Shown here: piece after piece, positions 1-64,000 of the stretch | How positions within the stretch are numbered: position 1 is the first letter of the stretch | Layout of the letters: each line of letters starts with the position of its first letter | Assembly (NCBI RefSeq): GCF_041583195.1 | Contig: NZ_JBFHGL010000003.1 | Span: forward strand, 186,001-250,000 | Direction of reading: 5' to 3' | DNA length: 64,000 nucleotides | Source: Sulfurimonas sp. | GTDB lineage: Bacteria; Campylobacterota; Campylobacteria; Campylobacterales; Sulfurimonadaceae | The notes under the pieces: generated by a model | Database searches by the model: none | What the model saw: the letters and a program-made list of their open reading frames with translations, nothing else | Told to the model about the DNA's origin: nothing | Program-made: the position numbers and the translations under genes

Positions 1-1355
1 AGAATTTTTTCATGGTAGGCTTCTTTACGACGCATAAGCGTGTTTTGCCAGTTAAAAAGACTATCTAATGTGCTAAATTCTATCATTTGACCGCCCCAGC
101 GGCTAGAAAATATACTACACAGTGATTTACTTAGTACTTTAAGTTCACTATATCCATCTTTATTGATATCTTCAAAATTATATAAAATGCTATCTTTTGA
201 TAAAGATTTTTCAATCTCGAGTATATATTTGTATGCATTATCACGAAGATTTGGAAGATAAAGACCTCCAAATACACCGTGCCAATATACATCGTTTGTT
301 TGTGCTTTATATAAACTTTCGATAAAGTCAGGTTCTAAAAGCTCCTGTTTAAGACTTAAAGAGAGCATCCTTTTATGCAGATAGTTGCTTTCATGATACT
401 TGATAAAGAAATTTTTCCAAGTACCACCTTTTACCAGAGCTATTCCTACTTTCTCAAAATATTCATCACCAAGATTTTGCTTTAACTCTTCAAGAGCAAG
501 TGTCTGCTCAGATCTTAAACTCCACTCTCCCATCTCAAAATAAGATGTGTTATTTAGGTATGCAAGACCTTTTGATCTATTGTTTTTTAAATACTCGCTA
601 TAGTGCTGTGTTTGAATAAATTTATTCTCTAAAACAGCCTCTATAAATTTTTTTAACCACTCTTGCTCATATACCCATTTGTGAGTTTTTGGCCATAATC
701 CAAACTTTTCTGCATCATCAAATATAATAGCAGCCGAATCATCCTCTTTTGAAAATTCAAGTATGGTGTCAATAGCCCGATCAACAGTATAAAAAGGAAG
801 AGCATAGCGAAGTTTTTTAGATATAGGAAAAAGAGCAAGTTCGTAACCGCCCTCTTCTGTTTTATAATACCCATCCATATTGGAATGCTCAAAACCACTA
901 CTTAAAAAGTGATAATCATCTACCATTGCATAATCAATTGAGATCTTGTTTAGATCAGGTACAATTGCAGACTCCCAAACCCTCTCTGTAAGCCATAATC
1001 CTTTTGGAGTTGTATTGAAGTGCTCCTTAATATAGTTACTTAGTTTAGTGATCTGAGTTTGTCTGTCACGTGAAGGAATTGAGCTTAGAACAGGTTCATA
1101 AAAGCCTGCACTCACCCATTCTATAGAACCTTGTTCACTTAGTTTTTTCATGTTTTGAAAAACTTTTGGATGTTTTGTTCTGATCTGCTCTAGCAACCAG
1201 CCACTAGAGTGAACTGCAAATTTAAACTTTGGATACTTGATCATGGTTTCAAAAAACGGTTCATAGCATAATTCTACTGCTTCGTTAACAGCTTCATCAA
1301 AATTATCTACAGGTTGATGCATATGGATACCAAAAAGTAAGGATACTTTTTTCAT
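1..1355 (-). CDS. GH57 glycoside hydrolase, probable 4-alpha-glucanotransferase/alpha-amylase (3' end cut by window)
   Basis: Family GH57 enzyme acting on alpha-1,4-glucans in the cytoplasm. The frame runs open from the ATG at 1353-1355 to the window edge, giving about 451 residues that begin MKKVSLLFGIHMHQP. The GH57 region 1 motif HMHQP is at residues 11-15. The putative nucleophile Glu124 lies in WLTERVWE and the acid/base Asp214 in FDDAEKFG. These positions match those of the Thermococcus litoralis 4-alpha-glucanotransferase as I recall them (E123, D214), so transferase activity is favoured over plain amylase. An AAGGA ribosome site sits just upstream of the ATG. The missing C-terminus would hold the DUF1925/1926-type beta domains. 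It stands 21 bp downstream of a second GH57 gene and probably shares its transcript. Confidence 0.88.
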   Translation of the reverse strand, partial: MKKVSLLFGIHMHQPVDNFDEAVNEAVELCYEPFFETMIKYPKFKFAVHSSGWLLEQIRTKHPKVFQNMKKLSEQGSIEWVSAGFYEPVLSSIPSRDRQTQITKLSNYIKEHFNTTPKGLWLTERVWESAIVPDLNKISIDYAMVDDYHFLSSGFEHSNMDGYYKTEEGGYELALFPISKKLRYALPFYTVDRAIDTILEFSKEDDSAAIIFDDAEKFGLWPKTHKWVYEQEWLKKFIEAVLENKFIQTQHYSEYLKNNRSKGLAYLNNTSYFEMGEWSLRSEQTLALEELKQNLGDEYFEKVGIALVKGGTWKNFFIKYHESNYLHKRMLSLSLKQELLEPDFIESLYKAQTNDVYWHGVFGGLYLPNLRDNAYKYILEIEKSLSKDSILYNFEDINKDGYSELKVLSKSLCSIFSSRWGGQMIEFSTLDSLFNWQNTLMRRKEAYHEKI

Positions 1356-1376
1356 TTTAATTCCTTAAAACAATTG

Positions 1377-3413
1377 TTAAACAAACCAGTTTTCACTATA
1401 GTCGGTTTGTAAATTAATCTCTAGCTCACCAAACCCAGGTAATGTTTGAATAACCACGTTATCTTGAAGAAGCTCAAAACGCATCTGTACTTGTTCTATA
1501 CCGATATGTTTTTTTTCTATCCTTATTTCAAGCCAGTTTTTTGCTATGATCTCTACAGATATATCACCGAATTTTTCTTTGTGATTTAAATCTTTTACTG
1601 ATTCAAATGATATTTTTTCATTAAACTCTATCGGATCAATGATTACATTTATTGTGTCACATTTACATGCCTGGTCGGTGTTGTAATCAAAAGCAAAGTA
1701 CATATACTCATCATCCTGTCCGTATAGAATTTTCCTAATAGGACCTCTAACCCTATCCATAGTTGAAAAGAGTTTACTCTCATCAATTACACCACACCCT
1801 ATCCATTCAAAAAAAGAATCGTGAACACCATTTACCATAGGTGATATATGTGACTGTGGTTTAAGCCAGAAGTTTTTAGAACTGCGATCTTTTATAATTG
1901 ATTCAAACAAGTCAGACGGTGGAGTTATATTCATAATGTCATATACAGATATTAAGTGTGAGCGAAACAGGACATCAAATTCGCTTCCAAAATCTGTAAA
2001 ATGATCATCTCCGTACCACCAGAACCAGTCTGAACACTCAGCAGCTAAAAAATGTTCCGTTATCTTAGCAATAGTTTCATCATTCAAAGATGCTTTATGG
2101 TGTTCAAAATCACGCTTAGTCATATATATAAGTTCCCATCCGCGTGTTTTTTCACGATGTCCTATCCATGTATTAAACTCACCGTGAATCCAGCTTCCTG
2201 GAGAGAGACTATCTAGCGATACAGATGGAAGTTTAACTACATCTTCCATATGTATCGTATTACACCATTTGTTCTCTTTTAGCTTAGAATAGAGTGAATC
2301 AAAAAAATCAAAACCGTTGTTTTGAAAAAATTCCCAAGCATTCTCACCATCTAGTATTATAAATACTGTAGCATCATGATTTGACTCGTTAATTTTGGCA
2401 AGTGAAGATATAAAATGATCGCTTGCTTTATCTGCTTCCCAATATCTGTAAGTGAAACCAATATTATCACTGAGTGAATGATCACGAAAACCTATACACA
2501 TATCGTTATAGTTATACGGAGTGTAGAGATTGTTTCTGTCTGAATTTTTAAGTGATTTGAAAAGTATAGCCTCATCTGTAGCAATCCATTTTATGCCGCA
2601 TTCTTTTAGTAATGCTACACTTTTTTCATCAACTGCACCCTCTGCTGGCCAAAAACCATTGGGTGTAAATCCAAATGTATCTTTAAACAGTGATATTGCA
2701 CGTTTTACCTGTTCTCTAGCATCTTCTTCTAAGGGAATATGCTTTTTTGGAATCACTGTTGTAGGATTTGCTTTGATGGCATTTTGCATATCCAGTAAAA
2801 GTGGTAATATTGGATGGTTTAAAGGTGTTGTAGATATTGATATTACATCATTTTCGTGCAGTTCTTTATAATAATCAAAAATAGTTGACACAAAATTAGA
2901 TAGTTCGTTTAGTAATAATTGCTTATCTTCTTGATTATAGTTTCTTTCTTTTTTGATCAAAGTCTTTACAAGGTTGTTGTGTGTACGCAGATAAATCCCA
3001 CACCAAGATAACACAAACAAGACCTGCATGTCAAAAAGCTCTCGATCGCTAAAATGCTCTTTTTGATATAACTCTTCATAAGATGTAAAAGGTACTACCA
3101 TAGTTTCATACGGTGTGCTTTTACATATTTTGATTATCCATTTTCTATCATCTTCATTAAGATGAATGAGGTCTTTGATCCATAGATTTAAAAAACGATC
3201 ATTGTCTTGCGGATCTTTAAAATAAAGTTTCAGCTGAGATATAAGGGGAGGCGTTATGTTAAACGTAGCTTTTAGAGAACTATGTCTACTTAACATCCAA
3301 GGCATATCGTAATAGTCTTTTATGGCATGTAAAAACACCCATGGCATCTGAATTATCCCTGATGAATCACGATAATCAGGTTGATGCATATGCCATATAA
3401 AACTAAGATTCAT
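1377..3413 (-). CDS. GH57 family alpha-amylase-like glycoside hydrolase
   Basis: Second GH57 enzyme, 678 residues, predicted to hydrolyse or rearrange alpha-glucan chains in the cytoplasm. Region 1 is HMHQPDYR (residues 8-15). The candidate nucleophile is Glu258 in GFWPAEGAV and the acid/base Asp355 in ILDGENAWE, as in the long-chain GH57 amylase subgroup. There is no signal peptide. The C-terminal 150 residues form a beta-rich domain typical of the subgroup. It lies 10 bp after the nucleotidyltransferase gene and 21 bp before the other GH57 gene, so it belongs to one glucan-metabolism transcript. Exact specificity (alpha-amylase or branching-type) cannot be told from sequence alone. Confidence 0.88.
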   Translation of the reverse strand: MNLSFIWHMHQPDYRDSSGIIQMPWVFLHAIKDYYDMPWMLSRHSSLKATFNITPPLISQLKLYFKDPQDNDRFLNLWIKDLIHLNEDDRKWIIKICKSTPYETMVVPFTSYEELYQKEHFSDRELFDMQVLFVLSWCGIYLRTHNNLVKTLIKKERNYNQEDKQLLLNELSNFVSTIFDYYKELHENDVISISTTPLNHPILPLLLDMQNAIKANPTTVIPKKHIPLEEDAREQVKRAISLFKDTFGFTPNGFWPAEGAVDEKSVALLKECGIKWIATDEAILFKSLKNSDRNNLYTPYNYNDMCIGFRDHSLSDNIGFTYRYWEADKASDHFISSLAKINESNHDATVFIILDGENAWEFFQNNGFDFFDSLYSKLKENKWCNTIHMEDVVKLPSVSLDSLSPGSWIHGEFNTWIGHREKTRGWELIYMTKRDFEHHKASLNDETIAKITEHFLAAECSDWFWWYGDDHFTDFGSEFDVLFRSHLISVYDIMNITPPSDLFESIIKDRSSKNFWLKPQSHISPMVNGVHDSFFEWIGCGVIDESKLFSTMDRVRGPIRKILYGQDDEYMYFAFDYNTDQACKCDTINVIIDPIEFNEKISFESVKDLNHKEKFGDISVEIIAKNWLEIRIEKKHIGIEQVQMRFELLQDNVVIQTLPGFGELEINLQTDYSENWFV

Positions 3414-3423
3414 AGATGTCCTT

Positions 3424-5925
3424 TTATTCTTGTGACCATTGAGCTATTTTATCTTTATAGCTGTTATAAATAACTTCCCCGGAAGCTTTGTCTTTAGCTT
3501 GAATGTAAAGGTTGATATGATCTGTATACTGATCCGGAATCATTAATATCCAGTCTGTATTATTTTCCCATATCTTAACACCATCTATAGATGATGATTT
3601 TTTCCCTTTTGCACTCTCTAAAAATTTACGCATCATCTTACCTTTAAGTGCTTGTGTACACTCAACTTTGATCATCCTATAATCAAATTTTTCAATACAT
3701 TTTGACACATCTGAGAGTTTTACACCGTTGCAGGTTACAAGCTCCATTATTTTAATAGATGCATACATAGCATCACGTGTAGCACCAAACTCCGTAAACG
3801 TATAGTTTCCATCTACCGTAGCGATCAATTCATACTCTTTTAATTTTTTAGCATCATAATCTGCGTATTTTCCACGCTCAATCTCTAGGTTTTCAAATTC
3901 AACTATATCAGGAGCCCATGTAGGAAGGAGGACTTTTTTTGTTTTTCCCTCATCTGTCATATTTATCAAATGCAGTACGGCTAAAAGACCTCTTATCTTA
4001 TCTAACACCTCACCTTCATCAGTAACAAGTCTTATGTACTGTTCATTTGGATATATTATTACACCCATATTACATCCCAGACTTTTTACAATTGAAGAGA
4101 TATTTGATTTTGAGTTTTTCTTTAATCCATCAATATTAAAAAGTTTTTTCTCATCGTGATAAGTATTTAAAACGATATTTTCAATTCCAAGATCATTTAA
4201 AATACCAGGTAAAATATCTGCAGTGGAGCTATGCATCATATCAACTGCTACACTGAAAGTATCACACTTAGACAGACTGCTTCTAATACTGTCTTCAAAT
4301 GCCACCTTATAGCTTTGACACTCTTTATGATGCAGAGTTTCATGAATCTCTCCAACTAAAGAGTAATCCACACGACGAAATTTTTCTGTAAAAAATGCTT
4401 TTTCTATATCTTTTGATATATTTGTTCCTATGCGAAGTCCTTCGTGATTAAAAAGAGTAATTTGTGAACTTGTAGGATCCTCCATTGCCTGTTTAAAATG
4501 AGCTCCGCCAACTATTGTATCATCATGAGAAATCGTATATCTTAATACTGCACGTGCTGTATTTTTAAGATCAAGTACATCAACACCTCCTGAAAGCAGA
4601 CCTCCTAAAAATGCACGTTTTAACATACGAGAATTTTTATCGTAATCACGTCCAACGGCAACTTTAGAACCTATTGGTAGTTGCGCAGCAAATGCTTCAG
4701 CTAGTTTTGTTGCCATTTCACATGAAAGTTCAATATTACTTTTTCCGGTAACTGTACCGTCTTGAAAAATTGAATTTTTATAACGACTTCCCCATACAAG
4801 GTTATGACTTACAATTGAAGCTGATTCGATGCTTTTTTCAGGCCATATAGTAACATCTTGCTCAAAGCGGCTAAGTTCTCCGATTTCACAACCTTCTGCA
4901 AGAATTAAACCGACTTTCGCGCTAACATTTTTACCTATTGTATTATCATTACAGATAACACAGTTGTTTAACTTTGTATTGTGGCCTATAACTACATCAT
5001 TCCATAAAACTGAATTACTAATCTTAGAGTCACTGTCAATTGTAACGTTATCACCTATAACTACGTTGTTTAGTTTGACATTCTTTTTAATTATTACATT
5101 TTTACCTATAACAACATTTCCTATAATATCGATGCTTTTGTCAAACTGATAAGGTGTGTCACTATATAAAGTTCCATCAGGATACACTTCTGATTTACCT
5201 GGAATTTTAAAATTTACACGCCCAGTCAATATATCATCATATACGTCTCTATAACTCTCAGGATTACCTACATCGCGCCAATATCCTTCAAGATTATAAC
5301 CCATAAGTGGTATATTGCTTTGCATAAGTAAAGGAAAAAGATCTTTAGCGAAGTCAAAATTTTTATTTTCAGGAATATAGTTAAGAATCTCTGGCTCTAT
5401 AATATATATACCAGTATTTATTGTGTCACTAAACACTTCACCCCAACTTGGTTTTTCTAAAAACTTCTCTATTACGTTTTCTTCGTTTGCAATAACAACA
5501 CCAAACTGTAAAGGATTCTCAACAGATGTTAATACTATGGACAGCTGAGATTCTTTGCTTTCATGGAAATCTAAAATCTTTTTAAAATCAAAGTCCGTTA
5601 CAAGGTCACCGCTTATTATGATGAAGTTTTCATCTCCTATAAGCTCTTGAGCAAGTTTTACAGCCCCTGCTGTTCCATAATCATCATCTGGAAGCACATA
5701 AGATATTTTAATCCCAAATTCACTGCCATCTTTAAAATAGTCTTTAATAATATCTGGTTTAAAATAAAGTAAAACTATAAACTCTGTAATACCAATATCT
5801 TTTAATGTCATCATTGTATGTTCCATCATAGGACGGTTTACAATAGGTAACATAGGTTTAGGTCTAGAATTTGTAAGTGGTTGAATCCTACTTCCAAATC
5901 CACCTGCCATCACGACAGCCTTCAT
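3424..5925 (-). CDS. Sugar-phosphate nucleotidyltransferase fused to a left-handed beta-helix and a degenerate phosphoglucomutase domain
   Basis: 833-residue fusion. Residues 1-235 are a nucleotidyltransferase with the signature MAGGFGSRIQPLTNSRPKPM and the metal-site segment SGDLVTDFD near 105-113. It should make an NDP-sugar from a sugar 1-phosphate. Residues about 250-375 are hexapeptide repeats (VVIGKNVII, VVIGDNVTI). Residues about 395-833 align with the phosphohexomutase fold but lack its active site. Where the family has TASHNP this protein has GGAHFK (473-478), so the phosphoserine is Ala. Where the metal loop DGDADR is expected there is YPNEQYIR (625-632). The GEMSGH sugar loop reads as a YTFTEF-type segment. 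The third domain is therefore probably non-catalytic, perhaps regulatory. Usually annotated mannose-1-phosphate guanylyltransferase; context suggests glucose 1-phosphate. The start has a GGGAGAA ribosome site. Confidence 0.85.
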   Translation of the reverse strand: MKAVVMAGGFGSRIQPLTNSRPKPMLPIVNRPMMEHTMMTLKDIGITEFIVLLYFKPDIIKDYFKDGSEFGIKISYVLPDDDYGTAGAVKLAQELIGDENFIIISGDLVTDFDFKKILDFHESKESQLSIVLTSVENPLQFGVVIANEENVIEKFLEKPSWGEVFSDTINTGIYIIEPEILNYIPENKNFDFAKDLFPLLMQSNIPLMGYNLEGYWRDVGNPESYRDVYDDILTGRVNFKIPGKSEVYPDGTLYSDTPYQFDKSIDIIGNVVIGKNVIIKKNVKLNNVVIGDNVTIDSDSKISNSVLWNDVVIGHNTKLNNCVICNDNTIGKNVSAKVGLILAEGCEIGELSRFEQDVTIWPEKSIESASIVSHNLVWGSRYKNSIFQDGTVTGKSNIELSCEMATKLAEAFAAQLPIGSKVAVGRDYDKNSRMLKRAFLGGLLSGGVDVLDLKNTARAVLRYTISHDDTIVGGAHFKQAMEDPTSSQITLFNHEGLRIGTNISKDIEKAFFTEKFRRVDYSLVGEIHETLHHKECQSYKVAFEDSIRSSLSKCDTFSVAVDMMHSSTADILPGILNDLGIENIVLNTYHDEKKLFNIDGLKKNSKSNISSIVKSLGCNMGVIIYPNEQYIRLVTDEGEVLDKIRGLLAVLHLINMTDEGKTKKVLLPTWAPDIVEFENLEIERGKYADYDAKKLKEYELIATVDGNYTFTEFGATRDAMYASIKIMELVTCNGVKLSDVSKCIEKFDYRMIKVECTQALKGKMMRKFLESAKGKKSSSIDGVKIWENNTDWILMIPDQYTDHINLYIQAKDKASGEVIYNSYKDKIAQWSQE

Positions 5926-5953
5926 ACATTCTCCCTCGTTTAAATTCTATAAA

Positions 5954-6232
5954 TTAAATTTTTAAAAGCGCATTCATAGAACCAAACGGTGATGGTACTG
6001 AATCTAACTCACTATCATGGTGCCATTGTTCATCGTTTATACGATATCCAAACTGGAACTCGTTATCAACAGGTAAAACCTTTGTAATATAAAACTCACC
6101 ACTCTTTTTTACTTTCATCGGCTCATCTTGCCAATCATTCCACTCACCACAAACACTAACACTTTCAACACCATCAGGTACAATACTAAATGTAACCCAA
6201 GCCTTTTGACCTTTTTTTGTAATTTTAACCAT
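5954..6232 (-). CDS. Stand-alone CBM48 / AMPK-type glycogen-binding protein
   Basis: A 92-residue protein that is essentially one carbohydrate-binding module of the isoamylase N-terminal/CBM48 fold. The diagnostic segment VSVCGEWNDWQDEPMKV (about residues 26-42) and a following FQFGYRINDEQW strand are visible. These match the glycogen-binding face of AMPK beta subunits and branching enzymes. There is no catalytic domain, signal peptide or membrane segment. Its place between the phosphorylase-like gene and the nucleotidyltransferase suggests it tethers or regulates one of those proteins on glycogen. Whether it is a free adaptor or a split-off domain is unknown. Confidence 0.82.
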   Translation of the reverse strand: MVKITKKGQKAWVTFSIVPDGVESVSVCGEWNDWQDEPMKVKKSGEFYITKVLPVDNEFQFGYRINDEQWHHDSELDSVPSPFGSMNALLKI

Positions 6233-6356
6233 AATATTATCCTTAATATCAATTAATCTAAATTTAACTTTAGTAAGTCACTCATACATCAGCCCTTATA
6301 TTATTAGTCGCTAGGTGCTTGCCTCCTTTTGAATCTGGTTTTATTATTTTTAGTTT

Positions 6357-8009
6357 TTATTCTACTTTATAGTCATACATATAAAGATAATATTCTGCTG
6401 CCATACGACCTGAATTAAAATCAAATTCTACATCTGTCATAGCATTTTTCATTATCTCAACCCATTTTTTAGGTTCGTTATAATATGTAGGTATTACTTT
6501 GTTTTCTAAAATATCCATCATATTTTTATTGTCAATACGATCTTGTTCTTCTATAGGAAGAGTATGATCTACTGGAGGTATGGTAAAAGAGTTGGCACCA
6601 TCACGTGCGAATTCTGGATGCCAGCCATCGTCCATTGATACATGGATAGAACCATTCATGCTTGCTGTCATACCACTTGTACCACTTGCTTCACGAGTTA
6701 TACGAGGTGTATTTAACCACACATCACTTCCCTCTTTTAAAAGACGAGATAACTCAAGCTCATACCCTGTTAAAACAGCTATGTTTGCATAATGATCACT
6801 AATATGAATAAGTTCATTAAATATCTCAACTGCACCTTGATCTGTAGGATAAGGTTTGCCTGCCCAGATAATCTGTACCGGCATCTCTGTACGTTTGATC
6901 AGTTGGACAAAACGCTCAAGGTCATATTTTAAAAGACCAGGACGCTTATACTCGGCAAAACGACGTGCCCATACAATAGTCAGTATCTCTGGATCAAACA
7001 TTTTCCCGGTTTGGTCTGCTACGATAGCAAAAAGTAATTTTTTAAGGTGCATCTTACGAGCAATAAGCTCATAGTCTTCATGCTCATCTAATGCTCTAAT
7101 AAGTGTTTTATCTGTCCAAAACTTTTTGTTTTGAGCATTTGTAATAGATATGATATCGCAACGTTTTTCTACTTTAGACCACATATTATTAGCTACTTCA
7201 CCGTGAATCTTTGAAACAGCGTTTGCAATCTTTGCAGCACGGAGTGCTCCAACCGTTATACTAAAGTTATTATCAGCATTTGTACAACTTATTTCTCTGA
7301 CTTGCTCAAGTGATAATCCCGAAAAGAATCCCATCTCATATAAGAAATTTATATCGTGTTCTTCGTTACCTGCTTTTTCAGGTGTATGTGTTGTAAAAAC
7401 TACACGTTTCTTTACTTCTTCCATATCTTTATATTTGTTGTATAGTTGATAAACTAAAGGCAGAGAATGTCCTTCGTTCATATGGTATATATCTACTGAT
7501 TGGTTAAGTGCTTCTAGAATCTTGACACCACCAATACCCAGTACAATCTCTTGAGCTACACGTGTACGCTCATTACCATCATATAGTTTGTGTGTGATAG
7601 TTCTTGATAGATAGTCGTTTTCCTCTGTATCTGTAGAAAGAAGAATTATTGGAGCTGTACCAAAAATATCAGGATGAAGTAAATATGCTTTTACAACCAC
7701 ATCTTCATTATGAATCTTAACCTTAACAGATACTGCCAACTCTTCTAAAAAGTAGTAATTTTTACGTGTGTATTGTACTCTTAAAGTACGATCTTCATTG
7801 CGGGCTTGATCGTAATAACCGTAACTCCAAAGTAGACCCACGCCTATTACGCTCTGTTTTAAATCGTACACACTTCTCATATGTGAACCTGATAAAAAAC
7901 CAAGTCCCCCTGAATAAATCTTTAACGATTGATCAATAGCAAATTCCATTGAGAAATAAGCACACCTAGTATTGTATTTTTCATTAATATGATATGAAAA
8001 CAAATTCAT
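6357..8009 (-). CDS. Alpha-glucan phosphorylase family (GT35) protein lacking the PLP lysine
   Basis: 550 residues of the short bacterial/archaeal alpha-glucan phosphorylase family (TIGR02094 type). Visible landmarks are GGLGFLSGSH near 34-43, HMNEGHSLPL at 176-185, VWARRFAEYKRPG at 346-358, and EASGTSGMTASMNG at 440-453. In active phosphorylases the last motif reads SGTSGMK or SGTGNMK and its Lys forms the Schiff base with pyridoxal phosphate. Here the codon is ACA, giving Thr448. The rest of the motif is intact and the reading frame shows no decay. Either the enzyme works without PLP, for example as an NDP-glucose-dependent glucan synthase, or it is a regulatory pseudo-enzyme. The neighbouring sugar nucleotidyltransferase and CBM48 genes fit a role in glycogen synthesis or turnover. 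Confidence 0.8.
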   Translation of the reverse strand: MNLFSYHINEKYNTRCAYFSMEFAIDQSLKIYSGGLGFLSGSHMRSVYDLKQSVIGVGLLWSYGYYDQARNEDRTLRVQYTRKNYYFLEELAVSVKVKIHNEDVVVKAYLLHPDIFGTAPIILLSTDTEENDYLSRTITHKLYDGNERTRVAQEIVLGIGGVKILEALNQSVDIYHMNEGHSLPLVYQLYNKYKDMEEVKKRVVFTTHTPEKAGNEEHDINFLYEMGFFSGLSLEQVREISCTNADNNFSITVGALRAAKIANAVSKIHGEVANNMWSKVEKRCDIISITNAQNKKFWTDKTLIRALDEHEDYELIARKMHLKKLLFAIVADQTGKMFDPEILTIVWARRFAEYKRPGLLKYDLERFVQLIKRTEMPVQIIWAGKPYPTDQGAVEIFNELIHISDHYANIAVLTGYELELSRLLKEGSDVWLNTPRITREASGTSGMTASMNGSIHVSMDDGWHPEFARDGANSFTIPPVDHTLPIEEQDRIDNKNMMDILENKVIPTYYNEPKKWVEIMKNAMTDVEFDFNSGRMAAEYYLYMYDYKVE

Positions 8010-8024
8010 AACAACTCCTTAGCC

Positions 8025-9020
8025 TCACTTATTACCAATAAATACACACATATCTACAAGTCTACTGCTGTATCCCCATTCATTATCGTACCAAGCTAGT
8101 ACTTTAACCGTTTTACCATCTACTACACTTGTCATATCCGGTATGTAAGTAGAGCTATATGTAGAGCCTATAAAATCACTTGAAACACGCTTTTGATTAT
8201 CTATCTCTATTAAATCTGAAAACTCACCTTTAGATGCTAATTCCATGGCATAATTTACATCATCAACACTAACCTCTTTTTTAAGATTAACCGTCAGATC
8301 TACAACTGAAACATCAGGAGTAGGAACACGCATAGCATAACCGTTAAGTTTTCCATGTAAATGAGGCATAACTTTACCAATGGCCTTTGCAGCACCTGTT
8401 GTTGTAGGAATCATATTAATAGCGGCAGCACGTGCACGACGCATATCTTTAGAGTGTTTAACATCAAGTATGTTTTGATCGTTAGTATAAGAATGTATAG
8501 TAGTCATCAGACCGTTTTCAATACCAAAAGAGTCATCTAGAACTTTACATATAGGTGCAAGAGCGTTTGTAGTACAGCTAGCATTGGAAATTATAGCTTC
8601 TCCATTATACTGATCTGTATTTATATTAAGTACGTAAGTTGGTGTATCATCTTTGGCCGGTGCTGACATAACTACTTTTTTGACGCCATTTTTTAAATAA
8701 CCTTGTGCTTTTTCGGAAGTTAAAAAAACACCAGTACATTCAATAACAAGCTCAGCTCCACGTGAGCCAAAGTCAAGCTCATTAATATTACGAGTAAAAG
8801 ATAAAGAAACATTTTTTCCATATATATTGATTGTATTATCATTTACAAGTTTAGCATCAATGCCATTATGAACGCTGTCATAATTGAATAAATATTCCAA
8901 CATTTCAGGTTTTGTAGTTGTATTTATTGCTACAAGCTCAATATCATCACGTCTTGCAATGATTTTTGCTACTATAATTCCTATACGTCCTGTTCCATTA
9001 ATTGCTACTTTAAGTGCCAT
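8025..9020 (-). CDS. gap: Glyceraldehyde-3-phosphate dehydrogenase, type I
   Basis: Catalyses the reversible oxidation/phosphorylation of glyceraldehyde 3-phosphate. The catalytic Cys149 lies in SNASCTTNALAP and the Rossmann motif is NGTGRIG at residues 8-14. The C-terminus WYDNEWGYSSRLVD is typical. I place the start at the ATG at 9018-9020 (MALKVAIN), 6 nt after AAGGA; a TTG two codons upstream abuts the ribosome site and is unlikely. At the end of the second strand the usual NAD-binding Asp (AINDLTD) is replaced: the sequence reads AINTTTKP, so use of NADP(H) is possible. It is followed 15 bp downstream by the phosphorylase-like gene, tying gluconeogenic flux to the glucan block. Confidence 0.95.
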   Translation of the reverse strand: MALKVAINGTGRIGIIVAKIIARRDDIELVAINTTTKPEMLEYLFNYDSVHNGIDAKLVNDNTINIYGKNVSLSFTRNINELDFGSRGAELVIECTGVFLTSEKAQGYLKNGVKKVVMSAPAKDDTPTYVLNINTDQYNGEAIISNASCTTNALAPICKVLDDSFGIENGLMTTIHSYTNDQNILDVKHSKDMRRARAAAINMIPTTTGAAKAIGKVMPHLHGKLNGYAMRVPTPDVSVVDLTVNLKKEVSVDDVNYAMELASKGEFSDLIEIDNQKRVSSDFIGSTYSSTYIPDMTSVVDGKTVKVLAWYDNEWGYSSRLVDMCVFIGNK

Positions 9021-9315
9021 GGTCAATCCTTAAATTAAGTAACTATACAAACTAAGCATTATGCTAAACAAATAAACTTTATGTGGTGAAACTACCAAGA
9101 ATAACTAATTATAAAAATATTAACTTAAAAATAACTATATAAATACAATTAATAACGAATATAATACAGAAAATACATAATATGTGACCATTATGATACT
9201 TTATTAGCATTAAGTAGAGAAAATATGAACAACAATCTTTGATATATAAGAGTTGCAAAAAGAAGAAAAAATGATTAATATTAAATAATATGCAGATAGT
9301 ATTTATATAAAAGAA
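9021..9315. other. AT-rich spacer between gap and rnpB
   Basis: About 295 bp of very AT-rich DNA with no supportable gene. It must hold the promoter of gap (minus strand) and the 3' processing or termination region of rnpB (minus strand). A weak AT hairpin (ATATTA/TAATAT) followed by a T-run is visible downstream of rnpB near 9260-9295, but it is too weak to call a terminator with confidence. Confidence 0.5.
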
Positions 9316-9646
9316 GGTGTAATATAAGCCGAGTTTTGTTCTGATAGCATTAATCTACTACACTTTTTACAAAGTGTCTCTAGCGAAACAAAAGCATTAG
9401 TGTTATAAAAACACCATATAAGAGGCTAACCACTTGTTTCTTGCTGCCGTGTTGGGTTTACAAGCTCTCTATGTTACCATAAAGACTGGTGGTCTCTTAC
9501 ACCACCTTTTCACCATCACCAAAAAGGCTGTAATATTTCTGTTGCACTTTCCCTCGACTTACGCCGGTCATCAGTTAGATGAAACACTCTCTTATAGCAG
9601 CTCGGACTTTCCTATTGGTACAAACCAATTAACTATCTATTACACC
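9316..9646 (-). ncRNA. rnpB: RNase P RNA (catalytic RNA of tRNA 5' maturation)
   Basis: About 331 nt on the minus strand with the class A RNase P RNA signatures. Near the 5' end the segment GGAAAGTCCGAGC (9600-9612 region) corresponds to the conserved GAGGAAAGTCCGGGC. Near the 3' end CAGAACAAAACTCGGCTTAT (9323-9345 region) corresponds to the conserved ACAGAA...CCGGCTTAT element. The ends are set by helix P1: GGTGTAATA at 9638-9646 pairs with TATTACACC at 9316-9324. The gene is divergent from the TetR gene; its promoter lies in 9647-9700, next to the operator array. Confidence 0.93.
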
Positions 9647-9693
9647 TATAAAATTTTACATTTTTTTTCCTTTTAAGTGCCTTTTTTATTACA

Positions 9694-9803
9694 TGAACGA
9701 TTGTTCATTGCGTACTTATATTATATGAACACTTGTTCTTGTTAATATAAGGTTTAATTAACACTTGTTCATATATAATTACAAAGTAAAGAACATATGT
9801 TCA
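9694..9803. promoter_or_regulatory. Array of four 14-bp inverted-repeat operators with exact 32-bp spacing
   Basis: Four copies of a dyad with consensus TGAAC-N4-GTTCA are visible: TGAACGATTGTTCA at 9694-9707, TGAACACTTGTTCT at 9726-9739, TTAACACTTGTTCA at 9758-9771, and AGAACATATGTTCA at 9790-9803. The starts are 32 bp apart each time, that is about three helical turns, so all four sites face the same side of the DNA. The array fills the space between rnpB (minus) and the TetR gene (plus). The third and fourth sites flank a TATAAT at 9774-9779. Dyads of this size upstream of a TetR gene normally bind its own product; that assignment is inferred. Confidence 0.85.
9774..9779 (+). promoter_or_regulatory. 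Candidate -10 element of the tetR-family gene
   Basis: TATAAT lies 64 bp before the chosen start codon, between operator 3 (9758-9771) and operator 4 (9790-9803). Repressor bound at these sites would cover the -35/-10 spacer and the predicted start of transcription. No clear -35 is seen, which is usual for sigma-70 promoters of this phylum. Confidence 0.5.
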
Positions 9804-9842
9804 TATATCAAAAATCCCCTATTTTATGGAGTTTTATTAATC

Positions 9843-10430
9843 ATGACAACAAAAGAAAAAATATTAAAAAGTTCTACAAAACTATTTTGTGAGTTTGGAT
9901 ACAAAGCTACAAGTGTACGCAAAATTGCAGCGGAGGTAGGTATAAAACAGAGTGCACTATATAATCACTTTAAAAATAAAGAAGAGATCTTTTTGGATGT
10001 ATCTAAAAATATATTTAGTACACCCTTTTCTCTAAACGATGAAGATATAAAAGATAGTGCATTAAAAGGAAAAGCTTTTTTGACAAAGTATACTATGCAA
10101 TATAAACTACTTACGTTTGATAAAAACAACGAGAATATGTTTAGACTCTTAATGATAGAGCTTTTTTCAAATAAAGAGCTTAGAGAGCAGTTTATGAGTG
10201 AATTTAACGATAAAAACATAAAAGTGCTCTCAGAGGGCTTTTTTATAATGATGCAGAACTCTTTAATAAAAGCATCTGATCCAATGCTTATGGCTCATGA
10301 GTTTCTCTCCACCCTATTCTATATAAGACTACAAGTTACGATGTTAAGATTTGATTCTAAAGCTACTGATGGATTATCAACACAGTTTGAAAAACATGTG
10401 GATTTTTTCTGGGAAAATATAAAAGCATAA
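9843..10430 (+). CDS. TetR/AcrR family transcriptional regulator
   Basis: 195 residues from the ATG at 9843, which follows a GGAG ribosome site by 11 nt. An upstream in-frame ATG at 9765 would put operator 4 inside the coding region and adds a non-family extension, so I reject it. The N-terminal helix-turn-helix is typical: KILKSSTKLFCEFGYKATSV, then RKIAAEVGIKQSALYNHFKNKEEI (residues about 6-50). The remaining 145 residues are a helical ligand-binding domain. No efflux pump or enzyme gene is adjacent; the downstream genes are convergent. The likely targets are its own promoter and possibly distant genes, through the phased operator array upstream. Confidence 0.92.
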   Translation: MTTKEKILKSSTKLFCEFGYKATSVRKIAAEVGIKQSALYNHFKNKEEIFLDVSKNIFSTPFSLNDEDIKDSALKGKAFLTKYTMQYKLLTFDKNNENMFRLLMIELFSNKELREQFMSEFNDKNIKVLSEGFFIMMQNSLIKASDPMLMAHEFLSTLFYIRLQVTMLRFDSKATDGLSTQFEKHVDFFWENIKA

Positions 10431-10478
10431 GCATAATACTATTTCATATTGTTTAATATGAATAGTGTATATAAAAAA

Positions 10479-10498
10479 AGCAACCCCGCAAGGTTGCT
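10479..10498 (-). terminator. Rho-independent terminator of the oor operon
   Basis: On the minus strand the hairpin AGCAACC-TTGCGG-GGTTGCT (7-bp stem) is followed by seven T residues, 26 bp past the oorC stop codon. The other side lacks a T tract, so it serves the minus-strand operon. It also separates that operon from the convergent tetR-family gene. Confidence 0.9.
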
Positions 10499-10523
10499 AT
10501 ATATTAAGTATGAAAGAGCTTTA

Positions 10524-11078
10524 TTAAGCTAAAGCTTCTAATGCATATTTTTCACCAAGCTCGTAAGCTTTTTTATTAGCTTCATGTACTTTTGGTGGTA
10601 CTTTTGAAAGCATAATGTTAATTAGGTGATCTTTTTCAATTGCTTTCATCATAGTGTTAGCAATTGCTAATGCAACAACAGATTGAGTAATAACATTACC
10701 AACCTCTTCTTTTGCAATAGTAATAATTGGAATCTCATAAATATTCCAGTTTTTTCTATCTTCTTCAGTTGGAGTAATAAGGTTTGGATCAATTACGATT
10801 GTTCCACCTTTTGATACACCGTTTTTAAATAGATCAAAAGAAACTTGTGCAACTGAAAGCATAAAGTCAATTTCACCATCATTTGCATATGGGTAGTAGA
10901 TCTCTTCATCATCTAAAGTAATATCAACAACTGTCGGACCACCACGAACTTGTGATGTATATGTAGCTGTCTTAAGTCCGTGACCACCAGCTTTGATTTT
11001 TGCAGCTGCAAAAATCTCACCTGCAAGAAGAACACCCTGTCCACCAACACCTGTAAATCTCATTAAAGTTCTAGCCAT
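10524..11078 (-). CDS. oorC: 2-oxoglutarate:ferredoxin oxidoreductase, gamma subunit
   Basis: 184-residue gamma-domain subunit of the CoA-acylating 2-oxoacid oxidoreductase. The N-terminus MARTLMRFTGVGGQGVLLAG has the GxGGQGxxxxG motif of the family, and TSQVRGGPTVVDI follows near residues 41-53. The complex converts 2-oxoglutarate + CoA to succinyl-CoA + CO2 with ferredoxin or flavodoxin, and can run in the carboxylating direction in reductive TCA bacteria. Last gene of oorDABC; the order D-A-B-C is the one known from Campylobacter and Helicobacter. It is followed by a clear terminator. Confidence 0.95.
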   Translation of the reverse strand: MARTLMRFTGVGGQGVLLAGEIFAAAKIKAGGHGLKTATYTSQVRGGPTVVDITLDDEEIYYPYANDGEIDFMLSVAQVSFDLFKNGVSKGGTIVIDPNLITPTEEDRKNWNIYEIPIITIAKEEVGNVITQSVVALAIANTMMKAIEKDHLINIMLSKVPPKVHEANKKAYELGEKYALEALA

Positions 11079-11089
11079 TGTGTTTCTCC

Positions 11090-11947
11090 TTATATTTTCT
11101 TAACAAAGTCATTTTGAGTAATTAAACCACGCTTACCTTGCTGTGCAGCTTTAATATCTTCATACATATCACAGTATTCACGTGCTTCTGTATCTTCTTT
11201 TAATACACCAGTAGGAAGTAAGTTTAATTGCTCTTCTTCACTTAAAGCATCATATTTTTTCTTAGCCATAGTAATAGAGTCAATCCACTCTAAGTTTTCC
11301 ATAGCATTTTTCATTTGGTTTTTACGACCAAGGTTAATATGACAGTTAGAAAGTACTTCTAAGAAAGAGAAACCTTTATGCTCTAAAGCTTTAATCATAA
11401 CTTTCTCTAATTTCTTAGGATCTAGCATAGTCTCACGAGCAACAAAAGATGCACCAGAAGCTATAGCTAAATTAGAAGCATCAAAAGTTGGATCGATATT
11501 ACCAGCTTTTTGAGAAACTGTCCACATACCTTGAGGAGTAGTTGGAGAAGTTTGAGAATTTGTTAAACCATAGATAAAGTTATTAATAACGATTAAAGTC
11601 ATATCTATATTTCTTCTACAACCGTGAATTGTATGGTTACCACCAATTGCAAGTGCATCACCATCACCAGCTACACAAACAACTAATTTGTCTGGATTAG
11701 CAAGTTTTACACCTGTTGCGAATGCTACAGTACGACCGTGAGTTGTGTGAACTGTATTGAAGTCTACATAAGAAGAGAATCTTCCTGAACAACCGATACC
11801 AGATACAACACAAACGTCATCTTGGCTTACACCAATTTTATCAACTGCACGGATGAATGCTTTTAATATAACACCATCACCACAACCCCAACACCATAGT
11901 GTCGGCATTTTTTCAAGTCTTAAATATTTATCGTAATTAAATGCCAT
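11090..11947 (-). CDS. oorB: 2-oxoglutarate:ferredoxin oxidoreductase, beta subunit (TPP and Fe-S binding)
   Basis: 285 residues carrying the thiamine diphosphate site: VAGDGDALAIGGNH, then about 30 residues on VINNFIYGLTNSQTSPTT. Cluster ligands are seen as CWGCG (Cys19, Cys22), Cys53 in GIGCSGR and a later Cys in LSNCHINLG. Together with OorA this forms the catalytic core that decarboxylates or carboxylates at the 2-oxo carbon. One base separates the oorA stop from this gene, and 11 bp separate it from oorC, so translation is tightly coupled. Confidence 0.95.
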   Translation of the reverse strand: MAFNYDKYLRLEKMPTLWCWGCGDGVILKAFIRAVDKIGVSQDDVCVVSGIGCSGRFSSYVDFNTVHTTHGRTVAFATGVKLANPDKLVVCVAGDGDALAIGGNHTIHGCRRNIDMTLIVINNFIYGLTNSQTSPTTPQGMWTVSQKAGNIDPTFDASNLAIASGASFVARETMLDPKKLEKVMIKALEHKGFSFLEVLSNCHINLGRKNQMKNAMENLEWIDSITMAKKKYDALSEEEQLNLLPTGVLKEDTEAREYCDMYEDIKAAQQGKRGLITQNDFVKKI

Positions 11948-11948
11948 A

Positions 11949-13097
11949 TTAGAATACCTCTTTTACTTTATTTACAATTTCGTATGGAGAAAGTGCTCTA
12001 CCGTTAACTTTATAAAGACCTTCAATATCAAGTCTTTGAGAAACTCTCTCTACCTCTTCAGTATATTGTCTAATGTTTAACTCAACACATAAAACATTTT
12101 TAACTTTGTCTGTAAAATGCTTGATTCTCTCAGCAGGTGATGGCCATAAAGTGATTGGTCTAAATAAACCAGCTTTAATACCATCAGCTCTTAAGTGACG
12201 AATCGCCTCTTTAGCTGCAAGTGAAACTGAACCGTAAGCGATGATTAATACATCGTTTTCTTCTAGATCATCACACATAAACTCTTCGTTAAGCTCTAAC
12301 TCATCAGTATGAGCCATAACTTTATCTTCAAGTCTTTGAATAAGTTTTCTACAAGTCTCAATTTCCTCAGTTGGGAAACCTTTTGCATCATGGTGAAGAC
12401 CAGTAAAGTGGTATCTATAACCTTTAAACATAGGGTTAAGTACAGCTGCTTCAGTTGGACCACACTCATATGGACGGTAATCTTCAGGAGCACCATCAAA
12501 AGTTTTACGAGGTACAATTCCAGCTTTTACATCTTCAGGAGTTGGTAACATTGCTTTACCATGCATGTGACCTAAAGTCTCATCAGTTAAAACAAAAACA
12601 GGTTGCATAAAACGATCTGCTAAGTTAAATGCACGTACAACTTCAGTGTAACACTCAGCTAAAGTACCTGCACATAAAGTGATTGAACGGTAGTCACCGT
12701 GAGACGGGTTTTTAGCTTGACGAACGTCACCTTGAGATACACGAGTCGGTAAACCAGTTGATGGACCACCACGCATAACGTTTACAACTACTAAAGGAAC
12801 CTCTGCCATTTGAGCAAGACCTAAGTTTTCAGCTTTTAGTGAAATACCAGGACCTGAAGTTGCAGTCATAGTACGAACACCACTCATACCAGCACCGATA
12901 GCTGCTGCTACACCAGCAATCTCATCTTCCATCTGAATCGCAGCACCACCGTTCTTTGGTAAAAGATCAGAGATAGTGTGCATTACCTCAGATGATGGAG
13001 TAATTGGATACCCACCAAAAAATTCACAACCAGCATCTACAGCTGCAATAGCAGCTAAATCATTACCAGTAGATATTACTTCTCTTAATTCTGCCAT
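11949..13097 (-). CDS. oorA: 2-oxoglutarate:ferredoxin oxidoreductase, alpha subunit
   Basis: 382 residues. The N-terminal pyrimidine-binding domain shows GNDLAAIAAVDAGCEFFGGYPITPSSE and IQMEDEIAGVAAAIGAGMSG, the segment with the Glu that activates TPP. The TSGPGISLKAENLGLAQMAE stretch is also conserved. The C-terminal domain II (from about residue 270) has ENDVLIIAYGSVSLAAKEAI. It partners OorB. The first codon overlaps the last base of oorD, giving coupled translation. Length and order match the Campylobacter/Helicobacter Oor enzyme rather than the pyruvate enzyme Por. Confidence 0.95.
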   Translation of the reverse strand: MAELREVISTGNDLAAIAAVDAGCEFFGGYPITPSSEVMHTISDLLPKNGGAAIQMEDEIAGVAAAIGAGMSGVRTMTATSGPGISLKAENLGLAQMAEVPLVVVNVMRGGPSTGLPTRVSQGDVRQAKNPSHGDYRSITLCAGTLAECYTEVVRAFNLADRFMQPVFVLTDETLGHMHGKAMLPTPEDVKAGIVPRKTFDGAPEDYRPYECGPTEAAVLNPMFKGYRYHFTGLHHDAKGFPTEEIETCRKLIQRLEDKVMAHTDELELNEEFMCDDLEENDVLIIAYGSVSLAAKEAIRHLRADGIKAGLFRPITLWPSPAERIKHFTDKVKNVLCVELNIRQYTEEVERVSQRLDIEGLYKVNGRALSPYEIVNKVKEVF

Positions 13098-13444
13098 TAT
13101 TTCGCTCCTTGCTCAAGTGACATATAGTTGTTTGCAACAATTTTTGCCTGACGCTCTTTAGCTTCATCAGTAAGTTTTGCAAAGCTATAGCCAGCTTCTT
13201 TAAATTCTTTTTTGTCTGCTACATATATAGCGAAGTCTGGACATGTAAGTTCACACTCCATACAACCTATACATGCTTCTGGATGATCAACAGAGATCAT
13301 TGCACCTAAAGTTGATGTTGATTCATATTTCATTCCAAGTACACCTGAAGGACATACTGATACACAGATGTCACACGCTTTACAGTTGTCTGTATTTACC
13401 CATACCGGTTGATCACCTGGATTTACCATCGGACTTGCTGCCAT
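13097..13444 (-). CDS. oorD: 2-oxoglutarate:ferredoxin oxidoreductase, delta (ferredoxin-like) subunit
   Basis: 115-residue polyferredoxin subunit. Two [4Fe-4S] motifs are clear: CKACDICVSVCPSG near residues 23-36 and CIGCMECELTCPD near 58-70. It passes electrons between the OorAB catalytic core and free ferredoxin. It is the first gene of oorDABC, with the overlap to oorA described there. The 174 bp upstream carry two double GTTAC boxes that may control the whole operon. Confidence 0.95.
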   Translation of the reverse strand: MAASPMVNPGDQPVWVNTDNCKACDICVSVCPSGVLGMKYESTSTLGAMISVDHPEACIGCMECELTCPDFAIYVADKKEFKEAGYSFAKLTDEAKERQAKIVANNYMSLEQGAK

Positions 13445-13575
13445 ATTTTCTCCTAATTTTTAATATTAAGTCTAGTTACTAATATTTATAATTATTGACT
13501 TAACTTTGTTATCCCCAAAAGAATAACCTAATTTTTATTAAACTAACTCTATTTGTGCTACTGACGCTTCAATGT

Positions 13576-13622
13576 GTAACCTAAAGTTACACATAAAAGC
13601 TCACACTGTTACCTTTAGTTAC
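13576..13622 (-). promoter_or_regulatory. Paired GTTAC-type boxes upstream of oorD
   Basis: Box A reads GTAAC-CTAAA-GTTAC at 13576-13590 and is extended by TGT/ACA to longer arms (13573-13593). Box B reads GTTAC-CTTTA-GTTAC at 13608-13622 and overlaps the sucD stop codon. Half-sites within each box repeat with a 10-bp period and the two boxes start 32 bp apart. They lie 132-178 bp upstream of the oorD start. A related pair is present upstream of acnB, so a common regulator of TCA genes is likely. Confidence 0.6.
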
Positions 13623-14491
13623 TTCTTTAAAACCTCTGCTACAGCTTTTCCAATCTCAGCAGGAGAAACTACAACTTTAACACCAGCTGCTTCAAGAGCT
13701 GCCATCTTCTCTGCTGCAGTTCCAGCACCACCAGATACGATAGCACCAGCGTGACCCATACGTTTACCTTTAGGTGCTGTTTGACCAGCAATAAAAGCAA
13801 CAACAGGCTTAGTAATATTTTCTTTAATAAAAGCTGCCGCTTGAATCTCAAGATCTCCACCGATTTCACCGATCATAACGATTGCTTCAGTTTCTGGATC
13901 AGCTTCAAACATTGGTAACAGTTGCTTGTATGAAAGACCGATAATTGGATCTCCACCGATACCTACAGCTGTTGTAATACCAAAACCTTCTTTACATACT
14001 TGGTTTGCACCTTCATATGTTAATGTACCAGACTTTGAAATAAGCCCTACATTACCTTTTTTGAAAATCATACCAGGCATGATTCCAATTTTACACTCTT
14101 CAGCAGTGATGATACCAGGACAGTTTGGCCCAATTGTTTTCATACCGTGTTTATTAGCATAAGCTTTTGCAGCTTGCATATCACGAACAGGAGCACCTTC
14201 TGTAATAATTACAGCTAGTTCAATTCCTGCTTCAGCAGCTTCCATTACAGCATCTGCAACAAAAACAGGCGGAACAAATATCATAGATACAGTAGCACCT
14301 GTATTTTTTACAGCATCACTTACTGTATTGAAAACCGGTTTACCTAGGTGTTCTTGACCACCTTTATTTGGTGTAACACCACCAACGATGTTAGTACCGT
14401 ATGCTATACATTGCTCAGCATGGAAAGTACCCTCTTTACCTGTAAAACCTTGAACTATTACTTTTGTATCTTTGTTTACTAAAATACTCAT
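13619..14491 (-). CDS. sucD: Succinyl-CoA synthetase, alpha subunit (ADP/GDP-forming)
   Basis: 290 residues. Interconverts succinate + CoA + NTP and succinyl-CoA. The CoA-binding domain begins [12 protein letters not shown] (residues 13-24), and the phosphohistidine loop [13 protein letters not shown] puts His247 at the active site. Only 5 bp separate it from sucC. The genes downstream (oorDABC) use the succinyl-CoA made here if the cycle runs reductively. A GTTAC box covers its stop codon. Confidence 0.96.
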
Positions 14492-14496
14492 TTAAA

Positions 14497-15666
14497 TTAT
14501 TCTCCCTTCGCTGCAGCTACTGCTTTTGCAGCACCATCAGCTAAATCAGTTGCAGCTATTACATTTGAAATATTTGCATTTTTAAGAATCTCTGCAGCTT
14601 CAGGTGCATTAGTTCCATCAAGACGAACAACAACAGGTACACGTACATCTACCATTTTAGTTGCTTCTAAAATACCATTTGCAATACGATCACATCTAAC
14701 AATTCCACCAAAAATGTTTACGAAGATTGCTTTAACATTTTGGTTTTTAAGAATGATTTCAAAACCTTTAGCAACAGTCTCTGCATTAGCTTTACCACCA
14801 ACATCAAGGAAGTTAGCAGGTGTACCACCCATATGGTTAATTGTATCCATAGTACCCATTGCAAGACCTGCACCGTTTACCATACAACCAATTTCACCAT
14901 CAAGTGATACATATGAAAGTCCATATTGACTTGCTTCACGCTCGTCAGGATCTTCCTCTGTGATATCTCTCATATCTTCGATATCTGGGTGACGTCCAAG
15001 AGCTGAATCATCAAATCCCATCTTACCATCAAGTGCCAAGAAATCTCCTGCACCAGTTTTGATTAGAGGGTTAATTTCGATCATCTCTGCATCGTTTTCC
15101 ATATATACATTATATAAAGCTGCAGCAAACTTGATAAATTTACCTTGTTCCTCTTTTGGAAGACCTAGACCAAATGCTAACTCACGACCGTGGAAACCTT
15201 GAAAACCTATAGCTGGATCAACAGCTACTTTTACGATTTTCTCAGGAGTTTCTTCAGCTACTTTTTCAATCTCCATACCACCTTCAGTAGAAGCCATAAT
15301 AACAGGCATCTCTTTAGCACGATCAAGAACTACACCAAGGTAGAATTCATCTTTAATGTCAGCACCCTCTTCTATGTATACTTTATGTACCTCTTTACCT
15401 TCAGGACCTGTTTGGTGAGTTACAAGTTGCATGTGAAGAATTTCACCAGCTAACTGCTCAACTTCAGAAATAGACTTAGCAAGTTTAACACCACCGCCAA
15501 GACCACGTCCACCTGCATGGATTTGAGCTTTAACAACCCAAACTTTTCCACCTAACTCGTGTGCAGCAGCAACAGCTTGCGCTGGTGTGTTAGCAACAAT
15601 TCCTCTTGGTGTTGGTACACCATATTTAGCAAAAATTTGTTTTGCTTGATATTCATGTATATTCAT
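14497..15666 (-). CDS. sucC: Succinyl-CoA synthetase, beta subunit
   Basis: 389 residues with an ATP-grasp fold. The N-terminus [20 protein letters not shown] and the segment [19 protein letters not shown] (nucleotide and Mg site) are typical. The C-terminal ligase domain has [16 protein letters not shown]. It forms the alpha2beta2 or alpha-beta enzyme with SucD. It follows fumarase beta by 27 bp with a GGAG-type ribosome site and is part of the mdh-fum-suc transcript. Confidence 0.96.
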
Positions 15667-15693
15667 TCAATCTCCTTGTTTTGAAATGTGTTT

Positions 15694-16251
15694 TTATTTA
15701 ACTTCGTATTGTTCACGACCCATTTGATAAAGGTCGTTTCCGTATGTATCGTTTACTACTGTAACCGGAAAGTCTTTTACTGTTAATTTTCTAACAGCTT
15801 CTGGACCAAGTTCAGGATACGCAATTACTTCGGCACTTGTAATTTGTTTTCCAAGTAAAGCACCTGCTCCACCTGTTGCACCAAAGTAAATTCCTCCGTA
15901 TTCCTTACAAGCATCTTTTACTTCTTGATTTCTTTTACCCTTACCAATCATACCTTTTGAGCCATGCTTAAGCATTGTCGGAGAGTATGAATCCATACGA
16001 TAAGATGTAGTAGGGCCTGCACTTCCTATTGGATCACCAGGTTTAGGAGGTGTTGGTCCAACGAAGTAAATAACACTTCCTTCTAAATCAAATGGAAGTT
16101 CTTCACCTGCTTCAATTAAGTCAACAAGTTTTTTATGAGCCGCATCACGAGCCGTATATATAGTTCCGCTTAAATATACAATATCACCTGCTTTAAGGCT
16201 TCTTGTAGTTTCTTCAGTAAGTGGTGTAGTTAAATTATATGTTTTACTCAT
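15694..16251 (-). CDS. fumB: Fumarate hydratase class I, beta (C-terminal) subunit
   Basis: 185 residues of the Fe-S hydro-lyase beta-domain family (fumarase / L-tartrate dehydratase). Conserved segments are GDIVYLSGTIYTARDAAHKK, GPTTSYRMDSYSPTMLKHG and GKGKRNQEV. The subunit carries much of the substrate pocket while the alpha subunit binds the oxygen-sensitive cluster. The adjacent malate dehydrogenase gene supports fumarase rather than tartrate dehydratase. It is 10 bp downstream of the alpha-subunit gene. The gene symbol follows the split-fumarase convention, not E. coli fumB. Confidence 0.9.
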   Translation of the reverse strand: MSKTYNLTTPLTEETTRSLKAGDIVYLSGTIYTARDAAHKKLVDLIEAGEELPFDLEGSVIYFVGPTPPKPGDPIGSAGPTTSYRMDSYSPTMLKHGSKGMIGKGKRNQEVKDACKEYGGIYFGATGGAGALLGKQITSAEVIAYPELGPEAVRKLTVKDFPVTVVNDTYGNDLYQMGREQYEVK

Positions 16252-16261
16252 CCCTTACCCC

Positions 16262-17113
16262 TTATATTGTAATATGTGTGTGACGTGAAGAGTGACACTG
16301 TACATTTACTGAAACCGGCAGAGAAGCAATATGGCAAGGGTTAGATTCAATATGTACAGCTAAAGCTGTTTGTGTACCACCCATACCCATAGAACCAATT
16401 CCAAGATTATTAATCTCTTTCATCATTCTTTCTTCAAGTTCAGCCATCTCAGGATCTTCGTTTTTAGTACCAAGATCACGGAAAAGTGCGTGTTTAGAAC
16501 TAATTGCAGCTTTTTCAAATGTACCACCTATTCCAACACCTACAGTGATTGGAGGACATGGGTTTGGTCCAGCATCGCTAATACACTCTTTTACAAACTC
16601 AACTACACCATCTTTACCAGCAGCAGGTGGGAATACACGAGCACGTGACACATTCTCACTACCTCCGCCTTTTGCAGCGTATTCAATCTCTATTTTATCA
16701 CCTTCAACTATGTCAAAGTGGATAATTGCAGGAAGGTTATAACCAACTGTATCTTTTAAGTTTGCACGAGAAAAAGGCTCACATGTAGAAGCTCTTAAAT
16801 AACCTTCAGTATAACCTTTTTCAGTACCTTCATTGATAGCATCTTTTAATAATCCGCCTACAACTTTAACATCAGCGCCAACTTTTACAAAAAATACAGC
16901 TAAACCTGTATCTTGGCATAGAGGACGAGCCTCGCTACTTGCAATATCAGCATTTTCAAGTAGCTGTTTTAAAACCTCTTTACTTACAGGGCTTTTTTCA
17001 TTTTCATAAGCTGCTTTCATGGCATTTAAAGCATCTTCTGGCAAGTTAGAGGCAGAATAAACTATAATGTCTCTAACATTTTTTACGATCTCTTCGTATG
17101 CAATTTCACGCAT
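16262..17113 (-). CDS. fumA: Fumarate hydratase class I, alpha (N-terminal, [4Fe-4S]) subunit
   Basis: 283 residues. Candidate cluster ligands are Cys66 in ARPLCQDTG, Cys186 in AGPNPCPPITVG and a Cys in the C-terminal NVQCHSSRH segment. The dehydratase reversibly hydrates fumarate to malate and works in the cytoplasm. The start codon shares its last base with the end of the mdh stop (TAATG-type junction), so translation is coupled to mdh. Two-subunit class I fumarases are usual in Campylobacterota that run a reductive TCA cycle. Confidence 0.92.
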   Translation of the reverse strand: MREIAYEEIVKNVRDIIVYSASNLPEDALNAMKAAYENEKSPVSKEVLKQLLENADIASSEARPLCQDTGLAVFFVKVGADVKVVGGLLKDAINEGTEKGYTEGYLRASTCEPFSRANLKDTVGYNLPAIIHFDIVEGDKIEIEYAAKGGGSENVSRARVFPPAAGKDGVVEFVKECISDAGPNPCPPITVGVGIGGTFEKAAISSKHALFRDLGTKNEDPEMAELEERMMKEINNLGIGSMGMGGTQTALAVHIESNPCHIASLPVSVNVQCHSSRHTHITI

Positions 17114-18072
17114 TATTTAGTTTCCTCAAAAAATTTATGTTTATTTAGTGAATCAATTAATTCTTGAACAGAATCACAAGAATTTTTAAACATCTCTTTC
17201 TCTTTTTCATCTAGTGTTACTTCAATGATCTTCTCAGCTCCATTTGCACCAAGCATTACAGGAACACCTGAAACAACATCACTGTATCCATACTCACCTT
17301 CTAGACAAACTGCACAAGGATGAATTTGCTTAGTATCTTTTAAAATAGCTTCAACCATAATAGCTGTAGATTTAGCAGGTGCATAATATGCTGAACCTGT
17401 TTTTAAATAACCAACTATCTCTGCACCACCATGACGTGTACGATTTACAATCTCGTTTATCTCATCACTAGTTAAAACATCTGAAAGAGGTACACCAGCT
17501 ACTGTTGAGTAACGAGGTAATGGAACCATGTCATCACCATGACCACCCATAACAGATGCACGAATCTGACCCCCACCGTATCCAAGTTTTTCCTGAATAA
17601 ATGCTGCCATACGAGAACTATCTAAAATACCAGCCATACCAATAACGCGACTTCTATCAAAACCACTCTCTTTTAATGCAACATAAGTCATTGCATCAAG
17701 TGGATTTGAAACCATAATAATTATCGCATTTGGAGAGTATTTTGCTATTCCGCCAATAACATCTCTAGTAATGTTTGCATTTGTCATAAGTAAATCATCA
17801 CGACTCATCCCAGGTAAACGAGGACTACCAGCTGTTACAACAACAACATCACAATCAGTAAGTTGAGACATGTCTTCTGCAACTGTAACAACAGTGTGAC
17901 TTCTTACTGCAGCAGCAGCTTGAGACATATCAAGGGCTTTACCTTTAGCTACTTCGATTTTGTTGTCACGTAAAATAATTTCATGACAAGAACCAAGCAT
18001 AGCTAACGAGTATGCAACTGTAGCACCAACATTTCCGGCACCTACTATTCCTACTCTTTTTCCTTTACTCAT
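17113..18072 (-). CDS. mdh: Malate dehydrogenase (LDH/MDH superfamily)
   Basis: 319 residues. The NAD-binding loop is [17 protein letters not shown] (residues 8-24), followed by the mobile loop [15 protein letters not shown] with substrate-binding Arg residues. [14 protein letters not shown] and the catalytic His in [14 protein letters not shown] are intact. It is the first gene of the mdh-fumAB-sucCD-oorDABC series. A TATAAT lies 27 bp upstream of the start and an AAGGAG ribosome site precedes the ATG. The icd terminator sits just upstream, so the series starts its own transcript here. Confidence 0.96.
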
Positions 18073-18099
18073 ACATACTCCTTTAAAAATTTTGCTTCT

Positions 18100-18105
18100 A
18101 TTATA
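18100..18105 (-). promoter_or_regulatory. Candidate -10 element for the mdh-fum-suc(-oor) operon
   Basis: TATAAT on the minus strand, 27 bp upstream of the mdh ATG and downstream of the icd terminator at 18132-18163. No conserved -35 is obvious. The placement gives a short leader ending in an AAGGAG ribosome site. Confidence 0.55.
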
Positions 18106-18131
18106 AAACTAATAACTAGTTTCATAAAAAA

Positions 18132-18163
18132 AGCAAAATGAGGGATATTCCCTCATAATTGCT
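18132..18163 (-). terminator. Rho-independent terminator of icd
   Basis: On the minus strand a 7-bp stem TGAGGGA/TCCCTCA with a 3-nt loop is extended by AGCAA/TTGCT arms and followed by seven T residues. It begins 7 bp after the icd stop codon. Confidence 0.92.
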
Positions 18164-18169
18164 ATGATA

Positions 18170-20344
18170 CTATATAGAGTCTATAATAGCGTTTAATGTA
18201 GCAGATGGACGCATAGCTTTTTCAGCTTTTGCATCATCTGGGTGGAAATAACCACCGATATCTTGTGCTTTACCTTCAACAGCTAAAAGCTCAGACATAA
18301 TTTGATCTTCTTTCTCAGTTAACTCTTTAGCAACAGGAGCAAATTTAGCAGCTAATTCTGCATTATCACACTCAGCTAAAGCTTTTGCCCAATATTGAGC
18401 TACGAAAAAGTGAGAAGCTTTGTTGTCTGGCTCACCACATTTTCTACCTGGAGCTTTATTGTTACCAAGGTAACCGTCATTAGCAACATCAAGTGCAGCT
18501 GTTACAGCAGCTAACTTGTCAGAGTTGTGTTTTTGAGCGATAAATCTTAAAGACTCAGCAAGTGCTAAGAACTCACCAAGTGAATCCCAACGTAAGTGAC
18601 CCTCTTCTAAAAATTGGTCAACGTGTTTAGGAGCAGATCCACCAGCACCAGTTTCATATAAACCACCACCAGCAATTAATGGTACGATTGAAAGCATTTT
18701 TGCAGATGTTCCAAGCTCTAAAATTGGGTACATATCAGTTAAGTGGTCACGTAAAACGTTACCAGTTACAGCGATAGTATTTTCACCTCTACGAATACGC
18801 TCATTTGTAAAACGTGTAGCATCAGTTACATTCATGATTTGGATATCTAAACCATCAGTATCTAATTCTGCAAGGTATTTATTTACTTTTTTGATCATTT
18901 CAGCATCGTGCGCACGGTTTTCATCTAACCAGAATACTGCCGGATAACCTTCAATACGAGTTCTCTCAACTGTTAAACGAACCCAGTCTTTGATTGGAAT
19001 ATCTTTAGCACGAGACATACGCCAGATATCACCAGCTTCACAGTCAAAACTCATAAGCTCAGTTCCATCTTCAGCAGTTACAGTTACTTTACCTGCTTCT
19101 TTAAGTTCGAAAGTTGTTGGATGAGAACCATACTCTTCAGCTTTTTGAGCCATAAGACCGATATTTTGCATTGTACCCATAGTAGTTACATCGTATTGAC
19201 CGTTTTTAACACAATCAGCTACCATCTCAGCATGGAACATACCATAAGTAGAATCTGGAATAACAGCTAAAGTTTCTAGTGCCGCGCCTGTTCTATCCCA
19301 TTGTTTACCACCTTCACGAACAACAACTGGCATAGAAGCATCAATAATTACATCGTTTGAAGCATTGAAGTTAGTTGTACCTTTATCAGAATCAACCATT
19401 GCAATTTTTGGAGCATCAGCTTCTACAACTGCTTGGAATGCAGCTTTAATTTCAGCTTCTTGAGCGTGACCAGCTATCTTTTTTTCTAGATCTGACATAC
19501 CAAGGTTAGGATTTACACCTAATTCTTTAAATGTATCAGCATATTTAGCAAATACATCTTCGAAGAAGATTTCAAAACCGTGACCAAACATGATTGGATC
19601 AGAGATTTTCATCATAGTAGCTTTTAAGTGTACAGACCAGATAAGACCTTCAGCTTTTGCTTCTTCGATAGTTTTTTTGTAAAATGCACGTAAAGCAGCT
19701 ACAGACATAAATGTACCATCTAAAATCTCACCAGCTAAAGCATCAACAGTTTTAAGCTCTTTTCCATTTAAAGCGATTGTAACTTTTTGATCTTTATCCA
19801 TAGTAACAGATTTTTCATTACCATAGAAATCACCGTTTCCAGCCATGTGTGCTACACGAGCTTTAGAGTTTTCAGAATAAGCTTTTAGTCTATGTGGATT
19901 GTTTTGAGCAAATTTCTTAACCGCTTTAGCAGCACGACGATCAGAGTTACCTTCACGAAGAACAGGGTTAACAGCAGAACCTAAACATACACTATATTTA
20001 GCTTGAATCTCTTCTTCTTCAGCATTTGCAGGGTTTTCAGGGTAGTTAGGAATATCATAACCTTGACCTTGAAGTTCAGCAATACAATCTTTTAACTGAC
20101 CAACTGAAGCAGAAACGTTTGGAAGCTTGATAATATTAGCATCTTCTTGAAGTACTAGTTCACCAAGTTTTGATAATTCATCTTCTGCAAGACCCATTGC
20201 AGAAAGAACACGTCCAGCTAGTGAGATATCTGAAGTAACAACTTCAACACCAGCTTCTTTAGTAAACGCATTTACTATAGGTAATAACGAATAAGTTGCT
20301 AAAGCCGGAGCTTCATCAATCTTTGACCAAATAATTTTTGACAT
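18170..20344 (-). CDS. icd: Isocitrate dehydrogenase, NADP-dependent, monomeric type
   Basis: 724 residues, the usual length for the monomeric IDH family, which is unrelated in size to the 400-residue dimeric enzyme. The N-terminus MSKIIWSKIDEAPALATYSLLP and segments such as CLGSAVNPVLREGNSDRRAA and GTMQNIGLMAQKAEEYGSHP are characteristic. It interconverts isocitrate and 2-oxoglutarate + CO2 with NADP(H) and can fix CO2 in a reductive cycle. It is a single-gene transcript ending at a strong terminator. GTAAC half-sites lie upstream at 20385-20405. Confidence 0.96.
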   Translation of the reverse strand: MSKIIWSKIDEAPALATYSLLPIVNAFTKEAGVEVVTSDISLAGRVLSAMGLAEDELSKLGELVLQEDANIIKLPNVSASVGQLKDCIAELQGQGYDIPNYPENPANAEEEEIQAKYSVCLGSAVNPVLREGNSDRRAAKAVKKFAQNNPHRLKAYSENSKARVAHMAGNGDFYGNEKSVTMDKDQKVTIALNGKELKTVDALAGEILDGTFMSVAALRAFYKKTIEEAKAEGLIWSVHLKATMMKISDPIMFGHGFEIFFEDVFAKYADTFKELGVNPNLGMSDLEKKIAGHAQEAEIKAAFQAVVEADAPKIAMVDSDKGTTNFNASNDVIIDASMPVVVREGGKQWDRTGAALETLAVIPDSTYGMFHAEMVADCVKNGQYDVTTMGTMQNIGLMAQKAEEYGSHPTTFELKEAGKVTVTAEDGTELMSFDCEAGDIWRMSRAKDIPIKDWVRLTVERTRIEGYPAVFWLDENRAHDAEMIKKVNKYLAELDTDGLDIQIMNVTDATRFTNERIRRGENTIAVTGNVLRDHLTDMYPILELGTSAKMLSIVPLIAGGGLYETGAGGSAPKHVDQFLEEGHLRWDSLGEFLALAESLRFIAQKHNSDKLAAVTAALDVANDGYLGNNKAPGRKCGEPDNKASHFFVAQYWAKALAECDNAELAAKFAPVAKELTEKEDQIMSELLAVEGKAQDIGGYFHPDDAKAEKAMRPSATLNAIIDSI

Positions 20345-20378
20345 ACTAGTTCCTTAGTAAGGTAATTTTTTTCCAAAA

Positions 20379-20405
20379 GTTAATGTAACTTTGTGGATAT
20401 GTAAC
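20379..20405 (-). promoter_or_regulatory. GTAAC half-sites upstream of icd
   Basis: GTTAA at 20379-20383, GTAAC at 20385-20389 and GTAAC at 20401-20405, 35-61 bp upstream of the icd start. The 5-mers match those in the double boxes upstream of oorD and acnB. However, the 10-bp period is not present here, so this site is the weakest of the three. Confidence 0.35.
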
Positions 20406-20478
20406 ACAAATCATACTAGGTTTAATCTAATATTAGTCATCAAAACTCAGAAAGTTGAATATATTTATACAAGTTGTT

Positions 20479-21423
20479 TCACTTAGTAACACGCTTTATG
20501 TTGCGTAAATGTGTAGAATAGTTACACGAGAAATCATGAGTACCGCTCTTTGATTTCATGAAATAGAGGTAATCTGTTTGTGCTGGAAACACTGCTGCCC
20601 TTATAGCATCAAAGCCTACATTACATACTGGAATACTCGGTATACCTTTGTGTTTATAGGTATTATATATAGTATTGTCATTTCTAATACGTTTTGGTGA
20701 AACCTTCATATGAGAATATTCTCCATAGTTCAAAGTACCATCCATTTGAAGCTTCATACCTTTTTTTATTCTGTTATAAATAACAGATGAAACAAGAGGC
20801 ATCTCTTCATTATTTGCAGATTCTTTTTGAATTACAGATGCAACTGCTACAAAATGAAACCATTTTTTTTCATTAAAGGAACCAAAAAGTTTATTTGATA
20901 GCTTAATCATCTGCTTTTTCGATTCATTTAAAAGAAGTTTTACAAGCATCTCTTCATTAATGCCTATGGGTATTTTATAAGTATCAGGAACAAATGCACC
21001 CTCTTCTATAGGAGTGTATTTATCATACATTATTTGTAGTTTATTTCTGTCAAGGTTTAAATTAGAAGCTAATTGGTTTAAAAATATATACGTGGTTTCA
21101 CCGGGAATAAGTGTAATGTTTCTAAGAGCTGCTTTTGCACTAGTTAATTTATATAAAAAATCAGCCCTTCGAAGTTTCTCATCTTTAATATCAATCCATC
21201 CGCTTTGAGGGGAGCCAATAACTCTAAGTAACAAAGAGTCAAGTTTAGACATATCGTAATTATTTTGTGACAAATGTGTTATAATCTTATTTATTGAACC
21301 ATTTGGAATATAAACAACTTTTTTTGAATAAACAGGCTGACTTAGGTAATAAATGAAAGACACACTTATAATTAATAGTATTTCTAAAATATATTTTAGT
21401 ATTGTTAGCTTTTTTATCTTCAT
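20479..21423 (-). CDS. mltG: Endolytic murein transglycosylase, MltG/YceG family
   Basis: 314 residues. A single N-terminal membrane anchor (about residues 8-27, ILKYILEILLIISVSFIYYL) is followed by a LysM-like region and the YceG catalytic domain. The core motif ASVIQKESANNEEMPLVSSV contains the catalytic Glu, and NRIKKGMKLQMDGTLNY follows. It cleaves nascent glycan strands at the outer face of the inner membrane. The first 71 bases overlap, on the opposite strand, the first 71 bases of the AsmA-like gene. It is commonly misannotated as aminodeoxychorismate lyase. Confidence 0.92.
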   Translation of the reverse strand: MKIKKLTILKYILEILLIISVSFIYYLSQPVYSKKVVYIPNGSINKIITHLSQNNYDMSKLDSLLLRVIGSPQSGWIDIKDEKLRRADFLYKLTSAKAALRNITLIPGETTYIFLNQLASNLNLDRNKLQIMYDKYTPIEEGAFVPDTYKIPIGINEEMLVKLLLNESKKQMIKLSNKLFGSFNEKKWFHFVAVASVIQKESANNEEMPLVSSVIYNRIKKGMKLQMDGTLNYGEYSHMKVSPKRIRNDNTIYNTYKHKGIPSIPVCNVGFDAIRAAVFPAQTDYLYFMKSKSGTHDFSCNYSTHLRNIKRVTK

Positions 21424-24400
21424 CTTATTGACACTTTCCGTAACATATTTCTTTTTAAACTCTGGGATTAGTTTTCAAAATATTAGTTTTAATTCTGTAA
21501 GAATAGACAAATTATACATAAAATGGGATGAAAAATTAAATATTTATATAAAAGAGCTTAATATTTCAGATGACGATTCCCCTTCTGCTTTTAAGATTAA
21601 ACCTATAAGTATTGTCGAATACCTAAATAAAACAATATATATACCAATGCTTACTAAATCATTCATAGTTGAAAAACTTAACTATAAGGATATGAGTGGT
21701 AGTTTCAAGTTTAAAGATAAAGATGGAGGTAACTTTAAATTAACATCTGAGAATATGGTTATTGATGCAGATATACATTCAAACCAAAACTATTTGAATA
21801 TAGAGTTAAAACAGTTTGAAAATAAAGATATTAACTTAAGTATAAGCGGTAACTTTTTAGTTGATGATCAAAACAAGATGTTATATCTGAACTCCAATAT
21901 ATCTTTAAAAAATGATCTTTCATTAAATATAAGTGCTAAATCAAGCGCAGAAAGATTAGTCTATGCTATTAATTCAAATAAAAGTATCCCAAGTACGAGC
22001 AACATAGTTTCTTTATTTGATATAGATTTTAAATATTGGGTAGATACTGCTATAGATATGAAAAACCTTGATATTAAACAGGCTTACGGTTTTATAGAGT
22101 ATAAAGAAATAGATAATGCTTATAAAAACTTTTATGCTTACATGGTTGCGAACGAATTAAACTATACATATGATCAAAACCTTGATTCCATAAAAACAGA
22201 GTATACAGACTTAGTCTTTAAAGACGGTACCTTATATATATTGCCATATGAGTCAAAAACATATAGTTTTGGTCTCGATGCAAGCTGGTTAAATATAGAT
22301 TTTACTAAGCCAAACACTATGCTAATGCTTCATCTTTTGTTTGACGGCTCTGTTGATACAGACTTAAAAAATCTATTAGAGCATTACAAAATCAAACTTC
22401 CTTTCATCCAAAACAGCGGTTACATGGACACCAACCTGATCTTAAATATAAACCTGGCAAATTCGGAAGTTGATGCAAAAGGTGAGTTTTTTACCAATGA
22501 GGCAAATTTTAATTACCTTGGACTTGATCTTGATCTAACTGACACATTTGTAAAACTGGATAATTTTGACGTAGAGATTCCAAGAATGAAAGCCAAGTAT
22601 AAAGATATTGCCCAGAGCAGGCTTTATGGAAAATTAGATTTAAAAAACTCCAAAGGATATTTAAGTTTTGATTTTTCAAAAATATATTTTTCTGACGAAT
22701 TTTATCTGGATTCTCAGGAAAAACATCTAAAAGCAAGATATATTATAGGCTCTAAAAAAGATGAAATAAATATAGATAGTTCAGACTGGTTTGTATTAAA
22801 TAAAAAATCTAAGCTTCAAAAGCTAGAGATCCCTTTTAATTTGGATTCATTAACTGCAAAAATACCTACAACGGAACTTTCTTCAGAGGATATTCATGCC
22901 TATATTTCAGGTGAAGCAGACTTTAATAAATCTATATATAACCTAGACTTGGATTTAACTAAATTCAATTACTCAGATATAGAGCTTGATCAGTCGGTTG
23001 TAGACCTTAAATTAAGATACCGTGACAATGAATTAAATATATCATCAAGTGATTCAATAAGCCTCTACCACAAAAAACAAAAGATCAAACTTGAAAACCC
23101 AAGTATTCTTTACAAAGATAGTTCAATACGTATAGATAAAACGAATATGGAGTTTGACAATTTTTTTACCTCTAATTTTGATTTTATATACTTTTTTGAT
23201 TCAGAAGAGGGTTTTTTCAGCCTGAACAAATTTAAATTTACAAATAACGATCTTCAAAAAATGTTTAACATAGATAAAAAAATAGATTTCAAAATCAAAA
23301 AAGCAAATGATCAGTATATGGCAAATGCTTCTAGTTTAAATATGTCTGCTTTCTCTTCAGATAAAGAGTGGGTAATAGCTTTTAACTCACTTGATAAACT
23401 AAAACAGTTCTCACCTCTATTAAATAAATATAACGTAGACAAAGGAACTTTTTCTATATATAAGCGAACAGGTGAGGACAATATTAGGTTCTTAGCAAAA
23501 CTTGATTATAAATACAAAATATTGTCTGAGTACAACAAACCTGTTACAAAGTATGTAATAAACGGTATATCGCATAAAGACAATAAAACATATATATCAA
23601 TCAACGATAAAATAAATATAGATATTCAAAACTCTAATGTATCTATAAAAGGTTCCAACGTAGGGATAGATATAAATGAGGTTATAAAACTGGTTAACGA
23701 TATAGATTCTAAAACAAAAAAAGGTTCTTCAAACTACAGTTTATCTGCACATTTTGATAAATCATATATATATTTAAGTGATACAAGAAGAGTTATATCC
23801 GATACAATAAACCTTCAGTATCTAAATAAGATCACGACTGCACAATTAAAATACGCTAACGGTGAAGCAGGTTTTAAATATAAAAATAAAAAGTTTCATC
23901 TCTACGGCACAGGGTTTAATGATAAATTCATGGAGAATTTGTTTTCTATGTCTAAATTTAACGGTGGAAATTTAGACTTTTCCGTAAATGGAGATACAGA
24001 TGATTTCTCAGGTGTAGTTTTTGTAAAAGATACGAAAATTAAAGAGTTCAAACTTTTAAACAATGTTTTAGCCTTTGTAAACACTATACCATCGTTGGTT
24101 ACATTTTCACTTCCGTCATACAACTCTAAAGGTCTTCATGCTAAAACAGCATATATGATGTTTACACATAAAAACCATATATATAATGTAAGTGATGTTT
24201 ATTTGGAGTCTGACGAATTAGATATATTGGGTCATGGTGCGCTAAGCATAAAAGACAACTTTATAGACATGGAACTAAATCTAAAAACAGATCTGGGCAG
24301 CGCTGCTTCTAAAATACCTGTAGTTGGATATATTTTATTTAATAAAGACTCTATCTCTACAACTGTAAAAGTAGATGGAAAACTAGATGATCCAAATATA

Positions 24401-24493
24401 GATTCAATGCTTGCAAAAGAGATCATAGTAGCGCCAGTTAATATAATTAAAAGAACGCTGCTATTGCCGTTTAGTATATTTTCGGATGATTAA
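21353..24493 (+). CDS. Large AsmA/YhdP-like envelope protein
   Basis: 1046 residues. One N-terminal transmembrane anchor (about 14-35, YFSIVSFFIFILLTLSVTYFF) is followed by about 1000 residues of short beta-strand pattern rich in Asn, Asp, Lys and Ser. The C-terminal 200 residues (GNLDFSVNGDTDDFSGVVFV through SAASKIPVVGYILF) resemble the AsmA C-terminal domain. AsmA-like proteins form beta-groove bridges that move phospholipid between inner and outer membranes; that role is inferred from family. The start at 21353 is needed to include the anchor and places the first 71 bp over mltG on the other strand. No strong ribosome site is seen, only TAGG. Confidence 0.8.
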   Translation: MKDTLIINSISKIYFSIVSFFIFILLTLSVTYFFLNSGISFQNISFNSVRIDKLYIKWDEKLNIYIKELNISDDDSPSAFKIKPISIVEYLNKTIYIPMLTKSFIVEKLNYKDMSGSFKFKDKDGGNFKLTSENMVIDADIHSNQNYLNIELKQFENKDINLSISGNFLVDDQNKMLYLNSNISLKNDLSLNISAKSSAERLVYAINSNKSIPSTSNIVSLFDIDFKYWVDTAIDMKNLDIKQAYGFIEYKEIDNAYKNFYAYMVANELNYTYDQNLDSIKTEYTDLVFKDGTLYILPYESKTYSFGLDASWLNIDFTKPNTMLMLHLLFDGSVDTDLKNLLEHYKIKLPFIQNSGYMDTNLILNINLANSEVDAKGEFFTNEANFNYLGLDLDLTDTFVKLDNFDVEIPRMKAKYKDIAQSRLYGKLDLKNSKGYLSFDFSKIYFSDEFYLDSQEKHLKARYIIGSKKDEINIDSSDWFVLNKKSKLQKLEIPFNLDSLTAKIPTTELSSEDIHAYISGEADFNKSIYNLDLDLTKFNYSDIELDQSVVDLKLRYRDNELNISSSDSISLYHKKQKIKLENPSILYKDSSIRIDKTNMEFDNFFTSNFDFIYFFDSEEGFFSLNKFKFTNNDLQKMFNIDKKIDFKIKKANDQYMANASSLNMSAFSSDKEWVIAFNSLDKLKQFSPLLNKYNVDKGTFSIYKRTGEDNIRFLAKLDYKYKILSEYNKPVTKYVINGISHKDNKTYISINDKINIDIQNSNVSIKGSNVGIDINEVIKLVNDIDSKTKKGSSNYSLSAHFDKSYIYLSDTRRVISDTINLQYLNKITTAQLKYANGEAGFKYKNKKFHLYGTGFNDKFMENLFSMSKFNGGNLDFSVNGDTDDFSGVVFVKDTKIKEFKLLNNVLAFVNTIPSLVTFSLPSYNSKGLHAKTAYMMFTHKNHIYNVSDVYLESDELDILGHGALSIKDNFIDMELNLKTDLGSAASKIPVVGYILFNKDSISTTVKVDGKLDDPNIDSMLAKEIIVAPVNIIKRTLLLPFSIFSDD

Positions 24494-24501
24494 TATAAGT
24501 T

Positions 24502-25704
24502 CTATTCGTTTCTAAGAACTGTTAGTATATCTACTTCACTTGCTTTTTTAGCTGGATAATAAGATGACGCTATCACAATTACAAATGCGCCAGTTATAAT
24601 CATAAAAAAGTCTTTAGGACTTAGATCAAGTGGTAAAGTCGTTGTAGGGTAAACATCTTTTGGTAGTGAAACAATATCAAAAGTTGAGAGTATCCATAAA
24701 CCGCTAAAACCAAATACTACCCCTGCTAAAATTCCGCTTATTCCAATAACAATGCCAAGGTATAAAAATATCTTCTTGATCTCACCCCTTGTAGTTCCCA
24801 AGGACATAAGAAGTGCTATATCGCTTCTTCTATTCATTACAGTCATCAGAAGTGAAGATATAATATTAATAGCTGCAATAAGGATGATAAGCATCAACAC
24901 AATGAACAAAGAAACTTTTTCAAGCTCCAGAGCTGCAAAAAAGTTCACATTATCCTGCCACCACCCTTTTACAGATGCATTAGGTGGTAAAACTTCCTGT
25001 ATTCTTTTAATATCTTCGTGAGGATTTGATGAAAATATATGTATACCGTCGTACTGATTTGATGGTATTCTTAAAAGTTTTTGCATTGACTCCAAGCTTG
25101 TGTAGCTATACGCTTTATCATAGGCTGTTAGTCCTGAATCAAATACCCCTTTAACATCAAAACGTTTTATTCTTGGTGTTACAGTAAGTCCACCAGGTTC
25201 GGCATTTGTAAAAATGTACATAAGTTTATCATTTATATAAAGATCAAATTCATCTTTTAAACTTTTACCTACAAGTACATCAAATTTGCCTATATTTGCA
25301 CTCTCAATAGCTTTTGCAACTATATTATTAACTTTAGCTTCATCCTCAAAGTTTACACCGAATATATATCCGCCTTCAAGTTTAGAACCGCTTCTTGCCA
25401 TTACAGCTGATTGAACATATGGGCTAAATTTTAAATCAGGAAACTTTGCTTGCAGTTCTGTAAGAAGGTCTTCATTCGTAGCACCGTAAAATTTAGGTAA
25501 TACGGTTAATGGATAATTCATAATAGTAAGTTTCTTTTTAAACTCACCGTCAAACCCATTCATAAGTGCCATAGCTATGATTAAAACCATTACACCGAGT
25601 GATATTCCTAAAAATGCAAGCATTGCAGATAAAAAGATAAATGGCTGATCTTTATCAAACCTAAGAAATCTTTTTACCAAGTAAGGTATTAGTTTATTTT
25701 TCAA
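24502..25704 (-). CDS. lolE: Lipoprotein-releasing ABC transporter permease (LolC/LolE family)
   Basis: 400 residues. The N-terminal [28 protein letters not shown] is the LolC/E signature with the first transmembrane helix (about 24-48). A periplasmic domain of about 210 residues follows, then three helices with an FtsX-type motif [19 protein letters not shown]. The Lol complex extracts outer-membrane lipoproteins from the inner membrane and hands them to LolA, encoded 2.7 kb away at 28453. The start overlaps the secA stop by 4 bp. In Campylobacterota one such protein often serves as homodimer; the choice of E over C is arbitrary. Confidence 0.9.
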
Positions 25705-28277
25705 GAAGCAAATACACCTTTTTTAGGTCCACTTTTGCCACAGCATTGTTTATACTTTTTACCGCTTCCACAAGGACAAGGCTCATTTCTAGCAGGTTTT
25801 TTAGCTGAAATTTCTGGCTCATCTTCTTGAGTGCTTAATTGTCTGGCAGCTTCATTTGCTTTTCTTTCAAGCTCAAGCTGCTGTGCCATTCTTTTTGCTT
25901 CATCTTCAGCAGATTCTACTCTAAATTGAATTATTTGAAGAGTTTTAATAGTATTGAACTTAATATCGTTAATTAATTCACTGAAAAGATTATAACTCTC
26001 TTTTTTATACTCAACTAACGGATCTTTTTGGTTGTACGCACGTAAACGGATACCTGTTTTCATATTATCCATAGCATATAAGTGTTCACGCCATGCAGAA
26101 TCTAACTCTTTTAAATAAAGCTCGCGTGCAACTTCACTTTGGATATCAGCTTCTAGTACACCCATTTTATCATCGTATGATTTTTTAATATCTGTATTTA
26201 CTTTTTCTAACAGATCTTCATAATCAAGGTCTGCTAATGATTCCATACTAAGATCCATATTGATCTCTTCTTTTATGTGTTTAGTCAGTTTTTCCAGATT
26301 AAAATCTTCTCTTGCAGAACCTTCAAATATATCTGCTTGGTAGAATAGATTTTGAACATACTCATATCTAAGCTCATTGATTTTTGCAAATATATCAAAT
26401 TCAGGATCAAGAAGTTGATTTCTAAACTTGTAAACAATTTTTCTCTGCTCATTTGCAACATCATCGTATTCAACAATTTGTTTACGACCTTCGTAGTGCA
26501 TGTTTTCAACTTTTTTCTGAGCTTTCTCAACAGCACGTGTAACCATTTTAGACTCTATATATTCACCGTCTTCAACACCAAGTCTTTCCATAATAGTCTT
26601 AATCTTGTCACTTCCAAATATGCGAAGGAGATTATCTTCAAGTGAAAGGTAAAACTGTGTAGTACCTGCATCACCCTGACGACCTGAACGTCCACGAAGC
26701 TGATTATCAATACGACGGTTTTCATGTCTCTCTGTACCTATTATGTATAGACCTCCAAGAGCTTTTACTTCATCACTTACTTTAATATCAACACCACGAC
26801 CGGCCATATTAGTAGCAATAGTTACAGCACCCTTAGCACCTGCATTTTTAATGATCTCACCCTCTTGTTCGTGGTTTTTAGCATTTAAAACAGTATGAGC
26901 AATCTTCTCTTTTTTAAGTACTTCGTGTAAAACTTCTGATTTTTCAATCGATGCAGTACCAATTAAAACAGGTTGTCCTGTTTTTTGAAGCTCTTTAACC
27001 TTTTTAATTACGGCTGAGAACTTTTCCCCTTCAGTTTTGTAAATCAAATCATTCAAATCTTGACGTGAAATAGGAATATTTGTAGGAATCGAAACAACAT
27101 CAAGTTTATAAATTTGCGCGAACTCTGTAGCTTCTGTCTCTGCAGTACCTGTCATACCTGCTAACTTATCATACATTCTAAAGTAGTTTTGGAAAGTAAT
27201 ATCTGCTAAAGTCTGAGTTTCCTCTTTTACTTCAACACCCTCTTTTGCCTCTAGTGCCTGATGTAACCCCTCAGAGAAACGGCGCCCTTCACTTAAACGA
27301 CCTGTAAACTCATCAACAATTACAACTTCACCGTCATTAACAACATAGTCTACATCTTTTTCAAACAGGTAGTTTGCTTTAAGTGCTTGATCAAGTGCAT
27401 GAGGAAGTGATGAATTTTCTGGAGAGTAAAGGTTTTCAACTTCAAACAGCTCTTCAGCCTTTGTAATACCCTCTTCCGTAATTAGAACAACTTTATCTTT
27501 TTCATCAACAGTAAAATGCTCATCTTTTGTCATTTTATTTGCAATGTTGTTAGCTATGTGGTAATCATCCATAGATTTATTTACAGGACCTGAGATAATT
27601 AAAGGTGTTCTAGCTTCATCAATTAAAATAGAGTCAACTTCATCAACTATAACAAAGTTATGTCCTTTCTTTTGAACCATTTGATCTTTTGAGTAGCTCA
27701 TATTATCACGAAGATAATCAAAACCAAACTCATTATTTGTACCATATGTAATATCTGCTTCGTATGCTTTGCTTTTTACTTCTGGATCATACATATCTTC
27801 TAAAAGGATTCCTACGCTGAAACCTAAGAATTCATATAAAGCACTCATTTGTGTACCATCACGCTTAGCAAGGTAATCATTAACTGTAACTAGATGTACA
27901 CCTTTTCCACTGATTGCGTTTAATACAATAGCCAGAGTTGCAACAAGTGTCTTACCCTCACCTGTTTTCATCTCAGCGATTCTACCCTCATGTAGAACCA
28001 TACCACCTATTAGCTGAACATCAAAATGACGCATGCCTAAAGTTCTAACACCGGCTTCTCTTGTAATAGCAAAAGAATCTACTAATACATCATCTAAAGT
28101 TTTTTCACCACTTTGAACGCTTTGCTTAAGCTCATTAAAACTGTTTTTTAACTCTTCATCGCTTAATTGTTTATACTTTTCTTCTAGGGAGTTTATTAAT
28201 TTTACTCTTTTGTTATATTTTTTTAATTCACGATCATTGGAAGTTCCAAAAATCTTACCCATAAATGCTTGTAGCAT
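25701..28277 (-). CDS. secA: Preprotein translocase ATPase SecA
   Basis: 858 residues from the ATG at 28275-28277 ([20 protein letters not shown]), which lies 6 nt after AAGG; a TTG two codons upstream is less likely. Walker A is MKTGEGKTL, the DEAD-type box is [21 protein letters not shown], and the second motor domain has [20 protein letters not shown]. The C-terminal zinc finger [16 protein letters not shown] is complete. It drives Sec-dependent export through SecYEG. It is divergent from lolA and co-transcribed with the Lol permease gene. Confidence 0.98.
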
Positions 28278-28452
28278 CTTCAACCTTATGAAAAGCTACT
28301 ATATAGTAAATTATATAGTGCTAAGAAATTGGGATTATTTTATCATAGTAAAAATAATAAAAGGCATAAATTAATAACAATAAGCATATATGTTTAATAT
28401 TAATTAATATGTAAATAGCTACTTGTGTATAATTTTGCAAAAAAGAGGTTTT

Positions 28453-28968
28453 ATGAGATTATTATTTATTTTTGCACTAATTCTAAACTATGCCAATGCT
28501 TCACTACTTGATATAAGTTCATTTGAAGCAGATTTTACACAAACTATTACAGACGAAAAAAATAAAGTTTTAAAGTATAAAGGGCATATATTAGCCTCTA
28601 AACCAGACAATGCATCATGGAACTATGTATCCCCTATTGAAAAACAAGTTTTTATAAGTAAATATGAGGCTACAATCGTTGAACCAGAGATTGAACAGGT
28701 TATTATAAGAAGAATAAGCAGTGAATTTGATTTCTTTCATTTAGTACAAACTGCAAAAGAGATTTCTAAAGATAATTACGTCACTGTATATAACAATACA
28801 AAATACAGTATAAAAACAAATAATGGGCTTGTTGAATCTATATATTTTTTAGATCAGTTTGAAAACAAAGTTAAAATTGTTTTTTCTGCTCAGAGACAAA
28901 ACCACAAGATAGATAAAGATAGATTTATCCCTAAGTATCCTATCGATTTTGATATTATAAGAGATTAG
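28453..28968 (+). CDS. lolA: Outer-membrane lipoprotein carrier protein LolA
   Basis: 171 residues from the ATG at 28453, which follows AAGAGG; an upstream in-frame start at 28423 adds a non-signal extension and is rejected. A signal peptide RLLFIFALILNYANA is cleaved after ANA. The mature protein shows the LolA segments SSFEADFTQTITDEKNKVLKYKG in two pieces and WNYVSPIEKQVFIS. The periplasmic chaperone accepts lipoproteins from the Lol permease (24502-25704). It converges with the next gene with a 4-bp overlap at the 3' ends. Confidence 0.9.
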   Translation: MRLLFIFALILNYANASLLDISSFEADFTQTITDEKNKVLKYKGHILASKPDNASWNYVSPIEKQVFISKYEATIVEPEIEQVIIRRISSEFDFFHLVQTAKEISKDNYVTVYNNTKYSIKTNNGLVESIYFLDQFENKVKIVFSAQRQNHKIDKDRFIPKYPIDFDIIRD

Positions 28969-29279
28969 GATTTAACTTTAACAGATTTTTCCTCTGCGAT
29001 AATTTCACGAAGGCTTTTGTCTGTAAAAAATGTTCCAAACGGTATAAAAGAAGCTATAAATATTTTAGCACCTTCATTTTGAGAGATACGCTGTTCAAAA
29101 AAAGTTTGAAGTAATAATCCAAACAGCGCTATAAAAAATATACCGTGTGTCATACCAACAATTTTTACATATGTAGGATCTCCCCATACATACTTAAGAG
29201 GCATAGCTATAAAAAGAAGTACCAACCATGATGCACCCTCAGCTAAAGCCGAATATCTTAAAAATTCTAATTTAGACAA
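28965..29279 (-). CDS. DUF3817-family small integral membrane protein
   Basis: 104 residues, start codon TTG at 29277-29279 after an AAGGA site. Three hydrophobic helices are visible: ASWLVLLFIAMPLKYVW (about 17-33), IVGMTHGIFFIALFGLLLQTF (about 40-60), and GAKIFIASFIPFGTFFTDK (about 70-88). The SALAEGASWL start and KYVWGDP motif match the DUF3817 family, whose function is not known. It may share no operon: acnB upstream has its own terminator-like hairpin. The last four bases overlap lolA on the other strand. Confidence 0.8.
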   Translation of the reverse strand: MSKLEFLRYSALAEGASWLVLLFIAMPLKYVWGDPTYVKIVGMTHGIFFIALFGLLLQTFFEQRISQNEGAKIFIASFIPFGTFFTDKSLREIIAEEKSVKVKS

Positions 29280-29352
29280 AACATTTTCCTTTTAATCAAG
29301 TATTTGATTCGTTTTTAATTTTTATTATGGGGAATTATATTATAAAGAGGTT

Positions 29353-29373
29353 AACAACGCAAAATGCGCTGTT
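29353..29373 (-). terminator. Putative terminator of acnB
   Basis: In the minus-strand RNA the 9-bp stem AACAGCGCA/TGCGTTGTT (one G-U pair, 3-nt loop) lies 10 bp past the acnB stop. The downstream tract (ACCTCTTTATAAT) is a poor T-run, so termination may be partial. Confidence 0.5.
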
Positions 29374-29382
29374 AAAATGGTT

Positions 29383-31950
29383 TTATTTAACCATTGCAGA
29401 CAGTTCTTCTTGAGAAACTGTATTGAAGTTTAGGTATTTATAAACTGAATCAGTCATATCTGGAGTAATTTTTCCAGCAACTATTTCTAAATACTCAGCA
29501 GGAGTCGGTAACTCACCTTTAAGTGCAACAACTGCAGCAAGCTCAGCAGAACCAAGGTAAACCTGGCTTCCTTTACCAAGACGGTTATCAAAGTTACGAG
29601 TTGATGTAGAGAATACGTATGCACCTTGACCAACTTGAGCTTGGTTACCCATACATAGTGAACAACCAGGGATCTCTGTACGAGCTCCAGCCATACCAAA
29701 TACAGAGTAATAACCCTCTTCAGTAAGTTGTTTCTCATCCATTTTAGTAGGAGGACAGATCCATAGTTTATTTTTAACTACACCCTCACCTTTTAAGATC
29801 TCACCAAGTGCACGGAAAAGACCTATATTAGTCATACATGAACCAACGAATACTTCATCGATCTTAGTATGTAAACCAGCTTCACGAATCTCTGTTAAAG
29901 TTTTAACATCATCCGGATCGTTTGGACAAGCAAGAATTGGCTCTTTGATTTGATCCATATCGATCTCGATAACAGCTGCATATTCTGCATCTTTATCAGC
30001 TTCTAGAAGCTCTGGATTAGCGATCCAGTCTTTCATTTTGTCACGTCTACGAGCTAGTGTAGCTGCATCTTCGTAACCTTGCTCGATTAACTCATCGATT
30101 AGAGCGATGTTTGAGCTTAGGTATTCAATGATAGGTTCTTTGTTTAACTTAACAGTACAAGCTGCAGCTGAACGCTCAGCAGATGCATCAGAAAGCTCAA
30201 ACGCTTGCTCACATTTAAGGTCTTCTAAACCTTCGATCTCTAAAACACGACCAGCAAAGATATTTTTCTTACCAGCTTTTTCAACAGTTAATAAACCGTC
30301 TTTAATAGCTTGGTGAGGAATAGCATTAACCATATCACGTAAAGTAATACCCGGTTGCATTTTACCTTTAAATCTTACAAGAACAGACTCTGGCATAGTA
30401 AGCGGCATCATACCAGTTACACCAGCGAATGCTACAAGACCAGATCCTGCAGGGAAAGATATACCGATTGGGAAACGAGTATGTGAATCTCCACCTGTAC
30501 CTACAGTATCAGGAAGACAAAGTCTGTTTAACCATGAGTGGATAACACCATCACCTGGGCGAAGGATGAAACCTTTTCTTGAAGTCCAGAACTCTGGTAA
30601 AGTGTGCTGTAATTTAATATCAGCTGGTTTTGGATATGCAGCTGTGTGACAGAACGATTGCATAGTCATATCAGCACCAAAGCTAAGTGCTGCAAGCTCT
30701 TTAATCTCATCACGAGTCATTGGACCAGTTGTATCTTGAGAACCAACTGTAGTAGCTACAGGCTCACAGTAAACACCAGGCTTAACACCTTCAATACCAC
30801 ATGCTTTACCAACCATTTTTTGAGCTAATGTATAACCTTTACCGTTATCAGCAGGTTGTGCAGGAGCCATAAATAGATCAGTTGGAGCCATACCAAGAGC
30901 TTCTCTAGCTTTAGTAGTTAAACCTTTACCGATAATTAGTGGAATACGACCACCTGCTCTCATCTCATCAGGAAGAGTGTTAGGAGAAATCTCAAATGTA
31001 GAAACTACAGAACCGTCTTTAACGATCTCACCATCAAAAGGTTTAACAGTAATAACATCACCAGTCTCTAATGCATCAACTGGAGCTTGAATTGGTAAAC
31101 ATCCTGAATCTTCTGCAGTGTTGAAGAAAATTGGAGCGATAATTGAACCAATTACTACACCGCCAGTTCTTTTGTTAGGAATACCAGGAATATCTTGACC
31201 CATGTGCCATTGAACAGAGTTAATACCTGATTTTCTAGATGAACCAGTACCTACAACATCACCAACGTATGCTAAAGGATGACCTTTTTCTTTTAAACTA
31301 GCCATAGTTTCTAATGGGTTCTCCATACGAGCACCAAGCATAGAGTTAGCATGTAAAGGGATATCAGCACGTGTAAACGCTTCTGAAGCAGGTGAAAGAT
31401 CATCAGTATTAGTTTCACCAGGAATTTTGTAAACTGTTACAGTGATCTCTTTTTCTAGTTCAGGTTTATTTGTAAACCACTCACCGTTAGCCCAAGATTC
31501 TACAACCTCTTTAGCTTTAGCATTTCCAGCATCCATTAATGCTTTTACATCATTAAATGCATCATATACTAGGATTGTATTTTTTAACTGCTCTGCTGCA
31601 GTATTCGCAACATCACCATCTATTTTAAGTGCTTCAACAAGTGGAGTTACATTAAATCCACCAAGCATTTTTCCTAAAATTTCACATGCTTTTACAGCAT
31701 CGATAGCATCACATTTAGTGTTACCTTGTACTACATCATTTAAAAATGCAGCTTTTACATAGGCAGCGTCATCAACACCTGCAGGAATTTTATTTTCAAA
31801 AATATCCATTGCATAGTCTTGTTCTACAATTGGTGAGGCTTTTAATAGTTCAACAAGTTCAGCTGTTTGCTCAGCTGTTAGCGCTAATGGTGGTACACCA
31901 AGAGCAGCTCTCTCTTCTGTATGTGCTTTATAGTCATTTAAAAATGCCAT
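29383..31950 (-). CDS. acnB: Bifunctional aconitate hydratase 2 / 2-methylisocitrate dehydratase
   Basis: 855 residues, the usual AcnB length and domain order (HEAT-like domain, swivel domain, then the three Fe-S domains). Cluster and active-site segments are seen: [44 protein letters not shown] and [13 protein letters not shown], the last with two cluster Cys residues. It interconverts citrate and isocitrate in the TCA cycle. AcnB enzymes can bind RNA when the cluster is lost. The 120 bp upstream carry two double GTTAC-type boxes like those at oorD. Confidence 0.97.
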
Positions 31951-32013
31951 AGTTAACCCTTAAGTTTAAATTTGAAAAATTATAACCTAATAAAATCTCC
32001 GTTTAACACTCAC

Positions 32014-32070
32014 GTTACTAAAAGTTACATAATTAATGCATAATTTTTCAATAATGTTTACTTAGGTAAC
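32014..32070 (-). promoter_or_regulatory. Paired GTTAC-type boxes upstream of acnB
   Basis: GTTAC-TAAAA-GTTAC at 32014-32028 and GTTTA-CTTAG-GTAAC at 32056-32070, 64-78 and 106-120 bp upstream of the acnB ATG. The half-site period (10 bp) equals that of the boxes upstream of oorD, and the box-to-box distance (42 bp) is close to four helical turns. Such tandem half-sites are typical of OmpR-type response regulators. Confidence 0.6.
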
Positions 32071-32071
32071 A

Positions 32072-32389
32072 CTATTTGCCGCCTTTTAAGCTTATGGAGC
32101 TTTTTACCTGTAATAATTTCTCTTCAAACCATTTAGTTTTGTCTATATTTGGAAACACTTCTAGCATAATTTGAAGCGGTGTATCGTTCCAAGAGTTACT
32201 ATCTGAAGAAAATGTCCACCCAAGTTCACTTATAACGTATGAAAAAATCTGATCAACAACTTTATACGAAGACTCTATGGCTTCTTTGTCGTTATCTTTT
32301 TCATTCTTTATCACTGATTTAACCAGTTGCTTTCTTATATCTCTGCTGTAAGTATCTTTAATTGTTTTTATAATCTCTTCATTTTTCAT
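32072..32389 (-). CDS. Small hypothetical protein
   Basis: 105 residues starting at an ATG preceded by AGGAAG. The sequence is acidic/basic mixed and helical at the N-terminus (EEIIKTIKDTYSRDIRKQLVKSVI), with no signal peptide, membrane helix or motif I recognise. A Trp-rich segment (SELGWTFSSDSNSWNDTPLQ) is in the middle. It stands alone between acnB, downstream on the same strand, and the divergent nfeD gene. Its stop lies 2 bp from one GTTAC-type box. Function not recognised. Confidence 0.7.
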   Translation of the reverse strand: MKNEEIIKTIKDTYSRDIRKQLVKSVIKNEKDNDKEAIESSYKVVDQIFSYVISELGWTFSSDSNSWNDTPLQIMLEVFPNIDKTKWFEEKLLQVKSSISLKGGK

Positions 32390-32528
32390 CTAACTTCCTA
32401 AAAAATATTAATAACGAATTATACATAATTACATTCTTGTAAAACCTTCAACTTGACTTTAACTATCTATCTTAGTATGATTGTCTTTTATTAAGTTTTT
32501 TAATATTTATATACATAGGTGGACGAAT

Positions 32529-33824
32529 ATGTTACGTTTACTCTTATTTTTACTTCTAATAACCATACCTCTCTTTAGTAATACCCCTGTAATAATGAAA
32601 TTTAGTATTGACGGAGCAATAGGCCCTGCTAGCAGCAACTACGTAAAAGAGGTAATGGCTTCTGCAAAAAAACAAAATGCAAATATAATACTTTTAGAGC
32701 TAAATACACCAGGTGGATTATCTACATCTATGAGAGAGATAATACAAGAGATTCTTAGTTCTAATATCCCTGTCGTAACTTATGTATATCCAAAAGGATC
32801 ACGTGCTGCAAGTGCTGGTACTTATATACTTTATGCTTCACATGTTGCAGCAATGTCTCCAGGAACAAACCTTGGTGCAGCTACGCCTGTTAATATGATG
32901 CCCTCTTCTGAGCAAGCTGATTCAAATGCGTCTAAAACATCTACACTGGAGAAAAAAGCTATTAATGACTCTATGGCATATATAAAAAGTCTAGCTCAAA
33001 TAAACGATCGTAATGTTTCTTGGGCACTAGAAGCTGTAAAAGAGTCCAAGAGTCTCTCCGCTAAAGATGCACTAAAAAACAATGTTATAGACCTAATAGC
33101 TGAGGATACGGATGATTTAATTCATAAACTTAATGGCATGAGCGTTAAAGTATCAGATAAAAATATAACACTAAAAACAGACAATGCGACCATTATAACT
33201 TTTGAAGCAGATTTTAAAACGCGTTTTCTATCAATAGTAAGTGATCCGAATATGGCGTATATGTTTCTTTTAATTGCCATATACGGTATATTTTTTGAGT
33301 TAATGAATCCTGGAGCGATAGTTCCAGGCGTTGTTGGTGCTATATCTGCAGTAATAGCACTATATTCACTAAATATACTTCCTTTTAACTACGCAGGTCT
33401 TCTTTTAATACTGCTTGGCATAAGCTTTATGATTGCAGAAGTGCTTGTTGCAGGATTTGGAGTGCTGGGTATTGGCGGTGTTATATCTTTTGCTTTTGGT
33501 TCGGTTCTGTTGTTTGATGCTCAAACACTTGGAAGCAGTGTATCTATACCCCTAGTAATATCTTTCACATTGGTCAGCTTAGCTTTTTTTATATTTGTTA
33601 TGAAACTATTTATAGGTTCAAGGTCTGCAAAAATTGTAAGCGGTATAGAGGAGATGATTGGCAGTATGGCAGAAGTGACAGATGTCAAAGGAGATAAATA
33701 CTACGTTCATTGTCACGGTGAAACATGGAGTGCAAAAAGCCAAAGTAAATTAAGTGTTGGGCAAATGGTTGAGATTTTAAATATCTCAGACCTTATACTT
33801 GAAGTTAAACCAATTAAGGAGTAA
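32529..33824 (+). CDS. NfeD-family membrane serine protease (ClpP-like + NfeD domain)
   Basis: 431 residues from the ATG at 32529, which follows AGGTGGA; an upstream ATG (32481) gives an unsupported extension. A signal peptide (LRLLLFLLLITIPLFS) leads to a periplasmic ClpP-like domain. The catalytic Ser95 lies in GSRAASAGTY and a Lys at 142-143 (EKKAIND) is the likely partner, as in the archaeal 1510-N protease. Four or five membrane helices follow (about 240-365), then an OB-fold NfeD domain. It forms an operon with the slipin gene 3 bp downstream. This pairing is conserved and implies joint quality control in the membrane. Confidence 0.9.
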   Translation: MLRLLLFLLLITIPLFSNTPVIMKFSIDGAIGPASSNYVKEVMASAKKQNANIILLELNTPGGLSTSMREIIQEILSSNIPVVTYVYPKGSRAASAGTYILYASHVAAMSPGTNLGAATPVNMMPSSEQADSNASKTSTLEKKAINDSMAYIKSLAQINDRNVSWALEAVKESKSLSAKDALKNNVIDLIAEDTDDLIHKLNGMSVKVSDKNITLKTDNATIITFEADFKTRFLSIVSDPNMAYMFLLIAIYGIFFELMNPGAIVPGVVGAISAVIALYSLNILPFNYAGLLLILLGISFMIAEVLVAGFGVLGIGGVISFAFGSVLLFDAQTLGSSVSIPLVISFTLVSLAFFIFVMKLFIGSRSAKIVSGIEEMIGSMAEVTDVKGDKYYVHCHGETWSAKSQSKLSVGQMVEILNISDLILEVKPIKE

Positions 33825-33827
33825 AAG

Positions 33828-34580
33828 ATGTATTTTGATGTACCTGCAACAGGGATGTATATAACTGTTTTTATTATCATATTATTAGCGATGTCTATTC
33901 GTATACTAAGAGAGTATGAAAGAGGCGTCGTTTTTACACTTGGGCGTTTTACAGGCATAAAAGGTCCCGGATTAATAATTTTGATCCCTTATGTTCAACA
34001 AATGGTTAGAGTTGATCTACGTACTATAGTTTTGGATGTACCTACACAAGATGTTATCTCACATGATAATGTTTCCGTTCATGTAAATGCCGTAGTATAT
34101 TTTCGTGTAATTGACGCCGAGAAGGCCATTATTCAAGTGGAAGATTTTTATTCAGCGACAAGCCAGCTTGCCCAAACAACTTTGCGTTCTGTTTTAGGTG
34201 GACATGAGCTAGATGAGATGTTGGCAGAGCGTGAAAAGCTAAATGCAGATATACAAGAGATCTTAGATAAACAAACAGATGCATGGGGGATTAAGATATC
34301 TAATGTTGAGATCAAACATATAGACCTTGATGAGAGCATGATACGCGCTATTGCAAAACAAGCTGAAGCTGAGCGTCAACGTCGTGCAAAAGTGATCAAT
34401 TCAAAAGGTGAGCTAGAAGCTAGTAAAAATCTTCTTGAGGCTTCAGAGATACTATCTAAAAACGACTTGGGTATACAGCTTAGATATCTTCAGACAATGA
34501 GTGATATATCAAGTGATAAAACTAATACAATAGTTTTCCCTTTTCCTGCAGAGTTTAGCAAGTTTTTTAAAGCGCCTTAG
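33828..34580 (+). CDS. Slipin (stomatin-like SPFH/Band 7 protein)
   Basis: 250 residues. One N-terminal membrane helix (about 9-26) precedes the SPFH domain, with IRILREYERGVVFTLGRFTG and VQQMVRVDLRTIVLDVPTQD characteristic. The C-terminal coiled region (AIAKQAEAERQRRAKVINSK) is also typical. Slipins oligomerise on the membrane and are substrates or partners of the co-encoded NfeD protease, which cleaves stomatin near its C-terminus in archaea. AAGGAG lies 6 nt before the ATG. Confidence 0.93.
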   Translation: MYFDVPATGMYITVFIIILLAMSIRILREYERGVVFTLGRFTGIKGPGLIILIPYVQQMVRVDLRTIVLDVPTQDVISHDNVSVHVNAVVYFRVIDAEKAIIQVEDFYSATSQLAQTTLRSVLGGHELDEMLAEREKLNADIQEILDKQTDAWGIKISNVEIKHIDLDESMIRAIAKQAEAERQRRAKVINSKGELEASKNLLEASEILSKNDLGIQLRYLQTMSDISSDKTNTIVFPFPAEFSKFFKAP

Positions 34581-34969
34581 AGTTTGCGTCTGGATATCTC
34601 TGCTAAAAAGATATCTTTCTGCTCGCCGTGATAATTATTTTTTAGCCATAAAAGATAAGAATCAGGCAGATCAGACACAGGCATACCTTTATACTGTCCA
34701 AAACCAACCCTAGCTACTTCTTTAAATTGTTTTCTGTTTTCTTCGCATGTAGCTTCTATTTTTAATTCGTTTATCAATTTAAAAAAGTCATCATATTCAA
34801 GAGTTTTTTGGATAGTAAAACTGTAATTATTAAAATCAAACATACCATTTCTAAAAGATACGAAATGTTGCAGCTCTTTTATCTGCTCCACGCTTAGCTC
34901 TTCAAGATTTGGTATATCAACTTTATATGAGTTTTTATATCTGGTAAAAACAAGCTGAGCTTTAGGCAT
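34577..34969 (-). CDS. DUF3820-family protein
   Basis: 130 residues. The C-terminal half contains FGQYKGMPVSDLPDSYLLWLKNN (read in two parts), the signature of DUF3820, often found in or beside exonuclease-like proteins. The N-terminal half (AQLVFTRYKNSYKVDIPNLE) is not recognised. It starts exactly where ftsK ends (shared base 34969), so it is co-transcribed with ftsK, and its stop overlaps the slipin stop by 4 bp. Function unknown; a role with DNA is suggested only by the family and by ftsK. Confidence 0.8.
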   Translation of the reverse strand: MPKAQLVFTRYKNSYKVDIPNLEELSVEQIKELQHFVSFRNGMFDFNNYSFTIQKTLEYDDFFKLINELKIEATCEENRKQFKEVARVGFGQYKGMPVSDLPDSYLLWLKNNYHGEQKDIFLAEISRRKL

Positions 34970-37203
34970 TAAAGGATCTCTCTCATACCTTTTGTATTTG
35001 GAGCTGAAAGAATACCCTCTCCTTCAAGCTGTTCTATAATTCTAGCTGAGCGGTTATAACCAACCTGCAGCTTTCTTTGAAGATAAGATATAGATGTCTT
35101 TCTATCAGTAAGAACTACGCGCTTCGCTTCTTCAAACAACTCATCTAACTCTTCATAACTATCACTAGCAGAGCCAGATGCACCCTCTTCTTCCTCTATT
35201 AAAAAGCTTTTGTCGTAGTTAGGCTCTCTTTGAGCTTTTATAAACTCTACGATCTCTTCGATCTCATCTTCTGTAGCCCAAGGTGCATGTAAACGTACAA
35301 GCGCAGGTGCACCAGGAGGAGTGAAAAGCATATCACCACGACCTAAAAGTGATTCTGCACCCATCTGATCTAAAATGATCTTAGAATCAACCTTCTGCCC
35401 TACTCTATATGATATACGAGAAGGTAGATTGGCTTTGATAAGCCCAGTTACAACATCAACACTCGGTCTTTGAGTAGCTACGATCAAGTGTATACCACAG
35501 GCACGTGATTTTTGCGCTAAACGTGCAATAGAGATTTCAACATCTTTACCGCTTGTCATCATAAGATCAGCAAGCTCATCAATAACCACAACAATAAAAG
35601 GAAAAGGCTCTCCGCCTGTCTTTTTCATCTTTTCATTGTAGTTCTCTATGTTTTTAGTACGAGTATCAGCCATAAGCTCATAACGTCTCTCCATCTCGTT
35701 AACCATATTGTTAAGAGCAACTATTGCCTGTTTTGGCTTAGTTATAACCGGTGTAAGAAGATGCGGAATATCGTTATATGTTGAAAATTCAAGCATTTTA
35801 GGATCGATCATTAAAAGTCTTAGCTGATCAGGTGAGTTCTTATATAAAAGTGAAAGGATCATAGCATTTATACCTACACTTTTACCACTACCAGTAGTAC
35901 CAGCTATAAGCAAGTGTGGAAGCTTTTTAAGATCAGTCACAAAAGGTTTCCCTACGATATCTTTTCCAAGTGCGATCGTAAGAGATGATTTTGACTCTTT
36001 AAACAACTTATCATCTAAAATTTCACGTAAGTAAATTGTCTCGACAGTATCATTTGGTATCTCAATACCAACTACGTCTTTACCAGGGATTGGAGCTTGA
36101 ATACGAATAGTCTCAGCTGATAACGCCATTGCCAAGTCATCTTGTAAATTTAATATCTTACTTACTTTTACGTTTGCTGCAGGTTTAAACTCAAAAGTTG
36201 AAACAACAGGTCCTGCATATGTACGAACTACATCACCCTCAATTTTAAAGTGTGCTAGTTTTTCTATTAGGTATTGGATCTTTTCATCAAGTTCACTCTC
36301 GTCAATACTCTTAGATTTTGTTTGAGGCTTTTGTAAAAAGTCTATTTTTGGAAGTTTAAAATTAGTAGGTTTTTCACTTGTACCTTTTTCTATCGTCTCT
36401 AACAGCTTTGTATTTTCTTCTAATTCATCTACAATTAGAGAATGCTTCTGTTCTTTGACTTTTGAAGCAAGTTCTACAATATTATGTGGTTTTTCAAAGC
36501 TCTCTTCTACTTTTATCTCATCTTTTTTTACAGTTTCTGGCTCATTTTTCTTAATAAGTCTGATTTTTGAGCTACTGTCTTCATCATTTTCGTCTTGTCT
36601 CATATAAGTTGGAGTCTCTATATCCCAAGGTGCTTCATCGTCCTCTACCAACTCATCATATAGTTCATCATACCTGTCTTCAATATATGAATCTTCAAGA
36701 TCTTCTTTCACTTCATTAACTTGTTTTTCTATCTTTTTTTCTTGTTTTTTAGACTTGATAAAATCAGTAAATACATCTACTATCTCATGCATACCTTTAT
36801 CTATAATGATTATTGTTGAAACAAGAAGGATAATCGCCCAAAATACCCATAAACCAAACAACCCTATGTAAGGTCTTAAAAAGTCTACAAAATCACCTGC
36901 AAATACACCTCTAAACTCTCCATCAATCACAATAGCCTGGAAAAGTAAAAAAGAGAAAAACATTAAAAAAGAAGAGATAACTATTTCTAGTTTTCTAAGA
37001 TCAAGTGTTGTATCTTTGTAAAATTTATATAGAGGGATTAAAAAAACGAACAGATAAACATAAGATAAGTAACCGAAATATTTATGATTTAATGCGGCAA
37101 AAAAAGTTCCGTATTTCCCCATTAGGGAAACATCTCCTAAAATAGTGGCAAAACCTAGGTATATAAGTATTCCAAAAACAAGTATAAAAAGAGTTTCTTT
37201 CAA
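34969..37203 (-). CDS. ftsK: DNA translocase FtsK
   Basis: 744 residues. Four N-terminal membrane helices (within about 3-135) are followed by a charged linker (140-300) and the RecA-type motor. Walker A GTTGSGKS is at 435-442 and Walker B FIVVVIDELADLM follows. The last 60 residues form the winged-helix gamma domain (SISYLQRKLQVGYNRSARII) that reads KOPS-like sites. It pumps DNA at the septum and activates XerH/XerCD at dif. The start is TTG at 37201-37203 with AAAGG 9 nt upstream; that site sits in a weak AT hairpin (37212-37238). Confidence 0.95.
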   Translation of the reverse strand: MKETLFILVFGILIYLGFATILGDVSLMGKYGTFFAALNHKYFGYLSYVYLFVFLIPLYKFYKDTTLDLRKLEIVISSFLMFFSFLLFQAIVIDGEFRGVFAGDFVDFLRPYIGLFGLWVFWAIILLVSTIIIIDKGMHEIVDVFTDFIKSKKQEKKIEKQVNEVKEDLEDSYIEDRYDELYDELVEDDEAPWDIETPTYMRQDENDEDSSSKIRLIKKNEPETVKKDEIKVEESFEKPHNIVELASKVKEQKHSLIVDELEENTKLLETIEKGTSEKPTNFKLPKIDFLQKPQTKSKSIDESELDEKIQYLIEKLAHFKIEGDVVRTYAGPVVSTFEFKPAANVKVSKILNLQDDLAMALSAETIRIQAPIPGKDVVGIEIPNDTVETIYLREILDDKLFKESKSSLTIALGKDIVGKPFVTDLKKLPHLLIAGTTGSGKSVGINAMILSLLYKNSPDQLRLLMIDPKMLEFSTYNDIPHLLTPVITKPKQAIVALNNMVNEMERRYELMADTRTKNIENYNEKMKKTGGEPFPFIVVVIDELADLMMTSGKDVEISIARLAQKSRACGIHLIVATQRPSVDVVTGLIKANLPSRISYRVGQKVDSKIILDQMGAESLLGRGDMLFTPPGAPALVRLHAPWATEDEIEEIVEFIKAQREPNYDKSFLIEEEEGASGSASDSYEELDELFEEAKRVVLTDRKTSISYLQRKLQVGYNRSARIIEQLEGEGILSAPNTKGMREIL

Positions 37204-37263
37204 ATAAACGACCTTTAAATATATTAAATAATTAAAGGAAGTATAGCCAAAAATGTTCCACTT

Positions 37264-39375
37264 TTATAGATAGTTAACTAGATTTAGCTTAGAAACTTTT
37301 CCTACTGTTGAGAGCATTGACTCATAGTTTATTGATAGCTGAGTTAGCATTAACGATGCTTCTGCCAAATCCGTATCAATTGTTTTAGAACGTAGTGTCA
37401 TAGCACTTATTTCAAGTATTTCAGTACGCTCTAGTGAACTAGTTAAAGCATTAACTTGAGAACCAACCTTAGCGTGTGAACGTAATACATGATCTTGTAA
37501 GTCGTCTATCATTGCTATGGCGTCTTCAATACCAACACTTCTTGTAGTACCTATAGATGCATCTGCGTATAGCTTATGATCTTCGACAGCCGTTATCATC
37601 GTGTCTAGTACTTTAAAAAAGTCAGTTTTTGGATCTCTTACCTCTACTGCGTTATTTGAATTAAAAGACATAACTGATGAGTCAGCACCTACAGAGAAAT
37701 CTCCACTGTTACTGTCAAAAAGTGAAATCTCAGTTAAAGTATTTGAAACGTTAAGCTGTTGGTACGAAATTTTTCCATCATAATCCATATGTATACTACT
37801 TACAAGATTTGATGATTCTATTGCTGTATCATAATCAGTATCTACATTAGTTGTAGCAGGAATCTGCCCTGATGTAACCATGTTTATAACATCAAGTAGT
37901 TGCTGATATGTCATTTCATCTGCAGGAACTGCTTTTCTACCTGCAGGGTCCATATCAAAAATATCGTAGTTTGTTATACCACCATCTAATGAAAATGTAG
38001 AACCTGCAGTATTTAGATCAATTTGAACATTTAGTGCTGCACCGTTTACGTCTACTCCAACCATTGAAAGCTGTGTACCATCTAATGTACCTGCTGTACC
38101 TTGAGTTAGATCTGCAACTTCAGATAGTTTAGTTGATTCTGTAGCAAAACCATTTCCATCACGAATAATTTGAGGAATTGTACCTTTTATATTTGCAGCA
38201 TCTTTTTCAAAATAAGTTCTGTCATATGCTAATGCACTCACATTTAGTCCAGATACAGTGTTGTAATCAGACTTAACAAACTCTTTTACAAACAGTCCAG
38301 GAGGTGTCGCACCGATAACAAAGTTATTAAAAATAGTTTCTCCACCATCAAGGTTGTCTATTTGACCAACATTTGCACCATAAGCAGCAGCATCGTTAAT
38401 ATCTGCAAAGTCAGGTCCTGCTTCATCGAAGTCTGTTGCACCAACCATGTGAAACTCTAGTTTACTTGAACCCTGTCTTTTGTCTTCTATAACAATCTGA
38501 CCATTAAGATTCATACTAATATCAACTACTGTAAGAGCATTTGTATTTCCGTATGCATTACCGATTTGATCCATTAGGTCTTGAACCGTATCTGTATCTG
38601 ACATAAGTATCTCTTTATTAAAAGCTGTACCGTCACTTTTTACACCGCGAATATAAAAGTGGTGTTTAAGGTTAGCATTTGCTCCATCAGTATCACCCAT
38701 TAGCTGTCTAATAGAATTGTCTGGAGTTATGTGAGTACCTTCAGTTACTTCAGTGTTACCTGGAGGGAAGCTTTGAACTAAGTTTTCATTTATTACATTA
38801 GTTGTTACACGTCTTCTTACTAAAGCTTTCTCACCTAAGAATAACTCTTCACCTGATATGTTGTACTGTTGCTCTGTTTTAGAACCCGTAAAAGAAGCCA
38901 TAGAGCCACCGTTACCCATATATGTTCCATCGGGTGAAATTGGTCTAACGTCAACTGCTGATCCTGAAAACAGATACTGACCGTTAATAGATGTATTTGC
39001 TAGATTTTTAAAGTGTTCCTCAACAACTCTTAATTCATCTGCAATTGCATCCAGTGAACCGTCACTATGTATACCGTTAGCAGCGTTTATCATAAGGACA
39101 CGCATACGATCCATAGTAGTTGTGAATTCATTTAAAACTTGGTCAGTCTGGTTAGCCATTTTAAAGCCACTCTCAGTACTTTGGATGATCTGTCCAAGAC
39201 CTTCGATCTCATTATCAAGTCTCATTGTTTCTGCAAATTTTCTTACATCATTATGTGCATACTGAATGCTAAGACCACTTGCAATTTGTTTGTTTACATC
39301 AAAAAGTTTATTCTGAAGATTTGAATTATTCTTAGAATACAAACTTTTATAATACATACTTGATGAAATACGCAT
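37264..39375 (-). CDS. flgL: Flagellar hook-associated protein 3
   Basis: 703 residues. The N-terminal MRISSSMYYKSLYSKNNSNLQ with KLFDVNKQIASGLSIQYAHND and the C-terminal helical zone (TDLAEASLMLTQLSINYESM) are the FlgL/flagellin D0-D1 domains. The roughly 450-residue centre is a variable, Thr/Asn/Asp-rich surface domain. It joins hook to filament. Campylobacterota FlgL proteins are generally this long, in contrast to the 317-residue enteric protein. GGAGGT precedes the ATG by 5 nt. The gene stands alone, away from other flagellar genes. Confidence 0.93.
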   Translation of the reverse strand: MRISSSMYYKSLYSKNNSNLQNKLFDVNKQIASGLSIQYAHNDVRKFAETMRLDNEIEGLGQIIQSTESGFKMANQTDQVLNEFTTTMDRMRVLMINAANGIHSDGSLDAIADELRVVEEHFKNLANTSINGQYLFSGSAVDVRPISPDGTYMGNGGSMASFTGSKTEQQYNISGEELFLGEKALVRRRVTTNVINENLVQSFPPGNTEVTEGTHITPDNSIRQLMGDTDGANANLKHHFYIRGVKSDGTAFNKEILMSDTDTVQDLMDQIGNAYGNTNALTVVDISMNLNGQIVIEDKRQGSSKLEFHMVGATDFDEAGPDFADINDAAAYGANVGQIDNLDGGETIFNNFVIGATPPGLFVKEFVKSDYNTVSGLNVSALAYDRTYFEKDAANIKGTIPQIIRDGNGFATESTKLSEVADLTQGTAGTLDGTQLSMVGVDVNGAALNVQIDLNTAGSTFSLDGGITNYDIFDMDPAGRKAVPADEMTYQQLLDVINMVTSGQIPATTNVDTDYDTAIESSNLVSSIHMDYDGKISYQQLNVSNTLTEISLFDSNSGDFSVGADSSVMSFNSNNAVEVRDPKTDFFKVLDTMITAVEDHKLYADASIGTTRSVGIEDAIAMIDDLQDHVLRSHAKVGSQVNALTSSLERTEILEISAMTLRSKTIDTDLAEASLMLTQLSINYESMLSTVGKVSKLNLVNYL

Positions 39376-39513
39376 AACGCACCTCCGTGTTGCTGTTATT
39401 GTTCACTTATATATTTATTATTTAAAAAAATATAGCAATTCTAGTTCCATATCGGCAAAAATTTGTAAAATAATTAGTAATTAAGCTATAAACTAATATT
39501 ATTTCGTCTCCAA

Positions 39514-39597
39514 GCCAGCGTGGTGGAACGGTAGACACGACGGATTCAAAATCCGTTGCCTTCGGGTGTGGGGGTTCAAATCCCCCCGCTGGTACCA
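39514..39597 (+). tRNA. tRNA-Leu (anticodon CAA)
   Basis: 84-nt leucine tRNA. Acceptor arm GCCAGCG (39514-39520) pairs with CGCTGGT (39587-39593), with a terminal G-U. The anticodon CAA is at 39547-39549 in the stem GGATT-CAAA-ATCC. A long variable arm with TTCGGG and the T-loop GGTTCAAATCC are present, and the CCA end is encoded (39595-39597). It reads UUG codons. Confidence 0.96.
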
Positions 39598-39809
39598 CTA
39601 AACATTCCTATCATATAATACTTTTACATTTAAAATTACAAAAATCCTAAGAATTTGTTGGTATTTCTATTTTTTCTTCTTTGAACAATACGGAAATACA
39701 GAAAACTATCAATAACCACAATGTTCCAAAACATAGAATATTTGATGATAACTTTAATATGAGTTTTATTGTTTAATGATATTATTTTTAATTCTGATAG
39801 GATAAAAAA
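39598..39809. other. AT-rich spacer after tRNA-Leu
   Basis: 212 bp with no gene. I looked for a repeat of the tRNA 3' end that would mark an integration site and saw none. The upstream part of this gap (39376-39513) holds only the flgL ribosome site and presumably the promoters of flgL and the tRNA. Confidence 0.4.
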
Positions 39810-40559
39810 ATGAAAAATTCAAATGACTATTTTTTTAAGAATAAAGAAGACATAAAACAACATCGTAACTCACTTGGAGAAAGTATATTATACATAGTAT
39901 TATTTATTTTATTTCTGTATATATCCTTTCCTATTTTAATGCTACTTATAAATTTCACATTACTTTACCTAGATAAAGAACAAAAATATGATAAAACTTT
40001 TCATACATATTATGGAGAGCGAGTATATAACGACTTGAGAATAGATTTTTATAAAAGTGAACTTGAAAAATCTTCTAAAAAATTTGTTTATGCTCAAAGT
40101 CCTGCTGATATATTTAAATCTGATGTTCAAATCAGAATAGCTAGGGAATGTATTGTTTATTTTATTCAAGAACATAAAAAAAACACAAGCATGATTAAAG
40201 AAGGATATGGTATTGAAAGAAATGCTAGAAATAAGTTTGCCATTACAGAAGAACTTATTGAAAAGACAAAAGAAAATGAAAAACATATTGATGTAAATGC
40301 CAACCTTTATGATTATGGTTTAGTAAATGAATTAATAGATGATTTAACTAATATGTGGCATAAAGAAAACAAGAAAAGTTATTGTGATAAGAACTCAAGC
40401 GTTGAAAAAATGTATAGTTTGTTTAAAGTAAACTATATAAATAAATTCACTCAAGAATACAAATTAAGAAAAGATAATACATCTTTTCTTTCTGAGAATT
40501 TAAGACAAGAAATAAATGATAAAAAAGAAAAATGGATCAAACTAATTAATCAAAACTAG
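39810..40559 (+). CDS. Hypothetical membrane protein beside tRNA-Leu
   Basis: 249 residues, preceded by AGGAT. A hydrophobic hairpin (about 23-55, SILYIVLFILFLYISFPILM and onward) follows a 22-residue basic start. The remaining 190 residues are highly charged and helical (KENEKHIDVNANLYDYGLVNEL), probably cytoplasmic. No family is recognised. Codon use is markedly A/T-rich and Lys/Asn-heavy compared with neighbouring housekeeping genes, and the gene lies just after a tRNA gene. It could be recently acquired, but no integrase or repeats are visible. Confidence 0.65.
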   Translation: MKNSNDYFFKNKEDIKQHRNSLGESILYIVLFILFLYISFPILMLLINFTLLYLDKEQKYDKTFHTYYGERVYNDLRIDFYKSELEKSSKKFVYAQSPADIFKSDVQIRIARECIVYFIQEHKKNTSMIKEGYGIERNARNKFAITEELIEKTKENEKHIDVNANLYDYGLVNELIDDLTNMWHKENKKSYCDKNSSVEKMYSLFKVNYINKFTQEYKLRKDNTSFLSENLRQEINDKKEKWIKLINQN

Positions 40560-40668
40560 TATACATAAAACAATAAACGGTATTAACAATTTTATATAAC
40601 TAGTTTAATTTACTCAAATCCAATCCATATTACTACTTATACTTCAAAACAATCAATTTTTATTTAGA

Positions 40669-40911
40669 CTATTCTTCGTCTTTAGATAAACCCATATTGT
40701 GAGACTTGTCATAATCTTTTACAGACTCATCTATGCTCTCTGCTATCTGACTCTTTAGATTAGCACTAGAGTAACCTGTTTCGTGAGAAAAAACTATATA
40801 AGCCCCAACAGCTAAAACCACCAACATCATTATCATACTTTTATTTCTATAAAATATAAACGCCAAAGCCGCTACTATAACTAGTGACGCAGGGTAAATC
40901 ATATCATCCAT
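40669..40911 (-). CDS. Small two-helix membrane protein
   Basis: 80 residues with AAAGGA before the ATG. Two hydrophobic segments, PASLVIVAALAFIFY (about 6-20) and SMIMMLVVLAVGAYIVF (about 25-41), are followed by a 40-residue acidic, soluble tail (SQIAESIDESVKDYDKSHNM). Not recognised. It converges with the 249-residue gene and diverges from the cytochrome b-type gene. Confidence 0.6.
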   Translation of the reverse strand: MDDMIYPASLVIVAALAFIFYRNKSMIMMLVVLAVGAYIVFSHETGYSSANLKSQIAESIDESVKDYDKSHNMGLSKDEE

Positions 40912-41044
40912 CTTTTTTCCTTTAAAATTATGAAATCAATATCTCTTGTACAGCAATTATATACAAAATTATAAAAAACAAAAAGAGAAATTAACTTTAT
41001 ATACTGTAAAATAAGACAAAATTATATCGATTAAGGATTTGTCA

Positions 41045-41608
41045 ATGAGAGAGTATTCATTAGTATTAAGAGTATGGCACTGGTTATTTGCTTTTACACT
41101 GTTTGGAATGGCAGCGACGGTTATATTAAGAAAAACCTTTTTGAGCTGGCGTACAAACTCACAGGTGATCATCGACAAGCTAAACGAATTTGGTATAGAG
41201 ATCGCAGCAGATCAAGCAGCAACCATTGCAAAAGCTATACGTGCACCAATGTGGGAATGGCATATAATCTTAGGGTATGTTCTTGTTTTTCTTCTACTTG
41301 TTAGAATTGCTATGGTATTGAAAAAAGGTTTTGAGTACCCTACAGACACTGATCTACACAAAAAACTTGTATATATAGGCTACAAAGTTGTTTATGCAAT
41401 GCTTATAATGATCGCTATAGCAGGTGTTGTTTTAAATCAAAAGGATCTTTTTGAATTTTCTAAAGATACCCTGCACTCTATAAAAGAGTTTCATGAAATT
41501 TTATCATTTATATTTTTAGGCTTCATACCTCTTCATATAATTGGTGTTGTAGTTGCAGAGATCAAAAAAGATAAGGGGATCATCTCAAGTATGATATCTG
41601 GGAACTAA
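41045..41608 (+). CDS. Cytochrome b561 / b(N)-like di-heme membrane protein
   Basis: 187 residues from the ATG at 41045 (MREYSLVLRVWHWLF), with AAGGA upstream; the TTG two codons earlier is too close to that site. Four membrane helices carry His residues in pairs: VWHWLFAFTLFG, WEWHIILGYVLVFLLL, LHSIKEFHEILSFI and PLHIIGVVV. This fits the cytochrome b561/Ni-Fe hydrogenase-type b subunit family that passes electrons across or into the membrane quinone pool. No hydrogenase or other partner is adjacent, so its partner is unknown. Confidence 0.82.
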   Translation: MREYSLVLRVWHWLFAFTLFGMAATVILRKTFLSWRTNSQVIIDKLNEFGIEIAADQAATIAKAIRAPMWEWHIILGYVLVFLLLVRIAMVLKKGFEYPTDTDLHKKLVYIGYKVVYAMLIMIAIAGVVLNQKDLFEFSKDTLHSIKEFHEILSFIFLGFIPLHIIGVVVAEIKKDKGIISSMISGN

Positions 41609-41663
41609 AACCAAGTTCCCTCTTTATGTTAAAATTCTAAAAAAATATTAGAAAAGTTGCTTT

Positions 41664-42530
41664 ATGGTTTTAAAAACAGTTTTATTTTTACTTTTATCGC
41701 TTAACATTTATGCACTCGAATACATAAAGCAAACTTACTATATAGATTCTCATGACATAAACTCTTCGCTTTTTTTCAAAAATCAAAAAAACATCAAACT
41801 TTACGAGATTCCAAACCATAAATACTCACTTAGAATAAAACGTTCACAACTGAAAAAACTATTTATAGACAACGGTTTTAAAAACTTTAGTATTGAATCA
41901 AACTATATCTACTTTGAGTTAAACAGCCCTATTGACACGTCAAAAATAGAAACTTTCCTAATTAATCACTATAAAACAAAATACCAACATATAAACATCA
42001 AAAAAGTAAGTGTAAACCCAAGATCTTACATGCCGTATCTTCCAGACACTTACACTGTAGATATTAGAGATAGAAACCACCTCTCAAATGAGGGAGTCCT
42101 TAGCATAGAGGACAATCAAAACAAAAAATATTTTTTCAACTACACTATAGATGCAGATCTAAACGTTTTAAAAGCTAAAAAAAACATCTCAAGAGATGAA
42201 GAGCTATCAATGTTTAATTGTAAAACTCAGCTTGTAAAATTAGAAAAATTTCGTGCAATGCCACTACAAAAACTGCAACAATCAAAGTTTCAAGCAAAAT
42301 ACAGACTAAAGGCTGATACACACATCACTAGAAGAGATGTAAAAAAACTAAATTTGGTAAAAAGAGATACTCAAGTCACCGTATTTGTTAATAACTCTGG
42401 AATGAGTATATCTTTTGCAGCAAAAGCATTACAAAGTGGTAAGTTAAATGATATAATAACGGTTCAAAAAAGCGACGGAAAGAGATTAAAAGCTAGAGTT
42501 GTTGCAAAACAAAGGGTTGAGATAAAATGA
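41664..42530 (+). CDS. flgA: Flagellar P-ring assembly protein FlgA
   Basis: 288 residues. A signal peptide (VLKTVLFLLLSLNIYA) is followed by an extended N-terminal domain and the SAF/FlgA domain. LKADTHITRRDVKKLNLVKR and TVFVNNSGMSISFAAKALQSG in the last third are typical. This periplasmic chaperone is needed for P-ring assembly. Its stop overlaps the ubiX start (ATGA), so it heads a long plus-strand gene series in which it is the only flagellar gene. Confidence 0.88.
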   Translation: MVLKTVLFLLLSLNIYALEYIKQTYYIDSHDINSSLFFKNQKNIKLYEIPNHKYSLRIKRSQLKKLFIDNGFKNFSIESNYIYFELNSPIDTSKIETFLINHYKTKYQHINIKKVSVNPRSYMPYLPDTYTVDIRDRNHLSNEGVLSIEDNQNKKYFFNYTIDADLNVLKAKKNISRDEELSMFNCKTQLVKLEKFRAMPLQKLQQSKFQAKYRLKADTHITRRDVKKLNLVKRDTQVTVFVNNSGMSISFAAKALQSGKLNDIITVQKSDGKRLKARVVAKQRVEIK

Positions 42531-43063
42531 GTAAACGCAAAATAGTCGTGGCAACAAGTGGAGCAAGCGGTGTAAACTTAGGGTTAAAAACGCTTAAACT
42601 ACTGCCAGATACTATAGAAAAACATTTTATCTTTACGAAAAACTCATTAACTGTACAAGAAAAAGAACTTGGTGCTATTTTACATGACAATGAAGATATA
42701 TCGGCAAGTATATCTTCTGGTTCATTCGGTGTAGATGCTATGATAATTGCACCGTGCAGTATGAACACTTTGGCAAAAATAGCATGCGGCATAAGTGACA
42801 ACCTAGTTACAAGATGTGCAAGCGTTATGATTAAAGAGCAAAAAAAACTTATCTTAGCTCCACGTGAAATGCCTTTTTCAGCCATAGCACTGGAAAACAT
42901 GCAAAAACTAGCCACTTTGGGTGTAGTTATAGCACCGCCTGTTATAGCTTACTATTCAGAGCAGCAAACCTTAGATGATATGGAAAATTTTATAATTGGA
43001 AAATGGTTTGATCTCTTAGGAATAGAAAACAACCTGTACAAAAGATGGCAAGAGGATTTATAA
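42527..43063 (+). CDS. ubiX: Flavin prenyltransferase UbiX/Pad1 family
   Basis: 178 residues of the HFCD flavoprotein fold. The motif VVATSGASGVNLGLK binds FMN, and MIIAPCSMNTLAKIACGISDNLVTR and LAPREMPFSAIALENM are family signatures. It makes prenyl-FMN, the cofactor of UbiD decarboxylases, for the menaquinone/futalosine or ubiquinone route. It overlaps flgA by 4 bp and precedes coaD by 3 bp. Confidence 0.93.
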   Translation: MSKRKIVVATSGASGVNLGLKTLKLLPDTIEKHFIFTKNSLTVQEKELGAILHDNEDISASISSGSFGVDAMIIAPCSMNTLAKIACGISDNLVTRCASVMIKEQKKLILAPREMPFSAIALENMQKLATLGVVIAPPVIAYYSEQQTLDDMENFIIGKWFDLLGIENNLYKRWQEDL

Positions 43064-43066
43064 AAT

Positions 43067-43564
43067 ATGAGAAATAGAAAAATAGCATTATATCCGGGGA
43101 CTTTTGATCCTATCACAAACGGGCATTTTGATATTATCGAGCGTGCACTTAACTTGTTTGATGAAGTTATTGTAGCCGTAGCACTATCGACAGATAAAAA
43201 ACCTATGTTTACGCTAGATGAACGTATAAAGATGACTGAAGCTGCCGTAAAAGATCTAAAAAACGTTAAAGTTGTAGGTTTTGACAATCTTACTGTTGAG
43301 TTATCAAAAGAACATGATGCAGGGATACTGATCCGTGGTTTACGTGCCGTTAGTGACTTTGAATACGAACTACAACTAGGCTATTTAAACAACTCTTTAG
43401 ATGATCAGATAGAAACTGTTTATTTGATGCCAAAACTAAAACACGCATTTATCAGCTCATCTATAGTAAGAGGACTTCTATCGTTTGAAGGTAAAACATC
43501 TCACCTACTGCCAAAAGAGGTTCAGGAGATAATAGGAAGTATGGATTCATGTACATTGCAATAG
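43067..43564 (+). CDS. coaD: Pantetheine-phosphate adenylyltransferase
   Basis: 165 residues. ALYPGTFDPITNGHFDIIERA has the nucleotidyltransferase TxGH motif (TNGH) and ISSSIVRGL is the second conserved segment. It makes dephospho-CoA from 4'-phosphopantetheine and ATP. GAGGA precedes the ATG. The 3' end overlaps the start of tmk by 16 bp. Confidence 0.96.
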   Translation: MRNRKIALYPGTFDPITNGHFDIIERALNLFDEVIVAVALSTDKKPMFTLDERIKMTEAAVKDLKNVKVVGFDNLTVELSKEHDAGILIRGLRAVSDFEYELQLGYLNNSLDDQIETVYLMPKLKHAFISSSIVRGLLSFEGKTSHLLPKEVQEIIGSMDSCTLQ

Positions 43565-44133
43565 AGGGAATTGACACTGCCGGTAAAAGCACTCAGATAA
43601 GTGAGTTAAAAAAGAACTACCCTGATGCTGTAATTACAAAAGAACCTGGTGCTACAGAGATCGGTAAAGAGATTAGAGAGATCGTTTTAAGTGCTCGCGC
43701 ACAAAGCAAAAAAGCAGAATTTTTACTTTTTTTAGCTGATCGTGCCGAACATCTAAAAGAGGTAATAGAACCAAATCTTGATAAGATGATCATATCTGAT
43801 CGCAGTGCAGTAAGCGGTGTAGCGTATGCTCTTATTCAAGGTGAGATTTCAAAAGAGGATCTAGTAAGTCTAAACAACTTTGCCACAAACAATACTTACC
43901 CAGAGAAGGTGTTCTTACTTCGTCTTACTAAAGAGGAATTAGAGTATAGATTATCTCAAAAAGAACTCGATGGAATTGAATTACGCGGTAGTGAGTACCT
44001 TTTAAATATACAAGATGCCATCATAGAAGCTGCAAAGCTCCTAAACCTGGAACTTGTAGAGATTGATGCTACTAAAAAAATTGATGAAATAACTAAAGAA
44101 ATATTAAATAATATGAAGGATATAAATGATTAA
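43549..44133 (+). CDS. tmk: Thymidylate kinase
   Basis: 194 residues. P-loop MYIAIEGIDTAGKST, the DR-type motif SDRSAVSGVAYA, and the lid region near 145-155 are present. It phosphorylates dTMP to dTDP. The usual DR(Y/W) third residue is Ser here. Overlaps coaD by 16 bp and hisS by 8 bp, so these three genes are translationally linked. Confidence 0.94.
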   Translation: MYIAIEGIDTAGKSTQISELKKNYPDAVITKEPGATEIGKEIREIVLSARAQSKKAEFLLFLADRAEHLKEVIEPNLDKMIISDRSAVSGVAYALIQGEISKEDLVSLNNFATNNTYPEKVFLLRLTKEELEYRLSQKELDGIELRGSEYLLNIQDAIIEAAKLLNLELVEIDATKKIDEITKEILNNMKDIND

Positions 44134-45337
44134 ATCACTAAGAGGGATGAACGATATTCTAAGTGAGGATTATGAACGTTATACGTACTTTATAAAAACA
44201 GCTACGACTATAGCTCAAAACTACGGTTTTCACTTTGTAGAGACTCCTCTGTTAGAAGAGACTGCTCTATTTAAAAGAAGTGTCGGTGAATCTAGTGATA
44301 TTGTCGGAAAAGAGATGTATCAGTTTATTGATAAAGGTGAAAATGATGTATGTCTTCGTCCTGAAGGTACTGCAGGTGTTGTTCGTGCGTTTATAGAAAA
44401 GAAACTAGATCGTGCGGGTGGTAATCACCGTTATTTTTACCACGGTCCTATGTTTAGATACGAGCGTCCTCAAAAAGGTCGTCTAAGACAATTCCACCAG
44501 TTCGGTGTTGAGAGTTTTGGACAAGAGAGCGTTTATGAAGATGCAAATATGATCATGATGGTTTCAGATATCCTAAAAAAACTAGGTATCGGTTACAGAC
44601 TACAATTAAATTCTCTTGGATGTAAAGAGTGTATGCCTACATATCGCGATAATCTTGTAAGATTTGTAAAAGAGTGTGAAGACGGTATCTGTGAGGATTG
44701 TGTAAGACGCCTAGATACAAATCCTATCCGTGTGCTTGATTGTAAAAACGGTTCTTGTCAGACTCTTTATGAAGGTGCTCCAAAGTTAGTTCATAACCTT
44801 TGTGAATCGTGTGACAGCGACTTTACAAAACTAAAAGAGATTTTAGATACAAACGGTATAAGCTATGAGATCGATACTAACCTAGTTCGTGGACTTGATT
44901 ACTATTCTAAAACTGCTTTTGAATTTGTAAGTGACAATATAGGAAGCCAGAGTGCAATTGCCGGTGGTGGAAGATACGACAGACTAGTAGAGTTTTTGGA
45001 TGGAAAGCCGACACCTGCAGTTGGTTTTGCTATGGGGATTGAGAGACTGTTAGAACTTATAGAGATGCCGGAATCTAAACCTGAAGGTTATTATATAGGT
45101 GCTATGGATGATGAAGGTGTTGATCTTGTAGTTTCTTTAGCTCACAAAAAAAGAAAAACAGACAAAGTAACTATAGAATACAAAGCTAAAAACTTTAAAA
45201 ACCATATGAAAATGGCTGATAAAGTTAATGCTAAATACTTCTGTATCATAGGCTCTAATGAGATTGAAAAAGGTACCTTTACCATAAAAGATCTTGAAGA
45301 CAAATCAGAAAAAACAATCAATATAGAAGAATTTTGA
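44126..45337 (+). CDS. hisS: Histidyl-tRNA synthetase
   Basis: 403 residues. Class II motif 1 and 2 region shows CLRPEGTAGVVRAFIE and FRYERPQKGRLRQFHQFGVE. The histidine-specific loop is LVRGLDYYSKTAFEF, motif 3 is AVGFAMGIERLLEL, and a short anticodon-binding domain ends the protein. It charges tRNA-His. The four bases between its stop and speA suggest shared transcription. Confidence 0.97.
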   Translation: MIKSLRGMNDILSEDYERYTYFIKTATTIAQNYGFHFVETPLLEETALFKRSVGESSDIVGKEMYQFIDKGENDVCLRPEGTAGVVRAFIEKKLDRAGGNHRYFYHGPMFRYERPQKGRLRQFHQFGVESFGQESVYEDANMIMMVSDILKKLGIGYRLQLNSLGCKECMPTYRDNLVRFVKECEDGICEDCVRRLDTNPIRVLDCKNGSCQTLYEGAPKLVHNLCESCDSDFTKLKEILDTNGISYEIDTNLVRGLDYYSKTAFEFVSDNIGSQSAIAGGGRYDRLVEFLDGKPTPAVGFAMGIERLLELIEMPESKPEGYYIGAMDDEGVDLVVSLAHKKRKTDKVTIEYKAKNFKNHMKMADKVNAKYFCIIGSNEIEKGTFTIKDLEDKSEKTINIEEF

Positions 45338-45340
45338 CAG

Positions 45341-47170
45341 ATGAATAATTACGGTATAGATATTTTCTCAAACAATGACTTCAAAATAAGAGATGGTGAA
45401 GTTAAACTAAACTACAAATCAAAACCTTCAGTTATAAACATAGTGCAAGAGATTCGCTCAGGTGGGATCAGAGGTCCTATGCTGCTTAGATTTCCACACC
45501 TGATTAAAAAGCAAATAAAAAACCTGTATACAAACTTTAACAATGCGATGTCTGAAAATAACTACAACGGTTCGTTCAATGCAGTGTTCCCACTGAAAGT
45601 AAATCAGTTTCCAAATGCTATAAAAGCAATTACTGAGCAAGGTAAAGAGTTTAACTACGGGCTTGAAGCAGGTAGTAAAGCTGAACTTGTTTTGGCTATG
45701 AGCCAGGTAGAAGCTGGAACAAACATCACTGTAAACGGATTTAAAGATGAGGAGATGATTACAATTGCTTTTATAGGTGTAAGTTGTGGTCATAATATAA
45801 CACTTACTATTGAGGGTCTTAATGAGCTTGAGACGATCATTGAAGTAGCTAAAAATACAAACTTTAAAGTACCAAATATCGGTATTAGAATTAGACTGCA
45901 CAGTGCTGGAAGCGGTGCTTGGGCTAAGAGTGGTGGAATGGATGCCAAATTTGGACTTACATCTACTGAAATCATCGAAGCCGTAGCACTTTTAAGAGAA
46001 GCTGACCTACTTGATTCACTTAGTATGATTCACTTCCATATCGGTTCTCAAATGTCAGATATTGCACCACTTAAAAAAGCTCTTCGTGAAGCAGGAAATA
46101 TCTACGCTGAACTTAGAATGATGGGTGCCCAGTCTTTAGAAAATATCAATATTGGTGGTGGACTTGCCGTAGAGTATGATCAGCATGAGAACTCACAAGC
46201 TCACAACTACTCTATTAAAGAGTTTTCAAGCTCAGTTGTTTTTTTACTTGGTGAGATTATGGATGCAAAGAACATTAAACATCCAAATATCTACACTGAG
46301 TCAGGTCGCTATGTAGTTGCTTCACATGCCCTTCTTGTAGCACCTGTGTTAGAGTTGTTTTCTCAGGATTACCATGAAAGATTACTAAACCTAAAAGACG
46401 TCAATCCACCTTTAGTTCAAGAGCTGGTATCTCTTAATGATCTAATATCTTCTAAGACATCAATAGAGTATCTTCACGATGCACTCGATCATCAAGAATC
46501 ACTATTTACACTGTTTGATCTTGGATATATAGATCTTCAGGACAGATCAAATGCTGAAATTTTAGTTCACAACATTATTAAAAAAGCACTATATATTGAA
46601 GGTTTTGAAGGTTCACGTGAACTTGAATTGCTTCAGACAAGACTTCAAGAAAGATATTTGGTTAATCTTTCTATATTTCAAAGCTTACCTGATTACTGGG
46701 GTATTAAACAGGACTTTCCGGTTATGCCGATCCATAATTTAGAAAAAAAACCTATTCGTGCAGCATCATTATGGGATATTACTTGTGATAGTGACGGAGA
46801 GATTGGTTTTAATCCTTCAAAACCTCTTCATCTACATGATGTTGATCTAGATAACGAAGAATACTTTTTAGGTTTTTTCAATGTGGGTGCTTATCAGGAA
46901 ACTCTTGGAATGAATCATAATCTTTTCAGCAGACCCAATGAATATACAATAAATATTACAGAAGATGGCTACAACATCTCTAACGGAATAGAATCTGAAA
47001 ATATTTTAGATATATTAGAAGACATAGGTTACTCCGGTAAAAGTATTTTAAATAAACTTGAAAATGATATTCTTCAAAGTGAATTTATCACAACACAAGA
47101 AAAAGCTGATACACTAGCACAATTAAATACATATTTAAAACAAAATGGTTATCTAAGAACAACATATTAA
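45341..47170 (+). CDS. speA: Biosynthetic arginine decarboxylase
   Basis: 609 residues, the usual length. The PLP lysine lies in FNAVFPLKVNQFP (around residue 89). GNIYAELRMMGAQSLENINIGGG and the C-terminal CDSDGEIGF substrate loop, with FFNVGAYQETLGMNHNLF, are typical of the alanine-racemase-fold decarboxylases. It converts arginine to agmatine, the first step of the agmatine route to putrescine and then spermidine or carboxyspermidine in this phylum. Confidence 0.95.
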   Translation: MNNYGIDIFSNNDFKIRDGEVKLNYKSKPSVINIVQEIRSGGIRGPMLLRFPHLIKKQIKNLYTNFNNAMSENNYNGSFNAVFPLKVNQFPNAIKAITEQGKEFNYGLEAGSKAELVLAMSQVEAGTNITVNGFKDEEMITIAFIGVSCGHNITLTIEGLNELETIIEVAKNTNFKVPNIGIRIRLHSAGSGAWAKSGGMDAKFGLTSTEIIEAVALLREADLLDSLSMIHFHIGSQMSDIAPLKKALREAGNIYAELRMMGAQSLENINIGGGLAVEYDQHENSQAHNYSIKEFSSSVVFLLGEIMDAKNIKHPNIYTESGRYVVASHALLVAPVLELFSQDYHERLLNLKDVNPPLVQELVSLNDLISSKTSIEYLHDALDHQESLFTLFDLGYIDLQDRSNAEILVHNIIKKALYIEGFEGSRELELLQTRLQERYLVNLSIFQSLPDYWGIKQDFPVMPIHNLEKKPIRAASLWDITCDSDGEIGFNPSKPLHLHDVDLDNEEYFLGFFNVGAYQETLGMNHNLFSRPNEYTINITEDGYNISNGIESENILDILEDIGYSGKSILNKLENDILQSEFITTQEKADTLAQLNTYLKQNGYLRTTY

Positions 47171-47179
47171 GGTTATATT

Positions 47180-47881
47180 GTGGGCATTATAAGATATATT
47201 AAAGAAGATTTTTCAAACGCATACAAAAACGACCCTGCTCTAAATTCGTGGGTTGACTTTTTATTCAACTATCGTGGAATTTGGGCCGTAGCTTGGCATA
47301 GAGTTGCACACCGTGTTTATAAAGCTGATTTCAAAAGACTTGCAAGAATGATATCAGGATTTTCACAATTTATGACAAATGTTGAAATTCACCCAGCTGC
47401 ACAACTTGGTAGCCGTGTATTTATCGATCACGGTATCGGTGTAGTTATCGGTGAGACTACAATAATTGAAGATGATGTTTTAATATATCAAGGTGTTACA
47501 TTAGGCGGTGTTTCATTAGAACACGGCAAACGTCACCCTACTATATGTAAAGGTGCCGTTATAGGTGCTGGTGCAAAAGTTTTAGGAAATATTGTAGTCG
47601 GTGCAAATGCAAAAATCGGCGCAAACTCTGTTGTAGTAAAACCTGTTCCTGAATGCTCAACAGCGATAGGAATACCTGCTCATGTAATTGCAAAAGGAAG
47701 ATGTAAAGATCCATTTATGCATAATATGCTTCCAGATATTAACAAAGAGATGTTTGAATACTTACTTAAAAGAGTTGCTATATTAGAACACATTTTACAT
47801 GAAGATAATAAAGAGGTACTCGAACAAGATTTAGAATTGGAACACATATACGAAAATTTCATCAAAGCGATGAAAAATTAA
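47180..47881 (+). CDS. cysE: Serine O-acetyltransferase
   Basis: 233 residues, GTG start at 47180-47182 after AAGG. NPAL/PALNSWVDFLFNYRG-type N-terminal helices are followed by left-handed beta-helix repeats with the active-site His in VFIDHGIGVVIGETT and the acetyl-CoA turn GVTLGGVSLEHGKRHPT. It makes O-acetylserine for cysteine synthesis. It is the last gene before the promoter of the aminotransferase gene. Confidence 0.95.
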   Translation: MGIIRYIKEDFSNAYKNDPALNSWVDFLFNYRGIWAVAWHRVAHRVYKADFKRLARMISGFSQFMTNVEIHPAAQLGSRVFIDHGIGVVIGETTIIEDDVLIYQGVTLGGVSLEHGKRHPTICKGAVIGAGAKVLGNIVVGANAKIGANSVVVKPVPECSTAIGIPAHVIAKGRCKDPFMHNMLPDINKEMFEYLLKRVAILEHILHEDNKEVLEQDLELEHIYENFIKAMKN

Positions 47882-47904
47882 TAACAAATATCACTTTTTT
47901 TCAG

Positions 47905-47910
47905 TATAAT
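47905..47910 (+). promoter_or_regulatory. Candidate -10 element of the aminotransferase gene
   Basis: TATAAT 31 bp before the start codon at 47942, preceded by a T-run (TCACTTTTTTTC), which is common at sigma-70 promoters of this phylum. It marks a probable transcript start between cysE and the aminotransferase gene. Confidence 0.6.
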
Positions 47911-47941
47911 TCCCGATATATTTTGCATTAAAAGGGATATT

Positions 47942-49105
47942 ATGACTAATCGCATAAATTCGCTATCTGAGTCTATTACAATAGCTATAACTACTTTATC
48001 ACAAGAGTTAAAAGCTGAAGGTAAAGATATACTTAGTTTCTCTGCCGGTGAACCAGATTTTGGAACTCCTCAAGTTATTAAAGATGCTGCTATTAAAGCA
48101 ATTAATGATGAACGTACTAAATACACTGCGGTTGATGGTGTTCCTGAACTTAGAAAAGCTATTGCAGGAAAACTACAAAGAGATAACGGCTTAACTTACG
48201 AGCCAAATCAAATCATAGCTAACAACGGTGCTAAACATACTTTATTCAATCTATTTTCTGCTACTATAGAAGATGGTGCTGAAGTTATCATCCCTGCTCC
48301 ATACTGGGTTACATATCCAGAGCTTGTTAAATACTGCGGCGGTAAAGTTGTAGAGATTCACACTGATGACAAAACAGGATTCAAAATAACTCCTGAGCAA
48401 CTTAAAAATGCTATCACACCTAAGACAAAAATGTTAATTTTAACTACACCGTCAAACCCTACAGGTGCAGTTTACTCAAAAGATGAACTAACTGCACTTG
48501 CAAAAGTGTTAGAAGGTACTGATATTTTAGTAGCTAGTGATGAGATGTATGAAAAACTTACATACGATGGTGAATTTACTTCATGTGCAGCTATCAGTGA
48601 TGATATGTATAAACGTACTATTACTATTAACGGTTTATCAAAATCAGTAGCAATGACTGGTTGGAGATTTGGTTATATGGCAGCAGCAGACACTGAACTT
48701 GTAAAAGCTACTAAAAAACTACAATCTCAAAGTACGTCAAACATTAACTCTATAACTCAATATGCAGCTATCGCAGGACTTGACGGAAGTGCTGATGCTG
48801 ATATTGCTATGATGAAAGAAGCATTCATTGAGCGTAGAGATGAAGCTGTGAAACTTATAAATGAGATAGACGGTCTAAGTGTAATAAAACCAGACGGTGC
48901 TTTTTATCTTTTTGTAAATACAAAAGAGATTACAGAAGATACTCTAACATTTGCTAAAGATCTACTTGATAAAAAACTAGTAGCAGTAGTTCCTGGTGAA
49001 GCATTCGGTACTCCTGGATACTTCAGACTAAGTTTTGCAACTGGTATAGACACAATTCGTGAAGGTATACAAAGAATAGCAGAGTTTGTAAAAGAGAATT
49101 ATTAA
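47942..49105 (+). CDS. aspB: Aspartate aminotransferase (class I, subfamily Ib)
   Basis: 387 residues. Substrate and cofactor residues are visible as FSAGEPDFGTP, NNGAKHTLFNL, TPSNPTGAVY, the PLP lysine Lys234 in INGLSKSVAMTGWRFGY, and the C-terminal Arg in YFRLSFATG. It interconverts aspartate/2-oxoglutarate and oxaloacetate/glutamate, so it draws on the oxaloacetate pool of the TCA genes in this window. It has its own promoter and ends inside a terminator hairpin. Confidence 0.93.
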   Translation: MTNRINSLSESITIAITTLSQELKAEGKDILSFSAGEPDFGTPQVIKDAAIKAINDERTKYTAVDGVPELRKAIAGKLQRDNGLTYEPNQIIANNGAKHTLFNLFSATIEDGAEVIIPAPYWVTYPELVKYCGGKVVEIHTDDKTGFKITPEQLKNAITPKTKMLILTTPSNPTGAVYSKDELTALAKVLEGTDILVASDEMYEKLTYDGEFTSCAAISDDMYKRTITINGLSKSVAMTGWRFGYMAAADTELVKATKKLQSQSTSNINSITQYAAIAGLDGSADADIAMMKEAFIERRDEAVKLINEIDGLSVIKPDGAFYLFVNTKEITEDTLTFAKDLLDKKLVAVVPGEAFGTPGYFRLSFATGIDTIREGIQRIAEFVKENY

Positions 49106-49114
49106 TTCTCTTTT
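49090..49114 (+). terminator. Terminator overlapping the stop codon of aspB
   Basis: AAAAGAGAATT (49090-49100) and AATTCTCTTTT (49104-49114) form an 11-bp stem with a 3-nt loop, ending in a T-run. The stop codon (49103-49105) lies in the loop and stem. Being AT-rich and near-symmetric it could act in both directions, but no minus-strand gene ends here. Confidence 0.7.
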
Positions 49115-49137
49115 ATATAAAGATAAAGTAATCTATT

Positions 49138-49761
49138 ATGATATTTGAGCTATCAAATCCCCTTACAAAAACACTTATCACACACCTTAGAGATAAAAAC
49201 ACTAAAGCACCTCAATTTAGACATACAATATCAGAATTAACAAAACAACTTACATACGAAGCTTTAAAAGAGTTTCCTTTAATAGATAAAGAAACATCAA
49301 CTTGGCTTGGCAATAAAAATTATAAAACAATAGATGAAGAAGATATTATAGTTGTTACTGTTCTAAGAGCTGGTATGCCTATGCTAGACAGTGCCATGGA
49401 GCTTATTCCAAATGTAACTGCAGGTTTTTTAGCAATGAAACGTGATGAAGAAACACATAAAAGTATACTGTATTATGATAGATTGCCTGAGTGTAAAGGT
49501 AAAACCATACTTTTAGTTGATCCAATGGTAGCTACAGGTGGTTCCATGTGTGATGCTATTGAACTTATAAAATCCAGAATGCCTTCTAAAATCATAGCTT
49601 TAAATATTATCGGTTCACCTGATGGTTTAGAAACTCTCCATTCAAAACATCAAGATGTAGATATATACATTGCTCAAATTGATGAAGGGTTAAATAAAGA
49701 TAAATATATAATTCCTGGTCTTGGTGATGCTGGAGATCGTTCTTATAATACTGAAGATTAA
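49138..49761 (+). CDS. upp: Uracil phosphoribosyltransferase
   Basis: 207 residues. The PRPP-binding loop is LLVDPMVATGGSMCDAIEL; TVLRAGMPMLDSAMELIPN and the C-terminal YIVPGLGDAGDRSY-like segment (IIPGLGDAGDRSYNTE) are family marks. Salvages uracil to UMP. It follows the aspB terminator by 23 bp, so it depends on read-through or on a promoter inside the hairpin region. Confidence 0.96.
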   Translation: MIFELSNPLTKTLITHLRDKNTKAPQFRHTISELTKQLTYEALKEFPLIDKETSTWLGNKNYKTIDEEDIIVVTVLRAGMPMLDSAMELIPNVTAGFLAMKRDEETHKSILYYDRLPECKGKTILLVDPMVATGGSMCDAIELIKSRMPSKIIALNIIGSPDGLETLHSKHQDVDIYIAQIDEGLNKDKYIIPGLGDAGDRSYNTED

Positions 49762-49988
49762 AAACAACACCTCTTTATAATCCTGCCTAATTTTAAATAT
49801 AATTAATCAACATAATTTTCAAAAAAATACATTTATCAACTAATAATTAGTACCGTTTTTACTCATTTTATAAATTTTTTTTCATAATTTTTTTTTTAAT
49901 TTTACTATAAGTTATACAAATATTTTTTAATCCACTTTATGAGAATTGACATTTTTTCCACATTTAATTCTCTGTTTTAGTTAATTTT

Positions 49989-50010
49989 ATCACACTATTG
50001 TGATTTTTTT
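49989..50010 (+). terminator. Terminator-like hairpin upstream of the redox operon
   Basis: ATCACA (49989-49994) and TGTGAT (49999-50004) form a 6-bp stem with loop CTAT, followed by six more T residues to 50010. It could end the upp transcript or a short RNA starting at the TATAAT at 49776. Confidence 0.5.
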
Positions 50011-50019
50011 AAATATAGA

Positions 50020-50025
50020 TATAAT
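50020..50025 (+). promoter_or_regulatory. Candidate -10 element of the flavoprotein/Rieske/cytochrome operon
   Basis: TATAAT located 145 bp before the first start codon, directly downstream of a terminator-like hairpin and 13 bp before a 19-bp dyad. Transcription from here would give a leader of about 140 nt. Confidence 0.5.
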
Positions 50026-50038
50026 ATTAGATTATGTT

Positions 50039-50057
50039 CTTAAGCACTGTGTTTAAG
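50039..50057. promoter_or_regulatory. 19-bp dyad CTTAAGCAC-T-GTGTTTAAG
   Basis: Arms CTTAAGCAC and GTGTTTAAG are complementary at 8 of 9 positions around one central base. A one-base loop cannot form an RNA hairpin, so this reads as a DNA operator. It begins 13 bp after the candidate -10 element, a place where a bound protein would block transcription. Confidence 0.5.
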
Positions 50058-50170
50058 GTTTTTCAAGCTATTTGAGCCTTCGCCTAATATTCGATTAATA
50101 TAACTAATTGTAATATTTTTTTATCCGAATTTATTTGGAAAAGTAATAACATAACAAAACAGGAGAATTA

Positions 50171-51511
50171 ATGAATCGTCGTGACATACTTAAATATAGT
50201 GCAATCAGTGTTGCTGCTGCAAGTTTAACTGCATGTGGAAATAGTTCAGAGCCTAAACCAGAGGCTACTACAAGTGTTGGTACTAAAGCGCCTCTTCCAG
50301 CTGCAAAAGGTCCAAGAGTTGTGGTAGTAGGTGGTGGATGGAGTGGTTTAGCTGTAGCTAAATACACTAAAAAGTTTGCACCAAGTGCTGATGTTGTTTT
50401 AGTTGAAAAAAGATCAGAGTTTGTTTCTTGTCCAATCAGTAACTTATACTTAGTTGGTGCTAAAGATTTAGATTATTTAACTCACGATTATCTTCAAGCT
50501 GCTCGTGAAAACAACTATGCTTTCTTTAATGCAACTGCTACAGGTTTAGATAAAGCTAACAAAGTTTTACATACTAGTGAAGGTGATATAGATTTTGATC
50601 ACTTAGTTTTAGCACCTGGTATCGACTATGATTATAGTGTTTGGGGTGTTGATGCTGAAACAGAGCAAACACTTCGTACTAAGTATCCTGCAGGTTTCAT
50701 TCCAGGTAGTGAGCACATGACTATCAAAACTAAACTTGAAGACTTTGAAGGTGGTAACTTCATATTAACAGTACCAGGTGGTAACTATAGATGTCTTCCT
50801 GCTCCGTATGAGAGAGCATGTTTAATTGCTGAGTACTTCAAGAAAAATGAAATTGATGGAAAAGTTGTTCTTTTAGATGCTAATCCAGATATTACAATTA
50901 AAAAAGAAGGTTTCCAATCTTCATTTGATGAGATGTATAAAGATTATATTGAGTATCACCCAAGTTCTGCTATCACAAAAATTGACTTAGAGAAGAAAGT
51001 AGTTACTGCTGGTGAAATGGAAGATGAATACGAATTTGCTGATGCAGCATTCTACCCACATGTTCGTGGTGGAAAACTTCTAGAAGTTTGTGGTGTTGCA
51101 AAAGATACTGCATTTAACAAAATGGAAGGTAACATCGATCCGTTCACTTATGAAGTAATCGGTGAGAAAAACATTTACGTAGCTGGTGATGCACGTCCTA
51201 TGGGTTACTCTAAATCAGGTAACACTGCAAACTCTGAGGGTCACTACTTAGGTTCTTTCATAGCTAACAGAATCAATAAAAATACTGACTTAGAGTGGAA
51301 ATCTCCATTAACAGTATGTTATTCTGCAGTTTCTGCTAATCCTGAACATGCAATTTCTGTTAGAGCTGAGTATAAATTCGAAGGTAAAAAACTTGCTGGA
51401 TTTACTAATGTTGATCTTTCTCAAGAATGGCGTGGTACTACTGGTATTAACAACGGTAAAGCTCTTAACGAATGGGCTAAAGGTATGTTTAGAGATATGT
51501 TTAACGCATAA
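50171..51511 (+). CDS. Flavocytochrome c sulfide dehydrogenase flavoprotein-like (FccB/SoxF type) Tat lipoprotein
   Basis: 446 residues. The N-terminus has a twin-arginine signal (NRRDILKYSAISVAAASLTAC); the lipobox LTAC puts a lipid-anchored Cys at 22. An FAD Rossmann motif VVVGGGWSGLAVAKY (52-66) follows. Cys208 in NYRCLPAPYERAC matches the first redox-active Cys of FccB (YRCPPGPYERA), and the second FAD motif is NIYVAGDARPMGYSKSG. The second FccB redox Cys (usually WCPVDP) is missing: the sequence reads EGNIDPFTYEV near 319-329. Cys307 or Cys217 might substitute. The C-terminal FCSD flavin-binding domain (CYSAVSANPEHAISV) is present. It probably oxidises a sulfur compound in the periplasm. 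Confidence 0.85.
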   Translation: MNRRDILKYSAISVAAASLTACGNSSEPKPEATTSVGTKAPLPAAKGPRVVVVGGGWSGLAVAKYTKKFAPSADVVLVEKRSEFVSCPISNLYLVGAKDLDYLTHDYLQAARENNYAFFNATATGLDKANKVLHTSEGDIDFDHLVLAPGIDYDYSVWGVDAETEQTLRTKYPAGFIPGSEHMTIKTKLEDFEGGNFILTVPGGNYRCLPAPYERACLIAEYFKKNEIDGKVVLLDANPDITIKKEGFQSSFDEMYKDYIEYHPSSAITKIDLEKKVVTAGEMEDEYEFADAAFYPHVRGGKLLEVCGVAKDTAFNKMEGNIDPFTYEVIGEKNIYVAGDARPMGYSKSGNTANSEGHYLGSFIANRINKNTDLEWKSPLTVCYSAVSANPEHAISVRAEYKFEGKKLAGFTNVDLSQEWRGTTGINNGKALNEWAKGMFRDMFNA

Positions 51512-51608
51512 TCTACTATTTTGCAGCACTTTGCTGCAAAATTATTAAACTAAGAATTTATGATAGAATGCTTACTTTAATAATTTATTTTAAGGAGATG
51601 AATTTATA

Positions 51609-52355
51609 ATGGAAAGAAGAGATTTTTTAAAAGTTGTTGGAGGAGCTAGTTTTATAGCTATTGCACCTTCATTAATAAAAGGTAATTTATATGCAGCTGA
51701 CGGTACAATGTATACTGCTTATAACAAAGTACAATTGTTAGATGGGAATGGGAACCCTATTCTAGCTTCGAAATTAGCTAAAGAAGAAAACTACGTGTTT
51801 AATTATCCTCATGTTGGTACATCTTGTATGTTAATATCGCTTCCAAAAGCAACTGAAAGAAAAGTGTCTTTAAAAAGTGAAGACGGTGAAGAGTATATCT
51901 GGAACGGTGGCGTAGGTAAAGAGAGAAATATAGTAGCTTATAGTGCTATATGTCCTCACCAGTTAACGCACATAAATAAAAAAGACACTTTTATGTCTTA
52001 TCTAAAGTCTGGCGGTAAAACTATGGCTTGTACGAAAGAGATGGAGTGTAGCAAAACTGGTAGCGTTATAGTTTGTGGTTCACACCTTTCTGCTTATGAT
52101 CCATATAAGGGTTGTAAAGTTTTAGGTGGACCTGCCCCTCAACCTTTAGCATCAATTGTACTAGAGCATCATGATGATGATACACTTTGGGCAGTAGGCG
52201 TACTTGGTCCAGATAAATTTCACGAGTTTTTCAAAGCATTTAAACCTGAATTAAAAGAACAATACGGTGGAAAAAGAAAAGCTAAGAAACAAGTTAAAGA
52301 TAGTGCTCAAACTGTTACTTTAGCAGAGTTTACAAAAGATATCATTAGATACTAA
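51609..52355 (+). CDS. Tat-exported atypical Rieske [2Fe-2S] protein
   Basis: 248 residues with an AAGGAG site upstream. The signal ERRDFLKVVGGASFIAIAP is twin-arginine. Cluster ligands are C115-P-H117 (AICPHQLTHI) and C156-G-S-H159 (VICGSHLSAYDP), and GGPAPQPLASI follows as in genuine Rieske proteins. Two features are odd. The Cys pair that normally forms the disulfide next to the cluster (CTHxGC and CPCH) is absent (Thr120, Ser158). Also, 38 residues separate H117 and C156, about twice the usual distance. The insertion carries extra Cys141 and Cys147. It lies between the flavoprotein and cytochrome genes, so it likely relays electrons between them. Confidence 0.85.
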   Translation: MERRDFLKVVGGASFIAIAPSLIKGNLYAADGTMYTAYNKVQLLDGNGNPILASKLAKEENYVFNYPHVGTSCMLISLPKATERKVSLKSEDGEEYIWNGGVGKERNIVAYSAICPHQLTHINKKDTFMSYLKSGGKTMACTKEMECSKTGSVIVCGSHLSAYDPYKGCKVLGGPAPQPLASIVLEHHDDDTLWAVGVLGPDKFHEFFKAFKPELKEQYGGKRKAKKQVKDSAQTVTLAEFTKDIIRY

Positions 52356-52364
52356 AGGGAAAAA

Positions 52365-52772
52365 ATGAAAAAAATAATTTATACACTTACAGCAACATTA
52401 CTTTTAATATCACCGCTTAGTGCAAACCAAACACAAAGAGCACAACTTGCTTCTGATATGAGATCGATGCTTGCTGCAATGGAGATGATACAAAAAGGTG
52501 GGTTTTATTCTAAAAAAGAGATGATGCAAAAAGGTGTAACTGATCTAAAAAGAGGTTTACATTCTTTAAAAAGCTCAGACGCTAAAGAGTATCTACCTCA
52601 AGATAAAGCTTATGCAGATAAATTTGCTCAAAAAAGAGCAAATATGATTGAAATGTATGCTAATGATCTTATTAGTTCTTTAGAACGTAATAACATGGAT
52701 GATGCTCTAGAAGATTATACACAAATGTTAAAGCAGTGTACATCTTGCCATTCTCGTATTAGAAAATACTAA
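52365..52772 (+). CDS. Periplasmic monoheme cytochrome c'-like protein
   Basis: 135 residues. A Sec signal peptide (KKIIYTLTATLLLISPLSA) precedes a four-helix-type mature protein rich in Lys and Met. The single heme motif CTSCH is only a few residues from the C-terminus (about 126-130), the arrangement of the cytochrome c'/c556 family. Nine bases separate it from the Rieske gene and AAAGGG precedes the ATG. It is the last gene of the operon, followed by a hairpin. Likely the soluble electron acceptor of the flavoprotein/Rieske pair. Confidence 0.85.
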   Translation: MKKIIYTLTATLLLISPLSANQTQRAQLASDMRSMLAAMEMIQKGGFYSKKEMMQKGVTDLKRGLHSLKSSDAKEYLPQDKAYADKFAQKRANMIEMYANDLISSLERNNMDDALEDYTQMLKQCTSCHSRIRKY

Positions 52773-52779
52773 TTTCATA

Positions 52780-52803
52780 TTTAAAGCCTTCTACGGCTTT
52801 AAA
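52780..52803. terminator. Bidirectional terminator between the cytochrome gene and lpxD
   Basis: TTTAAAGCC (52780-52788) pairs with GGCTTTAAA (52795-52803), a 9-bp stem with a 6-nt loop, between two convergent genes. T tracts are short on both sides (AT-mixed), but the position and stem fit a shared terminator. Confidence 0.75.
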
Positions 52804-52830
52804 TAATTAAATAGTTTATTATATAGTAAC

Positions 52831-53781
52831 CTATTTAATTAGTCTTGCTATTTTTCCTTGTATTTTTAACCATAACTTATGATCCATAAACGGAAAGCCT
52901 GCATATGTTTTTCCACTTGTTTTTACTGTTTTAGTTACACCTGTTCTTGCCGCAAACGTATTAAACGGAGCTATCTCTAAATGCCCTGCCACACCTGACT
53001 GTGCACCAAATACATTACTTCTACCAACTTTAGATGAACCCGCAAAACCTGTCTGACTTGCAACAACTGCATTTTCACCTATTTCACAGTTGTGAGCAAC
53101 TTGAATCAGATTATCTAGTCTTGCACCTGCTTTTATTGTTGTTGAACCAAATACAGCCCTGTCAATAGAGTTGTTTGAACCAATCTCAACATTATCACCT
53201 ATCACAACGTTTCCATTATGATAGATCTTGTTATGCTCACCTACCCTATTTGATGCAAAACCAAAACCATCACTTCCTATGACAGTTCCTGCATGAATAA
53301 TACAATCGTTTCCTACTACACACTCTTTATATACTACAACATTTGGATAAAGAATAGTATTGTCACCAATTTTTGCACTTGCACCTACATATGCACCTGC
53401 CATAATCCTACAATTCTTACCTATTACAGCACCATTTGCCACTTCAGCCTTAGCCGATACACTAGTGCCCTCTCCTATTATTGCCTTAGGTAGGTTGTTA
53501 TCTTCAATAGGTGTAGAGAAAAATTTAGAAAGCGTAGCCATATCCCAATAAGGTGATTCTACAACCAAAGCTACACATCCATCAGGTAGTGCATCTTTAT
53601 TTGCTTCATCTATTAAAATAGCGCCTGCATTTGAGTTAGCTACATCTTTAATATACTTAGAATTAGCTACAAAAGATATTTCACTTTCAGTTGCATCTGA
53701 GAGTGTATTCATACCAGTTACTTCAAAACACTCGTCTTCTAATTCAATACCTATATTTGCTACTAACTCTTTTAATGTCAT
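52831..53781 (-). CDS. lpxD: UDP-3-O-acylglucosamine N-acyltransferase
   Basis: 316 residues. The N-terminal uridine-binding domain (SDATESEISFVANSKYI) precedes a long left-handed beta-helix. The catalytic His is in LIQVAHNCEIGENAVVA, and GSDGFGFASNR is a typical segment. It adds the N-linked hydroxyacyl chain of lipid A. It sits 1 bp after ilvH, an unrelated pathway, and this grouping of lpxD with ilvBH is likely just shared transcription. Confidence 0.95.
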   Translation of the reverse strand: MTLKELVANIGIELEDECFEVTGMNTLSDATESEISFVANSKYIKDVANSNAGAILIDEANKDALPDGCVALVVESPYWDMATLSKFFSTPIEDNNLPKAIIGEGTSVSAKAEVANGAVIGKNCRIMAGAYVGASAKIGDNTILYPNVVVYKECVVGNDCIIHAGTVIGSDGFGFASNRVGEHNKIYHNGNVVIGDNVEIGSNNSIDRAVFGSTTIKAGARLDNLIQVAHNCEIGENAVVASQTGFAGSSKVGRSNVFGAQSGVAGHLEIAPFNTFAARTGVTKTVKTSGKTYAGFPFMDHKLWLKIQGKIARLIK

Positions 53782-53782
53782 C

Positions 53783-54262
53783 TTAACGCTCCAGCGCTAC
53801 AGCGCCGCTTCTTACTATCTCTTTAGGATTATATCTTTGTATAATTTTTAAGAAGTTATCTACACGTTTTGGCTCATCGGCAACCATAGCTATAACTACG
53901 TTTTCACCAACATTTACTATTTTACCGTTGTATGCTTCACATAGAGTACTGATATCTGTAATATTTTCAGATACAGGGAACTTAACCATAGCCATCTCTT
54001 TTTCAACTAAATCTACATGCTCATACACTCTATATACAGGTATAAGCTTATGGAGCTGTTTTGTGATCTGCTCAATTACGCGAACTGAACCGTATGTAAC
54101 TATTGTAAGTCTTGAGTATCTACTCTCAGGAATAGGTGCTACAGTTAATGATGTAATATTATACCCGCGTGCAGAGAAAAGATCAGTTATACGAGATAAT
54201 ACACTTGATTCATTAACAACGATTACTGATACTACTCTTCTTTCGTCAATTTCGTGCATCAT
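53783..54262 (-). CDS. ilvH: Acetolactate synthase, small (regulatory) subunit
   Basis: 159 residues. An N-terminal ACT domain (VVNESSVLSRITDLFSARGYNI) that senses valine is followed by the ilvH C-terminal domain. Two Met codons open the gene (54260-54262 and 54257-54259); AAGGAG lies inside the last codons of ilvB and the stop/start junction is TAATG, so the subunits are translated together. Confidence 0.95.
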   Translation of the reverse strand: MMHEIDERRVVSVIVVNESSVLSRITDLFSARGYNITSLTVAPIPESRYSRLTIVTYGSVRVIEQITKQLHKLIPVYRVYEHVDLVEKEMAMVKFPVSENITDISTLCEAYNGKIVNVGENVVIAMVADEPKRVDNFLKIIQRYNPKEIVRSGAVALER

Positions 54263-55959
54263 TATTTATCTCCTTTCTTTTCTAATAACATCATATTAAA
54301 TAAACTACCGCCTGCAGGAACCATTGGAAGAACGTTTTCAAGTCTCTCAACGCTAACTTCTATAAAAGTTACTACATCTTTCTTTATTGCGTCTTTAAGT
54401 GCAGCATCAAACTCTTCTTTAGTTGAAACCCTATAACCTGCCCCACCAAAAGCCTCTGCTAGTTTTACAAAATCAGGCTGGATGCTTAGATCTGTTTCAG
54501 AGTGACGCTTATCATAAAAAAGTGTCTGCCACTGACGAACCATTCCAAGATAATTGTTATTTAAAATAATATTTATAACAGGCAGTTTCTTCTCAACAGC
54601 CGTCATTAACTCTTGAACATTCATTAAAATAGAACCATCACCAGTAAAGTTAATACTAATTTTCTCTGGAGTTGCTGCTTTAACACCCATAGCCGCAGGG
54701 AAACCAAATCCCATAGTACCTAAACCACCAGAACTCATAAACTGGCGAGGTCTGCTAAATGGATAAAACTGAGCTGTCCACATTTGGTGCTGACCAACAT
54801 CTGTTGAGATATTAGCATCATCTCCAAGTAATTCACCAACACGTTCAACTACCCATTGAGGTTTAATTCTTTCACTGTCTTCATGATACATTAATGGATG
54901 AAGCTCATCAAACTTAGCAATAGTATCACGCCATTGAACATATTTTTTAGAATCGATTCTATCACTAAGTTCTAACATATCTTGAACAACGCACTTAACA
55001 TCACCAACAATCGGATAATCTGCATTTACAAGTTTTGAGATAGATGCCGGATCGATATCTACATGTATAACACCTGCATTTTTAGCAAATTCACTAAGTT
55101 TACCAGTTACACGGTCATCAAATCTAGCACCAAGCGCGATAACTAAATCTGTCTCACTCATAGCCATATTAGATGCATATGAACCGTGCATACCAAGCAT
55201 ACCTACTAATAACTCATCATCGTGACTTAGAGTTCCACGAGCCATAAAAGTCTCTACTGCAGGTATACCTGTTTTAGCTACAAGCTCTCTAACATCATAA
55301 GCTGCATTTGAATTAATAACACCACCACCTAAATAAAACAGTGGGCGCTTAGCCTTACTCATAGCTTCTATAGCTTTTTTGATCTGACGAGGATTACCCT
55401 TAGTATGAGGTTTATATGTCTCTAAGTCAAGTTCTACAGTATAATCAAACTCTGCTATCTCAGCAGTTACGTCTTTTGGAATATCAACATGAACAGGACC
55501 TGGACGACCTGAAGCTGCTATATAAAAAGCCTCTTTTAAAATTCTTGGCAGATCTGCTGCACAAGTTACCAGATAGTTATGCTTAGTACATGAGCGGCTG
55601 ATTCCAACTGCATCGATCTCTTGAAATGCGTCTGTACCGATTAGACTCATTGGTACTTGACCCGAGATTACAACCAAAGGGATTGAATCCATATATGCAT
55701 CTGCTAAACCTGTTACTGCGTTTGTAAAACCAGGACCTGATGTAATCATAGCTACACCAACTTTACCGCTTGCTTTAGCGTAACCTTCTGCAGCATGAAC
55801 AGCAGCTTGTTCATGACGAGTTAGTATGTGATGAAACTTATCCTGTTTATAAATTTCATCGTAGACATTCATGATGGCTCCACCAGGGTATCCAAAAACA
55901 GTTTCAACACCCTCTTCAATTAAAGCTTCTATGACCATTTGAGCGCCATTTATTTGCAT
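54262..55959 (-). CDS. ilvB: Acetolactate synthase, large (catalytic) subunit
   Basis: 565 residues. The TPP-activating Glu is in HILTRHEQAAVHAAEGYA, and the TPP motif is NFTGDGSILMNVQEL with NIILNNNYLGMVRQWQ. FAD-region sequences (ALGARFDDRVTGK) are intact. It makes acetolactate or acetohydroxybutyrate, the first common step for Val, Leu and Ile. ilvA lies 2.2 kb upstream on the same strand, separated by the WD40 gene. No leader peptide or attenuator is visible in the 88 bp upstream. Confidence 0.96.
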   Translation of the reverse strand: MQINGAQMVIEALIEEGVETVFGYPGGAIMNVYDEIYKQDKFHHILTRHEQAAVHAAEGYAKASGKVGVAMITSGPGFTNAVTGLADAYMDSIPLVVISGQVPMSLIGTDAFQEIDAVGISRSCTKHNYLVTCAADLPRILKEAFYIAASGRPGPVHVDIPKDVTAEIAEFDYTVELDLETYKPHTKGNPRQIKKAIEAMSKAKRPLFYLGGGVINSNAAYDVRELVAKTGIPAVETFMARGTLSHDDELLVGMLGMHGSYASNMAMSETDLVIALGARFDDRVTGKLSEFAKNAGVIHVDIDPASISKLVNADYPIVGDVKCVVQDMLELSDRIDSKKYVQWRDTIAKFDELHPLMYHEDSERIKPQWVVERVGELLGDDANISTDVGQHQMWTAQFYPFSRPRQFMSSGGLGTMGFGFPAAMGVKAATPEKISINFTGDGSILMNVQELMTAVEKKLPVINIILNNNYLGMVRQWQTLFYDKRHSETDLSIQPDFVKLAEAFGGAGYRVSTKEEFDAALKDAIKKDVVTFIEVSVERLENVLPMVPAGGSLFNMMLLEKKGDK

Positions 55960-56047
55960 GAAAAGTCTCCTATTATAAAATTTCAGGGATTATACTTAAA
56001 AAGCTTTTTGATTTAGGTTAAAGTTGTAAATAATTTTAAAGTTTATA

Positions 56048-58168
56048 TTACTCTAAGATATTTTCAACCCTCATTGATGAGCGCCACTGTTTTTTTGAAC
56101 CTTTTCTCAAAGAGTCCATATCCATTAGTTTAGAGTCATATTTTTTACAAAAAAGCTCATAGGTAGATAAGATATAATCATCTGTACCAAAGTGTAAAAT
56201 ATAAGTTTTAAAAGCTTTCTCAAGAACTGTTTTATCTTTATTGGTTTTTATAGCTTTTTCTATCTGAGTTACATAAGCCAATGCATATATATTAGCTATT
56301 GAGACATATTTAGATGATATACTTTTATACTTTTCAAGAATCCCATAAATACCAATTGGATCACCGTTTAAGGCATACTCTTTTGCTACTTCAAAATCAT
56401 CAGACCAAAGTTTGTTATACTTTCTTCCCTCAGGTGTATTTATTAAAGTTTCGGAGTTATCTATAATATTATATATATCATCAAAATTTGATTTTTCAAT
56501 TGCTTGATAAAGCTTATCTCTTGATTCTATATCAAGCTTTATACTTTTAACTTCATCTTTAAAGTCTGGAAAATCTACCAATATATCTAAAAGTTTAACA
56601 GCTTTATGTATCTCATTGTCCTCAATATATTTGTGAAGATTTATATACAGAGTATCTCCAAATGTTATAACTTTGGAATATTCAAGGAACTCTTTTAAAA
56701 ACGGATTAACTCTGACAAGCTCAAATACCATCTTAAAATCTTTTTTAATAATAGAGTTTTTAAACCTTGTATATATATCACTTTTTATAAGCATCTCTTG
56801 AATATGAGCTGTTTTCTCACTTACACCCCTGAATTCTGACAGCAACTCTCTGATCTGCTCTTTAGGTTTAGATTCCAATGCCATTTTTTGAGCATGTAAA
56901 AAAAGCTTTTGCCATTTTAATTCCAGTGCTTTATATATATCTGATTCTTTGTAAAGAGGATGCTGATTAACCAAAGAGTAAGCAAGTGATATTTTCCCTG
57001 ATTTGACCAAAGCTAAAAACTTATCAAACTCGTCAAATTCATTAAATAATTTTTTTATTTTTGAGTTTTTACTTGGGATCTCCGTAAAACTACCAAATAA
57101 GTTTAGTGCTTTTTCTTTTTTAGACCCTTGAAGAAATTTTAAGGCCTTGTCGTATATTTTATTCCATAATTCTTCTATCTTCTTATAGCTGTCAGTATAC
57201 TCAAGTAAAGGATTTTTTTTGATTAATTTATATGCTTTATCGTACTCAGCCAACATTATATGCTTTTGGAGTTTATCTAAACCAGTATATACGTCATAAT
57301 ATAACAACTCCCCAAGATCATCTGCAACTATAAGTAAACCTTGCTCAGCATCATATTCCAGACAAGTTATTCTAGAGTCAACTTTAATAAATTTTCTTGA
57401 AACTTGTTCATAAGAACTTAGATCATAAACAATTACAAAACCAAGCTGTGTTCCTAAAAATAAAAAATGTTCGTTTGATGTAATCTCAACTATTTCATCG
57501 TGAATCCCATCAAGTCTTTTAATGACTTTTTGGGCATTTATATCCCATATAATAACTGATGAATTTTTATCAACACTACATAGGATGTTTTGAGTTAAAA
57601 ACTCTACTTTCATAACCGCTGCAGTATGAGCTTTTAGTGTTGCAATCGGTGTAATAGTTCCGTAGTTAAATATGTGAATTTTTTTATCGTAACTGGCAGT
57701 TGCAACCAAATATGAGTTATTAAAAAATTTTATATCGTTTATTGTATCTGCATGGTGAGGGAGTGTAAAAACAAGCCTTGCACTTTTTGTATCAACGACA
57801 AAACATCTGCCATCTTCCCCTGCTGAAAAGAAGTAGTTCCCTCTAGGATCTACAGCTACACAAGAAACTTCTCCATGGTGTCTGTTTATCTTCTGCTTAA
57901 CTTTTTTAGTAGATGCATCATAAAGTTTAGAACTTCTAACATCTTCACTGACAACAGCAAAATAATCACCACTATTGCTAAAAGAGATCACTTGGTTTTT
58001 ATACCATTTGTGATTTATATTTGCTTTAAATCCGCCAAGTGTCTCTAGGTTTTGCTGATCTAAAAATCTAACAGCTGTAGTTTTGTCCGCAATCAAAATA
58101 GTAGAGTTTTTTTGTTTAACATAAAAAATAATTGGTTCTGAAAATTTTTTACTTTTGACTGCTTTCAT
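56048..58168 (-). CDS. WD40 beta-propeller protein with four ~84-residue helical repeats
   Basis: 706 residues. Residues 1-300 form WD40-like blades; typical pieces are RHHGEVSCVAVDPRGNYFFS (97-116), HHADTINDIKFF, HTAAVMKVEF with SSVIIWDI, and HDEIVEIT. Residues 313-650 show a tandem helical repeat that I aligned by eye: 313-396, 397-481, 482-565 and 566-650. Each begins with a Y/F-x-L/I-[IV] plus NP-type turn (YKLIKKNPLL, YSLVNQHPLY, FELVRVNPFL, YNIIDNSETL), and each has hydrophobic A/L positions about 30, 46 and 70 residues on. No signal peptide or membrane helix is present, so it is probably cytoplasmic. Located between ilvA and ilvB, but nothing links it to that pathway. Function unknown. 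Confidence 0.85.
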   Translation of the reverse strand: MKAVKSKKFSEPIIFYVKQKNSTILIADKTTAVRFLDQQNLETLGGFKANINHKWYKNQVISFSNSGDYFAVVSEDVRSSKLYDASTKKVKQKINRHHGEVSCVAVDPRGNYFFSAGEDGRCFVVDTKSARLVFTLPHHADTINDIKFFNNSYLVATASYDKKIHIFNYGTITPIATLKAHTAAVMKVEFLTQNILCSVDKNSSVIIWDINAQKVIKRLDGIHDEIVEITSNEHFLFLGTQLGFVIVYDLSSYEQVSRKFIKVDSRITCLEYDAEQGLLIVADDLGELLYYDVYTGLDKLQKHIMLAEYDKAYKLIKKNPLLEYTDSYKKIEELWNKIYDKALKFLQGSKKEKALNLFGSFTEIPSKNSKIKKLFNEFDEFDKFLALVKSGKISLAYSLVNQHPLYKESDIYKALELKWQKLFLHAQKMALESKPKEQIRELLSEFRGVSEKTAHIQEMLIKSDIYTRFKNSIIKKDFKMVFELVRVNPFLKEFLEYSKVITFGDTLYINLHKYIEDNEIHKAVKLLDILVDFPDFKDEVKSIKLDIESRDKLYQAIEKSNFDDIYNIIDNSETLINTPEGRKYNKLWSDDFEVAKEYALNGDPIGIYGILEKYKSISSKYVSIANIYALAYVTQIEKAIKTNKDKTVLEKAFKTYILHFGTDDYILSTYELFCKKYDSKLMDMDSLRKGSKKQWRSSMRVENILE

Positions 58169-58173
58169 ATACT

Positions 58174-59376
58174 TTATCTTCTTAAATAGCCCTCTTTTTC
58201 AAGTCTCTCTCTTATCTCATTTTGATGTTCTTCACCTTTTGTCTCCATATGTACTGTAACGTTTGCATCACCATAATCAAGGGAAATAGAAGTTCTGTCA
58301 TAAGATATATGTACAATGTTTGCACTCAACTCTTCAAGTATCTCAGTAAAGCGTTTTAACGAACCAGGCTTATCTACAAGTGTCACCGTAACGTTCATTT
58401 TTCTGTGTGATTTTAATAAACCTTTTTCGATAATTACATTTAAAAGCGTAACATCCAAATTACCGCCGCTTAATACAATGGCTACATTTTTACCTTTTAG
58501 ATGCTTTAACTTTCCGTGTATAGCTGCCGCAACACCTACACTTCCTGCACCTTCCACAACAAGTTTTTGTTTTTCTAGTAAAAATAATATTGCACTAGCT
58601 ATCTCTTCATCATCAACACTTATAAATTCATCAACACTCCCAAGCATATGATCTAAAGTAATTTTTGATGTATCACGAACAGCTATACCATCGGCAATTG
58701 TTCTAACACTTAAGCTGTCTTGCGGTATACCTGTGTCAAATGAGTTCTTAAGCGCAGGAGCACCGCTGGCACCAACTCCAATAACTTTAATATCTTTATT
58801 GATCTGTTTAACTGCAGAGGCTATTCCTGAGATAAGTCCGCCTCCTCCTACTGGAACTACTATGGCGTCTAGTTTTTCACACTTGTCTAAGATCTCTAAA
58901 GCTACAGTCCCCTGACCTGCTATAACTTTTTCATCTTCAAAAGGGTGTATAAAAGTTAGTGAATTTTCTTTTGCAAATCCCATTGCATAAGCATATGCTT
59001 CATCATAATTAGAACCATGTAAAATAACTTCTCCACCAAGATGTTTTACACCATTTACCTTTGTTAGAGGTGTAGATTCAGGCATAACAATAACAGCACG
59101 GATTCCAAATTTTGATGCTGAGAGAGCAACACCTTGAGCATGATTTCCTGCACTCGCAGCTATAACACCGCACTCCATTTGAGATTTGTCTAAAGAAGCT
59201 ATTTTATTATAAGCTCCACGAATTTTAAATGCACCTGTTATTTGAAGGTTTTCTTTTTTTAAATAAACCTCAAGTCCTGAGTATTCACTCATTTGAGGAG
59301 CATAAGAAAAAGGTGTATCTAAAACTATACCCTTTATCGCTTCTTTTGCTTCATATATATTTTTTAAATCTATCAA
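58174..59376 (-). CDS. ilvA: Threonine ammonia-lyase (biosynthetic, with ACT domain)
   Basis: 400 residues, start codon TTG. The PLP lysine is in LQITGAFKIRGAYNK; SAGNHAQGVALSA and VPVGGGGLISGIAS are fold-type II marks. A C-terminal ACT-like domain (KMNVTVTLVDKPGSLKRFTE) spans the last 80 residues. It makes 2-oxobutanoate for isoleucine synthesis, feeding IlvBH encoded nearby. Its ribosome site is weak (AGG about 10 nt upstream). Confidence 0.93.
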   Translation of the reverse strand: MIDLKNIYEAKEAIKGIVLDTPFSYAPQMSEYSGLEVYLKKENLQITGAFKIRGAYNKIASLDKSQMECGVIAASAGNHAQGVALSASKFGIRAVIVMPESTPLTKVNGVKHLGGEVILHGSNYDEAYAYAMGFAKENSLTFIHPFEDEKVIAGQGTVALEILDKCEKLDAIVVPVGGGGLISGIASAVKQINKDIKVIGVGASGAPALKNSFDTGIPQDSLSVRTIADGIAVRDTSKITLDHMLGSVDEFISVDDEEIASAILFLLEKQKLVVEGAGSVGVAAAIHGKLKHLKGKNVAIVLSGGNLDVTLLNVIIEKGLLKSHRKMNVTVTLVDKPGSLKRFTEILEELSANIVHISYDRTSISLDYGDANVTVHMETKGEEHQNEIRERLEKEGYLRR

Positions 59377-59388
59377 CTGTCTGTCTAC

Positions 59389-59814
59389 CTATCTGTTTTG
59401 TAATTCTATTTTCGGACAATGGTTTTGCACAACTCTCATCCCGGCATCTTCAGCTTTTTTAGCTGCTGCATTATTTACAAGACCTAACTGACCCCAGAAT
59501 ACTTTAACATCTCCGCGTTCAATACACGCATCTGCCACAGCATCAAATACATCCGGTTTTCTAAAAATATCTACCATATCAATTTCAAAAGGTATCTCCA
59601 GAAGTGAACGATATACTTTTTCACCTAATATAGTTTCCCCTTTAGGATATACCGGTACAATTTTGTAACCTCTGTCTTGTAAGAACTTAGCAACCATATT
59701 ACTTGCTTTGCTCTCATCAGGTGATAAACCGATCATAGCTATTGTTTTAACACTGTCTAAAATCTCTAAAATTTCTTCATTATTTGAGTTAACTGTAGGA
59801 AATTCGCATTCCAT
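59389..59814 (-). CDS. CoA-binding (YccU-like) protein
   Basis: 141 residues from the ATG at 59812-59814 (MECEFPTVNSNNEEI), placed about 8 nt after AAAGG; an in-frame TTG at 59818-59820 lies too near the site. The Rossmann-type CoA-binding domain shows TIAMIGLSPDESKASNMVAKFL, YKIVPVYPKGETILGEKVY and the late VVQNHCPKIE. Homologues bind CoA but have no settled function. It precedes ilvA by 12 bp and is probably co-transcribed with it. Confidence 0.85.
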   Translation of the reverse strand: MECEFPTVNSNNEEILEILDSVKTIAMIGLSPDESKASNMVAKFLQDRGYKIVPVYPKGETILGEKVYRSLLEIPFEIDMVDIFRKPDVFDAVADACIERGDVKVFWGQLGLVNNAAAKKAEDAGMRVVQNHCPKIELQNR

Positions 59815-59882
59815 AATCAATGCCTTTAAATATATTATTTATTTTAGCGATTATATCTAAAAGAGCTTATATTTTCAATTGT

Positions 59883-60647
59883 TTAGACGATTGATTCTTG
59901 TCCAAGTCTATAGAGTGCAAAATCATATTTTAATGGATCTTTTTCATCAAAAGTTTTTAACGTATCTGTAAGTTCTATTGCAGCTTGAAGATCATATGTC
60001 TTTCTTTTTAAAAGACCAAGCTTTTTACCTACATTAAATGTATGTGTATCAAGTGGGATGATTAGATCTTTTGGATCTACTCCGCTCCACAGACCCATAT
60101 CTATATTGTCGTATCTTACCATCCATCTAAGATACATCATCCAGCGTTTTAATGCACCGCTGCCTTTTGTTTTTGTAGTCACTTTAGATATTAGAAAGTT
60201 ATAGCCCTGAGATTCATGAGGATAAAGTTCTTTTATAGTAGATATAAGTTCATTTATACCCTCTATAAGATTATTGTTTACTAGATACCCTCTTTTAAAT
60301 ACATCTTCTAAGCTATCTTTTTCTTCCAATCGTTTTAAGGCAATAAAAAGTGCTATTACATCCTCGGCTTTTTGGAATCTGTAGTAGTGATCTTTTAGCG
60401 CTTCTTGTATTTCATCATCACTCTTTTTAAGCAGAGTAAAATCTAGTGAATCTAAGAACTTAACAATCTGCTTTACATTTCCATATGCAAAAAGTGCACA
60501 AATAAGAGAGATCGTCGGATCTTTATGTCTGTATGCTACAAATATAGGATCTAACTTATCTTCTGATACTTCACCGACTTGGTTTCTTTTTTCTACCTCT
60601 TCATCGAGGCGTTTTTTAATGGAGTTGATAGAGTTTTTTTCGCTCAC
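59883..60647 (-). CDS. TIGR02757 (DUF2400) family protein
   Basis: 254 residues. Segments DPIFVAYRHKDPTISLICALFAYGNV, LKRWMMYLRWMVRYDNIDMGLW and IIPLDTHTFNVGKKLGLL match this conserved, uncharacterised family, which may be related to helix-hairpin-helix DNA glycosylases. The IPLDTHTFNVG stretch and the D-H pair resemble a catalytic loop. It overlaps the 3' end of rpoN by 32 bp, out of frame. Function unknown. Confidence 0.8.
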   Translation of the reverse strand: MSEKNSINSIKKRLDEEVEKRNQVGEVSEDKLDPIFVAYRHKDPTISLICALFAYGNVKQIVKFLDSLDFTLLKKSDDEIQEALKDHYYRFQKAEDVIALFIALKRLEEKDSLEDVFKRGYLVNNNLIEGINELISTIKELYPHESQGYNFLISKVTTKTKGSGALKRWMMYLRWMVRYDNIDMGLWSGVDPKDLIIPLDTHTFNVGKKLGLLKRKTYDLQAAIELTDTLKTFDEKDPLKYDFALYRLGQESIV

Positions 60648-61884
60648 TGGAACCTGCTATATTTAATTGTTTTCTATATTTTGCGATGGTACGTCTAACC
60701 ATCTTCACTTTGAACTTATCTTGAATCATCTCTAAAAGTTTCATATCACTTAATGGTTTGGCATGACTTTCCTCTTTTACGAGTCCTACTAGATAGTCTT
60801 TAATTGCAGCATTTGACACATCTTCGTCGATTGCAGTTGTAAAGAACTCTTTCATAGCTAAAATGCCGCGATCACAAGCTATATACTTATTTGCTATGGC
60901 ACGTGAAATTGTAGATGGATTATGTCCAAATTCATCTGCTAATGTTTTAAGAGTCAGCGGCATAATTTGCCCGCCGGTAAAGAAGTCATACTGATACTCA
61001 ACGATCATCAATCCCACTTTATAAAGTGTAGCTTTACGCATATCTAAAGCATCTACGAGTGATTTTGCCTCTTTGATTTTTTGAGACACAAATTCATGCT
61101 CAACACCATAGTCGGTATCGATCTTAATAGTTGGATAATATGCGTCGTTTAGTTTAACTTCTATATTGTCATTTTCATCAAAATAGATCATCAGATCAGG
61201 TACTAACTGTTCAGAATCTTCTTGGTACTCAATAGATGGAGGGTTTTTAAATGTCCCCATAACACGCATAACTTCGGAAAAATTTTTTTCATCTGAAAAG
61301 CTGTAAATATTTTGCAGATCGTTTATAACTGCGCAGGCTAAAGAATATGCTTCATCACTTATATCAGATGAATCTAGCTGAAAGATAAAGCTCTCAGAGA
61401 GATCTTTTGCTCCGATTCCTACAGGTTCAACATGAGCAAACCTTAGACGGATCTTTTCAAACTCCTCTAAAGTAATTCCCTCTTCTTTACAAAAAGCTTC
61501 ACTGTCACCCTCATAGTAACCGTTTTCATCTAAGTTGGACACTACATACATAGCAATAGATTCAGATGTTGGTGTTGGAAACAGCGGTGCACCTATCTGT
61601 TCATCTAAAACATCATGTAGTGATCTGTTTTGTACAGTCAGTGCCTCAATTTGCTCTGTTCTTGAATTACTGACGGCTCTGTTTATTATCTTTTTAGGAA
61701 TCTTTTTTTCATACTCTTCTTCAAACCCTGATTTAACTTCTACTAATGGATTTGATTCAATGAAAGGCTCCATAGCCTCACCCAGATCACTTAAACTAGA
61801 ATGCAATATCGGAAGCCAATTTCTTAGCGTATTTGATAGTTTATGCTTATTCTCAACTGATTGGGTTTGTCTAAGAGCTGCCAT
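60616..61884 (-). CDS. rpoN: RNA polymerase sigma-54 factor
   Basis: 422 residues. An N-terminal activator-interacting region, the core-binding domain (ESIAMYVVSNLDENGYYEGD) and the DNA-binding domain with the RpoN box VRRTIAKYRK (396-405) are present. The activator region is less Gln-rich than in enterics. In this phylum it drives hook and basal-body flagellar genes (such as flgL-type genes) through FlgR. It lies directly after lptB, the usual rpoN neighbourhood. Confidence 0.95.
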   Translation of the reverse strand: MAALRQTQSVENKHKLSNTLRNWLPILHSSLSDLGEAMEPFIESNPLVEVKSGFEEEYEKKIPKKIINRAVSNSRTEQIEALTVQNRSLHDVLDEQIGAPLFPTPTSESIAMYVVSNLDENGYYEGDSEAFCKEEGITLEEFEKIRLRFAHVEPVGIGAKDLSESFIFQLDSSDISDEAYSLACAVINDLQNIYSFSDEKNFSEVMRVMGTFKNPPSIEYQEDSEQLVPDLMIYFDENDNIEVKLNDAYYPTIKIDTDYGVEHEFVSQKIKEAKSLVDALDMRKATLYKVGLMIVEYQYDFFTGGQIMPLTLKTLADEFGHNPSTISRAIANKYIACDRGILAMKEFFTTAIDEDVSNAAIKDYLVGLVKEESHAKPLSDMKLLEMIQDKFKVKMVRRTIAKYRKQLNIAGSSERKKLYQLH

Positions 61885-61887
61885 AAT

Positions 61888-62610
61888 CTAGAACTTATAA
61901 TCCTCACCAAGATAGTGTGTACGAACATCTGCATTGGCTCTGATCTCTTCAGTTGTACCGCTTGCCAGAAGATTTCCTGATTTGATTACATAGGCCCTGT
62001 CACATACATCGAGTGTTTCACGAACATTATGATCGGTTATAAGTACGCCTATATCGTATGATACAAGCTGATGAATAACTTTTTGAATATCCATAACAGC
62101 TATCGGGTCAACACCTGCAAAAGGTTCATCCAAAAGTAAAAACTTAGGTTTGTTTACAAGTGCACGTGCTATCTCCACACGACGACGCTCACCACCACTT
62201 AAACTAATACCTTTACGGTAGCGAATAGGTTCTATGTTGAACATATCAAGAAGTTCTAATATTCTGTCTTCTCTGTCTTTTTTATCTTTTATACTAACTT
62301 CTGCAGCTACCATAAGATTGTCTTCTACAGTTAAGTCTTTGAAAATCGAAGCTTCTTGAGGAAGATACCCTATACCCCTTAGGGCTCTTTCATGAAGAGG
62401 CTTTCCAGATAGATCTGTATCATCAAAATAAACTTCTCCACTGCTTGCTTCTACAAGCCCGCATATCATGTAAAATGTAGTGGTCTTACCAGCACCGTTT
62501 GGTCCAAGCAGTCCTACAACTTCACCACTATTAACTTCAAGGCTCATACCCTTTACTATCTCTAAATCTTTTATTCTCTTTTTTAAATCAATAGCTTTTA
62601 ATTTATGCAT
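61888..62610 (-). CDS. lptB: LPS export ABC transporter ATP-binding protein
   Basis: 240 residues. Walker A GLLGPNGAGKTTTFYMI, the Q-loop YLPQEASIF, signature LSGGERRRVEIARAL and Walker B FLLLDEPFAGVDPIAV are all intact. With LptFG it powers transfer of lipopolysaccharide from the inner membrane. Its stop is 3 bp from the rpoN start and its start shares a base with the tsaE stop, so tsaE-lptB-rpoN are coupled. Confidence 0.95.
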   Translation of the reverse strand: MHKLKAIDLKKRIKDLEIVKGMSLEVNSGEVVGLLGPNGAGKTTTFYMICGLVEASSGEVYFDDTDLSGKPLHERALRGIGYLPQEASIFKDLTVEDNLMVAAEVSIKDKKDREDRILELLDMFNIEPIRYRKGISLSGGERRRVEIARALVNKPKFLLLDEPFAGVDPIAVMDIQKVIHQLVSYDIGVLITDHNVRETLDVCDRAYVIKSGNLLASGTTEEIRANADVRTHYLGEDYKF

Positions 62611-63026
62611 TATTTATACTCTCTTATTAAATACTCTCTTGTATCTGAATCTATTTTATTTATATATATTTCTAAAACATCAAAACCGGAATCAACTAAA
62701 ATCTCTTTTAATTTATCATCACCCCATTCTACTATATGAAGTCCGTCTTTTTCCAACTCTTCCAACATCCCCATAGATATAAAATGTTCTATCCCTTTGT
62801 TGTAGATATCATAATGAAAAACCTTATCTGAATAACATTGCTGCAAAGAAAAGGTAGGTGATGTCACTTCGTCATCTAACCCAAGTGATGCTACTATATT
62901 TTTAGTCAGAGTAGTTTTACCTGCAGCCAAATCACCGCGCAGAATTATAATTCCACTAGGAAATGTTGCAACTATATCATCACTGAGTTTTTTAATTTCA
63001 TCAAGAGCTAGAATATGTTTTTTCAT
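62610..63026 (-). CDS. tsaE: tRNA threonylcarbamoyladenosine (t6A) biosynthesis ATPase TsaE
   Basis: 138 residues. P-loop IILRGDLAAGKTTLTKNI and the second motif IVEWGDDKL are characteristic. It acts with TsaB and TsaD in t6A37 modification. It overlaps trpD by 4 bp and lptB by 1 bp. Confidence 0.92.
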   Translation of the reverse strand: MKKHILALDEIKKLSDDIVATFPSGIIILRGDLAAGKTTLTKNIVASLGLDDEVTSPTFSLQQCYSDKVFHYDIYNKGIEHFISMGMLEELEKDGLHIVEWGDDKLKEILVDSGFDVLEIYINKIDSDTREYLIREYK

Positions 63027-64000
63027 AACTTATTTGATATCTCTATAATCTGTTGTAGTTTAGCTTTAGCCTTGCCCTTAGCAATAACTTCCTTAGCTAT
63101 CTCTAAACCTTCTTGTATATCACTTGCCATACCATCAACCATAAGTGCAGCTGCCGCATTTAAAAGAACTATATCCCTTTGTGCTTCAGTTGCAGATGAG
63201 TCAAATATATTGTGTAATATCTGAGCATTCTCTTTACCATCACCACCTACTATGGCTTCAAGTGGAGCTTTTTTGATTCCATACTCTTCTGGATCTATTT
63301 CAAACTCTCTAATGATTCCGTTTTTAAGATGTGCTGCATGTGTAATACTAGATAAACTTATCTCATCCATACCCTCATCAGAACTAACAACAAGTGCACT
63401 AGTTGAACCATTTATTTTAAGCGCTTCTGCCATTTTTGGTACAAAAGATTTATCAAATACACCAAGTAATGATTTTTTGACATTTGCTGGGTTTGTAAGA
63501 GGTCCTAAAATATTAAAGATCGTCTTATTTGGTATGCTTTTTCTAACAGGCATAATAAATTTCATAGCAGGATGGTGGTTTTGGGCAAACATAAAACAAA
63601 AACCAACTTCTTCTAAAAGTTTTGCAGACTGAGCCGGAGTTATATCAAGTCTAATTCCAAGCTCTTCAAGCATATCTGCACTACCACTTTTGGATGTAAC
63701 TGAGCGACTTCCATGCTTTGCAACAGAGCATCCCGCGGCTGAAGCTAAAATAGAAACTGTAGAAGATATATTAAAACTACCTATCTTATCCCCACCTGTA
63801 CCGACCACATCTAAAGACTTGTTGCTTAATTCCTCAGATATCGGAAGTGGATAAGCATGTGAACGCATTACTTCTGCCGCTGCTGCAATAGACTCGACAG
63901 ATGTATTTTTATCTAGTTTCATACCTTCTAGAAACTCTTTCATCTGTGCATCATCCATCTCATGATTAAATAGTGATGTAAATTTAATTTTTGCTTCTTC
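63023..64000 (-). CDS. trpD: Anthranilate phosphoribosyltransferase (5' end outside window)
   Basis: The frame is open to the window edge and encodes about 325 residues here. An internal Met at 63956-63958 would drop the family's N-terminal helix; the 14 codons before it (EEAKIKFTSLFNHE) fit that helix, so the real start lies past 64000. The PRPP loop is VVGTGGDKIGSFNISSTVS and KHGSRSVTSKSGSADMLEELG is the next conserved segment. It makes phosphoribosylanthranilate in tryptophan synthesis. Overlaps tsaE by 4 bp. Confidence 0.93.
   Translation of the reverse strand, partial: EEAKIKFTSLFNHEMDDAQMKEFLEGMKLDKNTSVESIAAAAEVMRSHAYPLPISEELSNKSLDVVGTGGDKIGSFNISSTVSILASAAGCSVAKHGSRSVTSKSGSADMLEELGIRLDITPAQSAKLLEEVGFCFMFAQNHHPAMKFIMPVRKSIPNKTIFNILGPLTNPANVKKSLLGVFDKSFVPKMAEALKINGSTSALVVSSDEGMDEISLSSITHAAHLKNGIIREFEIDPEEYGIKKAPLEAIVGGDGKENAQILHNIFDSSATEAQRDIVLLNAAAALMVDGMASDIQEGLEIAKEVIAKGKAKAKLQQIIEISNKL

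Follow-up and report, generated by a model that had tools for sequence, protein, structure and literature searches.

An open reading frame in the glycogen gene cluster of the window (i.e., the whole 64,000-nucleotide stretch of DNA analysed here) encodes a GT35 protein that lacks the lysine to which glycogen phosphorylases tether pyridoxal phosphate (PLP), and the same lysine is missing throughout a subfamily with members in Campylobacterota, Bacteroidota and Verrucomicrobiota. This lysine-less protein is a real and testable GT35 variant that was not found in the open-licence literature. We regard it, with roughly as much confidence as doubt, as a putative active GT-B enzyme that degrades alpha-glucan in the place of glycogen phosphorylase, without Schiff-base PLP. 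The features concerned are the following (window numbering):

3–1355, minus strand: GH57 protein of the 4-alpha-glucanotransferase/amylase type, truncated by the end of the window and whole in locus L081
1377–3413, minus strand: GH57 protein (Pfam match)
3424–5925, minus strand: fused sugar nucleotidyltransferase/phosphohexomutase, the genome's best match to the glgC model at 139 of 424.9 bits (below the cut-off)
5954–6232, minus strand: stand-alone glycogen-binding protein (AMPK1_CBM/CBM48-type), 92 aa
6357–8009, minus strand: coding sequence of the lysine-less GT35 (TIGR02094) protein, 550 aa (from the ORF, profile scores and an AlphaFold model)
6666–6668, minus strand: codon ACA for Thr448, at the PLP-lysine position (K646 of E. 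coli MalP; from the reading frame and alignment)
6666–6692, minus strand: EASGTSGMT motif from E440 to T448, of which E440 aligns with E377 of E. coli GlgA (from alignments)
6942–6965, minus strand: RRFAEYKR (R349–R356), the phosphate-binding motif, which is kept; R350 and K355 align with R300 and K305 of E. coli GlgA (from alignments)
7128–7145, minus strand: ITNAQN (residues 289–294), fixed in the lysine-less clade vs. ITNGVH in lysine-bearing relatives (from alignments)
8025–9026, minus strand: type I GAPDH with a listed TTG start, directly upstream of the lysine-less gene (from its profile score)

The lysine-less gene starts with an ATG codon preceded by AAGGAG, and its translation reads EASGTSGMTASMNG. 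Re-reading of this frame reproduced the coordinates, the ACA codon and the Thr448 numbering of the original prediction, and the lysine-to-threonine change in SGTSGMK that it reported was confirmed, 76 of the 78 loci fetched from named genomes carrying T, S or A at residue 448. In the alignment, Thr448 is paired with the PLP lysine of E. coli MalP, K646 (residue number as given in a passage of PMC11046441). The protein scored 451.2 bits against TIGR02094, over the curated cut-off of 191.7, and 50.8 bits against PF00343 (cut-off of 27), which was its only Pfam match at an E-value of 0.001, with no match to a GT4 Pfam model; against the GT5 model TIGR02095 it reached 43 bits, below the cut-off of 328.45. 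With regard to the hallmarks of GT35, the PLP lysine of SGT[SG]xxK is replaced (T448), and the other active-site residues (GGLG, His, Asn, R-x4-K and Glu) and a phosphorylase-type GT-B fold (predicted in AlphaFold model m6d707e7abe15) are present.

The family-wide alignment at position 448 identified the missing lysine as a subfamily trait: T (63), S (24) or A (2) occurred in the 89 lysine-less rows, some of which seem to hold one gene twice (identical scores for L077/L110 and for L034/L117), vs. K in all 53 lysine-type rows. Contig-end fragments (L047, L052, L053 and L067) and split genes (L063 and L076), all with T, S or A, were left out of the alignments, as were a broken gene (L109) and repeat fetches. 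The two fetched loci with K were more distant, i.e., Anaerolineales L078 and Heliorestis L080, and the occurrence of SGTSGMT in Bacteroidota proteins, suggested in the original prediction, was confirmed (e.g., L062 and L079). When the position was read in each genome of the Campylobacterota sample, the 38 short members had T (12), S (25) or A (1) and never K; these 38 and the 76 fetched loci exclude chance or a sequencing error behind Thr448.

The Campylobacterota sample comprised 298 tool-drawn genomes, 44 of which had a TIGR02094 match. GT35 and a strong GT5 occurred together in 43 genomes and neither in 253, with GT35 only in one (G053, where the gene is broken) and GT5 only in another (G210). 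The 43 genomes with both families carried the lysine-less protein alone (28), the lysine type alone (5) or both types (10), and hence the lysine-less protein is the sole TIGR02094 member in 28 of its 38 Campylobacterota carriers. These include the window's genome, in which it is the only TIGR02094/GT35 match (by a profile that also matches E. coli, whose phosphorylases belong to another subfamily). The broken G053 gene (L109/L210) is a lysine-type TIGR02094 gene interrupted by several stop codons; this genome has no GT5, and the loss of its glycogen system is possibly in progress. In the 21 Bacteroidota and Verrucomicrobiota carriers, the lysine-less gene was the only TIGR02094 type, and in 19 of them the only GT35 match, G307 and G316 having an additional E. 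coli-type match. Among 247 Bacteroidota, about 26 genomes had the lysine-less score pattern (the sequence itself being read in G309 and G458) and, by match counts, none of these had a lysine-type TIGR02094 match, an either/or pattern that is confounded with phylogeny and may be accounted for by it.

To place the clade, a tree rooted on GT5 was built from 27 lysine-less rows, 20 lysine-type rows (together 47 of the 142 TIGR02094 rows), two E. coli phosphorylases and three GT5 proteins. The lysine-less rows were monophyletic (100/100), with a long stem of 1.18 changes per column, and a branch with 100/99 support joined them to the short lysine-bearing L080, L165 and L170, the whole group lying among lysine-bearing TIGR02094 proteins. 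Although the branch leading to GT5 has a great length (4.77), this nesting rests on the two inner branches with 100/99 and 100/100 support. The lysine was therefore lost once, secondarily, and its absence has been kept since, and an ancestral NDP-sugar state of the clade was rejected on the same placement. The sister proteins from Heliorestis (L080 and L165) and Bacteroidota (L170) are likewise short (frames of 575–605 aa) and 34–38% identical to the window protein, but differ from it in having SGMK and ITNGVH. Heliorestis itself has two short lysine-bearing TIGR02094 paralogues (L080 and L165) in this sister group. Comparison of lysine-less genes gave pN/pS values of 0.12–0.25 for six pairs with saturated dS, and a dN/dS of 0.06 for a seventh, the only pair that could be corrected; this purifying selection rules out pseudogene decay.

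Apart from position 448, the lysine-less rows retain G34, G35, E179, H208, N291, W298, R350, K355, R356, E440 and T444 in 89 of 89 cases, R349 in 88 and Y416 in 85 (H in the other 4). The original prediction that all flanking residues are conserved holds for the motif itself, but not elsewhere, as approximately 40 positions are fixed differently from the lysine-bearing relatives. These include D42S, GF to VW at 346–347, A386P, N/G/D417 to E, A/G421 to S, V/I425 to K, and ITNGVH to ITNAQN at 289–294, and since several lie in or near active-site motifs, more than the loss of the tether is suggested. The residue at 448 is always small (T, S or A), which suggests a cavity, and since A occurs there, a hydroxyl group is probably not essential. 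Lys30 was considered as a new phosphate-site residue and rejected: it appeared clade-specific against 17 lysine-type rows, but K was later found in 3 of 53.

Profile alignment to GT5 paired H208, N291 and R350 with H161, N246 and R300 of E. coli GlgA, and K355, Y416, E440 and T448 with K305, Y355, E377 and Y385. The AlphaFold model (mean pLDDT of 92.3, pTM of 0.91) was closest to the solved Segatella copri glycogen phosphorylase (9l6i; Z of 35.6, rmsd of 2.1 over 537 residues), followed by E. coli MalP (1ahp; Z of 32.2, rmsd of 2.4 over 533 residues), E. coli glycogen synthase with ADP (3cop; Z of 31.3, rmsd of 3.1 over 440) and Arabidopsis starch synthase IV (6gne; Z of 31.2, rmsd of 2.9 over 457). 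The predicted fold alone allows no choice between phosphorolysis and synthase chemistry.

The gene order in the window's genome is GAPDH, lysine-less GT35, the 92-aa glycogen-binding protein, the nucleotidyltransferase-phosphohexomutase, GH57 and the glucanotransferase-type GH57, continuing beyond the window with a GalT-like protein, GT5, a ROK kinase, GT5 and GlgB. Adjoining this cluster, the minus strand from 10524 to 20344 presumably encodes 2-oxoglutarate ferredoxin oxidoreductase subunits, succinyl-CoA synthetase, fumarase, malate dehydrogenase and isocitrate dehydrogenase in a single run. No match in this genome reached the glgC cut-off. The nucleotidyltransferase-phosphohexomutase fusion (3424–5925) is the cluster's only plausible source of NDP-glucose, in a genome without a true GlgC.

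At 55 Campylobacterota loci (of very unequal length, and with neighbour families checked on representatives), at least 41 had a glycolysis gene within five genes of the lysine-less gene, at least 38 a glycogen gene and at least 53 either of these, counts that are lower bounds because the gene finder gives priority to the longest ORFs, and genes can be masked by ORFs on the opposite strand (as happened to the lysine-less gene of G058 in L190). Within the same distance, PfkA was present at no fewer than 28 loci, nucleotidyltransferase-PGM at no fewer than 24, Pgi at 21 or more, GH57 proteins at 21 or more and 18 or more, GAPDH at 18 or more, Pgk at 17 or more, GT5 at 14 or more and Pyk at 7 or more. 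Pgi directly preceded the lysine-less gene at 18 of its 21 loci, and Pgk was the next gene after it at 16 of 17. L041 and L052 had neither glycolysis nor glycogen neighbours, and no conserved neighbourhood surrounded the gene in the Bacteroidota and Verrucomicrobiota carriers.

The slot of the lysine-less gene can be filled by the lysine type. In G006 and G224, a lysine-type GT35 is followed by CBM48, nucleotidyltransferase, GH57, GH57, GalT, ROK and GT5, i.e., it lies where the window's genome has the lysine-less gene, and in all five lysine-only Campylobacterota genomes the lysine type is found near the same nucleotidyltransferase. In G264 and G219 it is a neighbour of Pgm, Pgi and the nucleotidyltransferase, and in G129, which belongs to the same genus as the window, it precedes Pgm and the nucleotidyltransferase by a few genes. 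The nucleotidyltransferase therefore tracks the cluster, and not the missing lysine. Five of the ten genomes with both types were inspected for gene location. The two types are three genes apart in G029 (lysine-type GT35, Pgm, Pgi, lysine-less GT35, nucleotidyltransferase) and on separate contigs in G131; in G145 and G199 the cluster contains the lysine-less gene, and the lysine type lies at another place next to a GAPDH; and the lysine type adjoins a glycogen-binding gene in G058. That ten genomes keep both types suggests that their functions may differ.

The gene context, i.e., glycolysis neighbours (PfkA and Pyk) and the slot of the lysine type, points to breakdown, and the step absent from it is the release of activated glucose from glycogen, not synthesis. 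The enzyme would then carry out phosphorolysis at chain ends to yield glucose 1-phosphate, which Pgm, Pgi and Pfk would carry into glycolysis, with the GH57 glucanotransferase and the ROK kinase presumably handling short chains and glucose. Most speculatively, either a free second oxyanion bound at R349/R350/K355 might replace the 5′-phosphate of PLP in a PLP-free enzyme, or PLP might be held non-covalently in the cavity left by the small residue at 448.

In passages of PMC2837607, the catalytic group of glycogen phosphorylase is the 5′-phosphate of PLP and not its aldehyde. A review (PMC12018205, in part) names glycogen phosphorylase as the earliest case of chemical rescue, with a 1977 reference on phosphate analogues and the pyridoxal-reconstituted enzyme, and excerpts of PMC8950772 and PMC12018205 count GT4 trehalose phosphorylase among the retaining phosphorylases and assign it an RXXXXK phosphate site. 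Together, the catalytic phosphate, the chemical rescue and this GT4 precedent make a PLP-free or loosely PLP-binding phosphorylase chemically plausible. The RXXXXK site is present in the window protein as R350-x4-K355, a motif so common among GT-B enzymes that the match does not indicate GT4 membership. Counting against a phosphorolytic enzyme without Schiff-base PLP, the characterised glycogen phosphorylases depend absolutely on PLP bound to an invariant lysine, as stated in a passage of PMC2837607. The ten genomes with both types, the roughly 40 fixed changes and the lack of a conserved neighbourhood in Bacteroidota and Verrucomicrobiota carriers count against it as well.

An unlikely, though possible, alternative is that NDP or NMP takes the place of PLP, the enzyme either making alpha-glucan from NDP-glucose or releasing NDP-glucose from glycogen. 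The original prediction had opted for an NDP-sugar glucan synthase; the lysine loss from which it started is real and defines a subfamily, but the synthase itself is unsupported. Use of a nucleotide is in line with the GT5 pairings of T448, E440, R350/K355 and Y416, with the ADP-bound 3cop nearly equalling MalP by Z (over 440 vs. 533 aligned residues), with the open cavity suggested by the never large residue at 448, and with the nucleotidyltransferase and GalT-like protein in the cluster. The nucleotidyltransferase had been put forward as an adjacent gene, but the 92-aa CBM48-type ORF separates it from the lysine-less gene, and a lysine-bearing GT35 precedes the same two genes (CBM48 and nucleotidyltransferase) in G006 and G224. 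The glycolysis neighbours (PfkA and Pyk) likewise speak for breakdown. Moreover, of 28 clade-fixed positions (448 included), only 2 match the GT5 majority, equal to the 2 of 28 for the lysine type, and thus the clade has not converged on GT5. In GT4 NDP-sugar enzymes, we take the second Glu of the EX7E pattern to fall at the PLP-lysine position, and this Glu is absent from the clade (T, S or A at 448). According to a proposal in section 69 of the review PMC11046441, an NDP-sugar-using proto-GT35 exchanged a nucleoside monophosphate for PLP, and even if this proposal fits NDP use, the tree makes the clade derived and not ancestral.

A further synthase would also be added to existing ones, as each of the 38 Campylobacterota carriers has a GT5 glycogen synthase that scores above the curated cut-off, and the window's genome has two copies. 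Among the 21 Bacteroidota and Verrucomicrobiota carriers, 4 have a full GT5 over the cut-off, 6 a GT5-like protein (275–289 bits) and 8 GlgE, and because one or more of the three occur in 16 of 21, a synthase by default where GT5 is absent was rejected. The other five (G304, G306, G308, G313 and G317) have none of the three, with GlgB over the cut-off in G304, and a synthase role is uncontradicted in those five. Fourteen Bacteroidota carriers (G298–G300, G302–G309, G314, G317 and G318) encode an open-frame protein of about 272–334 aa that covers no more of the glgA model than its N-terminal half (about positions 2–226 of 477), and ten of these fourteen lack a full GT5 over the cut-off.

That the protein is a pseudo-phosphorylase, binding glycogen and regulating or anchoring other enzymes without catalysis of its own, is improbable. 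The loss of a cofactor lysine described as invariant and essential would agree with it, as would the lysine-bearing copy kept in 10 of 38 Campylobacterota carriers, but no other catalytic position varies across the three phyla, and the protein is the sole TIGR02094 member in the remaining 28 and the sole GT35 match in 19 of the 21 other carriers. We find it quite improbable, too, that a cofactor-free 4-alpha-glucanosyltransferase or hydrolase does no more than rearrange or shorten glucan chains: in its favour, the clade retains the sugar site and E440 and has lost the cofactor lysine, but such an enzyme would have no need of the phosphate-binding R349/R350/K355, and the cluster already has a GH57 protein of the glucanotransferase/amylase type. 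Least of all do we expect PLP to be still covalently bound on another clade-fixed lysine. K425 (89/89 rows, vs. V/I/T/L in 53 lysine-type rows), K319 (89/89) and K323 (84/84 in a smaller alignment) are available, but K425 lies in helix 418–427 and T448 in helix 444–450 of the predicted model, and the weaker candidate K30 is shared by 3 rows of the lysine type.

Glycogen phosphorylase is the textbook example of PLP serving an enzyme through its phosphate alone, and GT4 trehalose phosphorylase is not known to require PLP. A selected, multi-phylum clade without the PLP lysine in the same metabolic slot makes the need for PLP in GT-B phosphorolysis testable, and likewise whether a free oxyanion, loosely bound PLP or a nucleotide can substitute for it. 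If a nucleotide did take PLP's place, a clade of at least three phyla would have swapped the cofactor and would move glucose between glycogen and NDP-sugar, as a living, secondarily derived version of the NDP-sugar enzyme proposed as the origin of PLP phosphorylases. Since its members match a model named "alpha-glucan family phosphorylase", annotations and metabolic models may credit them with an activity for which no measurement was found. No report of a lysine-less GT35 clade was found in the open-licence literature, a body with no preprints and few subscription papers.

Compared to the TIGR02094 phosphorylases (nearest solved structure 9l6i), the window protein shares the fold, the SGTSG loop, the catalytic H/N/E/R/K positions and a place in the glycogen cluster, but differs in the absent PLP lysine and the roughly 40 fixed substitutions, and at about 550 aa it is without the N-terminal extension of the 700–900 aa lysine-bearing forms. 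With E. coli GlgA (GT5) it has in common the GT-B fold and equivalents of R300, K305, E377, H161 and Y355, but its score (43 bits vs. the TIGR02095 cut-off of 328) and the lack of convergence at clade-fixed positions set it apart. GT4 trehalose phosphorylase is of another family and acts on another substrate, but shares the RXXXXK site (PMC12018205, in part) and would serve as a model for Pi-dependent retaining GT-B catalysis.

Follow-up and report, generated by a model that had tools for sequence, protein, structure and literature searches.

A WD40 propeller-solenoid protein family with an 84-residue repeat in Campylobacterota

In this work we describe WDsol, a WD40 protein with a previously unnamed solenoid from Sulfurimonas sp. 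The WDsol gene is an intact open reading frame on the minus strand (56048-58168) of the window, that is, the whole stretch of 64,000 nucleotides that was analysed, and it encodes 706 amino acids. An original prediction made from the DNA letters had proposed for this protein a beta-propeller followed by four tandem helical units, a protocoatomer-like layout and possibly an identity as a bacterial scaffold built from an undescribed repeat family. The scaffold-type layout was recovered in a confident propeller-solenoid model and is conserved across the phylum. The likeness to protocoatomer proteins held only for the order of the domains.

Domain architecture and the repeat of the solenoid

The AlphaFold2 model of WDsol (alignment of 68 sequences; mean pLDDT 90.7, pTM 0.80) consists of two domains, neither of them catalytic. 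A propeller of 28 strands, arranged as seven blades of four, occupies residues 5-292 and is directly followed by an alpha-solenoid (residues 297-680, with helices from 297 to 677). No transmembrane segment was evident, the maximum 19-residue hydropathy being 1.25. The WD40-like blades that had been placed in residues 1-300 were readily recognized, as WDsol scored 66.5 bits with PF00400 (Pfam gathering cut-off 27) and the whole protein matched WD40 and WD40-type propeller models in Pfam and nothing else. The propeller is an ordinary one that aligns over about 285 residues with LIS1 and G-beta. Since propellers filled the Foldseek and VIA-align lists obtained with the whole model, the solenoid was also modelled alone; it proved locally as confident (pLDDT 91.3, pTM 0.62). 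The gene is divided as follows:

56048..58168, minus strand: WD40 propeller-solenoid protein (WDsol), 706 amino acids; full-length orthologues are 40-67% identical across the genus
57293..58156, minus strand: seven-bladed WD40 beta-propeller, residues 5-292 (Pfam, AlphaFold2 model, VIA-align Z about 31 with the LIS1/PAFAH1B1 and G-beta propellers)
57026..57277, minus strand: solenoid unit 1, residues 298-381 (model and profile self-comparison)
56771..57025, minus strand: solenoid unit 2, residues 382-466, the most conserved of the four (model and profile self-comparison)
56519..56770, minus strand: solenoid unit 3, residues 467-550 (model and profile self-comparison)
56267..56518, minus strand: solenoid unit 4, residues 551-634 (model and profile self-comparison)
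56129..56266, minus strand: C-terminal helical cap, residues 635-680 (predicted structure)
56051..56128, minus strand: conserved C-terminal tail, residues 681-706, a candidate docking motif (orthologue conservation)

Among orthologues the tail has the consensus KLNLExLxKGSLxMWRPSMIVxSILD, and 50% of its columns are at least 80% identical, as compared with 35% in the propeller.

The four solenoid units start at residues 298, 382, 467 and 551, are 84-85 residues long and open with the equivalent segments DKLQKHIMLAEYDKAYKLIKKNPLL (298), DKFLALVKSGKISLAYSLVNQHPLY (382), TRFKNSIIKKDFKMVFELVRVNPFL (467) and DKLYQAIEKSNFDDIYNIIDNSETL (551). The motif starts noted originally at 313, 397, 482 and 566 (spacing 84/85/84) fall 15 residues into these units. 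Periodicity was assayed by profile self-alignment of residues 296-706 from 81 family members, with 20 column-shuffled profiles as controls. A shift of 84 gave E 2.5e-33 (score 253.6, 251 columns), and shifts of 169 and 253 gave E 5.5e-22 and E 4.2e-11, respectively, while the best off-diagonal score in the 20 shuffles was 17.8. A shift of about 42 was also present, weaker than that of 84 but above the control maximum (score 40.0), indicating that each 84-mer comprises two related helix hairpins. When the single sequence was scored alone over shifts 20-259 (mean score per residue), the best shifts were 253, 169 and 42, with 84 in fourth place. The predicted helices likewise recur every 84-85 residues (309/393/478/562, 326/410/495/579 and 351/436/520/604). 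Hence the four tandem units of the original prediction are real, and each is a doubled, degenerate TPR-like hairpin of about 42 residues.

The genome of the window encodes a third, shorter copy (G000:C1, L032:4082-5746; 554 amino acids, 38% identical) that ends at the start of unit 4 and lies directly upstream of genes for MoxR, a DUF58-like protein and a TgpA transglutaminase. A 552-residue copy with the same end point is present in the sister genome G014 (L033:4412-6070). The short form is either a three-unit paralogue or a shared truncation.

Relation of WDsol to known solenoids and to membrane coats

No family model in Pfam, NCBIfam, PHROG or PADLOC matched the solenoid, and no Pfam TPR_n model matched the solenoids of eight family members at E <= 1, which places them outside TPR membership by this measure. 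ANAPC3 matches of family solenoids in Pfam were far below the cut-off (E 0.097 and 0.96), and one to the RIC1 C-terminal solenoid (Pfam E 0.002, one orthologue, 32 residues) was judged to be due to chance. A solenoid profile run against PDB sequences retrieved only TPR-type chains, with E 0.002-0.04. Foldseek searches with the solenoid found nothing at E <= 0.001 among solved structures in the PDB, the top match being the TPR co-chaperone P58(IPK) (E 0.05, not significant), and nothing at E <= 0.001 among viral structure models. In VIA-align the best value was Z 7.2 (rmsd 14.7) and all Z were below 8; rows at Z 5-7 are the background expected for helical repeats. The WD40 stretch alone matched a HEAT-ARM model of 1972 positions in PADLOC (E 3e-8); as the match is confined to that stretch and the solenoid alone matches no model, WDsol does not count as an anti-phage defence protein by this comparison. 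A plasmid search with WDsol returned WD40 propellers only, none of which spanned 80% of the query. The literature searched contained no account of the family. Together with the significance of the repeat, the confident structure and the conservation throughout the phylum, the lack of a family model in these databases bears out the proposal of an undescribed repeat family.

In its N-terminal domain WDsol is a classical WD40 propeller like those of prokaryotic WD40 proteins (PF00400; e.g. Thermomonospora PkwA), but none of the described bacterial WD40 families that we found has the four-unit solenoid plus tail. The hairpins carry small-residue, A and P positions reminiscent of TPR and TPR-like solenoids such as P58-IPK and kinesin light chain; in contrast to TPR, the 42-residue hairpins of WDsol are paired into 84-residue units.

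The eukaryotic coat and protocoatomer proteins (alpha-/beta'-COP, Sec31, clathrin, IFT, NPC) have the same order of an N-terminal beta-propeller and, directly after it, a C-terminal alpha-solenoid as the AlphaFold2 model of WDsol. The layout has also been reported in bacteria of the PVC superphylum, where membrane-coat-like proteins such as Gemmata gp4978 combine a propeller with stacked alpha-helix pairs, find each other by PSI-BLAST and are reported to descend from one ancestor within PVC (PMC2799638). In that survey of 162 complete and 13 incomplete bacterial proteomes, the domain order was reported from the endomembrane coats of eukaryotes and from PVC bacteria alone (PMC2799638). Judged by the predicted structure of WDsol, this restriction does not hold for Campylobacterota. 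The domain order and the direct propeller-to-solenoid junction match membrane-coat architecture (PMC2799638), and the solenoid Foldseek list includes IFT-A and clathrin chains among its weak last entries (E 0.9-2.2). One could thus imagine subunits that self-assemble on a membrane and shape it, as do COPI, COPII, clathrin and IFT. We consider such a bacterial membrane-coat-like protein highly improbable. The solenoid has no significant fold match to any coat protein, a negative that does not by itself exclude a relationship, and a TPR co-chaperone ranks first; no significant similarity of the WDsol solenoid to eukaryotic coat proteins was found in sequence either. WDsol has about 710 residues, as compared with 1,039-1,287 in the three PVC proteins described in detail (PMC2799638), and its repeat is a regular 84-residue double hairpin. 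Its genes neighbour signalling and housekeeping genes rather than membrane-shaping ones. The protocoatomer-like character of the original prediction therefore stands for the domain order; the propeller is a generic WD40 one, the contexts do not point to membrane trafficking, and a relationship to coats or a coat function is unsupported. Between a membrane coat and a signalling scaffold, the latter is the likelier role of WDsol.

Distribution of the family and the ilvA-ilvB neighbourhood

A protein search gave matches in 53 of 60 related genomes. Besides the orthologues of the genus, these included a second group of full-length paralogues, at 22-25% identity. Whole-genome searches with the solenoid profile, which covered 298 Campylobacterota genomes, found WDsol in 90 of them and in 23 of 58 genera, with one to three copies each. 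Nearly all frames with a solenoid match were 620-805 amino acids long, nearly always a single propeller-solenoid protein of about 700-730 residues, and the solenoid occurred without a propeller only in a few broken or contig-edge copies. Family f11 and others had no WDsol among the sampled genomes, which makes this an accessory family. It is a large one and to date known from this single phylum, the one covered by the solenoid-profile searches. In a profile search of contigs, the matched records were Sulfurimonas-type or other epsilonproteobacterial/Campylobacterales ones, apart from two labelled just 'bacterium'; among those with names are Sulfurimonas indica, S. crateris, S. autotrophica and Sulfuricurvum.

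A tree of 81 members fell into two halves. That of the window's protein comprises clades beside ilvA/ilvB and beside polA as well as one convergent with folE-fliI; the other holds a dprA/divergent polysaccharide deacetylase clade, an ispG/hypA clade and, time and again, members whose gene comes straight after one for a receiver and/or PAS protein. Context labels were strongly clustered on the tree (17 changes, shuffled mean 54). Many members adjoin housekeeping genes (ilvA/ilvB, fliI/recJ, dprA, ispG/hypA, polA) with no obvious common process. The second full-length paralogue in the genome of the window (G000:C5, L031:4023-6140) converges with fliI with abutting ends, a position conserved in the genus. 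As the two genes lie on opposite strands and meet at their 3' ends, fliI was rejected as an operon partner of this clade.

In the window, WDsol is flanked by two conserved neighbours:

58174..59376, minus strand: threonine dehydratase-type PLP enzyme (ilvA), 5 bp upstream of WDsol
54262..55959, minus strand: acetolactate synthase large subunit (ilvB), 88 bp downstream of WDsol

In the members of the genus that were measured, the gap to ilvA on the upstream side is 2-6 bp and that to ilvB on the downstream side about 80-105 bp, and the link to ilvA holds in other families too. This arrangement could reflect a metabolic scaffold that keeps IlvA beside acetolactate synthase (IlvB/IlvH) and thereby hands 2-oxobutanoate from the first step of isoleucine synthesis to the second. 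We regard this as improbable. In G011, a genome of the same genus on one contig and listed as 100% complete, ilvA is followed after 115 bp by ilvB and ilvH with WDsol absent and flanks otherwise of the same kind, and two genomes of the same family (G330 and G237) have ilvA-ppx-ilvB without WDsol. The gene is thus dispensable for the ilv operon, which weakens a role in substrate channelling. Furthermore, WDsol and ilvB are separated by a Ppx/GppA gene in f4 genomes, and paralogues of the same family reside in unrelated operons. Downstream of ilvH, G011 carries two adjacent lpxD-like genes (L253:5457-7367), and the window has one (52831-53781).

Putative receiver/PAS partners and the proposed role of WDsol

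In the sister clade, the WDsol gene follows a gene for a protein with receiver (REC) and/or PAS domains at a spacing of -25 to +18 bp, the frames often overlapping. Members in this setting belong to six families and are spread over the sister half of the tree; the label requires five changes, so the arrangement was either gained early in that half and then lost, or gained several times. The upstream partners have in common a C-terminal tail, about 110-130 residues long, that bears a degenerate PAS signature. PAS_8 matches the tail of the L193 partner (E 3e-7), and most of the tails have no Pfam model of their own. The following REC/PAS proteins carry this PAS-like tail, which was found almost only beside WDsol genes:

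L203:2738-4027
L209:3497-4327
L193:7315-8139
L189:2976-4109
L208:6801-7604
L059:3777-4565

A search of the 298 genomes with the tail gave 19 strong hits (E < 1e-18), 18 of which are the immediate upstream neighbour of a WDsol gene in the same orientation. The remaining one ends 133 bp before a contig end, and another contig of that genome starts with a WDsol match. Because the alignment was built from ten WDsol neighbours, close relatives beside WDsol are expected, and what is telling is the near absence of strong hits from other places. This near-exclusive linkage with overlapping or abutting frames is the strongest functional clue in our data. No tail hit was obtained in the window's own genome, and the signalling link is accordingly not directly transferable to the WDsol copy of the window. 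Several genomes have CetB/CetA-like short PAS and chemoreceptor genes in the vicinity of WDsol or of PAS-tail genes (L256:3027-6066, L033:1360-3265, L207).

WD40 propellers and TPR-like solenoids are interaction modules, and their combination is common among eukaryotic assembly factors and co-chaperones. WDsol could accordingly help to assemble, or act as a chaperone for, some large flagellar or chemosensory complex of the cytoplasm and be expressed from any operon in which it happened to land. The P58(IPK) match, non-significant as it is, the paralogue clade convergent with fliI and the chemoreceptor genes near some WDsol copies would fit such a function, which we nevertheless hold to be unlikely: the fliI neighbour is convergent and not co-transcribed, and the absence of WDsol from f11 and from most sampled genomes argues against a core flagellar factor.

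We give an even chance to our own proposal that WDsol is a soluble cytoplasmic scaffold or adaptor which, in the sister clade, serves PAS sensors as their output partner. The propeller would dock one partner via its conserved faces (blades 3, 4 and 6), and the superhelix, whose four doubled 84-residue units and cap amount to eight to nine TPR-like hairpins, would offer a long groove for a second partner or for WDsol itself. The conserved C-terminal tail would provide a third site of docking. The cognate partner in the sister clade would most likely be the co-expressed REC/PAS sensor, whose dedicated PAS-like tail may bind WDsol, gene adjacency being no proof of binding. Phosphorylation or redox/ligand sensing could then be relayed to the components that WDsol brings together. 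The window's own copy, encoded between ilvA and ilvB, might do the same kind of job with some other partner.

To our knowledge, Campylobacterota are not known for internal membrane compartments. Tentatively, and with more doubt than belief, we suggest that they possess their own, independently evolved propeller-solenoid assembly family outside PVC, a bacterial counterpart of the coat architecture. The family would have diversified into a number of paralogue clades, each with its own synteny, and its members in one half of the tree would be wired to receiver/PAS sensors via a dedicated PAS-like adaptor tail. This would be a new kind of output for a two-component system, since what the response regulator controls would be a scaffold and neither DNA binding nor an enzyme. 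The pair of PAS-like tail and WDsol is a tractable system, as binding is directly assayable. Arguments about how eukaryotes arose have drawn on the propeller-solenoid layout. Its occurrence in a family that spans this phylum and has a repeat and sensory partners of its own suggests that such a layout can evolve independently and that, taken alone, it does not testify to coat ancestry.
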